Positions 1-64,000 of a stretch of DNA of 64,000 bases are shown one piece after another. Position 1 is the first letter of the stretch, and each line of letters starts with the position of its first letter. A program made the translations under genes and the position numbers. This DNA comes from Pilatotrama ljubarskyi (taxonomy: Eukaryota > Basidiomycota > Agaricomycetes > Polyporales > Polyporaceae): positions 1-64,000 of the forward strand of contig MU277728.1 in NCBI GenBank assembly GCA_022385805.1. The letters are read 5' to 3'. The notes under the pieces are model-generated. The model had not been told where the DNA came from and made no database searches. It saw only the letters and a program-made list of their open reading frames with translations.

Positions 1-94
1 CCCCGAGTTTGACCAGTCGTTTGGGACGCAAGCTGCCTTTCAAACCCCGATTGGCAGCTTCCACGTGCGTCCCGACCGGCTGGTTTCGAGTCTA

Positions 95-152
95 CAGCCG
101 TTCGGTAATCCTGGAGGAGAGGCACGACGGAGTTCTAATTACCGAACGGCTG
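95..152. repeat. 15-bp perfect inverted repeat
   Basis: The arm cagccgttcggtaat at 95-109 is the exact reverse complement of attaccgaacggctg at 138-152, separated by 28 bp. It lies about 85-140 bp upstream of the TATA box at 234, so it could be a dimeric activator site for the SSXT-domain gene. That role is inference. Confidence 0.6.
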
Positions 153-233
153 GGTTCGAGCCTAGGTGGGTGCCAAGATCTGAGTATCTCCAGTCCGGAA
201 CGGCAGGGTTCTGTGGCAGAGTCGGACGGCGAG

Positions 234-241
234 TATATAAA
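234..241 (+). promoter_or_regulatory. TATA box of the SSXT-domain gene
   Basis: TATATAAA at 234-241 is a full TATA consensus. The start codon is about 510 bp downstream, so the mRNA would have a long, pyrimidine-rich leader or a leader intron. Confidence 0.5.
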
Positions 242-748
242 GCGACGGCGTGGTCGCGTTCTCGGGCGACCGTTCTGCTTCTCCCCGCAATACGTTCGCT
301 GCAGTTCTTGCGATGGGCGCAGCTAGTGCTTGTGCTGGCGGTGGTGTGTGTGGCTGGAGAGGACTGGCGGTGTGGAGGAAGGTGTCCGGATCTGGCATGA
401 AACTCGCACGGGCGCAAGACTCGCTGTCGCCGCGCACCCAACGCTGCTCTCAGTCTCTGCCAGTCTGAGTCTCCCCTGTCGCCATCGCTGCTCTCTCGCA
501 GTCTCTTCTCCTACCCCCGGCTCCGTCCTCCGACTCCCCTTTCCCGCCCCTCCCGCCGCTTCCCCCGCCTCTCCCTTCCCCGCACGGAGAACCACAGGCG
601 CAGCCTCGACGCCCGCTGTCCACCCCTCGCCATCTGCCCTCCTCAGAAGCTCGCCTTCCCCGGCCTCTTCTCCCTCCTGCAGCCCTCCCATCTTCTCACA
701 CCTCGCTCACGCCCCCGCGTCCTCTGAATCTGGCGTCTCCAGATTGCC

Positions 749-3700
749 ATGATTCATCTCGATCACAATCACTCCTCCATCCCCGCACACGCCAAACCAC
801 CAGACCTCATTCTCGCATCCTCCCCGCATGCTGATCAGCACCCCGCCGCCGCCCTCCCCTGGTCCTCCCCCTCCCGTGATCCAAGGCCGTTCTATCAGGA
901 ATCCCAGGAACAGCCCCCGCCAGACCAGTCCAACAATCCTCAGAAGGACAAGACACAAGACCAGTCCTCGCTCCCACAGCAGCCTGGCCCTGCTGCCCCT
1001 ACCTCTGCCGACACCCAGGACACCACCTCCCATCCAGAGCCGCCGCACAGCACCAGTCCCGCAGACGCGCGCTCCCCGCCAGCCCACGCCTCCTCCTCCC
1101 TAACACCCCCTCCGGATGCGGCCGCGACTCCCAACCAAGCACCGGCAGCCACAGAAGACCCCTCAGGGAAGGTATCCGCTTCAGACACCGCACCTATGCC
1201 AGAGAAGCCGGCCAAACAGGCTGCGGAGGAGGTCGACAAGGCGTCGCGGCAGTCCACTCCCCTCAGCGAGCTGTCCTCGGCCCCGGAGACCGCCCCGGAC
1301 GATGACGCTGCGAATGGAGACGCGCAGGCCAAGGCTACAGAGTCCGCTGCGAAGGGCTCTAGGAGCGCGGAGTCTGGCGCAGGCGAGGCAGGCAAAGGCG
1401 GTTCGTCCGGCGCTGCGGCCAGGGACGGTACCGCACCGACCACGTCGCCCTCGGCGCAGCACCCGCCCTCGGACGCCAAGTCAATATCTCTGCAAAATTC
1501 CTCGAACGTCTCCGGCGTTGACCAGAACGCGAGCACAGGGTCTCTGGCCTTCCACCAAGGCGCCATGGGCCAGCCTTCCCTTCCCGACGGGACACCATCG
1601 AGACAGCACTCGCAGGCGTCGAGCCTGTCTCCTACGCACTCGAAAGCGCCGTCGCCTGATGCTAAAGTGGTCACAATCCTGGAGCTCAACTCCCTGCTTC
1701 TCAGGTGCGTAATACGACATGTTGCAAAGAGGACCCGTTTCCGAACCGCAGTCCTAGGGTGTCCATGGAGCACCAAGCGCGAGGCGTTCCCATGAACGAT
1801 CCCAACTTTCATCAGTGCGTCGTCTCATACCGCCCTTCTACCGAAGGGAAGTACTGAACCGTCCCGCGCAGGTACTCAACAAGACTGCAGTCCAACCTGA
1901 CGTGGCTCGCAGCCGCAGCAGACGAAAACCACAAAGTCGTACGTACACCCACTCACGTCCCTTCCCCGCCGCTACCGGCTCACATGCGTCGTCTTCGAGC
2001 AGAGCCAGAGCCTCATGGCGCTCCCCATCATGTCCCCGCCGCCCGTAGTCGAGTTCACGGAGATGGACCGCATACTGCACCTGTACCGCGAGATGCCCGT
2101 CATCTTCGCGAAAGAGCTCGCCCGCCGGCAGCAAGGCGGAGCCCCCGCAAACAACGGCGGCGTTGGCGGGGGGTACGTCAACGGCAGTGGCGCCATGAAG
2201 CGCGAGCGCACCGAGGAGCCCGGGCCCGACGGTGTCAGCGTGCACAAGCGGCGCGACACCGGCGAGGGCAAGGCGCAGACCCCGTCGGGCTTCTCGACGC
2301 CTGGTGCAGGTCCGTCGACGCCACATCCGCCGGCGCAGCAGATGTCAAACAACGCAGGGAACATGGGCATGGGCATGAATATGAACATGAACATGGCGGG
2401 GGGTGCCGTCCCGAGGATGGGCAGCCCGTCTATGCCGCCCCCGCCTGTACCGCCGAGCGCGATCGGTCCGAACGAGGCTCAGATGGCGGCTATGCGTGCG
2501 CGGCAGCTGCAGATGCGTCAAGCCCAGCAGCAACAACAGCAACAGCAACAGCAACAACATGCGCAGCAACATTCGGAGAGCAGCCGGCAGATGTCCCCGC
2601 CTGCAAATATGGCAATGGCGAACATGCAGCAGCAGCAACAACAACAACATCAGCAACATCAGCAACATCCACAGCAACATCAGCACCAATCGCAGCAGAA
2701 CTCGGCCGGGCCGTCGTCGTCGATGCCGGGGCTCTCCCAGCTCACCACCGCGCAGCTCGCGAGCCTGCAGGCCATGGGCCCCGGCGCGGTGCAGAGCTTC
2801 CAGCTGCTGCAGAACCCGGCCCACCCGTTCGTGCAGTACCTCATACAGCAGGTGCCGGGCTTCATGTCGCTCCCGCTGCAGGACAAGCTGCAGAAGATGC
2901 AGGTCGCGCAGGTGAGTCGTCGAGCTCCCCTCTCGCGTGTCTCGGGAAGGGTGGGCGCTCATCGTGTGATGTCTGGGTTTTGCGGTGGTAGAATATGCTG
3001 CAAGCGCGAAGACAGGCGCAGGCGCAAGCGCAGGCTCAGCCGCAGGGAGGCGGGAACCCCTTCCCCCAAGGCGGGGGGATGCCCGGTGGGCCGATCATGC
3101 CGCAGCACTCTGGCGACGGCAGCCCGTCGAGGATGTCCCCCGTCCAGCAGTCGCCGATGCAGCAGTCGTTCCCTTACGGAGGTGGCGGTGGTGGCGGAGG
3201 GGGCGCGTCGAACGACCAGCGGACGATGTTCACCCCGCAGGAACGCGCGGCGATCGCGCAGATGAACCCGCAGCAACGGCAGCTGTTCCTCATGCAGCAG
3301 CAGATGATGCGCGGGGGCGGCGCGGGTCCCGCTGGCGTCGGAGTCGGAGGCGTGGGCGGGATGAATCCGCAGGCGCAGGCGATGAGCCAGCAGCAGATGA
3401 TGCAGGAACGGATGCGCCTCGAGCAGCAGCAGCGCATGGCTCAGCAGGCGGCTGCCGCCGCCGCGGGGCACGGCTCGCCACAGAGTATGGGCGGGATGGG
3501 AGGGATGGGCGGAATGGGTGGCATGGGTGGCATGCAGGGCGGGATGGGCGTGGACGGCTCGCAGTTCGCCGCGCTCCGCTCGAACCCTGGTATGCCCGGC
3601 ATCGCGCGCAGCGGGCGGACGCCGTCCGAGTCTGGGCCGTCGCCGGTATCGCAGCAACGCATGGGGGGAGGGATGGGAGGCGGACAGAGTCCAGAGGAAC

Positions 3701-4155
3701 ACCAGAGGGCGCTGATGATGCAGCAGCAGCAGCGCGCGATGAGCATGACGCCGCACATGCAAGGCGGAGGAGGCGGCGGTGGGCAGGGATGGGCGCAGGC
3801 GCAGGCGCAGCAGATGGGTGGAGGTGCGTTCGGGATGGTCTCTCCGCCTGGGTCGGCCGGTGGTGGTGGTGGAGGAGGAGGGGGAGGGTTCGGTGGGGGG
3901 ATGAGCGGCGCGCCGTCTCCTGCTGCCAGTGGGAACCCTAATGCGATGTGGGGCGGAGGCGGAGGCGGGGGAGGGGGACAGTTCGGCGGGGGGCCGTTCA
4001 TGGCGCCTTCGCCGTCTGCCAGTCAGCACGAGGGGATGACGCCGGGGCGGGGGACGTCGGCGACGCCGGGCCCGCACCAGCAGATGGGGCAGGGGAGCCC
4101 GGGGGCGGACCAGGGCGGGTTCAATGACCTCGATCTGTTCAATTGGGGGCCATGA
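749..4155 (+). CDS. SSXT/SS18-domain protein, Q- and G-rich
   Basis: Exons 749-1704, 1758-1814, 1872-1938, 2003-2911 and 2992-4155 join in frame to about 1050 residues. The first ~305 residues are Ser/Pro/Ala-rich and look disordered. An SSXT-like helical domain follows at about residues 308-360. It is split by the first three introns and contains LELNSLLLRVSMEHQARGVP and LQSNLTWLAAAADENHK. The rest is dominated by Gln tracts, Met-Gly repeats and poly-Gly, as in SS18-type proteins. In animals SS18 is a SWI/SNF (BAF) subunit, so a nuclear transcription co-activator role is likely but inferred from the domain. Introns are 53-80 bp with standard borders. The start at 749 is the first ATG after the pyrimidine-rich leader. 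Confidence 0.85.
2524..2700 (+). repeat. CAG/CAA repeat tracts coding poly-Gln
   Basis: Interrupted CAG/CAA runs at about 2524-2558 and 2626-2695 lie inside exon 4 of the SSXT-domain gene and encode polyglutamine and Gln-His stretches. Such tracts vary in length between strains. Confidence 0.8.
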
Positions 4156-5442
4156 TACCGCACCTTGCGAGAGGTGCGACTCGTGGGTTGTTCTCTTGTC
4201 GGCTTGGTTCGTCTTGGTTTCTTCTTCCCCTGATGCCTACTACCCCCCACCCCCGATCCCCCACCCCTCTTCGCCTTCGCTCTGTCCCCTGTTGCTTGCT
4301 CGCTATCCATCACCCCGTCACCCGTCTTGTATACTTTGCCAGAGGCCCTCGTCGTTGCCCGCGCTCTCTCTATATCCGTGCCTCCCTCTCTCCTTCACCC
4401 TCCTCTCCTTACAGTGTGTCACCGTCTGTATCGTAGGTCCGGGGTCCCAATGACGACTACTTAGTAGCAGTAGCAGTATTAGTGGTAGTAGTAGTAGTAG
4501 CTAGCTGTGTCGCAGTATACGTCCGACTCTTACCGATACCTCTCTCCTCGCTGTTGTAAATCTCACGCTGCTCTCACGCTCAGAAGCTCGCACATTCGTC
4601 TGTGAACGTCCCGGCGGACGCCAGCTGTCAAGTGTATAGTAGAGCATCGCTTTTGTTCGCGACTGCATCCTCCCGGGACGATGCTGGAGCGTCGTACGCT
4701 CGTGTAAACACCAAGAGCTCTTTTGGGCGGATGGATCAGCGCTGCAGCAGCAGGATGCAGTGCACCGTGCACCGTACATTGCGAAGGCAGCTCAAGTCGG
4801 CACGAAGCTCGAAGTTCGAGACGATTGTATGTGCGGGCCGCGGGAACTCTGATAGATGCGCGCTATCGCGACTTGGCGACCGCACAGAGGATAGACCTGC
4901 GAGTCACCTGGCTCGCATGGACAGAGCGTCAGGCAAGGTCGTGCGATGTCAGGATGCCCAAGTTCAAATTTAATGCCTGCGCGGGTGTGCTATGCAGAAG
5001 GTGCGTGAGTGCAGTCAATACACTATTATAAGAAATCGAGCGGTTTACCATCGCTTTCTATTACAGTATGGTCAGCAACGGAGGCTACACTCAATAATCA
5101 ATTGCTCGCGGCGGGCACAGCCTCCTCCGGATCGAGCGGCACGGCTGTTCCTGGCTGTCCTGACTCGAGCCGTTCCGAAGGAACCGGCAACACTCCGGCA
5201 ACGGCACCGATCACCATCGACATCAACGAGCCTGTGTTGAGCAAACCTGCAGCGTCTCTCGCACTCGCGGCATTCCCTCGGTGTCTCTTAGGGGCTGAAC
5301 TTTTATATATCAATGGACTGAACGTCTCACTGCTTCGACCTTCATCATCTGAGACTGTAGACACACTCCTCTCCGCTATCCGCCGCTCGTACTGCCGATT
5401 GAGTATTGACGAACTAGCACTTGTGGGACCTCCGCTTTGAAG
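4156..5442. other. Intergenic region between SSXT-domain and SH3 genes
   Basis: This holds the 3' end of the SSXT-domain gene, a TAG microsatellite at 4462-4503 and the promoter of the SH3 gene. A 143-codon open frame at 5009-5440 ends just before the SH3 gene start. I see no domain in it and do not call it a gene. Confidence 0.5.
4462..4503. repeat. (TAG)n microsatellite
   Basis: An imperfect run of TAG/CAG triplets about 42 bp long, with five to six uninterrupted TAG units at the 3' end. It lies in the probable 3' untranslated or flanking region of the SSXT-domain gene. Confidence 0.8.
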
Positions 5443-6693
5443 ATGGTTTTCGCAAGATTGAGCCCGGCGGACAAGGACGCGTTCTTCGCGCTGCTAGACG
5501 AGTTGAGTGCAGCTACCTTTGGCCCGATGGTTCCCCGCCTGCCGGGTCCTATCCGCGCACACCCAAGTTGGCTGACCGCCCTCCACTGTCCATCCCCATC
5601 ACCGCGCTTTTGCCAGATACTTCGCATCTCGCCCAGACCTGTTTGCAAGCAGCTCGAATGGCTCCCAGTCGCTCGCAGAGAACAAGGCGGCAGCTGCGTC
5701 AGCAGTCTCGCACGCCTTCTCCGCCGCTGCCCACCTGAACCGCTCGCAAGCGGACGCGGGCGCGCCCGCGGTGACGAACGGATGGAAGAGGCCCGACGCC
5801 GTACGTCCTCGTCTTGCTCCCTACCCCTCTTCAGAACGGCGTCTGATAGTCAGGCGTGGGTGCGTGTAGGCGACGACCGCGGAGATAGGGAACTCTGTGG
5901 GGCGCGTGGCTGCTGCGGCCGCTGCGCTGCGGGCGAACGGCGGAGAGCAGGCTTCTAACGGGGCAGGAGGCTTTCCGCGCCCGCCGCCGAGGAGGAACAC
6001 GAGCTCGTCAAACGAGGAGCCCGCCGCTCCGCCCCCAGAGCATAACAAGCTTATGCCTACCAGAGTGCGTTCCCCTCTCCCAAGCTTCTGACTAGCCGTC
6101 TCCCTTGGGGATGGGGACTGACTCCTCCAACCGAACGCACAGAAATTCGGGGACGTAGACCTGTCCTCGGGCAAGAACATGTTCAACTCCCTGCGGAACT
6201 CGACGGCGGCGAAGACCGCGCCGCCCGCGCAAGTCGCGCCCCCCACCCCGCCCGCGTTCCAGCGCAAGAACGAGTTTGCGCCGCCCCCAAGGCGGGTGCC
6301 GTCGACGGGTTCGTCGCGGTCGTCGATGATGTCACCGAGCGCGTCGGCGCTGCCGCCGCCGCCGGTGCCGAGGAGGGCGCAGCAGGAGCCGGAGCCGGAG
6401 GAGAGCGGGGAGTGGGCGGAGGCCATGTATGATTATCATAGCGAGGTGAGTGCGAGGTGCCTAGAGGTAGTAGGATGGAATGGGAAAGTGCTGATTGCGT
6501 ACGCAGGATCCGGGCGACCTGAATTTGCAAGAGGGCGTGCGTGTTCTCATTCTCGAGAAGACATCAGACGACTGGTACGTGTTGCGGCTGCCTAATGTAC
6601 TGCGTCGACTCAACTACATTGCGGTGTAGGTGGACTGGCGAGATTGAAGGGCAGCGCGGTCTGGTTCCCGCAGCGTACGTGAAGCTGCTGTGA
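5443..6693 (+). CDS. SH3-domain protein
   Basis: Six exons (5443-5501, 5617-5800, 5870-6064, 6143-6445, 6507-6574, 6630-6693) give 290 residues. The N-terminus MVFARLSPADKDAFFALLDE followed by YFASRPDLF is a conserved helical module of fungal SH3 proteins. An Ala-rich stretch, a KFGDVDLSSGKNMF segment and a Pro-rich linker follow. A complete SH3 domain ends the protein (about 235-290): EAMYDYHSEDPGDLNLQEG, then WWTGEIEGQRGLVPAAYVKLL split by two introns. The paired Trp and the final ALYDY/VPxxYV-type motifs needed to bind PxxP ligands are present. Relatives act in actin-patch and endocytic scaffolding, so that role is inferred. The ATG at 5443 was preferred to 5437 because it matches the family start. 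Confidence 0.88.
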
Positions 6694-7937
6694 ACGGCGC
6701 CCTTGCTTGAACACAAAACGTCAGGCGCGGACGCGGCGTCGGACGAGGCTGCTCCCTGTGTGCTAGATCCCTCTTCCTTACTTGGACTATCTATCCTTGA
6801 CTCCCTCCGCCTTCGGCACCGTTCGATATGTATACTGTAAACCGAGTCTTTCCGAGTTCCTCTTGTCTACATACCCAGACTCCACGGCTGCTTGTATGTT
6901 ATTAAATTGCAAAACAAAACGGTTGACGTTGCAGCATGGGCAGTGCTGCGTGCGTTCCTCACCTGTATCTTTGCTCTTGGCAACAAATCCGATTGTAAGG
7001 GACTTCCACAAGCACCTCTACTACATTCTCAGCAAGCTAGAGCCATTACATGCGAGTCGGTGTCTGACCGGGCCACACCTGCGTTCGCAGTGGAAGGAGA
7101 TTGCGTTGTGGAGGTGAGACGGGCGTCTAGATCGAGAGGGTAGATAAGCCGGATTGCCGACAGGCTCTGCAGGTTGCCGGAGGCTTTGTGGCGTCTTCCT
7201 TCAGATCCAGGAATTGTATCCGATCCCTACGAGACTACCAGCTACTTGAGGATCTTGAGCGTGCATCGGGGTAAGCAGCCGTTTATCAGTTGCACATGTA
7301 GAAGCGGACAGCTGAAAGCCTATTCTGTCGTAGACGGAGACCGTCAGGAAGCGCGGGTCCTCGGCGATGTGCGTGTCCCGATGCCAGAGCGACCCAGCTG
7401 TTGCTCGGAAGCGGAGAGAGACCAGCCCGCCTCTCCTCCCGCCGCATGTCAGCCTCTCTCTCTGCCAGTCACAAAACTGCTGCAGCCGCCCTCCGTCGTG
7501 TGCGCCGTGGCACGCCCATCATCTCCGTCACTAAAATCCTCTGCGAGCTTTCTACATTCTCGAGTCTCCGAGCCTGCTTCCGCTCCTCCTATAGCCCTCG
7601 TCACCTCCTTGCTCGCGTGGTCTTTCCTCTTCACGCCGCCTTCACCTTCTGAGCTGAAGCTGCTACTCGCGCGTCGAGGTTTGCTTGCCAGCTCAACCGA
7701 ACCACGGCTGGACGACGATCGAAGTGCCCGCCGTGTGCGCTTGTTTGTCCGCCGTTCGACTCTGCGCCATAATTCACGCTTCCCCCGCCATCCCCTCCCG
7801 CCCGCTCCTCTTTTCTTCTCTTTTATTTTGCTTTCGCCCTCGACGGGCACCCACACCTCCCTTGCTAAACATCCCACACTCTCTCAACCGCCCCCCCTCT
7901 CTCCCCGCCCCATCCGCACGTTCTCATCTCTCTCATC
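6694..7937. other. Intergenic region and promoter/leader of the cyclin gene
   Basis: No supported gene. From about 7780 to 7937 the sequence is strongly pyrimidine-rich up to the cyclin start codon. A 261-codon open frame at 7174-7959 runs through it but is low-complexity and overlaps the cyclin start in another frame. Confidence 0.5.
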
Positions 7938-9615
7938 ATGTCCTCGCTGGCAGGCGTAGGATCATCCCCGGCTTCGGATCTTCGCCACCCGGCGTCGCTC
8001 CTCCCGCGGTCCATCCACAATCGCGACCTCGTCCAGCTCATGTGCCAGCCCGTGTCGTACGACATGATCCAGTACATCGCACTCCAGACGACGCGCGTCA
8101 TCACACTCGCAGACGAGGGAGTCCCAGCGGCGGCCCTTCCGACGCCGCCGCATACGCCGCATAAGACCACGTTCGCGGATCAACCGCAGGCGGAGACTCC
8201 GCAACAGCAGCAACAGCAGACACAGGCGCCGCCCCCGAAGCTGCCGAGTCTCCAGGACTTTATCATCTTCATCTGCCAGAGTTCGCACGTGCAGGTGCCG
8301 ACGCTCCTCACCACGCTCATTTACCTCGAGCGGCTACGGACGAAGCTGCCGAAGATGGCGAAGGGTGCGTCTGGTGATTACATCCTTTGCTGAAAGTAGA
8401 ACCAACTGACCGCATATATGCTACTCTCTTGACTTGGCAGGCATGCCTTGCACCCGACACCGCGTGTTCCTCGCGACGCTCATCGTCGCCGCCAAGTACC
8501 TCAACGACTCGTCGCCAAAGAACAAGAACTGGGTCACCTACGGACGCCTCTTTGAGCTCGCTGAGGTGAACCTCATGGAGAAGCAGCTGCTCTACTTGCT
8601 CAACTACGACCTCCGATTCGACGAGGAGGAGGCGCTCCTCCACTTTGCTCCCTTCCTGCCGAAGAGCCATGGCCCGTCGGAGCCGGCGGCGAAGGAGACG
8701 CGTGCGGCAGCGGTGAGTCGTGCAAAGGCTCGCGTTCAGGCGCATATATCCGCGCCGCCGCCTTCGCCGTGCGATGGCGCGGCCTCCCTCCCGTCCCCCG
8801 CGACGAGCCTTGCGAGCGTCCACAGCTTCGTCAAGCGTCTCTCGTCTCAGTACCTCAATGTCCCGACCGCGGATCCCGAGTCTCGTGCCCGCAGTCTGTC
8901 GCGAGCCTCGTCGAGCAGCACGCTCAACAGCGCGAAGAGCAACAGCGAGGACTCGGAGATGGGCGGGCTCACGTGCGACAGCGGTTCGTCGTCGCCCTCG
9001 TCGCTCTCTTCCGAGGGCGCATCCGATCAGGAGTACGACGTCGAGGTCTGCGATGTCGGCCCACCCGAAGTCATCGGCGAGCCGAAGAAGTTCGCGCTGC
9101 AGGCGGTGACGTACGCGTACCGCCACCGGCAGGGTCGCAAGGTCTCTACCGCGTCGACGTGCACGGTGCGGAGCGACGCTACCGCGGGGGGCTCGACAAG
9201 TGGCGAGGGGAAGCGGCTTTCGATGCGCGATGCGTCGAGTCCCGGTGCGCGTTCCCCCGCGTCTTCTCCCACTTCATCCCCTTCGCAGGCTGCCCGTGAA
9301 GCCCTCCTTCGTCCAGGGCTTGGCAGGGGCGCTGCCCGCGCCAGCTCCTACACGGCGGGCCAGCATCCCGAGGGCGCAGGGATGGTGCCCTCGTCGACTA
9401 TGCCGTCGATCTCGCGCGCTGCGGGCGGGGGCTTTCTGAGTCGGATGTGGGCGGCGACGAAGGGGCAGCAAGAACGGGACGCTTGCGATGTGGAGGGTCA
9501 GGGCCAGGGCACGAGCCAGGGTCAGGGCCCGAGCAGCGCGTTCCGCCGGCTGGCGCACTCGAAGTCTGCGTTGTTCCGGAACCAGACGCAGTCGCAGCAG
9601 GTGCTGGACGTATGA
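7938..9615 (+). CDS. Pcl-type (PHO80-like) cyclin
   Basis: Exons 7938-8364 and 8441-9615 join to 533 residues. A cyclin N-terminal domain spans about residues 70-210. It includes [40 protein letters not shown] and [20 protein letters not shown], ending in [21 protein letters not shown]. This is the layout of Pho85-binding cyclins of the Pcl1/Pcl2 group, including the [11 protein letters not shown] helix and the short insert with Gln runs before the domain. The C-terminal ~300 residues are Ser-rich and look disordered, with many SP sites, as expected of a phosphorylation-controlled unstable cyclin. It probably activates a Pho85/Cdk5-type kinase in cell-cycle start or polarity. The only intron (76 bp) interrupts the cyclin box. 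Confidence 0.88.
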
Positions 9616-10439
9616 TCTCTGCGCTGTCTGTGGCGAGGGCCGACTCGGAGGACTAGGACGACACGGGATATGATGATGACATGAGATGCATGCGAAGACA
9701 TTACTGGCATGCTGCCGTTCCTCGATACGAACATTTTCTGGGGGTCTCTTTTGGTGGGACTTGGACATTTTCGCTTTGCTTCGTCTTGTTTTGTTCTATA
9801 CTCGGACGCTTCTCTTCAGTTCCTTTTCGAGGATCTTGCTGGACAACCTACCTTACACACCTCCTATACTTTTTGCTTCTTTTCACCCCACAGCCTATTT
9901 TACATCCTTACCGTATGTTTCGACGGACACTTCATTTCTAGTACCGCCGCGCGCTTTCGTTTCTTCTTTCACTTCGTACCTTTTTCCTCGCGCGACTGCG
10001 GCCAACGGACACTTGACCTACTTCCTTCGCGCACATCACTACTCCTCCCCTCCCTCCATACCTACCTTCTCCGCCGGCACGGACTCTGCATGGTGGGCGT
10101 TGCTTGTAGCCATAGTAGGCCCTCAGACGTTGGGCCGGGTCGTGGGGGCATACCCGACTGCTGTAGACGATACCCTGTATATACGGACGCATGTATCTGT
10201 AGCACTGTACAATGCATGTTTGTATCGCTGCCATGTGCTCCGTAGGAGACAACTTGGGTCGCGTCGGAGGGTGTATACTAGACGCGTGACGTAACGCGGA
10301 CGTGGTGGCGGGCGTGCTGCGTGTCGTGCGTTGGCCACTGCAGCCCAGCCTGGCACGATGCCCTGCTGCGCCATACAGCAACATATATATCCTCGCTGCA
10401 GCCACTCTGTTCCCAGCCCACTGCCGACACCTCGACCAG
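9616..10439. other. Intergenic region, cyclin 3' end and transporter promoter
   Basis: T-rich 3' flank of the cyclin gene followed by the promoter of the nucleotide-sugar transporter. Several open frames cross it but none shows a domain. Confidence 0.45.
10384..10390 (+). promoter_or_regulatory. TATA-like element of the transporter gene
   Basis: TATATAT at 10384-10390 lies about 50 bp before the transporter ATG at 10440, which fits a short leader. Weak evidence on its own. Confidence 0.35.
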
Positions 10440-12023
10440 ATGGGCACCACCCAACTCCTGCGCGGCCTCACCCTCGCCGTCGTCCCGGACTGGGCCACGA
10501 CGCTCGGTCTCATCTTCGGCGGTTGCTGCAGGTCCGTCCGTCCCTAGCACTCTCTCTCTCTCTTCCACTGACCATGCGACCGCTCTCCCGGACGATAGCA
10601 ACGCGCTCACGCTCGAGCACCTCACCCGCACCCACCCCCGCTCGGGCTCGCTCATCACCTTTGCCCAGTTCGTCCTCATCTCCCTGCACGGCCTGCCCCG
10701 CTTCCTCTCCTTCCGCGCCTGGCGGCCCTGCCCCCGCATCGCCCTGCCCGTTCCCCGCCTGCGCCCGCGCACGACGCCCCTCGCGCCGTACCTCGCCCAG
10801 GTCGCGCTCTTCTACGCGCTCTCGCTCCTCAACAACGCCGCGTTCGCGTATAGCATCCCCATGCCCGTGCATATCATCTTCAGGAGCGGCGGGCTGGTCG
10901 TTAGCATGCTCATGGGCTGGCTCTTGGCCGGCAAGCGGTGAGTCGCTCCGTCTCTCTCTTTCGCGGTGGTGGTGCGTCGGTGCGCGACGCCGCCCTGACT
11001 ATGGGGCCCTATATACGAGGGGCCGCGAGTGTTGACTCGGCCTCTGTGCGCAGGTATAACACGACGCAGGTCCTCTCCGTCCTGCTCGTCACCGCAGGAG
11101 TCGTCCTCACGACGCTCTCCGCCTCCGCGCCCGGTCGCGCCCTCTCGGAGTCGCGTACGGATGCGCGCCGCGTGTCGCAGGAGCAGTGGCGCTACGCGAC
11201 GGGCATCGCGCTGCTCGCGCTCGCGCTCGTGCTCTCCGGCCTCCTCGGGATCGTGCAGGACTGGACGTACGCGCGGTACGTGCGCGCGCCTGCCGCAACA
11301 GCGCCCCGGCCGCCCGCGGTAGGGAACGGGACGGCGGACACGACGAACGGGCACGCGAGGACCGCTGTACCGGCACGGCCTGCCCACGCGAAGGCCGCCG
11401 CGACAACAGGGGAAGAGGCAGGACCGCGGCAGGACCGCGTCGAGCCGTGGCAGGAGAGCATGTTCTACCTCCACTTCCTCTCCCTCCCCATGTTCCTCTT
11501 CGTCCGGCACGACCTCGCCGCGCAGCTGCGCGCCCTCCGCGCCAGCCCGCCCTTGCACCTCCACGCGCGCCTCCCTCCCCACCTCCTCCTCCCCCCATCC
11601 GTCGCTCGCGCGCTCTCCTCCGTTTCCAGCGCGCTGACGCTCTACCCGCCATTCGGGCTCTCCCGGCCCCTCCTCTCCGCCCCAAACGGACTTTCAGGGC
11701 AGGACGCGGAGATCGACGTGCGCCTGCCCGTCTCGGCGGCGCACCTCGCGCTCGCGCTCACGGCGACGACCGCGCTCGTGTGCGCCGCGGGCGTGCACCG
11801 GCTCACGGGGCGCGGCGTGTCCGCGCTCGCGGTCACGCTCCTGCTCGTCGTGCGCAAGGCGGCGTCGCTCGTGCTGAGCGTCGTGCTCTTTCGCCCGGGC
11901 CGCGCCGCGGTCGCGAGCGGCGTGTGGGCGGGCGCGGCGATGGTGTTCGCGGGCACGGTGGGGTATGCGGTCGGGTCGAGGAGGGCGCCGGCCGGCGGCG
12001 GGGAGAAGGTCAAGAAGGATTGA
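10440..12023 (+). CDS. YEA4: UDP-N-acetylglucosamine-type transporter (SLC35B4/Yea4 family)
   Basis: Exons 10440-10531, 10599-10937 and 11054-12023 give 466 residues. Hydrophobic segments run through most of the protein. Family hallmarks are LGLIFGGCCSNALTLEHLT near the N-terminus, LLNNAAFAYSIPMPVHIIF and RSGGLVVSMLMGWLLAGKR, then YNTTQVLSVLLVTAGVVLTT. These match Golgi/ER UDP-GlcNAc/UDP-xylose transporters of the SLC35B4/Yea4 group, which supply nucleotide sugar for chitin and glycan synthesis. A Pro/Ala-rich luminal or cytosolic loop at about 220-265 is longer than usual. The C-terminus ends in basic residues (GGEKVKKD), resembling an ER-retrieval signal with lysines at -4/-3 off by one position. 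Substrate specificity cannot be read from sequence. Confidence 0.87.
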
Positions 12024-13232
12024 TTAGGCGAGAGCGTCGAGGTTCGGAGCTGGGCTGGGGGGCGAGATCTAGACGGTATGTATGTATTCAGGGTCATACA
12101 GCAGTAGGTGCACTATATACAAGGAACGGGACTGTTGTACAAGCATAGATAGAACGATAGCGACGAAGAGGGATGCAGAGCAGAATGAAAACTACGACGA
12201 AGCGATCTCGAGAAAGCAAGAGCGAGGCAAGAGCTAACTATTAGTACATCAGATATAACACGGAGAATTTGCGCACTACAGGGTGGAAGAGGATAGCTAT
12301 AGTTTCTGGACGGGCCAGCATGAAAGCTATGGAAGGAGCACGCGTGTGGTAGGGACGAGATAAATAAATGGGCGAGGCACGTAGTGCAGCGCGATCTGGA
12401 AACGATGCCGCTGGATAGCAGTCAGCACGAGATGCGCGCAGGTAGGGTGAAAGCACGCATCGCCAGGCGTCCTGGTGGTATATATGGGTGCCGACTTTCC
12501 AATGACGGCAGTCCACATACCCACATCTCCACCCGCGCACCTGTGGCCACATCCCCGCACGAATGCAGTGCCACGATGGTGGTAACCATGCAAGTCCAGG
12601 TCGTCCTGCACGGTCGTGCATGATGATGGGAAAGAAGTCGTGAAGGGTCGTAGAAGGAATTCGTGACGTCGGTGGCGGCCACCGCGATTGCTCCGCCTGA
12701 ACCTCCGCATCCAGCGGCGGTCGTGAAGGGTCCTAGGGCGCGCGCGCAGGGGTGACGTGCAGTGCAAGGCGCGCCCATTCATGGCCCCTCTTAGCCATTT
12801 GCATTGGGCGCCGAGCGTGCGCCCCAGCACTGAGATCTAAGAGACTACCAGACGAATGGGAGCATCGCCACGAACAGGCCGAGGGAGTCGCCTAGCGGGA
12901 CCGGTACGCCCTTGGGTTCCGGCATGGCCAACGAGAGCGCGAGAGGGAACAGCATCCATCTGTGCGAGTCGGTCCAGGCCGCCGTGTCGTGATACGCGAG
13001 CGAAGCGATGTGGGCATTATGGGATTTGGCACCGGCAGCGTTTTTTGGCATTGGGGGGCGGCACGCGTGCATAGCAATGGAAGAACAGCAAGATCATCGA
13101 ACCGAGCTCAAGCGCACAGAGAGACGAAGACGAAGAGGTAAGAGGCGATAAGGGTACGACATCAGATAAGAGGTAGGTAGGGAGCAGAAGGTTGGGCAGG
13201 AACGGGTAGGCTACGGCTGTATAGAGCGGCAC
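12024..13232. other. Convergent intergenic region
   Basis: The transporter (plus) and CBP80 (minus) genes converge here. A minus-strand open frame at 12845-13072 follows the CBP80 stop, but no splice signal links it convincingly. Nothing else recognisable. Confidence 0.45.
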
Positions 13233-16200
13233 TCACACCTCCTGGCCCGTGGCGATGTTCCACGTCTTCCGGAACAGTTCCACCGCAGGGTCCGGCTGGC
13301 TTGGAACCTTGGCGAATGCGACCGTGCCAATGGTGTTCATGTAGTTGCGGAGGTAGGGTGAGTACTACACGGAGGACGCGAGTCAGATCTCCGCAGACCC
13401 GGGGAACAAGAGGACGAAAAGCGCCCACCGTCCGGCCCCAGTGGCGGTACCAGCACCAGGTCTCCCAAGACTCCCAGTCGTCGTCTTCCCAGTTTGCGCG
13501 GTTGTGCCACGCATGCTCGGTGATGACTTCCCGCACCTTGTGGCTCGCCCCTTCGATGGCAAGATAGTCGACGAAGCCGTCGAGCGTCCGAGCGAGCGCG
13601 GACTTCTGCTCCCGAGTGAGGACGGTGAAAGCTTTGATGGCGGATGTGAGCTGAGGAGACTCTCCGGCAGGGATTACGTCTATGGACGGCGTAAGTAGGA
13701 GAACACCGTTCGTCGTGACTTAGTCAATACCTGGTCTCGCGTCCGTGTCCACCTCCATAGTCGCGCTTTCACCTGCGATAGCTTTTGCCGCCTTATCGTC
13801 CGCCTCTTTCCTGAGGACGGCTACCTTGCGTCTCTGCACCATCACACGACCGTTGGCTTTGTCCAAAGCCAACTTCAACAAGTCCCACTGGAAAGCGTTG
13901 AAAGTCGCCTTGTACTTGCCCTCGGTGACGAGGGTGCAGTGCGTGAACGTCCAGCCGACGACGTCCGTGGGGTCGACGATCTGGTACTGCATGAGCTTGT
14001 CGAATACGATGGAGATCATATGGCGACTGTTCTTCCAGAACTTCGCTACCGCGCTCATGATGTGCGTCCGAGCCTCCTTGTTCGCGTTGCCGCCAGAGGA
14101 AATTTGGCCGGCCGCGAGGTTGCGCAAGAGAGGGAGGTATCGCTCGATCGCATTCAGGAAGTGCGAGAACGAACGCGAGCCGATATGCAGGAGCGACTGC
14201 ACTGTGATGGAGCGCAGGACGGCATCGACGTCCGGGGCGGTCTCCATTAGACTGTTACGGAGCGTCTCGAGGTGTGCCATCACATCTTCGGGCTTTGCCC
14301 GCCCTCGCAGAAGCTCGAGAACGGACTGGGCAGGCTCATGGTATGGGTTCGCTGCGGTATATATATCAGCAAGACGCTCAATCCGGATAGGAAGAGACAC
14401 AGACTGGGTTCATCATACTCGTAGTCTGGCCCCGGGGCCTCGGCAGAGATGACCTGAGTTTCCGGTTCTCTCATCGCATCGGGGAGTATGCGCATAATAC
14501 GGTCGTGGTAGGAGAGGCGAATCTCGAACTCGACCGCCCGGCGCATGAATGAACGTTTGGGATGTTGAGAAACAAGGACCAGGTCGGGGATCCTGCATCC
14601 CAGCTAAATCAGGTGGTTCGGTTCACGACGGAGTAGATACCCTACCATTCCTTCCAAACCCACTGGAAGCCGAAGTTGCTCATATGGACCGCGAACCACT
14701 CCGCGAAACGGTGGGCGACCTCGACATCAAGACCGTCTGCAAGCAACGCATATAGCCGGCGAATGGATTTGCCAACAGCAGGACCGACGGTTTGCGGAGA
14801 AGACTTGCACAGCTCGGTTATCAGAGCGATGTAGTAGATGGCCTTGTACGTAGACTCCGGGAGCATGAAGGTAGCGCCGAGAATCGTCTGCGGACAGACG
14901 GTGAGTGATCCTGATACTCACATCGCATGTCGTTGCTCACCTCAAGGATCGTGCTCTCAAGTTGCCAGTCCTTTCCTTCCACGGGTGTCTCTGGCGGAGC
15001 ACCTGGGCGGGGCTTGAAGGTACCTGAGAGTGTCCACTTCGGGAATTCCAAAAGAAGGCGGGCGCAATCCTTGCGGTTCACTTCGAAAATGTCAATGATG
15101 TCGATGAGTGTAGAGCGGATGGCAAAGCCAATGGGTGTCGTAGGGTCTGGCGTGAGCTACATAGCGCATCAGTGAGAATTCGACTTGGGTTAAGAGAGAT
15201 ACTCACGTCGTTCTCAAAGAGGCGAACGTAGCACTGGGGCCACTCCTCCTTTTTAGGTTGCGCGTCTTCGCCTGATTCTGTGGTAAGCCCATCAAGCTCG
15301 ATGACCTCTGGGGGTACCAGAACGCCGGGCAAGTTGAATGGCTCCTCTGTCCACGGCGGGGAGGCCATGTATGGCTGGGGATAGCTGTCGGCGGTTTGCG
15401 AAAAATCAGAGCCATTGAGCGTTTGCAATGCTGCGAGCGCGCAATCCAGCCACTGTGGACAGCAGACTGGGTTAGAAAACGGCCATCAGAGGTGCGTATA
15501 TAGGTACCTCTTCGGCATGCTCCAGGATAGGAGTGTCGGTAAAGAGCTGAACCACAGGCTGGACCAATGTTTTCGCGTCTCTGGTAGAGTCGATGTAGGT
15601 TTGCAGCGCGTTGATGATATCTGACACGTCCAATGAAGGATCTTGCTTTATGGCAGGCCCCGCCTGAATAGAGTTCAGTATCTCATCGAGACAAGACCGG
15701 TGAGAAGACGAACAATCATGAGCCCCTCAGCAGCGCAAAGTCCGGCCTTGGCTGCTCGACCGTGAGACACGCCGAATTCGTCTAGGACGGCTGTGAAGGA
15801 CTTCAGGAGTTCGTACATAGATTGTACGGAAATCACTCGCGCAACCGTCAAGTGAGCGAAGAAGTGAACCTAGCATGGGAATAAGTATGATCCACGATAG
15901 CGTGAGGAGCCGAAACATACGCATAGCCGTGTCTCCCTCCACGCTTGCTTGTCCAAAAAGGCTTGGAAGCCCTTCCAGAAGTCTTCGAGAACTTGCCTGC
16001 CAATGGAGGGGCTCCCGGGGGCGGCATCAGGAGTGGGACGATCATGCAGGAGACGCAATAGCGCAGCATAGTAAGGGATCTTGTATGGCTGCTCGGTCAC
16101 ACTGCACTGGTATAAGCTAAGAGGATGGCAGAAGAAGGCGCAATACGCACCCTATCCGGAAGCCCTCTGCCACGGCAGGGACGTTAGCGGGCGTGTGCTC

Positions 16201-16468
16201 AAAGATCTGGTCAGCAAGGCGAGGCAACTCTTTCACCGGGTCCTGGGTTTGAGAGTGGAATTCGGATCTGTACTTCCAGACGAGCAAAGAGATGGACGTA
16301 CCACTTCGCCATAATGGATGATGTTCTTCCTCAGCTTCTGCTCTGGCGTTTCATACGTTTCACGTCGCTCGTGTTCATCTGCTCACATGGTCTCTGAACG
16401 TCGTCCACGCTCCACCATGATATGGGCGACTTACCTCGAGGATGCCGTCTGCGTCCGTGGTAGCTCAT
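13233..16468 (-). CDS. CBC1: Nuclear cap-binding protein large subunit CBP80
   Basis: Thirteen exons, in transcript order: 16468-16435, 16378-16302, 16242-16151, 16101-15921, 15869-15714, 15663-15508, 15452-15207, 15156-14941, 14887-14646, 14592-14405, 14351-13731, 13679-13429, 13364-13233. They total 863 codons plus stop with all phases matching. The N-terminus MSYHGRRRHPRDEHERRETY leads into a MIF4G-type region (EQKLRKNIIHYGEVDP). Diagnostic later blocks are SLLHIGSRSFSHFLNAIERY, FDKLMQYQIVDPTDVVGW and EHAWHNRANWEDDDWESWET. The partner is CBP20; together they bind the m7G cap of nascent RNA and guide splicing, export and decay. The fifth intron was placed at a gttcgt donor because the later gtcttg site breaks the frame. 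It shares a divergent promoter with the PPR gene. Confidence 0.93.
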
Positions 16469-16946
16469 TGTTGGGTGTTGAGTCGTGCGTTGGGAGACGT
16501 CGCACGAGCGGTGGTTGTAAGACAGGCGTTCTTGAGCAGGCAATAATGCTCCGCTAATCCGCTAGACCGCGATAAAAGACTGAAATTGCTGCTGGCCAGA
16601 GCGAGCCAGAGAACTGAGAGCAGGTCAACACTGAAGCGAACGTTCCGTTGGGTTTTGTGCGGATATGTCCAGTTTTGGACATGTTTCCAAAATTCAATGA
16701 ATTGACGCGTCTCGACGAGCCTGGCCTGGCAGTGACCACCGGAGGCGCCTGGCAGTCCGTCCACAACGTCGCCAAACGCGCCTTTGCTTCAGACCCACCC
16801 TCGAGTCCTGTCAATTCTCAGGAGGCGGTTTGCTTAGAGGTCCACGCCTCGCCTCAGAGCTTAGAGGCTGCCCTGGTAAGTATATACTTGCTGAGCAGAC
16901 GCGTACATCCGAAGGTGTTGACCACCTATGGCAGTATGCGAGACAC
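16469..16946. promoter_or_regulatory. Divergent promoter, CBP80 / PPR protein
   Basis: About 478 bp separates the CBP80 start (minus) from the preferred ATG of the PPR gene (plus), so the two mRNAs must start here. A strong splice donor GTAAGT at 16876-16881 suggests a leader intron for the PPR transcript. Confidence 0.55.
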
Positions 16947-19838
16947 ATGCCATGTAACTGGTCGACGAGGGCCAGCTCTATTCTGCACGGCGTCCAAGCC
17001 AAGTTCTTCTTTGGTCGACAAGCAAGGTGCTGCCCACGCTCGCAGTTGACCGCGCACGCGGGTCGCTGCACAAGCCCGAGCGGGGGACTTTCCCCTCAGC
17101 TACGCGGCTTTCGAGGTCTTGCCACTGCTGCTGCCGCTACCGTTCAGACCGACGGAGATCCTAAAAATGCTAGCTCCGTAGCCTCTTCTATCCGTTCCAC
17201 AACTGCACGACTATCCGCTGCTCAGGTCTCCCGTGCCGCCGCGCAGGCTGTCCGTCTCTCCATCCAAGACGGGAATTACGGAGATGCCCTGTACGTGGTC
17301 AACTCCGCGTGTCACTCTGTCCTGCAGGGCCCGCTCGATAGTGGGTCCAAGCAGTCCCAGCTTCAACCCATCGACTTTGGCTGTGCTGTCTCCCCCCGAC
17401 TCGCGGCGCACGCCTTCTTACATGGCCTCATACGCGGGGGCTACACTAGGAAGGCCGCGATCTATGCCAAACTCATGATGCGCTCCGGGATCCCAATCCA
17501 TACTCGGACGCTGGAGGCCACTATCTCCTCTCTCATCTCTCCAACCTCACCATTGCCCAAACTCGGTCCATTCGCCCGTTTTCTCCCTCAGAAGCCCTCG
17601 ATCGACAACCACACAGTCCTGCAGCTGCGACGTGGACGTGTAGCGGATAGTTCCGCCCGCGCAGCCCTCGAGCTATACCAAGCCGCACGCACCTTTGGCC
17701 AGCGGCGGACGGAGCGAATGCATCGGGTACTCATTGAGACCCTCATCATGCAAGGAGAGATTCTGGTCGCATCTCTTCTCTTTGTGCTCCTTCTCAAGGA
17801 TTTTGAGGTCCGATGGAAGGCCACTGTGTCTAATGAAGACCCTGGGGGCCCGAACTACATCACTCACGAAACCTTACGTGTGCCTCTGCCTTCCCGTGCT
17901 ACTCTCGCGGATGCCCCGTTCCCCGACCCGAGGATCATGCACAAGATTCTCAAAGCCGTCAACTCGACTCGCGATCCAGGCACAGATTCTGCGGCCTCTC
18001 AGTCCTTGCAGACTTTGGCCATCTTTGCGATGCTCTTGGACACTGGTCAAATCGGTCATTCCCGCGTCTCTGGCCTCATCGCAGCAATGTACAACTGTCC
18101 GAAGACCCGAGCGCATGTATGGATTCTTCGAGACGGCAAGGTCGTCCGAGTCCCGGCATACGAGTACATCCACGGAGTGCTCAAGCGCCTCGTCGACTCC
18201 TTGTCCCAGGAGGGCGCTTCCCGCCCTGCGCCGCTCCTATCCAGGAGATCATACAATGCGCTGCTCACCTATGCGCTGCGACATCGCCTCTCCCCTAAGA
18301 TGGCTTCCACAGTGCTCCAGCACATGTGCGTCGTCCGCGATCCGCCTTTGTCGCCAGACGTGGTCACATACAACATTTTGTTGCGCTCCGCCACTTTGCT
18401 GCGCCAAGTGTCTCTCAGTCGAGAGGCACTCGCAACGCTCCGTCTCGGGCGCTTTGGTCTCCAGGCTCAAGCTGTGGCAGAGCGGCGACCACCTGTCGAG
18501 GAATCCGCACCTGTCGCCGGAAACGCAAGGCCGCAGCTCCACCCTGTCGCAAGCCATTCCGAGCACCGCGTAGGGTCACGCAACGAGGATTCTCGCGAGC
18601 AAGACGGTTCGCTGGCCCCAGAGGACGAGGATGAAATCGGTACCGCACTACGACGGCTCGAGGAGGAAAAGTTGTCCTTGCCCGACCCCGGCCTCGCACC
18701 TCATCTCAGAATCAAGCGGGATAACTACACGCTCACCAGCTCCGTAAGCCACTTGACAGCGATAGGAAAACCGGGCGTCGTTGCGGCCAAGCTGTTCCGG
18801 ATGCTCCCCGAACTCACCATCATCGACCACCCCGCAACGGGCACTCTACACCCTCTTTCGTTGCCATTCACCGATCGAGTTCAGGCCATGAAACGGGCGG
18901 TGGCTCGCGGACCATACATCTATGCGACTTTCATCAATGCGCTCGCGAAGGCGGGCGAGGTCGGACTTGCCGAACGCGTGTTCATCCTCGCACAGCACGC
19001 CGAGCGCGCCAGCCACATACCTGATTTCGCCCCGGGCATCTCGCCATGGCGTCTGACGGTGCACGCATACACGGCGATGATGCAGGCCTACGCTCGTATC
19101 GCCCATTTGAAGGTCCCTCCCTCCAAGCTGCGTGACCGGTACGCTGGCACGATGCTCTTGCAGCAGCGTATAGATTGGAAGCCCAGGACGCGGCTCCGCC
19201 ATGTCAGCCACGGTTACGCTCAGTTCGTGCATATGCTCAACGAGTATGAGAAGAGGCGCCGCACTTTGACCAAGCCTCAGCGGAGTAGGCGAAACGCACT
19301 CCTGCTCTATCGCTCCATGATGTCTGGGGGCCGCTCCCTATTCGACAGCCTCATCCACAACTCCCGGGTCAAGCCCCTTCGCACACCGTATCAGGGATCG
19401 CCCCAGTTGGGATACCAGGTGAAGCCGGACGCACGGTTCTTCAATTCCGCCCTGAAGCTTTTCGGACCTCGCCCGGAGCGAATGAGCAGACGCCGCCGCC
19501 AACCCGCCTATTGGCATCGACGGCTACGCGTGTCGATGAGGGAGTATGAGCGGACAGGAAGGCCGTCGCCGCAGTGGTCGCCGATGCTGGACAAGATTTT
19601 GAGGGCGATGGTCGCGACAGGCTTCGACGTCCCGCTCGCATACCGTCATCTGCTGGTTGGGAAATGGGACTCTGCGTCGGTTACCGCGGTGTACCCGCGG
19701 AGACGCTTGTTACGGCGGCCGTATGCGTACCCCCCGACGCCGAAGAGGGCCCTCAAGGTGCAAGCGGTACCCGTCTTCAAGACGAGAGGTTTACCAGTTT
19801 GGCGCACTACGCTCAAGCGCAAGAGGAGAGGCATGTGA
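16947..19838 (+). CDS. PPR-like mitochondrial protein
   Basis: A single exon of 963 codons from the first in-frame ATG at 16947. The open frame extends upstream to about 16830 without an ATG. The N-terminus is rich in Arg, Ser and Ala and has no acidic residues for over 50 positions, as in a mitochondrial targeting sequence. PPR-like helical hairpins are visible as SPDVVTYNILLRSATLLRQV, YIYATFINALAKAGEVGLAE and LTVHAYTAMMQAYARI, among degenerate ones. The C-terminal third is very basic. Such fungal proteins bind mitochondrial transcripts and act in their stability or translation. The target RNA is unknown. It is intronless and its 3' end faces mitochondrial IF3 with a gap of 195 bp. Confidence 0.78.
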   Translation: MPCNWSTRASSILHGVQAKFFFGRQARCCPRSQLTAHAGRCTSPSGGLSPQLRGFRGLATAAAATVQTDGDPKNASSVASSIRSTTARLSAAQVSRAAAQAVRLSIQDGNYGDALYVVNSACHSVLQGPLDSGSKQSQLQPIDFGCAVSPRLAAHAFLHGLIRGGYTRKAAIYAKLMMRSGIPIHTRTLEATISSLISPTSPLPKLGPFARFLPQKPSIDNHTVLQLRRGRVADSSARAALELYQAARTFGQRRTERMHRVLIETLIMQGEILVASLLFVLLLKDFEVRWKATVSNEDPGGPNYITHETLRVPLPSRATLADAPFPDPRIMHKILKAVNSTRDPGTDSAASQSLQTLAIFAMLLDTGQIGHSRVSGLIAAMYNCPKTRAHVWILRDGKVVRVPAYEYIHGVLKRLVDSLSQEGASRPAPLLSRRSYNALLTYALRHRLSPKMASTVLQHMCVVRDPPLSPDVVTYNILLRSATLLRQVSLSREALATLRLGRFGLQAQAVAERRPPVEESAPVAGNARPQLHPVASHSEHRVGSRNEDSREQDGSLAPEDEDEIGTALRRLEEEKLSLPDPGLAPHLRIKRDNYTLTSSVSHLTAIGKPGVVAAKLFRMLPELTIIDHPATGTLHPLSLPFTDRVQAMKRAVARGPYIYATFINALAKAGEVGLAERVFILAQHAERASHIPDFAPGISPWRLTVHAYTAMMQAYARIAHLKVPPSKLRDRYAGTMLLQQRIDWKPRTRLRHVSHGYAQFVHMLNEYEKRRRTLTKPQRSRRNALLLYRSMMSGGRSLFDSLIHNSRVKPLRTPYQGSPQLGYQVKPDARFFNSALKLFGPRPERMSRRRRQPAYWHRRLRVSMREYERTGRPSPQWSPMLDKILRAMVATGFDVPLAYRHLLVGKWDSASVTAVYPRRRLLRRPYAYPPTPKRALKVQAVPVFKTRGLPVWRTTLKRKRRGM

Positions 19839-20033
19839 AAGGGGGCTGCACAGACTGTATCATAAGTAGGCGCATGTAATCTCATCGACGGGCAGACGGA
19901 GACAAAAGTACGGGTAATACAGTATGACGTTGCGGTTTAGCCAGTTGCGCTTGATCTCTCAGCTGCAGGCGAGCGATGTGCGCGCCTACTCCTGGGATTA
20001 TGCAGAGTGGTATGTATACTGTCTCTACAGTGA

Positions 20034-21148
20034 TTATGCTGGCGATGCGCCTTCTAGATGGGCAACGATGATAGCCTTCCGGACGTCCCGCGGCTTCCAC
20101 TCCCTCCCTACCTCAGCCAGTTTCTGCAATGTCCGTTCGACTCGCTCCTGCACGACAACCGGCTCTACCGCTTTGGCAGCGCTCGCATCGACATGTCCAT
20201 TCTTTTCCTTCTTCGGTGGTGGGGGCAAGACGAAGATAGCTTCGACGCGTTCGCCGCTTCGTAGGGCAGATTCGACGGCCCTCAGTCCCTCCCAGGAATC
20301 GTTGTCGCTGTACGTCCATCGCAACTCCACTGTTCTCTTCGGCCGAATGGACTCGAGGAAAATCGCGACGGCTTGCTTCTGTACGGTGCGCTCCTTGCGC
20401 TCCTTTGCAACATCAGCCACGAAGGACAGCACTTCCTGTATCAGCTTCTCCTGCTCCGCTGGACTCGGCAGCTTCTGGCCTTTTTTGGGTGCGATGACGA
20501 GGTTGACGCGGTTGCCCTCCTCAAGTTCCGCGAGGACCTTTCTAAGCTTGAACTGCATGTCCCCGGAGGCTACGCCCCATGTAAGTTGCACCTCTTTCTC
20601 CTCCGGCGGCCTTTTATTCGCCTGTATGAGCTTCTTCGCCTTCTCCCTGTCGTACAGCAGCTTCTTGTCAAAGATCCTGACGACAGGCTCTGGCTTATCT
20701 GTCACCAGCTCTAGAAACTGCTGCTTGCGGTCGATGCGGGACAAGATCTGGCGGAGAGGCGCGGGGGGTTCGAGCGCGCCTGTCTTCGGGTCCGCGAGGC
20801 GGACAACGGAGTACTTGATCTCCTCGTTGCGAGGCTTTCGGAGCTCCTTGACGGATTTGCCCTCCTTCGGCGGTTGTGAAGTACGGAGTTGCTGATCTGG
20901 CAGGGCGCGAGTGGACTTCGACGAGGCCGGTGCGGACGACGCAACGGACGTGTGTGGTGGGAGGTCACGACTGCCCACGGACAGCGCGCGAACTGGATGA
21001 GGTCGAGAGGAGATATGAGACCATCTAGGCACGTGCTTGCCTACAGTGCAGGTACAGCTATAGTATGTGAATAGGCAGGCTTTCCTTGATGATGCATGAC
21101 ATACCGCGCGACGCGAGACGCTACGCCCATGCACGCTCCAATATTCAT
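20034..21148 (-). CDS. AIM23: Mitochondrial translation initiation factor IF-3
   Basis: Exons 21148-21105 and 21057-20034 give 355 residues starting MNIGACMGVASRVAR. An alternative in-frame ATG lies at 21130. The first ~90 residues look like a mitochondrial presequence plus linker. The IF3 N-domain begins at RNEEIKYSVVRLADPKTGAL (about 100) and continues through VRIFDKKLLYDREKAKKL. The C-domain follows with KEVQLTWGVASGDMQFKLRK and EEGNRVNLVIAPKKGQ. The C-terminal extension past ~270 is typical of fungal Aim23 proteins. IF3 keeps mitoribosomal subunits apart and checks start-codon pairing. The 47-bp intron near the start was inferred because the long frame otherwise lacks an ATG. The acceptor at ctatag, not the later ctgtag, keeps the frame. 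Confidence 0.88.
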
Positions 21149-21685
21149 CTTCCTCCGGTATAGCGCAAGACGGCAATCTTCGTGGTGCTACCGTCTCAGA
21201 TGTGTGCGGCCAGTTGATGCATTCTAAGAGGCCGACAGATCGTAGTGGGAGAATGTGAAGGAACAGGCGCGGGCAAAGCTGCTGTATGGGTGCCCGTGTA
21301 TGGGCGCTTCAGACATCTTGCCTGATTGAAGATAGTACAGGCTCGTACAGATACTGTACCAACTGTCAGATTCTGCAACTACAGCAACAGCTATATGCAC
21401 GATGTCGCATACGCGATTTGAGAGTTCATACCCCGGAAGCAAAGGGGTGGGACAATTGGGCCGGTCAACTGTGGTTGTCAAGCGCGCACTGCACATGTGA
21501 GTCTGCTCGGGCTTAAGTAGTTAGGCCGCGTCCTCGGGTTGGCGACTTGGCTTGTTAGCCGCTTGTATACAACATATGCAACATACACGAGACAGGGGAA
21601 ACTGAATCATATTGTCGAGAGAAGCACATAGCACCAGCGATGGACAGGTACCATTACAGCCCGTGCGCTGACAGAGAACGTTGAC
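21149..21685. other. Intergenic region, IF3 promoter and monooxygenase 3' flank
   Basis: About 540 bp between the IF3 start and the stop of the FAD monooxygenase, both on the minus strand. No gene or repeat recognised. Confidence 0.45.
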
Positions 21686-23569
21686 CTATAGATTGACGGA
21701 GGGCACCAGGGTATTTGCAAGCTGCTCGCGAAGCTTGCGTATGGCACTCTGGCAGTCGTCCATGACAGTAGTCCCCTTTCGCCATGCCAGCAAACCCTCG
21801 ATACGCTCCCCGACCTTCTTCAGCTGCTCGAGTGTAAGGCCCTCCCCTGCAGCACTCATCTCAGGAGTCACCGTAGCGAATTCCGGGCCTATGAATGAAT
21901 GTAGGTGCCCACTCTTCAGCGACAGGGCGGCGACGTTCTGAGCGACGGGTCTTCTCGTTTCATCGTATATTTTGAGCGCGACAGGGATGGTCTTGTGGGT
22001 GACATTGGCACGACCCAGAAGTAACCCGAGCATGATGACGTCCTAAATTGCGATGATATTAGACGACTGAGTCCGAGTTGTTTGCAGGACGTACCTCAAA
22101 TCCCTGGCCTGCACCTGCGCCCTGATGCGGGGTCATGGCATGGGCCTGGTTGAACATGTGCATCAGTTTTCTGCGTACATCGAGCATCGCCATCGACGGA
22201 GATCGAATGGCTCACCGCATCTCCGACCAGGGCAACACGTCCATCAACGAACGTCGGCAGCTTCTTGACCATGTTGATCGCCCATTTGCTCCAACTACCC
22301 ATGTTCTGCCACAAATGGTGTTGCTCAGCCACGCTCTCGACGGAAGTTGACGCATTCCAGTGGTGAGGCGTGTTGTACCTGCACTATATCCTCCACTTCC
22401 GGCTCCCACCCAACATACTCCTTCACGACCTCTTCCGCAGGGACATTGGCTGTCCAAGGACCGGCATAGATCGTCCCTCGTAGCTCTGGTTTGGTGACGA
22501 CGGCCGCTACATTGAGAGCGCGACCCCGTTGGATAGGGTATGCCACCAGGTGCTACGGAGTGATTGCCATGGTCAGTCACGACCCCAGCCAGTAAAGCGC
22601 GATCACCGACCCTGTTCTTGCCGCAGTACTGCAGAAGATATGAGCATCGTCTTGTCCATATAGGGTGGTTAGACAGATGCGTACCAAAAGCATATTGGCC
22701 CTGTTCAACGGTTGCGGCTTGTCCTCGTCGCCAGGCTCCTCCTTGCGATGAATGACACCTCGGTATGCACAACTTCCAGAGAAGACAGCCGGAATATACG
22801 ACCTCAGCACCTCTGCTTCGCCATCGCGACCTGCGGCGCTTGCGGCATCTGCAAGTCGTGTGAACATTGCCGCTCGCACACCAGACTTGATGCCGTCGCA
22901 TCCGACTAGGAGGTCGCATGTCGTCGTGCTACCGTCTTGAAAGCGGACCTCTATCTTCCCGGGGAAGTCCGCACGTTCGGTATAGGATACAAAGCGCTTT
23001 CCCAAGCGGATTTGCTCGGGAGAGCGGAGATGATCTATGAAGACCTTCTGCAGCTCTCCTCTATGGAACGTGAAGGACTCCTCTGGGTAATGACCTCCTG
23101 TTATGGGCAAGCTGTACTCAATGGGAAACCAACGCGCACCTGCTTGATCGACATCGCTGAACGTCAACCCTTTGCGCTGGTCAGATTTCCGGTACATGAT
23201 GGAAAGCCCTAGACGGGACCTCCCGTGAGCTAGGCACACGGCATGAGGCTTTGAATGTCTTGCTACGTACTCGGCTTCTCGCCGTTCCCAGCGATGTTGA
23301 GTAAAGCGGCTTCGAGCCCGAGTTCCTTCAAGACGAACCAGGTCCGCGGTTGTATCCCAATCCCCACTCCGGCCTGTGTCAGTTGCGCGGCCGCCTCGTA
23401 GATCTCGAATTCGACATCCGGCGCGTACTTCTGGAGGGCAAGAGCCAGCAGAAGACCGCACAGTCCGGCACCCCTAGGATGATACGCAGTGGTCATCAGT
23501 ACTTCCATGGCTCATGAACATACCTGGAGGTACAACGACGTACACAATTGCGACCTTGAACCTCGGCAT
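21686..23569 (-). CDS. FAD-dependent monooxygenase, salicylate hydroxylase-like
   Basis: Eight exons (23569-23544, 23473-23271, 23208-22685, 22628-22611, 22552-22379, 22335-22216, 22145-22095, 22042-21686) give 490 residues. The N-terminus MPRFKVAIVGAGLCGLLLAL is the GxGxxG dinucleotide fold, assembled across intron 1. The middle has FHRGELQKVFIDHL and CDLLVGCDGIKSGVR (DG motif binding FAD/NADPH). The GD motif VALVGDA joined to AHAMTPHQGAGAGQGFEDV completes the flavin site. This is the group A flavoprotein hydroxylase plan, acting on small aromatic acids with NAD(P)H and O2. The substrate is not predictable. Exon 4 is only 18 nt. The gene lies downstream of the prolyl oligopeptidase on the same strand. 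Confidence 0.88.
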
Positions 23570-25760
23570 AACAGGAGGTGCTTGGGAGCGAGTCTTCCGG
23601 CGTCGACAGAGCGCACTTGGTGAGCACGAATGTGTCCTGACAGACAGAGGGCAGCGTATTCTTATAGTACAGCTGCGAAGGTAAGCATGGCTGCGAACGT
23701 GAGAAGCAGCCGGCTAGCTCCCAGGGAGCCTCCAACTCTGTGAATGCGGTCGCGTCACGAGAAAGGCCTCGAGCGGGGATAGCACTGCTGCAGAGTCAGC
23801 GTATTACTAGATGCGTGCGGAAGCATCGGCCCAGGAAGCACTGTGACGGCGCGCATGACCGCGGTGCATACCGAGGCGAGCGATGATGTCGGCGGACGAG
23901 ATTTGGAACTCTTCAGTTACGCGACTGTTCAGATCGTACGCTTTTCCGTGCCTGAGTGAGACGCAGTGATCCATCTCCGAGCCCACTATTCGCCCGATGT
24001 TAACATTTGCCACAAGCCCATCCGTAGCGCTGCTCACTAAGATATTCAGACCATGCGTGGTGCAAATACTGTAGTTGAGCGATGTTGAAGGAGCGAGGCG
24101 CACCGATTGATCACGAATCTTCGCCTCTGCGCGGCAACACTGCGGTCGCAGGTATATGCTTTGTCATCGTGAAGGAGATAGAATGCACTAGGTGGGAAAA
24201 GGCCAGCAACAGCAACCCTCGCATCGACCGGCGATCCTGTGGAGCACTGTCGCCGTCATCTGTGTTCTCTGCTCATGCAAACGGGGAGCCTCGCCCGTTG
24301 GCACTACATGTCCGCTTAAAGCTGTTTACTCACGCTGACCTCTTGGCGACTGAATACGGTGACTAACATCACCTTCCGTCGGAACACCGCAGCAACACGA
24401 GCTGCAATATGCCGATATAACACTCGCGGTCATGGTTGCGGAGTGACCTGTGGGTAAACCATTAGAGGGTTGGTCAGAGACGGATCTTGAAGGGACGGGT
24501 GATGCAGAGGCGCACAGAGCTGGTGAGAGCGGATGAGTGGCTTTCACATCGCGTTGGCAGACAAGATGGTCCCAGCGCTGGGCCTCCCGGGTGAGACGCT
24601 GCTCCGTTGCGTGCAGATTCGCACACGGCGCGGGACGAGATCCGACAGCGAGGCCAGAAAGCTGTGCAGCCACCATGAAGGCGTCTTGTATCCCAGTATG
24701 GACATCACTTCAAGGCCGAAGTCGTCGGGCGGACGGAGGAACAGAATCTGTGAGAACTGCCTGTCGTTCAACCATCCGGTTCGCCGTGCGACCGGGTGCG
24801 GCCAGATCGCACAAACTGTCATAGGAATGACGAGGCGTGCGTGAGTGTCGGTTGCCTCGGAATGCCCAATGATGACCACTCACATCCAATTGCGTTTGCC
24901 CCAGGTCAGCCGGTCGACAATTCCCTGACAGTTGGACGCACACAAGTTTGGAGCGGTCGTCCAGGTGACACAGATCCAATTGTAAGGACTGCCTTCATGA
25001 CTATGAGGTATGTCGGCCAACCTCTAAAGATCTGGACCAGAGTCCGGCCGCTGGTACGAGACATGACGTCCGAGCACCTTTGGGTGATACGGCACGAGGC
25101 TTTCCCACTCACGGTGACTTTCGAGCGTCCGGGTTCCAGCACGCAGAGAAGACCCACGCTTACCACGCGGTGCGTGCTCTAAATCCGGATGCTCATCACC
25201 TACCAAAAGCTCGGGACTTCGACTAGAGCAGACGTCAAACTTGAAGTCTGCATAGTAAGCCTTGGGTCTTGCCGCGTCAGCAGTCCCTCGTCGGCTATGA
25301 CCACCAATATCAACGTCCATCGCCTGGAGGGCCTCAGAATTAACACGACTAACCTTCATATTGAATCGACGTCCGGGGAAGACAGTGATTGAGTATAGGA
25401 TGCGAAGGAGAATGAAGTGCGGTAGGCGCAGAATTGCCGCACGCCCTAGTTCCTTGCAAGGATACACCAAATGAGAGTACGGGATCTGTAAGTGTGAACT
25501 GTCACGAGAGTAGCCTGCAGCGCGGAGACAACAAGTGAGTCGACTTGTAGACTGAACAGACGAAGTCATCGACCGTACGTACATCCGGTTCTGGCAGCGA
25601 TAGGGCTCGCATGGATGACTTCATCATGGATCTAGCAACATCGAAATGGAAGCGAGAACATTACGATTGCGGCAGTCCGTTTCACAAAGAGGTATCGATA
25701 TCCCGTAATAAAGCATCACAGCAAGCTGAGTAACCGGCCGTCGCTAGCACAGGTGAGTTC
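23570..25760. other. 2.2-kb region without a convincing gene
   Basis: Between the prolyl oligopeptidase stop and the monooxygenase start. Fragmentary open frames occur on the minus strand (25024-25584, 24544-24879, 24326-24676, 23807-24103), but I could not chain them with splice sites into a known family. It may hold a decayed gene or a fast-evolving one, plus the monooxygenase promoter. Confidence 0.4.
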
Positions 25761-28700
25761 TCAGGCGTCCCTGGCTTTGAGCCCGAGCGACTGCGAGATG
25801 AAGCCATACTTGTCGGCGTACTCCCGAATGCTGAAATACAAGGCGTCATCATATGGCGAGAGGGGAGACGAGACGCTACATACCGCATCTCCGTAGACTT
25901 GCCTGCACCATGTCCGGCCTTCTTGTCTATGCGGATGACGAGCGGATGGGGGTTGTTAGGGTGCAGGTACTGCAGGGTGGCTGCGTGCTTGAAGGAGTGC
26001 AGCGGCACTACACGATCGTCATCTGTCGCGTTCGGACGTATAAGTTTCTTCCCAGACGGCCAGAAGGAGAGACGTACGGTCTGCGGTCGTCAGCATGAAT
26101 GGCGGTAACGTCTTCTCCGTCGGGATGTTGTGCAAAGGCGAGATAGGATAGATAAAGTCGAAGTCGTGCGGGTCGTGCGGATCGCCATAGTCGGATGTCC
26201 ACGCCCGACCTGCAGAAGAGTTCTGAGGACACAGGCGACCGTCAGATATCCGCATGACAGGAGCTTACCGATAGTGAAGTCTGCAAACTAGGCACATCAG
26301 CGTGCATCAGTACATCGGACTTCAGCTAGGACATTAGTGCCATCAGGTACCTTCAGGAGGTCCAGGACGCCCACATCGGCAACCGCGGCGCCTAGAAGAC
26401 CCTCAGGGGCGCGGTTAACGCACGCTGCAACGAGGAGGCCTGACGCCAGAATGCATGAGGCAAACAGATACACAACAATCAGCAGCCGATTGTACGAGGC
26501 AATCGGGGAGCGCCTACCGCCGTTTGACCCGCCGTTTATGGCAACCTTGCCCCGCGCCGCGTACTTGTTGTCGACAAGGTATTGCCTGAAGAGACGCATC
26601 AGCAGGCGTCGGAGTTGGCGGGTATGACAATGACGTACGTCGCGGCGATGAAGTCGTCGAAACAGTTAACCTGCGTGCTTCCTGTCAGCGACAAGGTTCC
26701 GAGAACGCCGCAGCGGTGCTATACACCTTCCGCTCGCGGGTACCAGCGAGGTGCCACTCCTCCCCGAACTCGCCACCGCCGCGGATGTTGGGCACGGCGA
26801 GGATGGCGCCGTACTTTTGCATCCATGTCAGTATCGCGGGGCTGAAGAATGGGTTCACGGATATCGTAAAGCCGCCATAGCCTAGTTGCCCGTAGGTGTC
26901 AGCGACTGCAGAGAGACGCGCTCAGAGTCGGTTCACATACCGTACTGGAGAGCGGGGGCCGTGCCGTCAAACTGGGTATCCTTGTGCCGGACGATGAACA
27001 TGGGGACCCGGGTACCGTCTTTGCTTGAATACCAGACCTACAGTGCCGTTAGTTCGCGCATGCGTGAGTGTCGCCAGCGGGCCCACCTGCTGTGCCGAGA
27101 AGTCGTTTGGGTCCAGGCCGCTTACGAGGGTCGACCTGTAGATGCTCCATCGCTTGTCCTCATCTTTCTCTTCGAAGTCATACTGGGCGACAATTCCGGG
27201 GTTGGTGAAACCAGTCAGGGTGGCGAAGAAGAACGGCTGGCTACGACGGCCGTTCACGGACGCTGCGCCGACAAAGTCGGGTGCGAGCCGCTTGAGCTGC
27301 TTGCCGGTCGACAATTGGTAGACGTATATTTCGTCGATGACCTGGGATCCGCAGCGATATGAGTCAAAAAGAACGCGTAGCTTCGAGGCATAGGATTCAC
27401 GTTTCGCTTGTAGACAACAGCAGCGTAATCGCCGTTGATTACGCAGACGTCCTGCAGGTGCGCCTTCTTGTCTTCCGGAATGACGTCCTTGAACACGCGC
27501 TTGTCCGCCGGGTCGGCAATATCGACAGCGACCAGTTTGTACATCGGTGCATCTTTGTTAGTGAGGAAGTAGAACTTCGTGCCGTCATTCGCGATGCTGC
27601 AGAAGGGTCAGAGGTGTCAGACTAGGCGAGTCACGAAAGCGACGCGCATCGCCAACGAGGAACTCACTATTCATAGTTTGCCTCGAATTCGTCAATTAGC
27701 TTGTCCCATTGCATGTTCTGGCCGATGGTCTCCTTCTGTAAGTCCGCGATCCATAGCAGGTTTTTCTGCGGTAAGATGACGTGAGGACGCCGTCAGCGGG
27801 CGGATGGCTCCTGAAACGAGTGTTACACGTACTCGCGAAGTGTCCCGCCTGATCGAGAGGAGGAGGTAACGACCGTCGAGCTCGGTCACCTCGGTCCCCC
27901 ACATCCATTGGGGATGAGCGTCATCCTTGTAGACGAGGATGTCGTCGGCTATATATTGCGGCAATTTCGTCGTGAATAAGCATTTCGGACCCCCAAAGGA
28001 AGCAAGGCACCGTACGTACATTGCTGCGTGCCGAGCTTGTGATAGAAGAGCATCGCGTTCTCGTCGCTCTGCGTTTCGGTGCCTGCCAGATCGTCTGCTG
28101 CCGAGCCATGGGACTCTCGAGAAGGGAACCTCTGTAAGAAGCAAGAGTAGATTGCATAGGACGACGCTGAGCGGCCGTCGACCTGGGAAGTGACCAGACG
28201 GCGCCCACCTGGTAGAAGAATCCCTTCGAGTCGTGCGTCCACGAGATACTAGAGAACTTCACATAGCGGATCTCCTCGGGAAGCCGGTCATCGTCATGGG
28301 AAGCACTGCCGCCGTCTTTGGCCGCGAGAGGGGCGGACGTGGGGCGGACATAGATCGTGAAAAAGTCGCTGCCCTAGAGCAGACCGGGGGAGTCTGTAAA
28401 CATCTCTGGGAGTTGCCTTACCGGGACACCCACCGAACGCGATATGCCGTAAGCAAAGTGCTTGCCGGAGCGAGCGAATGCCGTTGCTGCGAGCGCCGCT
28501 GTGCCATCGGAGGAAAGCAGGTTGGGCTGTGAACATGAAACACCTCAGAAACTGCCTCACGTGACCTGGACCGTTAGACCTACGTCGAAGAACACTTCGC
28601 CTCCGAGTTCGTCGCCTGTAGAGAAGTCTGGTAATATGCTATCCTTAGAGCGATAGAGCACTGCGGGAGGGTCGGTGGACGGTTAGCGCACGACAGCTCT

Positions 28701-29122
28701 GTGCGATGGTCATCACAGACCACTTACCCGACTGCGCCTGGAGGCCGCTATTATAGTACCAGTACCACCGGCCGTCGTCCTTCAGAGCTGGGGCAGAGAA
28801 CTACGCGATTGCAGTGAGTATCGATATCCTCTCGACGCGCCAGAACGCGTCAAGGACGCGTCCTTACCCTGGCGTAATCCATGTTCTTCCGGATTTGGTC
28901 CTCCAGACCCTGTCTCTCGGGATTCTGGTCGAGATACTCTCGCGTGTACTGTTCCTGAGCGGTCGTCCACTGGTCTGTCTCCTCGGAATTCCGTTCGAGC
29001 CATTGGTAGGGGTCGTGCACGCGCACTTCGCCCTTGGCCTCGCTCTTGTACACGTCGACGTGGTCGGAACGGCGGGCCTGGGGGTACCGGTTGGGAACCC
29101 AGCGGGTGGGAGAGGCAGGCAT
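25761..29122 (-). CDS. Prolyl oligopeptidase (family S9A)
   Basis: Nineteen exons, transcript order: 29122-28868, 28800-28728, 28660-28584, 28526-28434, 28373-28209, 28131-28020, 27948-27833, 27765-27668, 27596-27401, 27341-27087, 27037-26941, 26881-26727, 26670-26639, 26585-26518, 26439-26351, 26287-26269, 26209-26078, 26022-25884, 25830-25761. They give 746 residues, usual for the family. A propeller domain opens with [20 protein letters not shown]. The hydrolase domain carries Ser595 in GGSNGG, Asp679 in TADHDDRVVP and His715 in KAGHGAG. The enzyme cuts small peptides after proline. Agaricomycetes have a housekeeping form; in some Galerina and Amanita a paralogue macrocyclises toxin precursors. 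Nothing here shows which type this is, and no MSDIN-like precursor was seen nearby. The ATG at 29122 sits 54 bp after a TATA box. Confidence 0.93.
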
Positions 29123-29845
29123 GCTGGAGGGTCTGGAGGACGAGGCTAGACGGGTCGAAAGACGGAATGCACGTCTTATATGGGCGGGTGGAGCTCGGAG
29201 GGATGCTGCCACGCCTGAGAGAAGGGCGAGCATGTGCTTTATAGATGCAGTGGAGGATCGGAGGGATCTCAGGCTATATCGATTACTCCCCAGACAAGGG
29301 AACGCGATCTCTGCAGCGGCCCAGGACCATGTCAGCGTGGCTGCCACACACACAACGCCTGCGGTCGAATTACATGTTTATCAAGCTCGGATTCCAAAAA
29401 GCGCAAAAAGCACTGCGCCCATCGATGGTCGCCGGGAATCGAGGCGTAGGCGTTTGCTGTGGGTCTGTCACCAGGTCAGGGAGACGTGTCTCTGCGCAAT
29501 TGGCAGCCGGGGACCACAGAGGACGTGAGACTGGGAGGGTCCTAGTTTTCTCCGACGAGCACGTCGGCGTCCGAGTGCTCCAGCGGCGGTACGGTGCTCG
29601 AGATTTGGCGGACGAATCCACGGACACGGAGGCTCGCTCTCGTCTCCGCCTGCGGCTCTCGTTCCGCGAAAGGCGCGCGCCGAGAGTGGGCGTCTATCTT
29701 ATCGCGTCCAGATAAACGTCAGGAGTTATATTCGCGAGTGGTGCCCGGCGCGTCCCTGCCGAGTCAGCGTCGTCGTCGTCCCCAACGCTCTCCAGCAAGC
29801 ACTCATCGTCTGCTCGACCAGCACGGCAGCAGCAAGTGGGCGTGG
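29123..29845. promoter_or_regulatory. Divergent promoter, prolyl oligopeptidase / FLX1-like carrier
   Basis: About 720 bp shared by two divergent genes. The minus-strand open frame of the peptidase extends into it without an upstream ATG except at 29232, which would precede the TATA box. Confidence 0.5.
29175..29181 (-). promoter_or_regulatory. TATA-like element of the prolyl oligopeptidase gene
   Basis: Read on the minus strand this is ATATAAG, about 54 bp before the ATG at 29122. It supports 29122 rather than the in-frame ATG at 29232 as the start. Confidence 0.45.
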
Positions 29846-31195
29846 ATGTCCCAACCGCAGCAAGGCCAGCCGAGCTTCTTTCCGACGTCAGCTATCGTGC
29901 GTGCATTCCTCTTCATGCATCACTCGCGTCGGACTGACACCATGCTTGCGTCAAGGACCATGCATTCGCAGGGCTCGGCGCAGGCATCGTCGCCGTGCTG
30001 TGCATGCACCCGCTTGATCTCCTCAAGGTCAAGTTCCAGGTAGCGACCGATAAACCCAAAGGCGGCGTCGGCAAAGCCATATGGTCGTCATTAAAAGAGA
30101 TACAGGCGCGCGATGGGTGGAAGGGTCTCTACAGAGGTGTCGGAGCCAACATTGCCGGAAATGCGTCCAGCTGGGGCCTATACTTCCTCTTGTGAGTGCT
30201 TGCGTATCTCTGGGAAGTGCGTGGGCCATTGACGGCTTCTCTGTGACCGCACTTCTCAGCTATCATTCGCTCAAACAGCGGGCCTCTGGCGGTGATCCAA
30301 ACTACAAACTCTCGCCTGGGGCATATCTCCTATGTTCTGCGGAAGCGAGTTCGCATGGCTTTCGTCACTTTCTCCGCTGGCCATGCTAACACCCATCGCT
30401 CTTCGCAGGCGCGGTGACCGCCATCATGACAAATCCCATATGGGTCGTCAAGGTGCGCATGTTCACAACCCGGCCCAAGGACCCGACCGCGTACCGCAGT
30501 CTCTGGCGTGAGTGGCAGACCATGCTGGCGCAGCACGGCCCTGACGGAACTGATGGGGCACCGACACAGACGGCCTGACGTCCGTGTACCGTAACGAAGG
30601 ACTTGCCGGGCTGTACCGCGGCACGACCCTGGCGCTCTTCGGCGTCAGCAACGGCGCGATACAGTTCATGGTGTATGAGGAGATGAAGCGGTGGGGCTTC
30701 GAGCGCAAGAAGCGGCAGTTTGCGAAGGCCGGCAGGGAGTACACCACCGCGGACGACAAGCTGGTGCGTCTTGGCGGCTTCTGTGCCGCGCGGTTTCTGC
30801 TGAGCGATGTGTACAGTCGAACACTGCATATACGATCATGTCGGCGGCGAGCAAGCTCACGGCCCTCGCCTCGACATACCCTTACCAAGTAGTCCGATCC
30901 CGAATACAAGTACGTCGATCCAGCTATTCTGCTCTGGCAGGTCATGCTGATCACCGCGCGACGCGACGCCCAGAACAACGCGACCGCCCACCTATACCCC
31001 ACCATCCCGCTATGCATCAAAAGAACATGGGCAGAAGAGGGCTTCCGCGGCTTCTACCGCGGACTCGGCACGAACCTCGTGCGCGTGCTCCCCGGGACGT
31101 GCGTCACGTTCGTCGTGTACGAGAACCTCGCCTGGCTGCTGCGCACGACCGCCGCACGCCGAGAGCAGCGGCGACGTCTCGAGGCCGAGTCGTAG
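29846..31195 (+). CDS. FLX1: Mitochondrial FAD/folate-type carrier (SLC25A32/Flx1)
   Basis: Seven exons (29846-29896, 29956-30191, 30260-30348, 30409-30507, 30570-30763, 30817-30909, 30974-31195) give 327 residues, normal for the family. The three mitochondrial-carrier repeats carry signatures HPLDLLKVKFQ, NPIWVVKVRMF and YPYQVVRSRIQ. The Trp in the second and the YPYQ in the third mark the Flx1/MFT subgroup that moves FAD or folate across the inner membrane. Further family features are GLYRGVGANIAGNASSWGLY and NNATAHLYPTIPLCIKRTW. The start MSQPQQGQPSFFPTSAI ends exactly at the first intron. In yeast Flx1 supplies flavin to mitochondrial dehydrogenases; the same role is inferred here. Confidence 0.92.
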
Positions 31196-31998
31196 CCTCG
31201 CGGCGGTCCATGCGCGGCGCGTGAAGGCCTGATTGATGTCGCGCAAGACTCCACGATCCTTTTGGCTGGAGTTCGGCGTCTTGCTGCGATCGCCGAGCTG
31301 TGGCATGAGGATTTTCAGCACGGAGCGCGGACTGCCTCGAGGTGCGTGGGCATAGAGACCCTAGATTCGCCGGCGGTGAGGCAGGCGGCGATGCTTTTAG
31401 ATGACATTCTCGCTAGTGATCAGTACAGTACCTTCGTCACATGCCAGTAGCTGGTAGCTTGTGTACAGTAATACGCCCGCGGGTACGAGGACGCAACCAC
31501 TCATTATGACAGAGGGGCGGTGGCGAGGTATTACGACTTCATGCCATGTGTCATTGTGTGGGCGCATGTTTGCAGCGCGGCGAGGAGGTATCACGGCACC
31601 TCGTGCTAGCGCGTACGTGCACGGTCGCCACTAATTCGTACCATGACAGGTGATGCTGTTTGTATGCTCAGGACTCCGGTCGCGGATGGGCACGGGTACG
31701 GCGCGTGAGTGGCTATCGATACGAGGACGTTGCGTGTTACGGTAGATGGAGTCCCGATTGAACTCGCCTCGTATGCCCATTGCCCTTAGCTCGTAAAGCC
31801 ATCCAGTAGGCGGCTCGGCATGTCCAAGAGCCACATACTATCTCCAGCACATCAGTGCAGCGTGTCGCGAAGCTCCGCGTCCCGTAGAGGAGAGCAAGGT
31901 TCTTATCCTTGACGATGGCTTTGCCGATCAGTACGATCGGACACTCAGCGGCTTATGCCTCGAGATGACCGGGCGATCGCGACGGAGACCCCATGGGG
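31196..31998. other. Convergent intergenic region
   Basis: The carrier (plus) and TAD2 (minus) genes end towards each other here. About 800 bp with no recognisable gene or repeat. Confidence 0.45.
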
Positions 31999-32878
31999 TC
32001 AGCAAAGGTCTCCGGCCAGCCTTGCGGTCGGAGCCTTAGGCTTCGGAGACGACCGAGAGGGAATCTCCGTCTTCAAGACCCGGTTCGCCTTCGACTTCGG
32101 GACCGGCGCTGCAAAAAATGGGAGGTCAGCAGGGACGCAGGGACGCAGGGACGCAGCTCCCTCGGTGGCGTATCCCGACTCACCGTTCGTGTTCTCGGTG
32201 ATGTAAAAGCGACGGAGGATCATAATGGCCTCGTCGCGCAGGTAGCCTCCGACCGCGCGATAGCCTGGGTGCTTTGGATGCGGGAGGCTGTAGCGGTGCG
32301 TCAGCGCGTTACGTCTGTAGGCTGCCACGGAGAAGTAGAACCGGGCTGACGCGTTGTTTACGCCGAGGACGCTGCCGCAACCGCCGAAGCGGTCGTTGTC
32401 GCAGCCGTAGAAGACCTCCTTGATGCCCATCTGGCGCAGGGCGGACGCGCACATGATGCACGGCTCGACGGTGACGTAGAGCGTTGTTTCCGAGAGAGGG
32501 TACGCAGTGACGGAGGGCGTGAGCTGCTTGTCGGCGAGGATCTCGTCGATGGCCTCGAGCTCTGCGTGGCGGGTGGCCTGCGTACCCCTTATGAGCCCAG
32601 AGAAGATGAACACGCATGAGCGAAGAGAGTCGTTACGTTTCGTAGTTGGTTCGTCCGGTTGCGCGCCCGGGCGATGATCCTGTTGTCCCGGACGAAAACG
32701 CAGCCAACGGGGACTTCCTGTGCCGACAGAGCCTCTTCTGCCTACAACCCGTCAATGCGGATACAAAGGAAAGAACAAGATGTCCGACCATGTCCATGGC
32801 GCGTTGCATCCACTTCAAATGGATCTTTGCGCCGTCGGAGCCGTCACCAGGTGCAGGGTCTTTGCGGGAGTCTGACAT
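31999..32878 (-). CDS. TAD2: tRNA-specific adenosine-34 deaminase catalytic subunit (Tad2/ADAT2)
   Basis: Five exons (32878-32789, 32741-32637, 32577-32351, 32287-32184, 32108-31999) give 211 residues. The CDA-fold zinc site is complete: [12 protein letters not shown] supplies the zinc His and catalytic Glu, and [14 protein letters not shown] the two zinc Cys. Upstream [20 protein letters not shown] and downstream [20 protein letters not shown], then [20 protein letters not shown], are diagnostic for Tad2. The enzyme converts A34 to inosine in tRNA anticodons as a dimer with Tad3, widening wobble decoding. Intron 3 is 63 nt, divisible by three and free of stops, so its retention would add 21 residues. 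It was removed because homologues lack it. Confidence 0.93.
32121..32155. repeat. Short tandem repeat in a TAD2 intron
   Basis: Three and a half copies of an 8-bp unit, agggacgc, lie at about 32129-32156 within the last intron of TAD2. No function seen. Confidence 0.6.
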
Positions 32879-33343
32879 CGTTGTGCCAAGTATTCTGGCG
32901 ATGACCGTGAGCCTCCATACGAAACCCTGTCGCGATACAATCAAGTACCCACTGAGGCGAACGATCTCTGCGCTGCGATATAGTATTACTAGGGCGCTCC
33001 CGCGAGTAGTTCTGGGGATCAGCACCAAGTGGAGGCTATTTCGCCCGGCGACTATGACGGTTGCTTGGCTCTCTTTAGCTCCCCGGGCTGTATTGAGCTG
33101 TCTGTAAAGGCGAGGACGGGATTGGGGTGCCTGGGAGTGTACTGACAGGAGGACTGACCTTGGCGTCCGAAAACGGTTGCCCGGAATCATATGCGTCTAT
33201 TGGAGGCGCCCGCCGATCACTCCGGTTACCCCGGAGTCACTGTCCCCGCACATGGTGGCCGCAGACGTTCCGGGGTAGGGCCAGCTCAGCGCAGGACCCC
33301 TCTCTTGCATCCTACGAGCACTACGACACCCAGCGACACAGAG
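32879..33343. promoter_or_regulatory. Divergent promoter, TAD2 / acyl-CoA dehydrogenase
   Basis: About 465 bp between two divergent start codons. It must contain both promoters. No TATA box stands out. Confidence 0.5.
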
Positions 33344-35467
33344 ATGGCCGGAAAGACGTTTACCGTGGAGGAGGTCGCGCAGGTGAGTATTCGGGTAGAT
33401 GGGGAATGACAGCGACTTATGTGGAGTGTGTTCATGCAGCACAACAAGCCGGGAGACCTGGTGAGCCGAGGAGTGCAGCTCGGGCGTTACGGGCTGCTCG
33501 CTGACACTCTCGACAGTGGATCATCATCGACTCGAAAGTGTACGACATCTCCCGCTTCGTCAACCTGCACCCGGGCGGCGCGGGAGTGCTGCTCGCGAAG
33601 AACGTCGGTACGTAACCCTTTCCTGTCTCACGTCGACGCTCTTCGGGTCTCCGTCTTACCACGCTGCCAGCTGGGAAGGATGCAACCGACGCCTTCTTTG
33701 GCTTGCACCGTCTCGAGGTCCTCCTCAAGCCACAGTACGCCCGCCTCCAGATTGGTACCATCGAAGGGCAGAAAGAGATCGTCAAGCCCCTGGCTGCCGG
33801 AGAGGCCTCGCAAGTGCCATACGCGGAGCCGGCATGGCTCATGCCCGGGTTCCACAGCCCATACTACAACGACGGGCACCGCAGGTTCCAGAAGGCTGTC
33901 CGGAAGTTCTTTGAGGAGGTCGTCTACCCCGACGCGGTAAAGCATGAAGAGGATGGAAAGCGCATCTCGCAAGAGGTCGTCGACAAGCTCTGGTATGTAC
34001 TCTCGTAACTGCTGTTCGCACTAGCTGACGCGCGTTACCCAGCGAAATGAACATTCCGGCCATGCGTATAGGTCCTGGCAAGCATCTCAAGGGTCGCACG
34101 CTCATGGGCGGCATTGTCACGCCCGAGGAGTTCGACCACTTCCACGAGGTCCGTGGATGCGCGCTCGCGTTCTACTTTTCGCCTCCGAGAATGCTCACGT
34201 ACGCTTTCAGCTCATTATCAACTTCGAGATCGGCCGCCTCGGCACTCGCGGCTATGTTGACGCTCTGCTTGCCGGAGAGGTCATCGGACTGCCTCCAGTG
34301 CTCAACTATGGCTCGCCGGAGCTGCAGGCCAAGGTCGTACCCGAAGTGCTGTCGGGCAAGAAATACATCTGCTTGGCCATCAGCGAGGCATTCGCGGGCA
34401 GTGACGTCGCCGGCATGCAGACGTACGCGGAGCGCGACGGGGACGAGTGGGTCATCACGGGAACGAAGAAGTAGGTGCCCCGCCGTGAACTTACATGCCC
34501 ACACTGACGCGTAGCGGCTTAGGTGGATCACGAATGGCACCTTCGCGGACTACTTCACGGTCGCGTGCAGAACAGACGTGAGCTAACCCGCTTCGCGCCC
34601 TCCTACGCCCGCGCTGAATTATCGCATGAACTCGCATAGAACGGCCACGTCGTCGTCCTCGTGCCGCGGCAAGACGCCATCTCGACCAAAGCCGTCAAGA
34701 CCGCCTACTCGTCGACCGCGGGCACGTCCTACGTCACATTCGACGGCGCGCGCGCGCCCCTCGCGAACACGCTCGGCAAGGTCGGGCGCGGCATGCAGGT
34801 CGTGCTCTCCAACTTCAACCACGAGCGCTGGATGATCGTGTGCACGAGCCTGAGCGCGCAGCGCCGCATCGTCGAGGAGTGCCTCAAGTGGACCGCGCAG
34901 CGCGTCGCGTTCGGGAAGCCCCTGAACGCGCAGCCGGTCGTGCGCGCGCGGCTGGCGAATATGATCGCGCGTGTGGAGGCTGGCCAGAATTGGCTCGAGT
35001 TCGTGACTCACCAGATGAACAACGTAAGTGGTCCAAGGACGCTACAAGGAGAGAGCAGCACGACTGACGGTGTTTCTAGATGTCGTACGACGAGCAGGCG
35101 GACAAGATCGCGGGCACCATCGGGCTACTGAAGCAGTGAGTATCCACTGGCTCCAACATCGCCGTCAGGAAAGCATTGCTCACATGGCATTGAACAGGTA
35201 CATCACGAAGACCGGACGCGAGACCGCGGAGGACGCTACCCTCCTGTTCGGCGGACGCGGCATCACAGCCACCGGTATGGGCAAGCTCATCGAGAACGTG
35301 AGTGGACTAGTAGGAAGCGCGTCTGCGCGGCCATACCTGACATGCCTTTATCGCAGTACCACCGGACCTCACCGTACGACGCCATCCTGGGCGGCTCGGA
35401 AGACGTCCTGGGCGATCTTGGTGTACGGCAGGCGATCAAGAAGATGCCCAAGAATGCCCGTCTCTGA
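33344..35467 (+). CDS. Cytochrome b5-acyl-CoA dehydrogenase fusion
   Basis: Eleven exons (33344-33382, 33440-33460, 33517-33607, 33671-33992, 34043-34148, 34211-34470, 34523-34577, 34640-35023, 35080-35135, 35198-35297, 35357-35467) give 514 residues. Residues 1-75 form a cytochrome b5 domain with the haem motif VNLHPGGAGVLLAKNV and a second His in FFGLHR. The dehydrogenase part has CLAISEAFAGSDVAGMQT and KKWITNGTFADYFTV (FAD and substrate-contact signatures), NFNHERWMIV, and YHRTSPYDAILGGSEDVLGD at the C-terminus. This pairing occurs in fungi. The b5 domain may pass electrons to or from the flavin. The acyl substrate is unknown. No membrane anchor or clear peroxisomal signal is visible (ends KKMPKNARL; PTS1 would be SKL-like, and ARL is a possible weak variant). 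Confidence 0.92.
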
Positions 35468-35860
35468 ACAGGAAGGTTCGAGGCCACCTTGTGAGGCTCC
35501 GCCCTAATATACCACGCATGTAACCCGTGTAACATTAACAGCTATATAATGGGAACTGATTCTCGGAGATCTACTCGGTTTGTGGATGAAGGCCAAGGAC
35601 GATGTGGGATAGCAGGCACGCGGAACCAAGTATACACAGACGGTACTACATACATACAGAGTTGTGCGGTACCGAAAGCAAGAGGAGTCAGCAAGAGAGC
35701 AATTCCAGGACAAGAGACGAGCGGACGACAAGGAACGTTTACAGTATGAAAAATAACCATATCTCGAACTTAGGCAGTACGCAGTACGCTATGATGAAAA
35801 GAAGAGAATGGGGTATATGGTTTCGATGTCGACGTCTTGACTCGCATACCAGGAAGTGGT
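35468..35860. other. Convergent intergenic region
   Basis: About 390 bp between the stops of the dehydrogenase (plus) and RAD16 (minus). No gene seen. Confidence 0.5.
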
Positions 35861-38800
35861 TCACAGCCGGAACAAGAAACCAAGCTGGGAGCGCATGGGC
35901 CGTCAACAAGAGGAAGGTGAAGATGTAGCGAAGTATACTCACGTCTTCGGGAGTCAGACGACCCATGGCCTTTGAGCCGTGTATCAGCAACCGGCCTATA
36001 TTAAGAGCATGACGGGCCTACCGAGTCGTCAGCGGAGAGTGTGGCATCAACCATGGCAGCCTTCTTCTCTTGGAGCTACGAAAATCGGCTGTTCAGGGAC
36101 CGTGCTATGAAGAGTAGTATGCTGCCATACCTGTATGATACGGCTCTCGATACTATCCTCTACGACGAGCTTGATGGCTTGTACGGGACGGTGCTGGCCG
36201 AGACGATGGATACGGTCCATGGCCTCTGCAGTCCGATTTCAGCAAAATGCTCGACGAGACAAGGGTATCATAACAACTTACGGTACTCAACGGCGGGATT
36301 CCACCAACTGTCCATCAAGTAGACGCGCGAGGCTTCGGTCAGGTTGAGCGCGACACCGCCCGCCTTCAAGCTGACGAGGAACACAGTGACATGAACGTTG
36401 TTCACTGTGACGAGAATCAGTCCCCGACTTCAAGACCAAAAGAGATGGGTACGTACTGAAGTACTTGATAGTGGCATCGCGAGCTTGCGGACTCATCGTG
36501 CCCTCGAGACGACATACGTTGAAGCCGGCCTTCTGCAACCTGAAAGCGATAAGATCAAGGAAGTTGACAAATTGGCTGAAGACGATGCTCTTGGTGGTCG
36601 CATCCTGCTGCCGAAGGTTGCTGAGCTCCTCGATGAGCGCCTCGATCTTGGTGGAAGATCGCCACTTGTCAAGGTCAAGACGGCCGAGAATGCCCTGGCG
36701 CGCTTTCGCAGTCTCCTCGAACTCCAAGGCGGGAGCCTCGAGGTCGATGGTGAGCGCGACGTGACAGATAGGACAAGCGGGCTATACGCGTCGTGAGTAT
36801 ATGCGCGGGAGCTCGAGCTGGGGACCACTCACAGTCTGCTCAATGGCAGCTTCAAGATATTGCTTGATACACTCGCGGTCGAAGATGTGACGGCATTTGG
36901 CCTGGATGGCGTCTTCCGCGAATTCGTTGCACAGCCGACAGACGGTGCCTTCGCCAGCGTCCTCCTGAATGAACATGCCTGCGTTGTTCTTGCTACGCAG
37001 CACCAGATCAGGGTGGCAGGCCATTTGACGCATGCGCGTGAGGCTGAAGAAGAGTCAGAAGGCGCTAAGAGCACGCCCCAGGAAGTACTCACAGACTGAA
37101 GATGTTGGAGTAATCTGCAGGGGTAAGTAACCGTCAGCGGTAGTGTAGATCGCGAATCGGACGCGACATACTGTTCAGCACTGTTCCCGAGTCCACGTAG
37201 GTGTTGAATTGCCGCTTGGCGTCCGAGAACAGGGAGAGATACAGCTCCTTCTCTTCCGGGCTGAAGTAGTCTCGTCGGATGATGACAGTACGAGGGGGAA
37301 GTCCCAGGTCGTCAGCACGTTGGATCTGTCAGGGTCGTCAGCCGGGGGCCTTGAACTGGACGGTACGGACGGACCTTGGTACGGCGTAACATCATGCGGT
37401 CCAGCAGGATCTTCAGCTTTTTGAAGGCGATCTGACCGGGCCCGAGCATCCCATTCTTCTGGATCGGCGTCAAGATCTCGTTATTCCAAAAGCAAGTCTG
37501 CACAACACGGATGAGATGAGGCGAGCGGGTATCTGGCATATATCACGTACATGCTTCATTGGGCTATGCCCACAGTCTGCGGTTGCTCGCGCTAAGTATG
37601 GCCGTACTGGGATGACTGCAGCAGGACGTACCATCGCAGGAGCGCTTGTCGCTGAACTTCCAGTGGAGAGACTTGCAATCGCACTGCTTGCAGAAGTAGT
37701 ACGAGAAGGGATCGCCGCCCAAGAACCTCACTAAACTGTACAGCTCTCCGACGCGATTTTGAAGGGGCGTTCCAGACAAGCACCAACGGTACTTGGCCTG
37801 CAACTCGAAGGTCGCCTTGGCGGTGTTCGTCGAGCGTTCTTTGATGTTGTGAGCTTCATCAAGCTGTGATACACCGCTCTCAGCAGGGCTTCCCTCATAA
37901 ACAGGTAACGTTGACATACGATCACCCTGTTCCATTCAATCGCGTGAAGAGGCGACTTCTCCTTCACGATCTTGCCCTTCCGTTTGAAGCCGCTGTGCTG
38001 CTTGCGGAAGCAGCTCTCGAGGACGGCGTACGAAGTGAGGACGACATCGTACTTCTTGAGCTCGTTGATGCTGGACTCCCTGGACGCGCCATGCCATACA
38101 AGCGTCTTCAAGAGATTGTCTGTGTGCAACTCGATTTCGTTCCTCCACTGCATGATAGCGACGGTCGGTCTGTATATATGCGTTAATGCGTGAAGGTATA
38201 AGATCAAGAGGCGCTACCCACGCTACGACGAGGTTGGGCTTCGCGCCATGGTCCGAAACTATGAGTGAGATCATCTGGATGGTCTTACCCATGCTGATAG
38301 AACGCATGCCGTGTCAGAAGTGCAGTCATGGCATACATAGAATATAGAGCATACCCCATCTCGTCCTGGAAGGTGTGGGAAGAAAAACGTGAGGTTCAAA
38401 TATACGCATACCGATCACGAAGTACGTACTGCAAGCATGCCGCCAGCCCATATCCCCTTTTCTTGCTCCCTCATCCAGTACAGACTCTCAAGCTGGAACG
38501 GAAGCAACTGGACCTTGAGGTTGGATGGTTGCTCGGCTTTCCTGGGCACAACGACCTCTATGCCGCGCTCAAGGTCGCCCCAGACGTCTTTGAGCTCGGG
38601 ATGGTGCTTTCGAAGGGCAACGGTCGCCTTCTCCGCCTACATGCACGTGAGTCGAGTTGGTCACACCATGATGAAGAGCTTCACTCACGTAAGTCAGTCG
38701 ACGTCCAAGCTCCTTGCGCATCTGAGCCTCCTCGACAGCAGTCGCATTCCGGCGAAGTCTAGCCTGCTTGCGCTCCTCTTTCCGTAGCTTTCGCAGTTCT

Positions 38801-39656
38801 GTGAGTGTCATCGTTTTGCTCTGCCTTGGCTTCGCAGCTTGCTTGCCCTTGGCCTTCGAGAGAGGCTCTTCTTCCGACTCGGTTTCCGAGGGGACTGCTT
38901 CGGACTCGGTAGCGAATTCGACATCATCAATCTCCTCCTGCGCTCGACCCAAGCGTCGCTCTGCAGCAGCGGCTCGCAGAGCAGCAGCCTTGTTGGTCGG
39001 TGGCCGCGACTTTGACGAGCCCGCACCAGCGCTTGTCAGACCCGTAGCACGGTCGTCCTCTTCACGCGCTGTTTGCAGAGATTGCCGGACTGCAGCGTCG
39101 AGCATGACCTCCTCATCGTCCTCGTCGAACTCGTCGAGGAGGTCCGTATCAGCTGCATCGCCTTCTGGGTCGAACTCTGAGCCGCTGTCGTCGGACTCAA
39201 GGATTTCCTCATCGGAGCTTGGGGGGTCTTGGGCGGCGGAGGCTTTCCGGCCTCGTCCACCCCTGACCGGCTTGGAAATGACTTCAGAGGTCTGCCAGGA
39301 CAGATTGAATTACTATCTCATAAACTAAACGGAAGGTGATTGACCTTTGTCACTTTCGTCAAGGCTATCTCTACGTATGCGGCTTGCTGCACAACGCGAC
39401 GTTTCGCAGCTCTTGCTGCGGGTGCGACCTCTTCGTCAGGTTCATCTTCAAGCGCACGCTTCTTGCTCCGTGCCGTTGAAGCCTTCTTGGCCTGCTTCTT
39501 GTCAGGGAGGGCGAGATCATCCTCGTCTTCATCGAGGTTGGAGGTCTCAGGAGTCGTTCTTGAGGATGCTCCTGCACTGAACATGGGCGAGACCGCAGTA
39601 CTGGGAGTCGTCGACACGGACTGCGCAGTACGTGCGCGCTGTCTGGTGACGGGCAT
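35861..39656 (-). CDS. RAD16: RAD16-like SNF2/RING DNA repair translocase
   Basis: Eighteen exons, transcript order: 39656-39345, 39291-38689, 38636-38430, 38365-38355, 38293-38222, 38169-37920, 37863-37632, 37576-37551, 37497-37375, 37325-37172, 37114-37093, 37043-36833, 36781-36457, 36404-36282, 36225-36131, 36075-36022, 35969-35943, 35884-35861. They give 956 residues. The N-terminus is acidic and disordered. SNF2 motifs: Walker A DEMGMGKT (about 375-382), motif [13 protein letters not shown], and [22 protein letters not shown]3HC4 RING (about 700-755) sits between the helicase halves: [19 protein letters not shown] and [10 protein letters not shown]. Motif V/VI is [17 protein letters not shown] and [12 protein letters not shown]. 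Rad16 with Rad7 acts in global-genome nucleotide excision repair as an ATPase and ubiquitin ligase. The last exon encodes LGFLFRL, matching the family end. Confidence 0.93.
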
Positions 39657-40691
39657 CGTGATGTGCGGCTTGAGCAGGACGCTCTGGTGGACGGAGGGAA
39701 AGAAGTGGTTGAGCGTGGCTAGTCAGCGCGGGGAACGCTGGCGACGCGACAAGACGCGCCTGAACCTTATTTATGGTCGCGTCTTGCAAAGCGCCGGCCT
39801 TTTTTCGCGGAACCGCCCGTGTCACGCGTTGGATCGCGTCAATTGACTCGAGTCGGACAACCTCGAAAAGTCAAGAGTTGCTTGATTCGGTCGTCCATAC
39901 CGTACACTCCTCATGAACGACGTAACGGATTTACTGCACTTCATACGCACGGCCATATCAGATGTGAAGTCCTTGCCTGAGTGCTAGCATGCGGTATGCT
40001 TTCTTCGAGGCAAAGGTGACCTGCGCCAGCGAGACATCGAAGACCGAGGACAGTGGAGTAATCGATGATTGTACGTGCTGCCCTGACAATGTGTGAATTC
40101 GTCATGAAGTCCTCCGTTGATGGTCAGGCAGTATTGCTGGTGGCTCAATTCGTTCAAAGCTCTCGAATCCACTCGACGTGGGACCTCAGTCTGGAAACGG
40201 ACGCGTAGGTTCATTCAGAGCGAACTCGATCTTAAGCCAGAATCCTGTCCCGGGTGCCTGAGCACTCCCGTCGCAACTGCGAACGTCATTCTACCGCAGC
40301 GACCGCGCCCAAGGACATGCATCCAACACTGGCAGCGGAAGCAATGTGGACCACCCAGCTGCGGTACCACCACGACGCCACATGTGTGAGCTAGAAAGGA
40401 CACTCAGAAGTCGAAAAAAATTCCACCTGCAGGAGAAGCCTACCGCAGCTGCACGGCGCAGACGCGAGGACAGCGTAGTAAGCCAATGTCGGCGCTCCCT
40501 ACGTGCCAATGCACTGGTAAGAAAGCTCAGAAGAAAGCTCGGGCATTCGCATATGAACGCAGACGTTCGTAGCCGATACCCTCACCCATTCCCAACCGCT
40601 CCTACCCATATTCAGTGTAAGCTCCTCGCCTGATCCCGCCTACAGCTGAGACTGACACGCGCTACTTCAGCCAGGATTGCCCGCTGCCGGT
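39657..40691. promoter_or_regulatory. Divergent promoter region, RAD16 / methyltransferase-GT8
   Basis: About 1.0 kb between divergent genes. Near the right end, a ctacttcag acceptor-like site at about 40663-40671 could end a leader intron of the methyltransferase-GT8 mRNA. No gene seen. Confidence 0.45.
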
Positions 40692-42311
40692 ATGTCGGAC
40701 TCTCACCCTGAGCAACAGCCGTACGTCTTCACGGAGACCCAAGACTGGTTCTCCTTCAACAGGGAGACGTGGCGCCGTCTCTTCGAGCACGTCAAGACTC
40801 CCTCCCCCCGTGTCCTCGAGATCGGCTCCTGGGAAGGCCGCTCCGCCGTCTTCCTCCTCACAGAGCTCTGCAAAGATGGCGGCTCGATCGTCTGTATCGA
40901 CCACTTCGACCTCATGCAGACCGCCGCCGGGCGCGAGCGACACCGCAAGCTCACGCACAACCTCGCGCTCACCGGGAAGAGCTTCCGCATCCTCGACCAG
41001 TTCAGCGCTCCCGCACTGATGACGCTCCTCACCGAGGAGATGTCTGCCGCGCAGCCGGGGTTTGATTGGGTGTACGTGGATGGCTCGCACGAGGCGGACG
41101 ACACGTTCCTTGACGGAGAACTCGCGTGGCGCCTTGCGCGGAAGGGTGCGGTACTTGTCTTTGACGACTATCATTGGGACAAGGAGCCCGAGGACAGCAT
41201 CCACCACCCGAAGCGCGGGATAGACGCATTCCTCGCGCTGCATAAGGGCGAATATACTCTGTTTTCGTCGGAGACGCAGTACCAGGTCGTCATCCAGAAG
41301 ACTGTCGATATGCGCATTGGCTTCCTGGTCGCGGAGAAGGTGGACTCGAAGGAAAGCCTCGACGCTGCTCTCGGATATGGCGTGAATGTGGCGCTCACTA
41401 TCGATGCGGAGTATGCCATCGCCGCAGCTGTTGCCATCCGCAGCGCCGTTCAGCACACGAGCGGCCGTATCAGTTTTTACGTTCTTGGTCCAGACCTGAC
41501 AGAGGACGTGAAGGAGAGATTGCGACGCTCCCTTTCTGACCGCGAAGACGCGACCCTAGTGTTCGTAGATATGCCCTCAGGCCCTTCCTCTGGAGGCTTC
41601 CCAAGCGGCCTCACCTGGGCAAAGATCGCCATGATCCCTCGGCTTCCTGTCGAGAGGGTATTGTACCTGGACGCCGACGTCCTCGTGCGAGGCGACTTGC
41701 AGGACCTTTGGCACACGGACCTGAAGGGAAAACCTCTCGCTGCTGCAGTCGATGTTGGGTTCCCGATGGGTCACGAGGGCGTGAAGCGCGCTCCGTACTT
41801 CAACGCGGGCGTTCTCCTCATGGACCTCACCACCATCCGAAAAGACTTCCGCAGGCTCAGAGCCCTCGCCGCTGGGAAGAAGGACACGAAGATGCTGGAC
41901 CAAGACGCCCTGAACGCCCACTTCGCGAACAGCTGGCTCCCACTCGGCCTCAGGTGGAACGCACAGGGTCTGGGCACATATGCTACGTACCACACGCCCG
42001 AACGTGCCGCGCTGGACATGGAGGACATGAAGGATCCGAAAATCGTCCATTTCACCGGCGCATTACACCCCAGCATGGCGGAGGTGATCAACCCGTTCGT
42101 GCAACCGTACAGCGGGAAGCCGTGGGGGTATGCGGGCGCCCCTGGTCATCCATTCGCGCGTGAGTGGTGGGAGGTTTCCGAGCAGACGGCGTGGAAGGGC
42201 TGGCGTTCGTCTGAGGAGTTCCGCGAGTTGTGCGTGAGGAAGGTGGAGGAAGCAATCCGGATCGGGGTGGACGACTTCAGGGGGAGGATTGCTGACTTGT
42301 ACAACGCCTGA
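40692..42311 (+). CDS. Class I methyltransferase-GT8 glycosyltransferase fusion
   Basis: One intronless frame of 539 residues from ATG 40692 (MSDSHPEQQPYVF). Residues ~1-210 match class I SAM-dependent methyltransferases of the Methyltransf_24/CmcI-like type: SAM-binding VLEIGSWEGRSAVFL, then SIVCIDHFD, and the block DWVYVDGSHEADDTFLDGEL followed by GAVLVFDDYHW. From ~222 on it is a GT8 (GT-A fold) glycosyltransferase: the metal/nucleotide DxD is LDADV (D327, D329), with RAPYFNAGVLLMDL, LDQDALNAHF and KIVHFTGALHP, ending with GKPW. No signal peptide or membrane segment is seen, so it should be cytosolic. A glycogenin- or galactinol-like transferase that also methylates its product is one reading. 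The acceptor is unknown. The lack of introns contrasts with its neighbours. Confidence 0.87.
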   Translation: MSDSHPEQQPYVFTETQDWFSFNRETWRRLFEHVKTPSPRVLEIGSWEGRSAVFLLTELCKDGGSIVCIDHFDLMQTAAGRERHRKLTHNLALTGKSFRILDQFSAPALMTLLTEEMSAAQPGFDWVYVDGSHEADDTFLDGELAWRLARKGAVLVFDDYHWDKEPEDSIHHPKRGIDAFLALHKGEYTLFSSETQYQVVIQKTVDMRIGFLVAEKVDSKESLDAALGYGVNVALTIDAEYAIAAAVAIRSAVQHTSGRISFYVLGPDLTEDVKERLRRSLSDREDATLVFVDMPSGPSSGGFPSGLTWAKIAMIPRLPVERVLYLDADVLVRGDLQDLWHTDLKGKPLAAAVDVGFPMGHEGVKRAPYFNAGVLLMDLTTIRKDFRRLRALAAGKKDTKMLDQDALNAHFANSWLPLGLRWNAQGLGTYATYHTPERAALDMEDMKDPKIVHFTGALHPSMAEVINPFVQPYSGKPWGYAGAPGHPFAREWWEVSEQTAWKGWRSSEEFRELCVRKVEEAIRIGVDDFRGRIADLYNA

Positions 42312-42686
42312 GACTGCGCTGTCCTGTATACCGACAAATTCCTACCTATACTAATGCTTCTGGCGTGCAGGATTCTTCGTTCCGCATGACGGCGAAAGGA
42401 TGATCTTACGGCACATAAACGCGAGCTGTATGCGGTCGATGTCAACCGAGTGGATTTCTTGTCTTTCATCCATAGGCTGGCCTCCCAACCTTTCGATCAC
42501 TGCGAGCACTGTTGAGGTCATGCGATCAGATCCGGGAGAAGCAACGGTATCGTCCAATATGGAGAAATACAATCCATCCCTAGTGTACACTGTGGTACTA
42601 CAAAGCTGACAGCGGTCGGTCGCGAAGGGGCATGAAGTGATGGTGGGCATCGCGTCGGTCGGCATCAGCATCGATAACGGACTACA
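42312..42686. other. Convergent intergenic region
   Basis: About 375 bp between the stops of the methyltransferase-GT8 gene (plus) and the WW-domain gene (minus). Nothing recognised. Confidence 0.5.
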
Positions 42687-43621
42687 TTACCAGTCACCGC
42701 CGTCTCCCTGGTCATAACCGTTGTCGAAGCCCTGGTCGTAACCTGGACGTCGGATGTCATCATCAGCAACAAGTTCGGGATCATGGATGGTTTGCCGCAG
42801 GACTTACCAGCGTCGTACGCCTCCTCGCGCTCATGATCCTCGTGATCCTCGAACGCATCCATGAGCAGGGCACCGCCGACGAGTCCCGCTCCGCCTGATC
42901 TCTCTATGAGTACCTTATCGTCGCGGAACGTCTCACATCAACGCACCTGCCAATAGAGCCGTTCCCATCCCCGGACCGGACTTCTTCGGCGGCGCCTGCT
43001 GGACAACCGCAGGCTGGGGAGTACTCGATCCGAACCATCCTGACAGATGCACATCATCAGCTTCACTCTCTCACGTCTGGACGCGAGCGGAGTTATCCTC
43101 ACCTCTGTTCTCCTGGGGAGGTCCGGCGCCGTACGGCGGGTAGCCGCCCTGCGGAGGAGGACTACCGTAGTAGCTCCCGGGACCGGGGGATTGACTGTAT
43201 TGCTGGGGTGGCGGTTGACCGTACCCTGGGCCATATCCGGGCTGCGGCTGCGGCGGGTATGGGCTATATGAACGGTTGTCGGGCGGCGGGGGCCCTGGTG
43301 GGGGAGCGAACCCGGAGGGTTGCGGTGTGGGAGGCGCGGGTCCGAGAGGGTGCACCCAGGACGAGCGCGGCGGGTTCTCTGCGGTGTTCACGTAGAACCT
43401 GGGTACTACTCGTAAGACGGCCGCGTCCACATCGATCGTCAACCGCAAGCACATACCAAGCCTTATAGCTTTTCACGCATCTCGTGTCAGTATGTGCCCT
43501 GCGAGTGCAGATACGCTGGGACGCACTTGGAATCCCACTGCTCGATCCAGCCGGGAGGCAAAGGCCGTCTATCTGGGTTGGGCGGGGGGCCGTTGGGAGA
43601 GTAGGGCGGCGGCTGCGACAT
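42687..43621 (-). CDS. WW-domain, Pro/Gly/Tyr-rich protein
   Basis: Six exons (43621-43527, 43468-43457, 43398-43103, 43039-42947, 42894-42808, 42742-42687) give 212 residues. A WW domain at about residues 19-52 is formed only after splicing: LPPGWIEQWDS from exon 1, NYKAW from a 12-nt exon 2, FYVNTAENPPRSSWVHPLGP from exon 3. Both signature Trp, the FYVN aromatic patch and the final Pro are present. A long Pro/Gln/Gly/Tyr-rich linker follows, then a Gly-rich hydrophobic patch GTALLAGGAGLVGGALLMDA and an acidic tail with YDQGFDNGYDQG repeats. The Gly-rich patch resembles glycine-zipper membrane-associating segments. Function unknown; WW domains bind PPxY or similar ligands. The transposable element 127 bp upstream lies in its promoter. 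Confidence 0.88.
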
Positions 43622-43747
43622 CGATGGGGGGCGCGATAAGTAGGAGCAGGTCGAAAGTGGTGGAAGGGATGATGAGCGCGGTCCCGTTATATAGGGCTCG
43701 GCAGAAAGCTGGCCGTGGGCTCCCGGGGCGTGTCCGGAAGTGTAATA

Positions 43748-43837
43748 CAGCTGTTTGCATAATCATTGGACCGGCGCTTCAATCGACGCGCCGCGCCCAA
43801 TTCGCGCAAAAGACGCGAAACGCACGGTGAGCTCAGA
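43748..43837 (+). repeat. Left terminal inverted repeat
   Basis: Begins CAGCTGTTTGCATAATCATT and contains a GC-rich core with cgcgcaaaagacgc that is shared with the right end. Confidence 0.8.
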
Positions 43838-44525
43838 TAAGTCGGCGATGCACCCTCAAAGCCGGACGAGTCGTCTAGAATGCAGTATCTGTGTCTTTTC
43901 TGTCGTATTATTCCTCGCCCGCCCTTTACGAGTCGATGGGATGATATACTGAGGATACGAAACGAGCCAAATCGTGGGCGTCTAAGCCAGCGCATCGGGC
44001 GCTTAGTACTAGAAGAGGGCGTCGACGACTCGACGAACGGATGCGAACGCAACCATAGGTATCGACTAAAATGAACTATGCTTCTGGGCTCTAATAGACT
44101 GCTCTCATGCTCTCGGACTGGTCTGGGGAACAATTGAGCCCATAAGTGCGAGATGCAGCCTCCACTTACTCCTGTGAGCCGACCTGCATGTGGTCAATCA
44201 TTTCCAAGTACATGTGGCGGGTAGCAAACGATATTAGCATATTCCCAGATACATATGCATGCTTCCCAGCAGTGTAAAACGTCACAAAGGCCGCTGCCGT
44301 GCTCTCAGAACGCTCAAGTATTCCACCGGTACCAGCTTCCTCTTAGGCGCCCGCTGAGCTGTCAGTTAGGCGCCCCGAAACCGCCATCCTCAAAGCATCT
44401 GTATTCTTCTCCTCTGTCAAAGGAAATTTTACAGGAAGGAAGATATGGCACATAGGAGCCTATATACGCGATTATACCACCTTTGAGTCACTGAGGGAGC
44501 ACCGACGGGGTCCTCTGAATCTCGC

Positions 44526-44615
44526 TCTGAGCTCTCCGCGCGTTTTGCGTCTTTTGCGCGAATTCGGCGCGGCGCGTCAATCGGAGTGGCTGTCCAATGA
44601 TTTTGCAAACAGCTG
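44526..44615 (-). repeat. Right terminal inverted repeat
   Basis: On the minus strand begins CAGCTGTTTGCAAAATCATT and follows the left repeat with about 11 mismatches over 90 positions and no gaps. Confidence 0.8.
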
Positions 44616-45298
44616 TAAGCAATCGCCTTATTCGCGCTCAGCCTCGGACTGCGGCGCGGGCATGCGTTGCTTATGTGTCGATTGTATGTCAAACGATACA
44701 CGGAGGCAACTAATCTTGCGTGTGGATGAATATATACTACACACCGCCTCATGCGTATACTGCTGCAGCGCAGGCACAGGTACGGTCGTCAAAGCACTCG
44801 GACACTGCTCGACTATACGGGCTTCTGCTGCGATGAACCATCTGGGGCTTTCGGGGTACTTTCCGGGATGTCCGTGTCCATACTGTAGATATCCCAACTT
44901 ATGCAACGGCGTCGACGATAGTGCGGCGCGGATTGGACGAGCGGCCTGGGGAAGTCTCCGTGGAAGCGGTGCAGCAGGCACAGGAAGCGCGCGAGCGTCA
45001 TGAATCATCATGACATGAAGACTCCAGTACGCCATCGCCTCTGCTGAGGTGGTGAGCGCATGCCAACCTTAACCTCTGCCTCCTACCTCCATCAGCCGTT
45101 GGCAACTGGACTGTCTGGTCGAGCATAATGTCTGTACATTCGGAGTTGACTTGAGCAAGCATGCTGCGGTACCATAACACGCAATTACGGGAGACAAGCA
45201 CTACTATCCTAAGACCAAGTTCGGGACAATCTCCCCAAGCATCAAGATCGGCGTGCGTACTTCACAAAGTACCATAGAAGAATGCGAAAGCGAAGCGT

Positions 45299-46249
45299 TC
45301 AGGCCTTGGACTTCTTATGCTTCTTCTCCTTCTTCGGCGTGGCCTCTTCTTTCGCGGGGGTTGCAACGGCCTCCCGCTTCGACTTTTTGGGCGGAGGGGC
45401 TGCCTCGTCGTCGTCCGAGCTTGTATCGGAAGAGCTGTCATCTTCCTCGTTGGTGGATTCGTCGGACGAGGACGGGGTCGCAGCAGCAGGAGCCACCGGG
45501 ACGGGGACAGCTGCCTTCACGGGGACAGGGGCAGGCGCGGCAGCGACCTGCGATCATGCATAGTGAGTGTCCAGATGTTTGGGTAACAGGATTCCTTACT
45601 CACCGGAACGGCGGACGCCTCCCCAGCCTTGCCTGCCTGCTCGTAGATGGCTTTCTGCGCGAGCCAGTGGTCTTTCGCAGCCCTGTTCCGAGCCTCATAC
45701 GCCTGTGCATAGTCAGCACCGGGACGGCGATACGGGGCCTTGCACTCACATCCTTCTGCTCCTGGGGCATCTCGGCCCACATCTTGGCAATAGCGCTCAA
45801 CAGCTCATTGTTGCGCATGCCGGGGTTCTTCGCCTTCAGCTCGTTACGGACGTCATTCTGGAAGAGGAGATACGACGACGCAGGACGCTTCGGTGCGTTG
45901 GGGTCCTTGGGCTTCTTCGGCCGCTTCTTGGCCTCGTCGTCGCCGCCCCGCCCCTTGCGTTTCTTTCCCTGTTCGTCATGAGCCACCTGCATGGGGACCA
46001 TGGTCATCGGGTATTGGCCGTTCGCGCCGAGGGGCGGGAAAGGGGGTGGGTTGGCACCAAAGTTGAGCGTGTGTACGAACGCGTCCGCAATAGCTGCGCA
46101 CTCGCGCATTTGGTGCGCGAGGGCGTTCAGACTGCCCACAAGCTATACGATGCAGGTTTCGACCCACGATGAGCGACGGACAGCGCACTTGCGCGATGAC
46201 GAACCTGCATCTTGTGGTACTCCAACTGTGCCGCATTGTCCGAAGCCAT
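45299..46249 (-). CDS. HMG-box chromatin protein
   Basis: Four exons (46249-46205, 46142-45750, 45702-45604, 45547-45299) give 261 residues. The start is MASDNAAQLEYHKMQ. A helical N-terminal region (to ~90) ends in a basic stretch KKRKGRG and KKRPKK. One HMG box spans about 97-170: DPNAPKRPASSYLLFQNDVR, with NPGMRNNELLSAIAKMWAEM, its third helix continuing into exon 3. The C-terminal tail alternates Ser/Asp/Glu-rich and Lys-rich segments (PPKKSKREA, KKEKKHKKSKA). The plan resembles yeast Hmo1/Nhp6-type architectural proteins that bend DNA in rRNA and ribosomal-protein gene promoters. It lies divergent to the PNUTS-like gene. Confidence 0.9.
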
Positions 46250-46919
46250 GGCCGACCTTTCCCAAAGATGAGAAAGTGTTGTGGTGTTTGAAGTTGGTAG
46301 ACGCGACGCGACGCGTCCGTTAACAGGGCGGTAACAAGGGGTTGAAAGGGGGTAAGGGAGCGGTTGAAAACTTTGTTGTCGGTGGTAGATGAAGCAGTGA
46401 TACGGCTCACGCGTTGCACTTGTTTGGTTGAATGGTCACGCTTGTCTCGTTACAAACTCGATTACAGTCAGGTTTCAAACCTTCTAAGCGCGGTTTCAAC
46501 CAAGCGCCTATTGTGTTCCATGCGGACTTCAGCCATTGTTCGCTCGTTCTGGCTAACGAAGAGCCCTTTATTGCGAAGCGTCGCAAGATGTTTGAGATTG
46601 CGCTGAGCAGCAAAACGCTGTCTACATGCGCTGCTCGACAGAACAAACGGGGACGTCGGGGAAGCCTCAGGGTCGAATTGGCGGTGTCTAGGAGGCAGGG
46701 CAGCGTGGGAACGTTGACCGTATTTGGGCGGGAGAGGAGTAGAAAGCGGAGACTGAAAGGCGGACTCGTCCCAACCCTCTGACCACCATCACGAACGGCG
46801 AGCTGAACGGACGGCGAGCTGCAGCTAAAGCCTGGCAAGGTGACATCTGACGGTTGGCGGACGTGCAGTAATTGCCTAAGAGCCCGCGTTGGCAAAAAGA
46901 ATCGTCGCGTTACTTGCAG
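46250..46919. promoter_or_regulatory. Divergent promoter, HMG-box / PNUTS-like genes
   Basis: About 670 bp between the two start codons. No TATA box stands out, as expected for housekeeping nuclear genes. Confidence 0.5.
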
Positions 46920-49900
46920 ATGGACTATAACAGTGCGGCAGCGTGGCTGCAGACACCACAAATCTCGGACCTGCAGACCGTCTCTGTCCACGACGAGCGG
47001 TCCGCGACGGGCTCGAATGGCTGGAAGGAGACGGCAGCGAGCGTGCAGGGCGGCGGCTTGAGCGACTTTCTGGGCGAGCTGTCCGGTGAGCACGAGCACT
47101 TCTGGACAGGCGCCGGCCACAGCGACGCGTCGCAGGCCAGCGGAAGCCGCCTCGAGCAGCCCCCGACGAATGCTCATGCCCATCCCGCCTCCGCCCCAGC
47201 CCCGCACACGCCGACCCCCCCGCTCAGCCAGTCGTCAAACCCTTATTCCATCGGCATCCCCGCCATCTTGCTCTCAACCTCCACGTCTTACTACCCTCAA
47301 TGGGCGAACCCTCAACTCCCCGTCGTGTCCTCCTACTCCTCCCTCGATGGCGCGAACAGCGCGGCATCCCAGTCGCAACAGCAAGGGCAAGGGCAGAATC
47401 AGAGTCAGGGCCCGTCGCAGTCGCAGGGGTCGTCGCCGATGGTCATCGAGTGCGTCGTCTCCCTTTCTGTCCTTGTACTTTCTAACAGTTGCCGCAGCCC
47501 TGCTCTCACGACCATGAACGGGTCGTCTTCCAGTCCTCCTCCTCATCAGTATCCGCAAGTCTCCTATCTCTCGCAACAAGGCCAGTCTCGAATGCAATAC
47601 CCGTACCCACAATCGGCGCATCAATCCATGTTATCCATCAACCCTTCATACATGCACTCTGGCCCCTCCCAGTACCAACAACAGGGTCAGCAACAGCAAC
47701 AGCACTCCCTGCATCTCCTTCGACAGTCGCATTCACCTCCGCAGCAACAGCAGCAGGGTACCCTGTCGCCGTTCGCCCTCCACTCGCCTGGCCAGTACTA
47801 CGGCGGCATACCACCGTCCACGTTCTACGGGCAGTCCTCCCAGCCCGTTGCAAGCTCATCTATCGCTTCGCCCTCCGTGTCCCAGGCGACGTCGCAGTCC
47901 ACCGCCACTCCGCCACCTGCAGCCTCCTCAAGCAAACCCTCCGCCGAGCAGCGGCGGACGAGTCTTCTTGTCGGGGTCAGACCTCTCATCCAGCCAGATT
48001 CGTTCACGGGCGGTGGAGCAGTCTCGCAATTGGTAAAGATTCTAGATGACCATGGTATCGCCGAGGTCGACGCCCAGATCCGCCTGGATATTCTGACGAA
48101 GATTAGAGACAATGCCGGCAACCATTACTTCCGTGCTTGGGTGGATAACAGCATCGCCATGGAGATTGTCCGGGAATGGTTGAAGTTGGCGTTCATTGGG
48201 CGCGGCGATCAGCAAATGGTCGAGACCATCATGCCTCTCCTCCATGTGAGTAGTGCTTGAACGTCATAGATTTTCAAGGAAAGATCGCTAACACCGCGTC
48301 GGGAACTTAGATCATCGATCGTCTGCCTCTAACGCTGGAGAAGCTGAAGCAGTCGAAATTGGGCAAGCTGATCATGAAGCTCATGAAAGAGCCTCCTACT
48401 CCGGGTGAGTTGAGACTTCCGTCGTCGAGACGCCAGATGCGGACGTCCTACGGGCGTCGCAAGTGTCGCTTGAAAAAGAGTATAAATCTGCGTGAATCCG
48501 TGACGCATCGACTCAGTGAAAGAACAATTGCTGCGCCCTAGCTCCCCTGCTGCCCCGTTGTTATGTACATGTATCTAACTACTGTCCCACCATATCCGTC
48601 GTCGTCATCGAAAACAATCAGCGATCAAGGACATGGCAGCGAACCTGGAACGAAAATGGCGAAAAATGCTCTCCGAACAGGAGGTGCCGGACAGAGCGGA
48701 AAGCGAAAATGCAGAGGGTGAGTCATGCCAGTCCGCGCTACGACGCCCGACAGAAACTTGACGCGAGCGACGCCGTGACAGATACGAAGGGCAAGAAGCG
48801 ACGGGCGGATTCGGTGTCGTCCAAGTCCGCACCGCCCGTGAAGAAGGCCGCGGTCCCTGCAACAGGCTCGTCGACACCCAAGGCCGTCCCGGTGAAGAAG
48901 GAGTCGAAGCCCGTCGTCAAAGACGCCAAGTCGGACTCGTCGTTCTTCTCAAAGCCGAAGCCGACGAAGAAGGAGTTGCCCAGCTTTAAGAAGATCCCGT
49001 CGGGGGCAGCTGCGTCGAGCTCTACGGCACCCGCGAAGAAGGAGCCCGATCCGAACGTTGCACAGCCATCGTCGGTGGATGCGTTCCAGGAGGTGCTGAA
49101 GTCTCTGCAAACGCCAGGATCGTCTTCTTCTGCGACGCCCCCAACTGCCCCTGGACCTTCCGCAGGGCCGTCGACAGGGCCCGCTAGTGGTCCGTCGGGT
49201 GGGCCTACTCTAGGCAAGAGGAAGAAGTCAGTGACATGGGCGCCCGACGGCAAACTGGAGCAAATCAAGCTCATCGAGCGTGCAGTATATGACGACGACG
49301 GTGCACCTGTTAGCGTTCTCTATCTGCTTCGCGCCATGTACTGTATATTGATCAGGTCGTGCTTTGCAACGATACACAGGGATCGCTGTCATCGCATAAC
49401 ATCCGCGACCTGGACCGAGACGAGGGTGCTGCGCTACACAACCATCTCGCATTTGAAGAGCAAATGGAATGGACAGAACCGCAACGTGAGCACGAGATCG
49501 GCGCTTCTGAATCCAGCTGTGTGGCTAATGCTGCTTCTACAGCTCTCGAATTCCCCCCGGAGCTTGAAGTCCCGCCACGAGGGGGCGAGAGTCAAGAACG
49601 GGTAGCTCAGGAGGAACGTGAGCAGACGGCCTTGGTCGCGTCCTACGCTTCGCCTGCGCAGATACCGGACAGCCCGGCGGAGCCGCCAACGCAGATACCA
49701 GAGGAGCAGGTGGACGAGGGCGTGCGACTCATGCTGACTGGGCCGGAAGTCGACGCCATCTTCTGGAGCGACGGAGCGCCCGCGCTCGTCGATACTATCC
49801 GCCCATCAACTTCAGTAGCAGAACTCGTGGGCCAGCTAGCTGCTGCGCCCTCGCACGATATCATCATGGGCGATGCGTCTCACCCCCCGGCCGTGCCGCC

Positions 49901-50392
49901 ATTAGCGAACTTCAACCCCGAGCAGCTGCAGCAGTTAATGCAACAGGCGCAGGCGCTGTCGCAAGGCGGGCTGTTCGGCGGGCTCGGTGCGCCGCCGCAC
50001 CCGCCTGCGGCTCCGCACGGGGGCGATCAGGGCTGGGGGAACCAATACACTGAGTTCGACAGAGGATATCACGAACCGAACGGCGTCGGGCGGGGCGCTG
50101 ACCCCGGTCGGCGGTGGGGGGAGGACGGCTGGGGACCCGGCGAGCGGGGCGGACCCCGGGGCCGGGGCCGGGGTGGGCCGATGCGGGGGAGGGGCCGCGG
50201 CGACGGAAATAGAAATGCAAAGCGAAAACCATGCAGTTTCTTTCAGGCAGGAAGGCGAGCATTGCAGTTCCGCGCATATTCGATGTCCGAAACAGGAAAG
50301 CTGATCACACCCTTGTCCTTTGCTTCTCTGCCCACAGATGCCGATATGGAGATCAATGCGACTTTAGCCACGAGCCGCTCAACTACAACTGA
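46920..50392 (+). CDS. PNUTS/PPP1R10-like PP1 regulatory protein
   Basis: Eight exons (46920-47449, 47498-48245, 48311-48404, 48622-48717, 48782-49308, 49356-49485, 49543-50254, 50338-50392) give 963 residues. A Ser/Gln-rich N-terminus precedes a TFIIS N-terminal (LW-type) helical domain at about 345-450: QLVKILDDHGIAEVDAQIRL, LTKIRDN and AMEIVREWLKLA. A PP1-docking RVxF motif follows in KRKKSVTWAPDGKLEQIKL (about 637-642). The C-terminus is RGG-rich and ends with a CCCH zinc finger CSFFQAGRCRYGDQCDFSH (C-x7-C-x5-C-x3-H). This order is the diagnostic plan of PNUTS, which targets protein phosphatase 1 to RNA polymerase II termination and polyadenylation complexes (yeast Ref2 is the counterpart). 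The last intron needs a GC-AG donor to complete the finger. Confidence 0.9.
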
Positions 50393-51154
50393 TTGTCCCC
50401 GCCCCCGCTGCCGTCGATTCAACGCGAGGTTGCCTATGTATACTATCCCTAATACTTGCTTGTCGCTATCGTATGCATCTATGACCATGCGACGCACGCT
50501 CTTGCTCTTGAGTCCACAGGCTTGGGAGTGAGCACAGGGGAGGCGTCCTGGTCCGCCACTCGCCCAACGATTGGCCAAAGACGTAATCAATAGGTACCGA
50601 CGTCGTCAACGTCCCAACCTCCTGGGCTCGCGATTTGAGTTTATGTGCTGTAAGCTCTATGGTTCTGATCATCGATATCGACGCATGCCACCATCATGGC
50701 GGTGTGTAGGACGCGGCCAACATCCGTTCACAAATTGTCGAGAGAATGCGAATGCATCACAGCAACGAGGACGATAGACGGGATTAGTATACACTAACAG
50801 AACACTGGATAAATACGAAGGTGATAAGACAACAGGTACCCGTCAGCCCGGTCCTCGCAGAAGAGAGAGAAGGTCCTCCGCACGACCCGAGTAGTACTAA
50901 GATACAAATCTACGTATATGCTATGCTGGTAGAATATCGATTGAGCGATGATTGCAGCGAGATCCACAGAACAGATAACAGATGGGAAGGCAGACAACAC
51001 GAACACGGACGCACGCACGCAAACGCAGACAAGGCGGGGACAGATCGCGCGGGAGGCCAGCGGGACGAGACGGGGAGCGAGACGCATGTAGAGCTATTGA
51101 TGCAAGGTGTAGAGAGCCAACCGGAAAGCGTCAATGTGCGGAAGCGGCCGGGGC
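50393..51154. other. Convergent intergenic region
   Basis: About 760 bp between the stops of the PNUTS-like (plus) and LIM-binding (minus) genes. Open frames here are short and without domains. Confidence 0.5.
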
Positions 51155-54100
51155 TCATGACCCCTGTGTGCGCCCGCGTTTTCGAGGTGCCCGTTTCGCC
51201 GGCGGCTGGTCCGCGTTCGCCGTCGTTGGCGAATCATCTCCGCTGCGTGTTGGAGGCGCCTTCCGCTTTAGCGTCGCATTCGCCATCGACGGCGTCGTCG
51301 GCCCGCCGGGCGTCGGTGCGGCGGCTGGGGTCGACGCGGAAGCCGGTGTCGAACCCGACGCTTGTGGCGTACCCTTCGCCTGTTTGGCGTCGACGCCATC
51401 GGGCTGAGAAGCGTTTTGCGACGGCTCGCCGCCTGAAGAGCCCTGGGAGGACCCTGCTGTATTGCCTGAGCCGTGCATGAACATGTTCGGCGGGGTGCCA
51501 TTGACCCCATTCAGACCATGTCCGTCGAAGGCAGATGAGCCCTCCACGTGAGGCGTGTAGGTAGGCGGAGCCGGTAGCAAGTAACCGCGAGGGATTCCGC
51601 GCGCGAGCCTTAGCTTATCGGCGAACCTCGCTAGAGCATCTGCGCATCCCGGTGAGTAGGGGATGGAATTAGGAACGGTGCTCGTGAGTACACACCAACT
51701 GGCCCCAACTTGGTATCTTGCGAGAATTGGATCAGCTCTGACATCTGTGCAACGCTCTCCGCAAGCTGTACGTCCGCATTGATGAGTATCCACAGGATCG
51801 GTGGAGTCGACAAGGATGCTCACCTCCAGACATCGCATCGTCGCCTGCGGGATTCCGAAGGCGTTGATTGGCTCCGTAGGGACGATCGCATGCTCGATGA
51901 TATACTTCGCCTCGTCGAAGCGATTTGGATCCTCGTTCTGAGGAGCTGGCAACCCCGGGGATGGAGGTAGACCCCTTGGCGATTCGGCGAGCCGCTCGCC
52001 GACGATCGCGTCCAGCGCGACGTACTTGTCGTGCCAGAACGCGTCGAACTGTAGCCGGTCGAGCTTCAGCGCATAAGACGTCACCGCCCCCATGGGAGTC
52101 GGCTGGGGAGGGATGGGATGTGGCTGTACGATGATGTCTGCCGTGAGTGGTCCCCGGAGGATGATGCTATAGCCGTTCTGGTACCGGAACGTCCAGGTAG
52201 CTTGGGCGCACTCGACGAGCGCGTGCGAGGGATTCACGAGCCGCTCCCGCGCCCCGTCGACGCAGATCGTCATGGACTTTACCCCTGACTGGCTAGTGAC
52301 GAGAAAGAATCGCGGGAGAATGGGATAGCCTATTTCTGTTCCTCGTCGTGAGCAATGGCGGCTAAAGAAGGAAGTCGCTTCCTTACCGAAAGGCTTCGCC
52401 TCGACCTGCTGATTGTCCTTCCAGAGTGTGAGCTTCATCGTAGCCTTCTCCGTGAAGAACTGTCCGACGATCGATTCCCAGTATGACTGCTTCAGTCTCT
52501 GCCAAGTCCAGTAGGTCAGTTGCAGGAGCGACGAGCCTGGAACAGCGCTGTGCACTCACATCCTTGTGTTCTACACCGAGGCTGCCGCTCAGCTGCAATA
52601 TTCGACATGTTGCTTGTCCTAATCCGACAGGGTATATGCTGCTTGAGCGCACAGAAACGTTAATCAGCTGCACGTGGGATGTGGCGAACGGTGACTACTC
52701 ACGTTCGTGATATCGTCGGCGCCGCTGGTGCTTGAGCCGGCGCGGGAGCTGGAGCAGGCGGAGCAGCCTGTGCTGCCGCGCTGCTCTCCGGAGCGGGAGG
52801 TTGTGGGCCGGATGGCCCTGGAGGTGCGGGCGCAGGATGCGCTGCGCGTGCCGAAGCAGCAGCGTTCGCTGAAGGCGGCCGCGGAGCAATTTGCGGGGGT
52901 TGCGTGGAAGGAGGGGCGCTCGCAGGTTGCTGCACTTGCTGGTGCGTCGGGCCCTGCGGGCTCTGCCCCGGTCCTGGAGGTATCCGGCCTGGAGGCATCA
53001 TGCCTCCGGTATTCGTCGGCAGGGGAGTGTGAGAGACGCGCGGCGTCCGTGACGGAGCGGGGGGTATCGGGGACTGTCGGTGGATCGCTTGCGGTTGCGA
53101 CTGCGGTCGTGGCAGGATGCCGGTGGGTGGTGGCATCTGGCCAACGAGGCGGTCGGCTTGGCGGGGTGAGTGTTGCGGGGGAAGGGAGGGTTGGGACTGG
53201 GGCATCGGAAAGGGATTGCGAGGACTGTGCTGAGATGGCGGCCGTGGAGGCGCGGTGATTGGTGGTTGGCCCATGCCGTATGTACCGGTAGGGAACTTGT
53301 CTCCGCCGGCATTCATCTCGAGAGTTTGCGCTGGCGTGGCTATGGTCCCAGGCGCGCTCATAGCAGGATTCGCACGTTGCGGCATGTCACCGCCAGGATT
53401 AGGAGGCGTCGGTGACGCACCGAAGTTGACGCTGAACTGGGAGTTGCTCATGGGCGGACGAGGCACGCCGTGTACCATAGGTGGTTGGATCGGCGGGTTC
53501 TGGAAGTTCATGAACATCGAGTTGTCCGCCCCCATTTGCGCACGGTTCGTGCCCGCCTGCGGGAGCAACTGGTTGCCGCCCATAGCCCCAGGCATACCAG
53601 GCTGCTGCTGTCCCGAGCCCCCGACGTGGGGTGAAGTACCGAGCTGCGACTGCTGATGTTGGTGCTGGTGCTGGAGCGCCATCGTATTCGGAAACCCGTT
53701 GTGCGCCATCTGCTGCTGCATCCCGTGTTGAGCCATTCCCGCTGGCATGAGCGGCCCCTGCCCCGACGCCGTCCGCGCATGTGGCGGCATCGCGCCCGCT
53801 CCTTGCAGGTGTCCTGCCCTGTTCATCGACATCCCCATCTCCGGCGATATCGCGCCTCCGCCTGCCTGCTGTTGCGCCTGCTGTCGCTGAAGATGCATCT
53901 GCATCTGCTGCTGCTGCTGAGGTGTCATATGGGTGCGCATTCCGCCCATGTTAGGAGGTCCGTTGAGTCCCATGGTCCCGCCCATCATCCCCGGCTGCAT
54001 GCCAGGCATATGCGCCCCCGATGTGTTCATCGGCTGGGAGGCGACGCGTCGGATCGAAGGCTGGCCCATGATGCCGCCGCCGGGGAACGCAGACATGTTC

Positions 54101-54441
54101 TGGAGCTGACCGGGTCCGAGACCAGCCATGTGCGAGGGACCTGCGCCAGCACCAGTGTTAAGACTTCCGGGGGCGGGGTGCTGAGCCATGAACATCTGGC
54201 GGCGAGGGGCTTGAGCTGGCTGCATGCCGAGCGGATAACTGGGGTTGGAGGCGCCGGGCTGGCCACCGATGATACCAAGTCCGGGGTTAGTGCCCTGGTT
54301 GTTTGGGAAGGGGCCCATATTGTGGGCAGGCGACTGTTGAGCCTGCTGCGGCTGAGGGCCGGGGAAGAAGGGTTGGTTCATGAGGTTTTGGTGCATGGTG
54401 GGGACGCCTTGCCGAATCATGTCGGGATGCTGTACGTTCAT
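51155..54441 (-). CDS. LIM-domain-binding protein (LDB1/PtaB-like transcriptional co-regulator)
   Basis: Six exons (54441-52703, 52638-52560, 52498-52387, 52335-51824, 51765-51696, 51639-51155) give 998 residues. The first ~575 residues are Met/Gln/Pro/Gly-rich and disordered. The conserved LIM-bind/LDB region covers about 580-790: IYPVGLGQATCRILQLSGSL, then SYWESIVGQFFTEKATMKLT, GYPILPRFFLVTSQSGVKSM and LRGPLTADIIVQPHPIP. It ends with AESVAQMSELIQFSQDTKLG. A basic C-terminal tail (KRAPRKRGR) is a likely nuclear signal. LDB1 in animals dimerises and links LIM or GATA factors; fungal members such as PtaB, Mfg1 and Adn2 work with Flo8/Som1-type factors in morphogenesis and adhesion. That role is inferred. 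Confidence 0.88.
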
Positions 54442-56654
54442 CGCGGACGACGGAGAAGGGAAGGATGGAGGTGTTCACCGACGCGAGGGCGAGGACGCGT
54501 TGTCGCATGCAGGAGACGGAAAAGGCAAGCTGCGAGCGGGTGATCGAAGCGAGGGGCACACCGGCGATAAGGCGCAGTTGCTTGCTGGCGCAGGGCGGTG
54601 GAGGACGGGGCCGACGCGGGGGACGTCGAGGGGAGCGGGGAGGAGGAGGCCGACGAGGACGCCGGGGACGTCGAGGACGAGGGGAAAGTTGGGTCGCGTT
54701 GTGGCAGCTCTGGCACGGACGCACTCACACGCTTGAGCGACGGCACTGCTTCTTCCACGCCACGAGTCCAGCGCCCGCTCCCGATTTCCCCGCACTCGCC
54801 CTATTGTCTCATTTCCAGCTCGCAACAACACAAGCTCGTCTGCGCTCTTTCTCGCTCATCGCTCTTGTTTCCGTACACAACACACCCGCCAGCGTCGCTC
54901 GGCGCTGCGAGCGGGAGGAATGCACAAATGTCTCCGCGTCGAGGATGCATCATCTCACAGCAAGCGCCGGATCCCGCAAATATGTACGCGCCCCGCGTCA
55001 GACGGCGCATCCGTTCTCGCCCCCGGCACCGAGTACCCTTGGGTCGCAGCAGCGCACCATGACAGAGCCCGTCGCACAGGTCGGACCAGCGGTGGGCCAA
55101 CCGTCGACGGCGAGCGCACGCACGACGAGCATGACTATCGCGCGAAACCGGCCTCGTTCGATGCACGCGGCCGGGCCTGGGTGGCGCAACGTTGCATTGT
55201 CCCCGTCCTCTATCCCCTCACGCTCATTCCCCGTTTCTCATTACGCACTCGCCCACTCGTTTGTACGCATACACACGCACGCCCCAGCCCTGCGCTGGCG
55301 ATTGACAAGGCAACTGCAACGACGTAACGCGGGCGGAGGAGAGACGACCGATAAGACGCTTCTCCCAGACTCGTCACCCTCGCGGCTCGAGCCAGCTCGG
55401 ATACGGATCTCCCACCGGTGCGCGCAGTACTGCTTCGTCCGCCAGTCCGACAGAACTGTTGCCGTACGCGGCTTGCCTTCGCAGCTGCGAAGTCCGCGGT
55501 CCTCAGCGCGCCTGAGTACTCCCCGAAGCCGGGTCGGTCGAAGCATGAGACCAAGGGGCGTCTTGCTCCGTGCATTCAGTTCTTGAGTTCGCCTATAGAA
55601 TGCGATCTGGCCTCCGTCAGATGGTGACAGTATGTGAACCGTCATCGGAGACCTGGTGCCCTGAATGCTGGGATGGGCTTGGGGAGCGTTGAAGTGTTGC
55701 GACTCGTGCGTACAAGTTTGTTTGTCTACCATCCTGGAAGACTATGTATGCCACCGAACGGAATGCCTGCTTAGATTTCGACGCCGGGCATCGGAGTGAT
55801 CGCACGCAGCTGGAGATGCAGCCCGACTGCGCACAGGCTAGAAGATGCGATCGAAACCTACTATCCTTCAAGTGCTCAGCCTACGATCAAATTCGCCTAA
55901 CCGCATAGTGCATAGCAATGTAAAGCGAGTCGTAGCTCCATCTTCTTCGCAGAGACAGGTCGGACTCGAGAATGCACAAGAGCTTGACAGTTTCTACACG
56001 TCTCAACTGAAGGTACCAGTACGTATCCAGGGCATTTAACACTGACAATGGAGGAGTCCGCGGGAACCTAAGTATTTTATTCGGATTGTCATATCTGCTT
56101 GAAGGGAGGGCTCGAGTACTGACTGACCCACGTTCATGTTGCTCGCAGGTCGGAGCCACCCACACGACTGCTGCGCCCAGTCAGTCTTGCTCATTCTCGC
56201 TATACCGAGGTCAGCTGCATGGACTGACAGGGGTCCTCGGAATTAGGGACCAGGGTTCGTGTGCCTCCACCGTCTCCATGAACGACGAATCGCTCATCCC
56301 ATGAGTGTCGTCGACATCACTGCGACATCATCAAGGTGTTGCTGCGGCAGAGGCTCATTGGGGCCCGCGAAGTCGTTCGGGTTCGAAAACGGTCGGGGTG
56401 TGGTACTAGTGCCTATCGTGGCTTCCACCTGTCCCGAGGACGGCGCAGATTCTCGATGTCGATGCAGTCGCTGCGGTAGGATGACATCTGGACTTCATTT
56501 CCAGGTATACGGGCGGCTACAGGGCCATTCTGGAGGTTGACGTGCCTGTGAACGCTGGGACAGCGGTTATATGAGAGGAGAGAATCAGAACCTGTGGACT
56601 CACCCCCCCTTCCACACCTATCACATCCCTCCAAAAATTCGCCGGTCAGAAACT
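54442..56654. promoter_or_regulatory. 2.2-kb divergent intergenic region
   Basis: Separates the LIM-binding gene (minus) from the epimerase-glycosyltransferase gene (plus). The left 400 bp is strongly strand-asymmetric in purines. A 373-codon open frame at 54465-55586 (plus) is low-complexity and antisense to the likely leader of the LIM-binding gene, and I do not call it a gene. The rest shows nothing recognisable. Confidence 0.4.
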
Positions 56655-59600
56655 ATGTTGCAAAAGTCCGAACTTGTGCTCGTTACCGGAGGGCATGGCT
56701 TCATTGTAAGTGCCACTTGCCAGTCTTCTGATACGCCCTTGTCATGATATCGTTCAGGGAGGCCATGTGGCTAGAAAGCTCTGTGCCCTGGGCTATCGGG
56801 TGAGGGTGACTGACATCGTCCCGAAGCCGCCCCGCGACGCGCAGGTAGTTGGAGAAATAGTCATCGGCAACTTATGCGACCCCGCTTTCGCTGCCCGAGT
56901 CGTTCAAGGCGTGGGTTACGTACTCCATTTCGCCGCCACCATGGGCGGGATGGGGACGATCCACGCCGCAAACGACTTCGTTATATACCGGGAGAACCAT
57001 GGCATGACCACCAACCTCCTGAACGCCTGCGTCGCAGCGGGCGTGCGGGGATTCTTCTATGCGTCCTCCGCCTGTGTCTACCCGGAGTCGTTGCAGACTC
57101 CGGGCACGGACGTCTCCCTGGCGGAGTCTGACGTATGGAAGAACCCTCCTCCGCACCCACAGGGCCTCTACGGCCTCGAGAAGCTCGCAAGCGAGCTCGT
57201 CCTGAAGCAGTTCGATTCCCGGCTCGAGGTCAGGATCGCCCGCTTCCACAACGTATTCGGACCGCTGGGGTCCTGGTACGGTGGGCGCGAGAAGGTCCCC
57301 GCGGCGTTCCTCCGCAAGGCGTTCGCCGCGAAGATCGCGAATGACGCACCCGTGAAATTCGAGGTATGGGGGGACGGGCAGCAGAGGCGGAGCTTCTGCT
57401 TCATTGACGACGCCGTGGAAGCGGTGCTCCGCCTTGTGCAGTCAGACTGCCGTGAGCCTGTCAATGTTGGCTCGGACCAGGCCGTCTCCATCCAGGAGCT
57501 CGCGCATATGGCCCTTGCTGCAGCCTCCGTGGATCGGGCGAGCGTAGTGTTCGAGTACATGACCGGTAGACCTGTTGGGGTCGGGTCACGGAACTCGGAC
57601 AATACGTTCGTTCGCGAGCAGCTGGGATGGACTCCGAAGATTTCTCTGGAGGAGGGAATGCGCGTTACAGGCGAGTGGATCCAATTCCAGATCGAAGAGA
57701 CCGTCTCTCCGATGAGCGACGCAGAGAGAAGGGAGTACCTCCGCGTCCTGCAAACCAGCGACGTTGTGGACCTTCAGGCGGATGCCATCACCTTCGCTAT
57801 ACTCCTACCCATCACATCCCGGGGATCCAACTCGCCTGGAGACTGTCTGATCAATCTGCGGAACTTCGCCCGCTCTCTCTTTGCGACTACGTCTGACGAC
57901 ATTGCACGGCTCGGCGAGCGGTACGCGGTGAGGATCTATGTCGCGGTCGACGACGACGACGCTTTCCTCTGGGAGGATGACGGTAGAAGCGTTGTCATCC
58001 CCATCCTGCGCGATGAGGGCTTCCATGACGTCGTGACCTTGCGGTGCGATCGTCCGCGCGGCCACGTCTGCGCCCTCTGGCGCGACTGTGCGCGTAGGGC
58101 GTACAAGGACCGCTGCGACTACTACATTCTCATGGGAGACGACGTGCTTCTACTGGATTCGGGCTGGATGCGCGCCGTACATCAGACATTTGCGGGCCTC
58201 TCGTCGACCGAGCACGTCCCTCATGGGATAGGATGCGTCGCCTTCACCGACACATCTTTTCCCGGCATGCCCACGTTCCCTGTCGTTCACCGCACCCATA
58301 TGGACATCTTCGGCGGCGAGGTCATCCCGGACTGCTTCACCAATCAGGACGGAGACCCCTTCCTCTTCCAGCTGTATCGTCGGTGGGGATGTTCGCGCAT
58401 GATCTCTCCGCGCATCCACAACGAGCTTGGCGGCAGCGGCGCTGCGCGGTACGAGAAGGTCCATGCAGCAGGCTGGACATTTCGACCGCTAGACGACGCT
58501 ACCAGCACTGTCGAAGCCTGGCTCTGTCGTAACGCGCCCGAAGTAGAGCGAAAGCTCACGCTCGACGTCGTCATTCCGTGCTACAGGGTCAACATGCAGT
58601 ACCTCGACGCCTTCCTAGCTCTTCGCCCCTCCTCGACGTGCACCGTGATGCTCATCATCATCATCGACGACCCCCGCTCTCCCAACATTAACGAGCTGAT
58701 GCAAAAGTACGGTCACCGACCGGACGTCCGCATCAGAGTCAACCCGCGGAACTTGGGAGCGTCCGCCTCGCGCAACAGAGGGCTGCAGGAGTCGGCCGCG
58801 GAGTGGGTTTACTTTTTGGACGACGACGTCACCCCGGGCGAAAATCTCCTAGTTGAGGCCGAGAAGGCGATTCGAGCGCATCCGAGGGCTGCAGGTTTCG
58901 TCGGGAACGCCTACTTCCCCTCTGCCGACTCTGTGTTCACCGCCGCGGTGCATCTCGCGGGGGTGACGTACTTCTGGGACATCGCGGACAAAATAGAGAA
59001 GGACGTACCTTGGGGCGTGACCGCCAACCTGATTGCGCGGCGCAACGTCCTTGACGGCGTCCAATTCGACCTTCGGTTTCCCAAGACAGGAGGAGGGGAG
59101 GACATAGATTACTGCCGCAAGAAGAGGGCCTACTCCGTGGAGCACGGCGGTGAGGCGTTCTGGACAGCCCCGGGCGTGAAGGTCACCCATCCTTGGTGGA
59201 ACGGCGGCAAGAGATCGTACTGGCGGTTCTACATGTGGTCGAAGGGAGATGGCGGGCTCATCAGGCTCTACCCCGAGCACACCTACCGCGACTCGTTCCC
59301 GAACGCGGCCGAGTGCGTCCTGTGTGGCGGGCAGGTCATCTTCGCAGGCTGCTGCATCGCGCTCTACGACGTCGGACCGGGTCTTCGGTGCATACGCTTG
59401 GGCGTCGCGCTGGTCGCGTCGGTGGCCACTGCGAACGTCGCGCATGATCTCTACCGCCATCTCGTGCAGCATCCGGAGCGGGCGCGAGGGATGAAGACCA
59501 CGGTGACAGGGTTGCGGTGGGTCTGTGCGATCGTGGAGGGCGCGATTCTCCGGGTCTTCTCGGAATGGGGTAGGGTGGTTGGGATCTTGGAACGCGGTGA

Positions 59601-59745
59601 GTGCGATATGTTGCTCAAGAGGTTCGACTGGTTCTGTGGCAGGTGGGGAGAAGGGCCAAAGCGGGAGGAGATGGAGAACAACCGCGCCAGGCTAGCGTTG
59701 ACGCTGGGCATATTCGCGCTATTCGTCGTGTTCTTCCGCCTGTAG
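56655..59745 (+). CDS. GDP-mannose 3,5-epimerase-like/GT-A/GT2 fusion enzyme
   Basis: Exons 56655-56705 and 56758-59745 give 1012 residues. Residues 1-345 are an extended SDR epimerase: NAD motif TGGHGFIGGHVAR (completed by the intron), FAATMGGMGTIHAAND, catalytic-type Cys123 in SSACVYPES, Tyr155/Lys159 in YGLEK, and Lys196 in GSWYGGREKVPAAF. This block and GRPVGVGSRNSDNTFVREQL are hallmarks of plant GDP-mannose 3,5-epimerase, which yields GDP-L-galactose and GDP-L-gulose. Residues ~360-605 look like a GT-A domain (ILMGDDVLLLDSGWMRAV; CFTNQDGDPFLFQLYRRWG). Residues ~618-850 are a GT2 domain: LDVVIPCYRVN, NLGASASRNRGLQ, DDD at 705-707, GGGEDIDYC. Hydrophobic segments (~870-920 and the last 20 residues) may anchor it in a membrane. 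The acceptor is unknown. Confidence 0.87.
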
Positions 59746-60192
59746 ATCCATGTAGATGCAAGTATGTCATGTTGCGGTAGTACTAGTCCTTTTGTTACAC
59801 GAAAAGTCTTCGCCAGTCTGCGACTGGAGTAGGGGACGGTGTGTGGCACCAGAACGAAGCAGCACGCTAGCGGCCATCTCACCAGGAAACATCTGGAGTG
59901 AGATAGCTGCACGACGGAGCAGAAATCTGGCAGAAGGCAAGAACAAGAACAGCTCATTTGTGCCGGGAGCGTGCAGACCTTTGCGCTCGGCTATGCGGGG
60001 CGTGGCAACGAACGCGTGCGCCAGTGGCTGAGCAACGATTGAATTTGGCCCTCCTCCCTGGGCGCTTCTTGCTGCGTGCCCCTCTCTGCTGCTCCATTCC
60101 CCAAGTCCGCTCCTTTCGTCTCGGCCCTAGATTTCGCTCGCTGTTGACGTCCCGAACACTGCCTGCCGAGTGTATCTCCGTATAACGACCCC
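59746..60192. promoter_or_regulatory. Intergenic region upstream of the kinesin gene
   Basis: About 450 bp between two plus-strand genes. The last 120 bp before the kinesin ATG is pyrimidine-rich. No gene seen. Confidence 0.5.
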
Positions 60193-63100
60193 ATGGCTGA
60201 GCATGGCGATGGAAACATCAAGGTCGTCGTCCGGTGCCGGCCCCTCAACTCACGCGGTTCGTGTTTTTGGCCAGGCTGCGCGTCCCCGCGTTTCTTGAAC
60301 TGACCGTATCTGTCTGCTGTTGTCCTAATATCGTCTGTGCGCGTACGCTGTGTGCGATAATGGCGATGTGCATGAACAGAGATCGCGCGCGGCGCGAAAT
60401 GTCTCGTGCGGATGGAGGGGAACCAGACGATCCTAGAGCCCCCGGAGCCGGGCTCGGCGGGTGCACAGGCGGCGTCGGGACGCGCAGCGGAACGCAAACC
60501 GATGACTTTCACGTTCGACAAGAGTTACTGGTCCGCAGGCCCCCGAGACGACCCCAAGTACTGTTCCCAGCAGACGCTGTACGACGACCTGGGGAAGGAG
60601 CTGCTGGACCATAGTTTTTCGGGTTTCAACGCGTGTATCTTGGCTTGTGAGTGGGCTGTGTGGACGTTCTGTGACATATTGTACTGAAAATGTACGTAGA
60701 TGGGCAGACAGGTGCGTTCGGAAGGAGCCATTTCTCGGGGTTGATCTGATGCGTAAACCTCACAGGTTCTGGGAAGTCTTATAGGTATGTCTCTCCAAGC
60801 ACCTTCCGACGCGCTGATAATGGACTCATCTCCCACATAGTATGATGGGCTGTAAGCATCTCGTCCTTTCTGATTACCGCCACCCCGAAATGACATCTCG
60901 CCCCAGACGGCGCCGACAAGGGTATCATTCCCCTCACATGTTCCGAGCTCTTCGCGCGCGTCGAGCAGAAGAAAGCGCAGGACCCGCACGTCAGCTTCAC
61001 CGTGGAGGTTTCCTATATCGAAATCTACAACGAGAAGGTCCGCGACCTGCTCAATCCGAAGAACTCGGGCAACCTGAGGGTCCGTGAGCATCCGAGCCTG
61101 GGGCCGTACGTGGAGGATCTGTCGAAGCTGGTGGTGAACAGCTACGACGAGATGATGACGCTCATGGACGAAGGTAACAAGGCACGGACGGTCGCTGCGA
61201 CGAACATGAACGAGACGTACGTCCTCCCGTTGGTATGGCTTTGCTGCCAAATGGCTCACGCATGTGATTAGGTCGTCGCGTTCGCATGCTGTGTTCACCC
61301 TTCTCCTTTCCATGAAGCGGCATGATGTCGATACCAACCTGGACACGGAGAAGGTGTCGCGCATCAACCTCGTCGATCTTGCCGGGTCCGAGCGTGCCAA
61401 CTCGACCGGTGCCACCGGCCAGCGCTTGAAGGAGGGTGCCAACATCAACAAGTCGCTCACGACGCTGGGCAAGGTTATCGCCGCGCTCGCTCAAGCAAGT
61501 CAGGCGGAAGGCAAGAAGGGAAAGAAGGGAAAAGCCGAAGAGTTCATTCCCTACCGTGACTCCGTTCGTGACCGTCTTTTTGCGTCAATGACTTCGAGCT
61601 GATATCTCACTCTCGCGGTAGGTCTTGACATGGCTCCTGAAAGACAGTCTGGGAGGAAACTCCAAGACGGCGATGATTGCAGCTATCTCTCCTGCCGACG
61701 TCCAGTACGAGGAAACCCTCAGTACCCTGCGGTACGCTGATCAGGCCAAGAAGATCAAGAACAAGGCCGTGGTCAACGAGGATCCCAACGCGAAGCTCGT
61801 GCGCGAGCTCAAGGAGGAGCTTGAAATGCTCCGTGCGCGCGTCGCGGGCGCGAGCAACGAGGCGGTGTTCGACCCGTCTATCCCGGCCGCACAGCAGAAG
61901 GTCACGTACCAAGCAAAGGACGGGACGATCAAGACGGTCACGAAGGCGGAGCTGCAAGAGCAGCTAGAGACGAGCGAGAAGCTCATGCAGAGTCTGAACG
62001 AGACGTGGGAGCAGAAGATGCAGCGCACCCAGGAAATCCAGCAGGAGCGCGAGAAGGCGCTCGAGGAACTCGGTATTACGGTCGAAAAGAACAACGTGGG
62101 CGTGCATACACCCAAGAAGATGCCCCACTTGGTCAACTTGGTGCGTCCTCCGATGGTGCTCGTCTTGCTTCAAGCTCATTCTGACCTGCGATCTGTGCAT
62201 AGAACGAAGGTCTGTGCTCAAAGGAATGTCGCTCGTCTAGGCGGAGCTCATCTGAAGCTCGCAGATCCTCTCATGAGCGAGTGTCTCATCTACCAGCTCA
62301 AACCTGGCCGTACGGATGTCGGCCGCCTAGACAGCGACAAGCCCGCTACCATCAAGCTCAGCGGAGAGAGTATCAATGAGGAACACTGTTACTTCGAGAA
62401 TAACGATGGCAAAGTCACTCTGCATGCCATGCCCGATGCTGTGACTGTACGTCCCTTCTAATTACACTCAACGACTTTCGACTCAAGCCCATGCTACAGT
62501 TCTTGAACGGCCGTCAAATTACCCCCGGTCAGGTATGCCCCGCGAACATGGATCTCGGAGCTTCCCCGCAGACCTAATCACATCTGTGCGTTGCAGGCAT
62601 ACAAGCTGCGATCCGGCTTCCGTATTATTTTGGGTGAGTGCCTTCTTTTCTCCGTCAGGTCGTACAGGTGAGTCGAACGTCACTCCAGGTGAGCACCACG
62701 TCTTCCGCTTCAACAATCCGGAGGAAGTGCGGAAGCTGCGTGATCGTGCCCGGGCGAAGTCCAACATGAGCATCAGCGTCACGGCGGCCGATCTCGCGGC
62801 TGGTGAACTGGCAGAGGCGACACGGCCGAGCTCACCGACTGAGTCGAGCGTCGAGGTCGGCGACGTCGACTGGACGTTCGCCAAACGTGAGGCTGCTTTG
62901 GCGCGGCTTGGCTTGGATCCTACGCTGGACAACCTTCCTGACGAGGACCTGAACAAGCTCTTCGAGAAGATCACCAAGGTCAAGACTATGCGGGACCACA
63001 ACGCAAAGCGCCCGGAAAGCAGCCTAAGCCATGCGGACGACATTTGGAGCGAGTCCGGCCGACCACTCTCGAGCGATGCTCTGACTGACGACACGAGCGT

Positions 63101-64000
63101 GGACGCGATGACGAGCCACGACAGTCCCGAGCTTGGCGACTCTCTGAAGGATGTACAGCACCAGCTCGAGTCTCAGCGCGCTGAGTTCGAGACGCGTCTT
63201 CAGGCTATCGCGGAGTCGTCCGAGGCCGAGGACTTGAAGGCGGAGAAGGAGCAGATGGAACATCAACTTAAGATGGTGCAGATGCACATGAAGCGCTTAT
63301 ATGATGCAAGAGCGCGCGGCGAGGATTTAGAGGATGTTCCATTCGAGCCTGTCATCTATACTGGCAAGCAGCTCCGCCTAATCCGCAAGGTTCTGGACAA
63401 GTGGCGCGCTCATCGATCCTTCTCTATGGCCGAGGTTGTCCTGTCCAATGCGGTATTAATTAAGGAGGCCAATGTCATTAGGTACGTGCTCTTCAACCTT
63501 GGACGCATGTGCGGCACTGACAGTGCGGCCTGTAGTAAGGAGCTCGGGAAGGACGTGCTGTACAACTTCACCGTCGCGGCCGGCGGTACGTTGGCTGCGC
63601 CAGCGTCCGCTATTGATTCCATTGCTGGCCTGGATCAGTTCGGCGACGTTGCAGATCCTGTTCTCGCATCCGCAACCCAGCCCTCCGTGGCCGTCAAGGT
63701 ACTGGACAGACGGCACAAAGCCATATACGTCTGGTCCCTCGATCGTCTACAGCAGCAACTCCAGCGGATGCGCAACCTCACCGCCTTCATCGACCGTCCA
63801 TCTTACTCTCAACACTTCTCCTCGGAGGAGCCATTCTACGACAATCCTCCCCCAGATTACTCCTTCATCGGCAACGCTCTCATCTCTCTGGCGCCTCTTT
63901 CCAGGAGACTTTCTTCCTCGTCGACTGTGCCTATCTTCTGCAGATATACTGCTGAAGCGATCGGCTCATGTCGCGTCGAGATCAAGATCGCCAACGTCGT
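60193..64000 (+). CDS. Kinesin-3 (Unc104/KIF1-like) motor, partial
   Basis: Fourteen exons are visible: 60193-60256, 60380-60646, 60700-60711, 60766-60784, 60841-60851, 60907-61216, 61272-61563, 61622-62140, 62203-62209, 62265-62446, 62500-62532, 62597-62633, 62689-63481, 63536-64000 (cut). About 1003 residues are present of a family usually near 1600. The motor (1-~375) has [21 protein letters not shown]-loop [19 protein letters not shown] (switch I) and [20 protein letters not shown] (switch II), with a class-specific Lys-rich loop KGKKGKAEE (loop 12). A neck coiled coil follows, then an FHA domain (~505-590: [34 protein letters not shown]) and the start of the KIF1B-like stalk. The PH domain expected at the C-terminus would lie beyond the window. 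It carries vesicles and endosomes to microtubule plus ends. Confidence 0.93.

What the first reader, a model, noticed from the sequence alone, without database searches (positions are those of the whole stretch)
56655..59745. GDP-mannose 3,5-epimerase-like domain fused to two glycosyltransferase domains
Seen: one open frame, after a 52-bp intron, joins a full epimerase domain to a GT-A-like and a GT2 domain and possible membrane segments. Known: GDP-mannose 3,5-epimerase belongs mainly to plants and algae, in ascorbate and L-galactose synthesis, and its active-site Cys, Tyr, Lys and GGREK Lys are all kept here. Inference: a basidiomycete protein that makes a GDP-L-hexose and hands it to its own transferase, perhaps for a cell-wall or secreted glycan. 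I know of no described fungal enzyme with this order.
Basis: partly seen in the sequence, partly recalled or inferred. Interest (0 to 1): 0.88.

Follow-up and report, generated by a model that had tools for sequence, protein, structure and literature searches.

The report
Mushroom epimerase fused to two glycosyltransferases
Mushroom-forming fungi carry one large, undescribed enzyme that looks able to convert GDP-mannose into a rare mirror-type sugar and to attach that sugar to something with its own two transferase domains, which would point to an overlooked fungal glycan.

Summary
One gene (56655-59745, 52-bp intron) encodes 1012 aa: a GDP-mannose 3,5-epimerase (GME)-like domain, a middle GT-A-fold domain (MID), a GT2 domain and a partly hydrophobic C-terminus. 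All 119 other listed homologues keep this order; 106 of 119 cover at least 80% of each domain. The named ones are Agaricomycetes (class largely recalled). A fused fragment also occurs in the arbuscular mycorrhizal fungus Racocetra, there with a decayed GME part. The GME domain is 47% identical to Arabidopsis GME and keeps its catalytic Cys, Tyr-x3-Lys and Lys. MID matched no Pfam family and no PDB sequence, yet folds confidently as GT-A. The one virus-collection contig found with a MID gene, a phage, also encodes a GME. Best reading: GME makes GDP-L-galactose or GDP-L-gulose in the cytosol and a fused transferase uses it. Product, donor, acceptor and activity are inferred. A 491-taxon survey of fungal nucleotide-sugar enzymes shows no GME in its main text.

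The parts
56655..56705 (+). exon 1 (residues 1-17), start codon and first half of the Rossmann nucleotide-binding motif
   Evidence: N-terminus matches homologues annotated elsewhere
56706..56757 (+). 52-bp spliceosomal intron, GTAAGT...TTCAG
   Evidence: removal joins TGGHGFI to GGHVARKL as in homologues
56758..59745 (+). exon 2 (residues 18-1012 and stop)
56655..57711 (+). GDP-mannose 3,5-epimerase-like domain (residues 1-335, intron included in span)
   Evidence: Pfam PF01370 136.6 bits; PDB GME E 9e-77; tree
57073..57075 (+). GME active-site Cys123 (Arabidopsis Cys145 by recall)
   Evidence: C in 119 of 119 rows with a letter there; aligned to YASSAC of the PDB enzyme
57169..57183 (+). SDR Tyr155-x3-Lys159
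   Evidence: 119 of 119 rows with a letter there; in the alignments shown, PDB entries 2c5a and 2c54 differ from 2c59 at these two positions
57292..57294 (+). GGREK Lys196 (Arabidopsis Lys217 by recall)
   Evidence: 120 of 120 rows
57784..58542 (+). middle GT-A-fold domain (MID, residues 360-612), no Pfam family
58135..58143 (+). MID GDD (477-479), DxD-like metal/nucleotide motif
   Evidence: G 120/120, D 117/120 (3 Glu), D 120/120
58342..58359 (+). MID NQDGDP (546-551), candidate catalytic motif
   Evidence: N, Q, G, D, P 120/120; D548 118/120
58543..59301 (+). GT2 domain (residues 613-865)
   Evidence: PF00535 52 bits, cut-off 23.3, best stretch 621-744
58819..58827 (+). GT2 DDD motif (705-707)
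   Evidence: 120/120
59089..59103 (+). GT2 GGGED motif (795-799)
   Evidence: G795, G797, E798, D799 120/120; 796 not counted
59302..59742 (+). C-terminal helical region (866-1012)
   Evidence: AlphaFold2 secondary structure
59308..59364 (+). hydrophobic helix 868-886, possible membrane segment
   Evidence: hydrophobic stretch in this region (860-925) in 92 of 97 near-full-length proteins
59686..59742 (+). hydrophobic C-terminal tail 994-1012, possible tail anchor
   Evidence: seen in 34 of 97

Best explanation
A trifunctional, cytosol-facing, probably membrane-associated enzyme of mushroom-forming fungi. The N-terminal domain epimerises GDP-D-mannose at C3 and C5 (or C5 alone) to GDP-L-galactose (or GDP-L-gulose). 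One of the two fused transferases, more likely MID because MID is the one found with GME on a phage contig, moves the L-hexose to an acceptor. The GT2 domain adds the neighbouring sugar. Fusion keeps a rare and reversible sugar nucleotide local. Shown by computation: the gene, the three domains, conserved catalytic motifs, wide conservation of the order. Inferred: chemistry, which transferase takes which donor, acceptor, location.
Against: No activity, expression or glycan data. The phage link is one contig. Of 38 GME-bearing bacterial genomes none has a clear MID and one has a weak 31.7-bit match, so MID is not a usual GME partner. The WrtF match is tied with UDP-sugar enzymes, and Foldseek ranks a UDP-glucose pyrophosphorylase first. 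The one Racocetra fused copy has lost the GGREK Lys and the WGDG-RSF region, so its GME looks decayed while its MID is intact. P0263/P0264 suggest a MID-GT2 pair in an unnamed source, where no GME was seen. Membrane segments are only hydropathy calls. The transferases could use common donors.
Confidence: 0.58

Rival explanations
1. The epimerase is a true GME, but the two transferases use ordinary donors (UDP-sugars, GDP-mannose). The fusion co-locates or co-regulates, or the GME supplies GDP-L-hexose to another enzyme.
For: MID's top structural rows include UDP-sugar transferases with Z within 1 of WrtF. GT2 sequence matches are generic bacterial GT2s, best E 2.3e-5. The GME-bearing bacterial genomes searched lack a clear MID (38 of 38, one weak match). 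MID stands alone or with GT2 in some sources.
Against: All 119 listed homologues keep the order. MID and GME co-occur on a phage contig.
Confidence: 0.22
2. The domain keeps the GME fold and residues but its main product is not GDP-L-galactose: GDP-L-gulose alone, or it acts on another nucleotide sugar. The GDP-L-gulose half overlaps with the best explanation, so the odds do not add to one.
For: The fungal clade is deep, at 47% identity to the plant enzyme and separate from plant, algal and bacterial GMEs in the tree. GDP-L-gulose is a known GME product (recalled).
Against: All catalytic residues tested are kept, and GME outscores every other SDR in the PDB.
Confidence: 0.25
3. It serves an ascorbate-like pathway, as GME does in plants.
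For: GME is a step of the plant ascorbate route (established).
Against: Fusion to two transferases makes a glycan the natural sink (inference). Basidiomycetes make erythroascorbate-type compounds by other routes (recalled). The next plant enzyme was not tested: the family number tried was not in the library.
Confidence: 0.04
4. Gene-model or assembly artefact: neighbouring genes read as one.
Against: One stop-free exon spans all three domains. The order is kept in all 119 listed homologues and, in part, in a Racocetra fragment.
Confidence: 0.02

Closest known systems
GDP-mannose 3,5-epimerase of Arabidopsis (PDB 2c59; organism recalled) and PDB 8sg0
   Same: 47% identity to 2c59 over the stretch aligned, same Cys, Tyr-x3-Lys and Lys, same MGGMG, GGREK and RNSDN regions
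   Different: The solved chains are 379 and 409 residues long; here the domain is the N-terminal third of a 1012-aa protein, in its own clade
Bacterial and phage GMEs
   Same: Best 80 of each at 39-46% and 35-46% identity
   Different: None shares an ORF with a MID; downstream genes are mixed carbohydrate enzymes; MID near GME only on L164, with a weak match in L158
WrtF fucosyltransferase (PDB 9omm and related entries), GT-A fold
   Different: 8% identity; Z tied with ppGalNAc-T2 and others, so no membership follows
Uncharacterised giant-virus proteins (Chrysochromulina ericina virus A0A0N9QZS9, Cafeteria roenbergensis virus E3T529)
   Same: Best structural matches of MID in the viral library, TM 0.69 and 0.71, 22% and 18% identity
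   Different: Separate proteins of unknown function; kinship by structure only
Bifunctional cytosolic transferase PgtA of Dictyostelium (recalled, no call)
   Same: Two transferase domains in one cytosolic protein
   Different: No epimerase; sequences were not compared

Membership tests
GDP-mannose 3,5-epimerase | Extended-SDR Rossmann domain with nucleotide motif | tested here: met
   PF01370 136.6 bits, TGGHGFIGGHV after splicing; the exon-1 part is missing from 45 of 120 rows, so it was counted only in the rest
GDP-mannose 3,5-epimerase | Catalytic Cys and Lys (acid/base pair; roles recalled) | tested here: met
   Cys123 in 119 of 119 rows with a letter, Lys196 in 120 of 120; aligned to the PDB enzyme. 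Racocetra P0244 lacks the Lys
GDP-mannose 3,5-epimerase | Tyr-x3-Lys of SDR | tested here: met
   Tyr155 and Lys159 in 119 of 119 rows with a letter
GDP-mannose 3,5-epimerase | Closer to GMEs than to GDP-fucose synthase and other SDRs | tested here: met
   254-262 against 75 bits in the PDB search. Tree: on the GME side of a split (SH-aLRT 92) from five lower-scoring SDR ORFs that were not identified
GDP-mannose 3,5-epimerase | Converts GDP-D-mannose to GDP-L-galactose or GDP-L-gulose | not testable with these tools
   needs enzyme assay
GT2 (Pfam PF00535), C-terminal domain | Profile match over curated cut-off, DxD and ED motifs | tested here: met
   52 bits, cut-off 23.3; DDD and GGGED kept
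GT2 (Pfam PF00535), middle domain | Profile match | tested here: not met
   0 Pfam families in the window member; in 9 members only one chance match at E 0.22; profile comparison of MID with the protein's own GT2 aligned 16 columns, probability 0.3%
GT-A fold transferase, middle domain | GT-A fold | tested here: met
WrtF-type GDP-L-fucose transferases, middle domain | Same family | tested here: inconclusive
   top Z but tied, 8% identity

The most novel reading that the evidence does not exclude
Agaricomycetes make an unrecognised GDP-L-hexose (L-galactose or L-gulose) and channel it inside one polypeptide to a founding member of a new glycosyltransferase family, building an L-hexose-containing glycan not on the known map of fungal sugars; the same fusion once served, and may still serve, arbuscular mycorrhizal fungi.
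Probability: 0.45. Interest if true: 0.85.

Novelty: new variant of a known kind. Interest (0 to 1): 0.66.

Why it matters
A kingdom-wide survey of fungal nucleotide-sugar enzymes (491 taxa, PMC8092308, passages read) has no GME class and no L-galactose in its main text. If this enzyme works as its parts suggest, a large group of mushrooms makes a sugar nucleotide and a glycan that are missing from that map, and galactose in their glycans should be checked for its L form. The middle domain would found a transferase family with a phage member and, by structure, possible giant-virus kin. The gene is single-copy in this genome at the sensitivity used, so deletion and sugar analysis are direct tests.

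Tried and rejected
Artefact of gene prediction: rejected. GDP-fucose enzyme: rejected mainly because GMEs outscore fucose synthase 262 to 75 bits. Candidates for the fucose route exist on contig C99: GDP-mannose 4,6-dehydratase exons of 381, 108 and 30 bits and fucose-synthase exons of 63 and 34 bits. All are exon pieces below the curated cut-offs; the window gene itself scores 88 bits with the fucose-synthase profile, more than either C99 exon, and a 36-bit match on C116 is unresolved. MID as a tandem copy of the GT2 domain: profile comparison gave no support. MID in the prokaryote genome collection by conserved peptides: 32 stretches matched a pattern, none a relative. In IMG/VR with fungal rows: 84 stretches, none; with broader rows A5: 51 stretches, 1 relative, the phage contig; P0258 as query found the same contig again; P0254 as query found none. 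P0258 against annotated phages: no match. MID in flanks of 160 GME loci: none with the fungal profile; with the wider profile, beyond the window (L168), L164 and its duplicate L172, only weak matches, best E 6e-5 in L158. Genes just downstream of GMEs show no single partner: of 128 non-redundant loci 113 had a usable downstream ORF; PF00535 matched 8 of 49 viral ones and a WecG-type transferase 12 of 64 bacterial ones. Origin of the fungal GME: open. The quick tree puts fungi as sister to all other GMEs, but that search was not exhaustive: holding all eukaryotes as one clade gave a log-likelihood 38 higher (p-AU 0.871), and holding the 21 Agaricomycete rows apart from Racocetra gave 48 higher (p-AU 0.952). 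L-galactose in mushrooms: literature searches listed nothing direct; the Ganoderma paper PMC6269047 (passages read) resolves D and L sugars for an orchid polysaccharide, and the passages seen do not report absolute configuration for Ganoderma galactose.

Full report
The gene. The frame 56710-59745 is open for 1011 codons. The start codon lies at 56655; a 52-bp intron, 56706-56757, begins GTAAGT and ends TTCAG. Removing it joins TGGHGFI to GGHVARKL, a complete Rossmann motif that is found at the N-terminus of homologues. The product is 1012 aa. The window lies in an unnamed 33.1-Mb genome of 173 contigs. The closest listed protein, apart from a 913-aa entry for the window itself, is from Trametes cingulata (Polyporales), 86% identical over 100% of the query. 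In its own genome the gene is single-copy at the sensitivity used: one full match and one 27-bit match elsewhere.

Conservation. A whole-length search scored the 7988 candidates sharing most words and gave 442 proteins at E up to 0.001, with 120 listed. Of the 119 others, all keep the order GME-MID-GT2, and 106 cover at least 80% of each domain; the 13 exceptions are short in the GME (11) or in MID (2). The domain profiles were built from these same rows, so this counts architecture and is not an independent detection. Many rows are unnamed metagenome proteins. The named ones come from many Agaricomycete genera, among them Trametes, Ganoderma, Laetiporus, Suillus, Lactarius, Amanita, Mycena, Ramaria and Tulasnella; of these I looked up Trametes and Tulasnella, the rest is recalled. 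Since only 120 rows are shown, absence elsewhere is not established.

Racocetra. A profile search with MID alone, which by its length limits cannot list full-length fusions, gave 27 proteins. One from Racocetra persica (Glomeromycota), a 466-aa fragment, carries the second half of a GME (residues 2-146), a whole MID (171-422) and the start of a GT2 (429-466). Its GME part reads GGGEN where others read GGREK and has also lost the WGDG-RSF region, so that copy probably does not epimerise. Another Racocetra fragment, P0137, has a GME of full length with GGKEK; whether it is fused is not known, as it ends in the linker region by eye.

Epimerase domain. In the PDB, GMEs score 254-262 bits and the next enzyme, GDP-L-fucose synthase, 75 bits. 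Identity to 2c59 (Arabidopsis by recall) is 47% over the stretch aligned. Cys123, Tyr155 and Lys159 are kept in 119 of 119 rows with a letter there, Lys196 in 120 of 120. In the alignments shown, 2c5a and 2c54 differ from 2c59 at the matching Tyr and Lys; that these are designed mutants, and the numbers 145, 174, 178 and 217, are recalled. In a quick tree of 88 hand-chosen rows the 21 fungal fusions, Racocetra P0137 and three metagenome rows form one clade (SH-aLRT 96), on the GME side of a split (92) from five unidentified SDR ORFs used as outgroup. The quick search was not exhaustive: a tree with all labelled eukaryotic GMEs together has a log-likelihood 38 higher (p-AU 0.871), and one with the Agaricomycete rows apart from Racocetra 48 higher (p-AU 0.952). 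So the deep position is open.

GT2 domain and C-terminus. PF00535 scores 52 bits. DDD and GGGED are kept in 120 of 120 rows at the positions counted. The nearest solved sequences are bacterial-type GT2s, best E 2.3e-5. The C-terminus is helical, with a hydrophobic stretch in the 860-925 region in 92 of 97 proteins and a tail stretch in 34 of 97; the same cut-off also fires in the GT2 core in 32 of 97, so it is a weak test. No signal peptide fits before the Rossmann strand, so the active sites should face the cytosol, where GDP-mannose is made (inference and established knowledge).

Independent link. One relative of MID was found in the viral collection (2.9 million contigs) by the patterns used. 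That 21-kb contig has terminase, portal and major head genes and encodes, besides the MID gene (L164:10040-10777, 37% identity), a GME (L164 about 15868-16854, 40% identity). Chance co-occurrence is unlikely given how few viral contigs carry GME, but sugar cassettes cluster, and this is one case. In the other direction the link fails: of 38 GME-bearing bacterial genomes searched, none has a clear MID and one has a 31.7-bit match.

Pathway context. On contig C99 of the own genome, exon matches to GDP-mannose 4,6-dehydratase (68770-69963, 381, 108 and 30 bits) lie next to exon matches to GDP-fucose synthase (70653-71466, minus strand, 63 and 34 bits). None passes the curated whole-protein cut-off, as expected for exon pieces, and the window gene scores 88 bits with the fucose-synthase profile. 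I take the fused protein as a further branch from GDP-mannose, beside a likely fucose route. The survey PMC8092308 (passages read) covers 491 fungal taxa and names ten major interconverting clades without GME; 'GME' and 'L-galactose' do not occur in its main text; its supplements were not seen. The fucose survey PMC10481521 (passages read) does not mention L-galactose. The searches listed no paper that, by title or abstract start, describes this protein; only three listed papers were opened (PMC8092308, PMC10481521, PMC6269047), some lists were capped, and subscription papers are not held. One deposited protein, from Lentinula aciculospora, already bears the name GDP-mannose-3'',5''-epimerase, so the activity has been guessed by annotation.

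Verdict. The architecture is real and widely kept, and probably old. The GME assignment is strong (I would put it at 0.85), the transferase assignments are strong by fold and motif, and the coupling of product to transferase is the open step (0.55). The novelty lies in the combination, in a sugar nucleotide not counted in fungi, and in MID.

Noticed in passing
window 40656-42308 (+): One open frame carries a Methyltransf_24 domain followed by a glycosyltransferase family 8 domain, a second enzyme fusion with a transferase about 14 kb upstream.
   Followed up: partly
window 51158-52555 (-) and 52702-54474 (-): LIM-domain-binding protein (PF01803, 120 bits) with a long Q/P/M-rich frame just upstream on the same strand, perhaps one transcription-factor gene.
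   Followed up: partly
window 61622-63998 (+): Kinesin of the KIF1 type (Kinesin, Kinesin_assoc, KIF1B profiles), the downstream neighbour.
   Followed up: partly
L164:10040-18742: A phage head-gene module holds a MID-like transferase, a GME, and two further ORFs (16863-17600, 18134-18742) that look like GT-A proteins by eye but match no PHROG; the first also has no Pfam match.
   Followed up: partly
P0256 (metagenome protein, 478 aa): A MID domain (residues 261-448) sits behind an N-terminal half that looks sulfotransferase-like by eye.
   Followed up: partly
   Followed up: partly
[quoted passage not shown]
   Followed up: partly
P0244 (Racocetra persica): The fused GME lacks the GGREK lysine (GGGEN) and the WGDG-RSF region while MID is intact, which suggests a decayed or altered epimerase in one copy.
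   Followed up: partly
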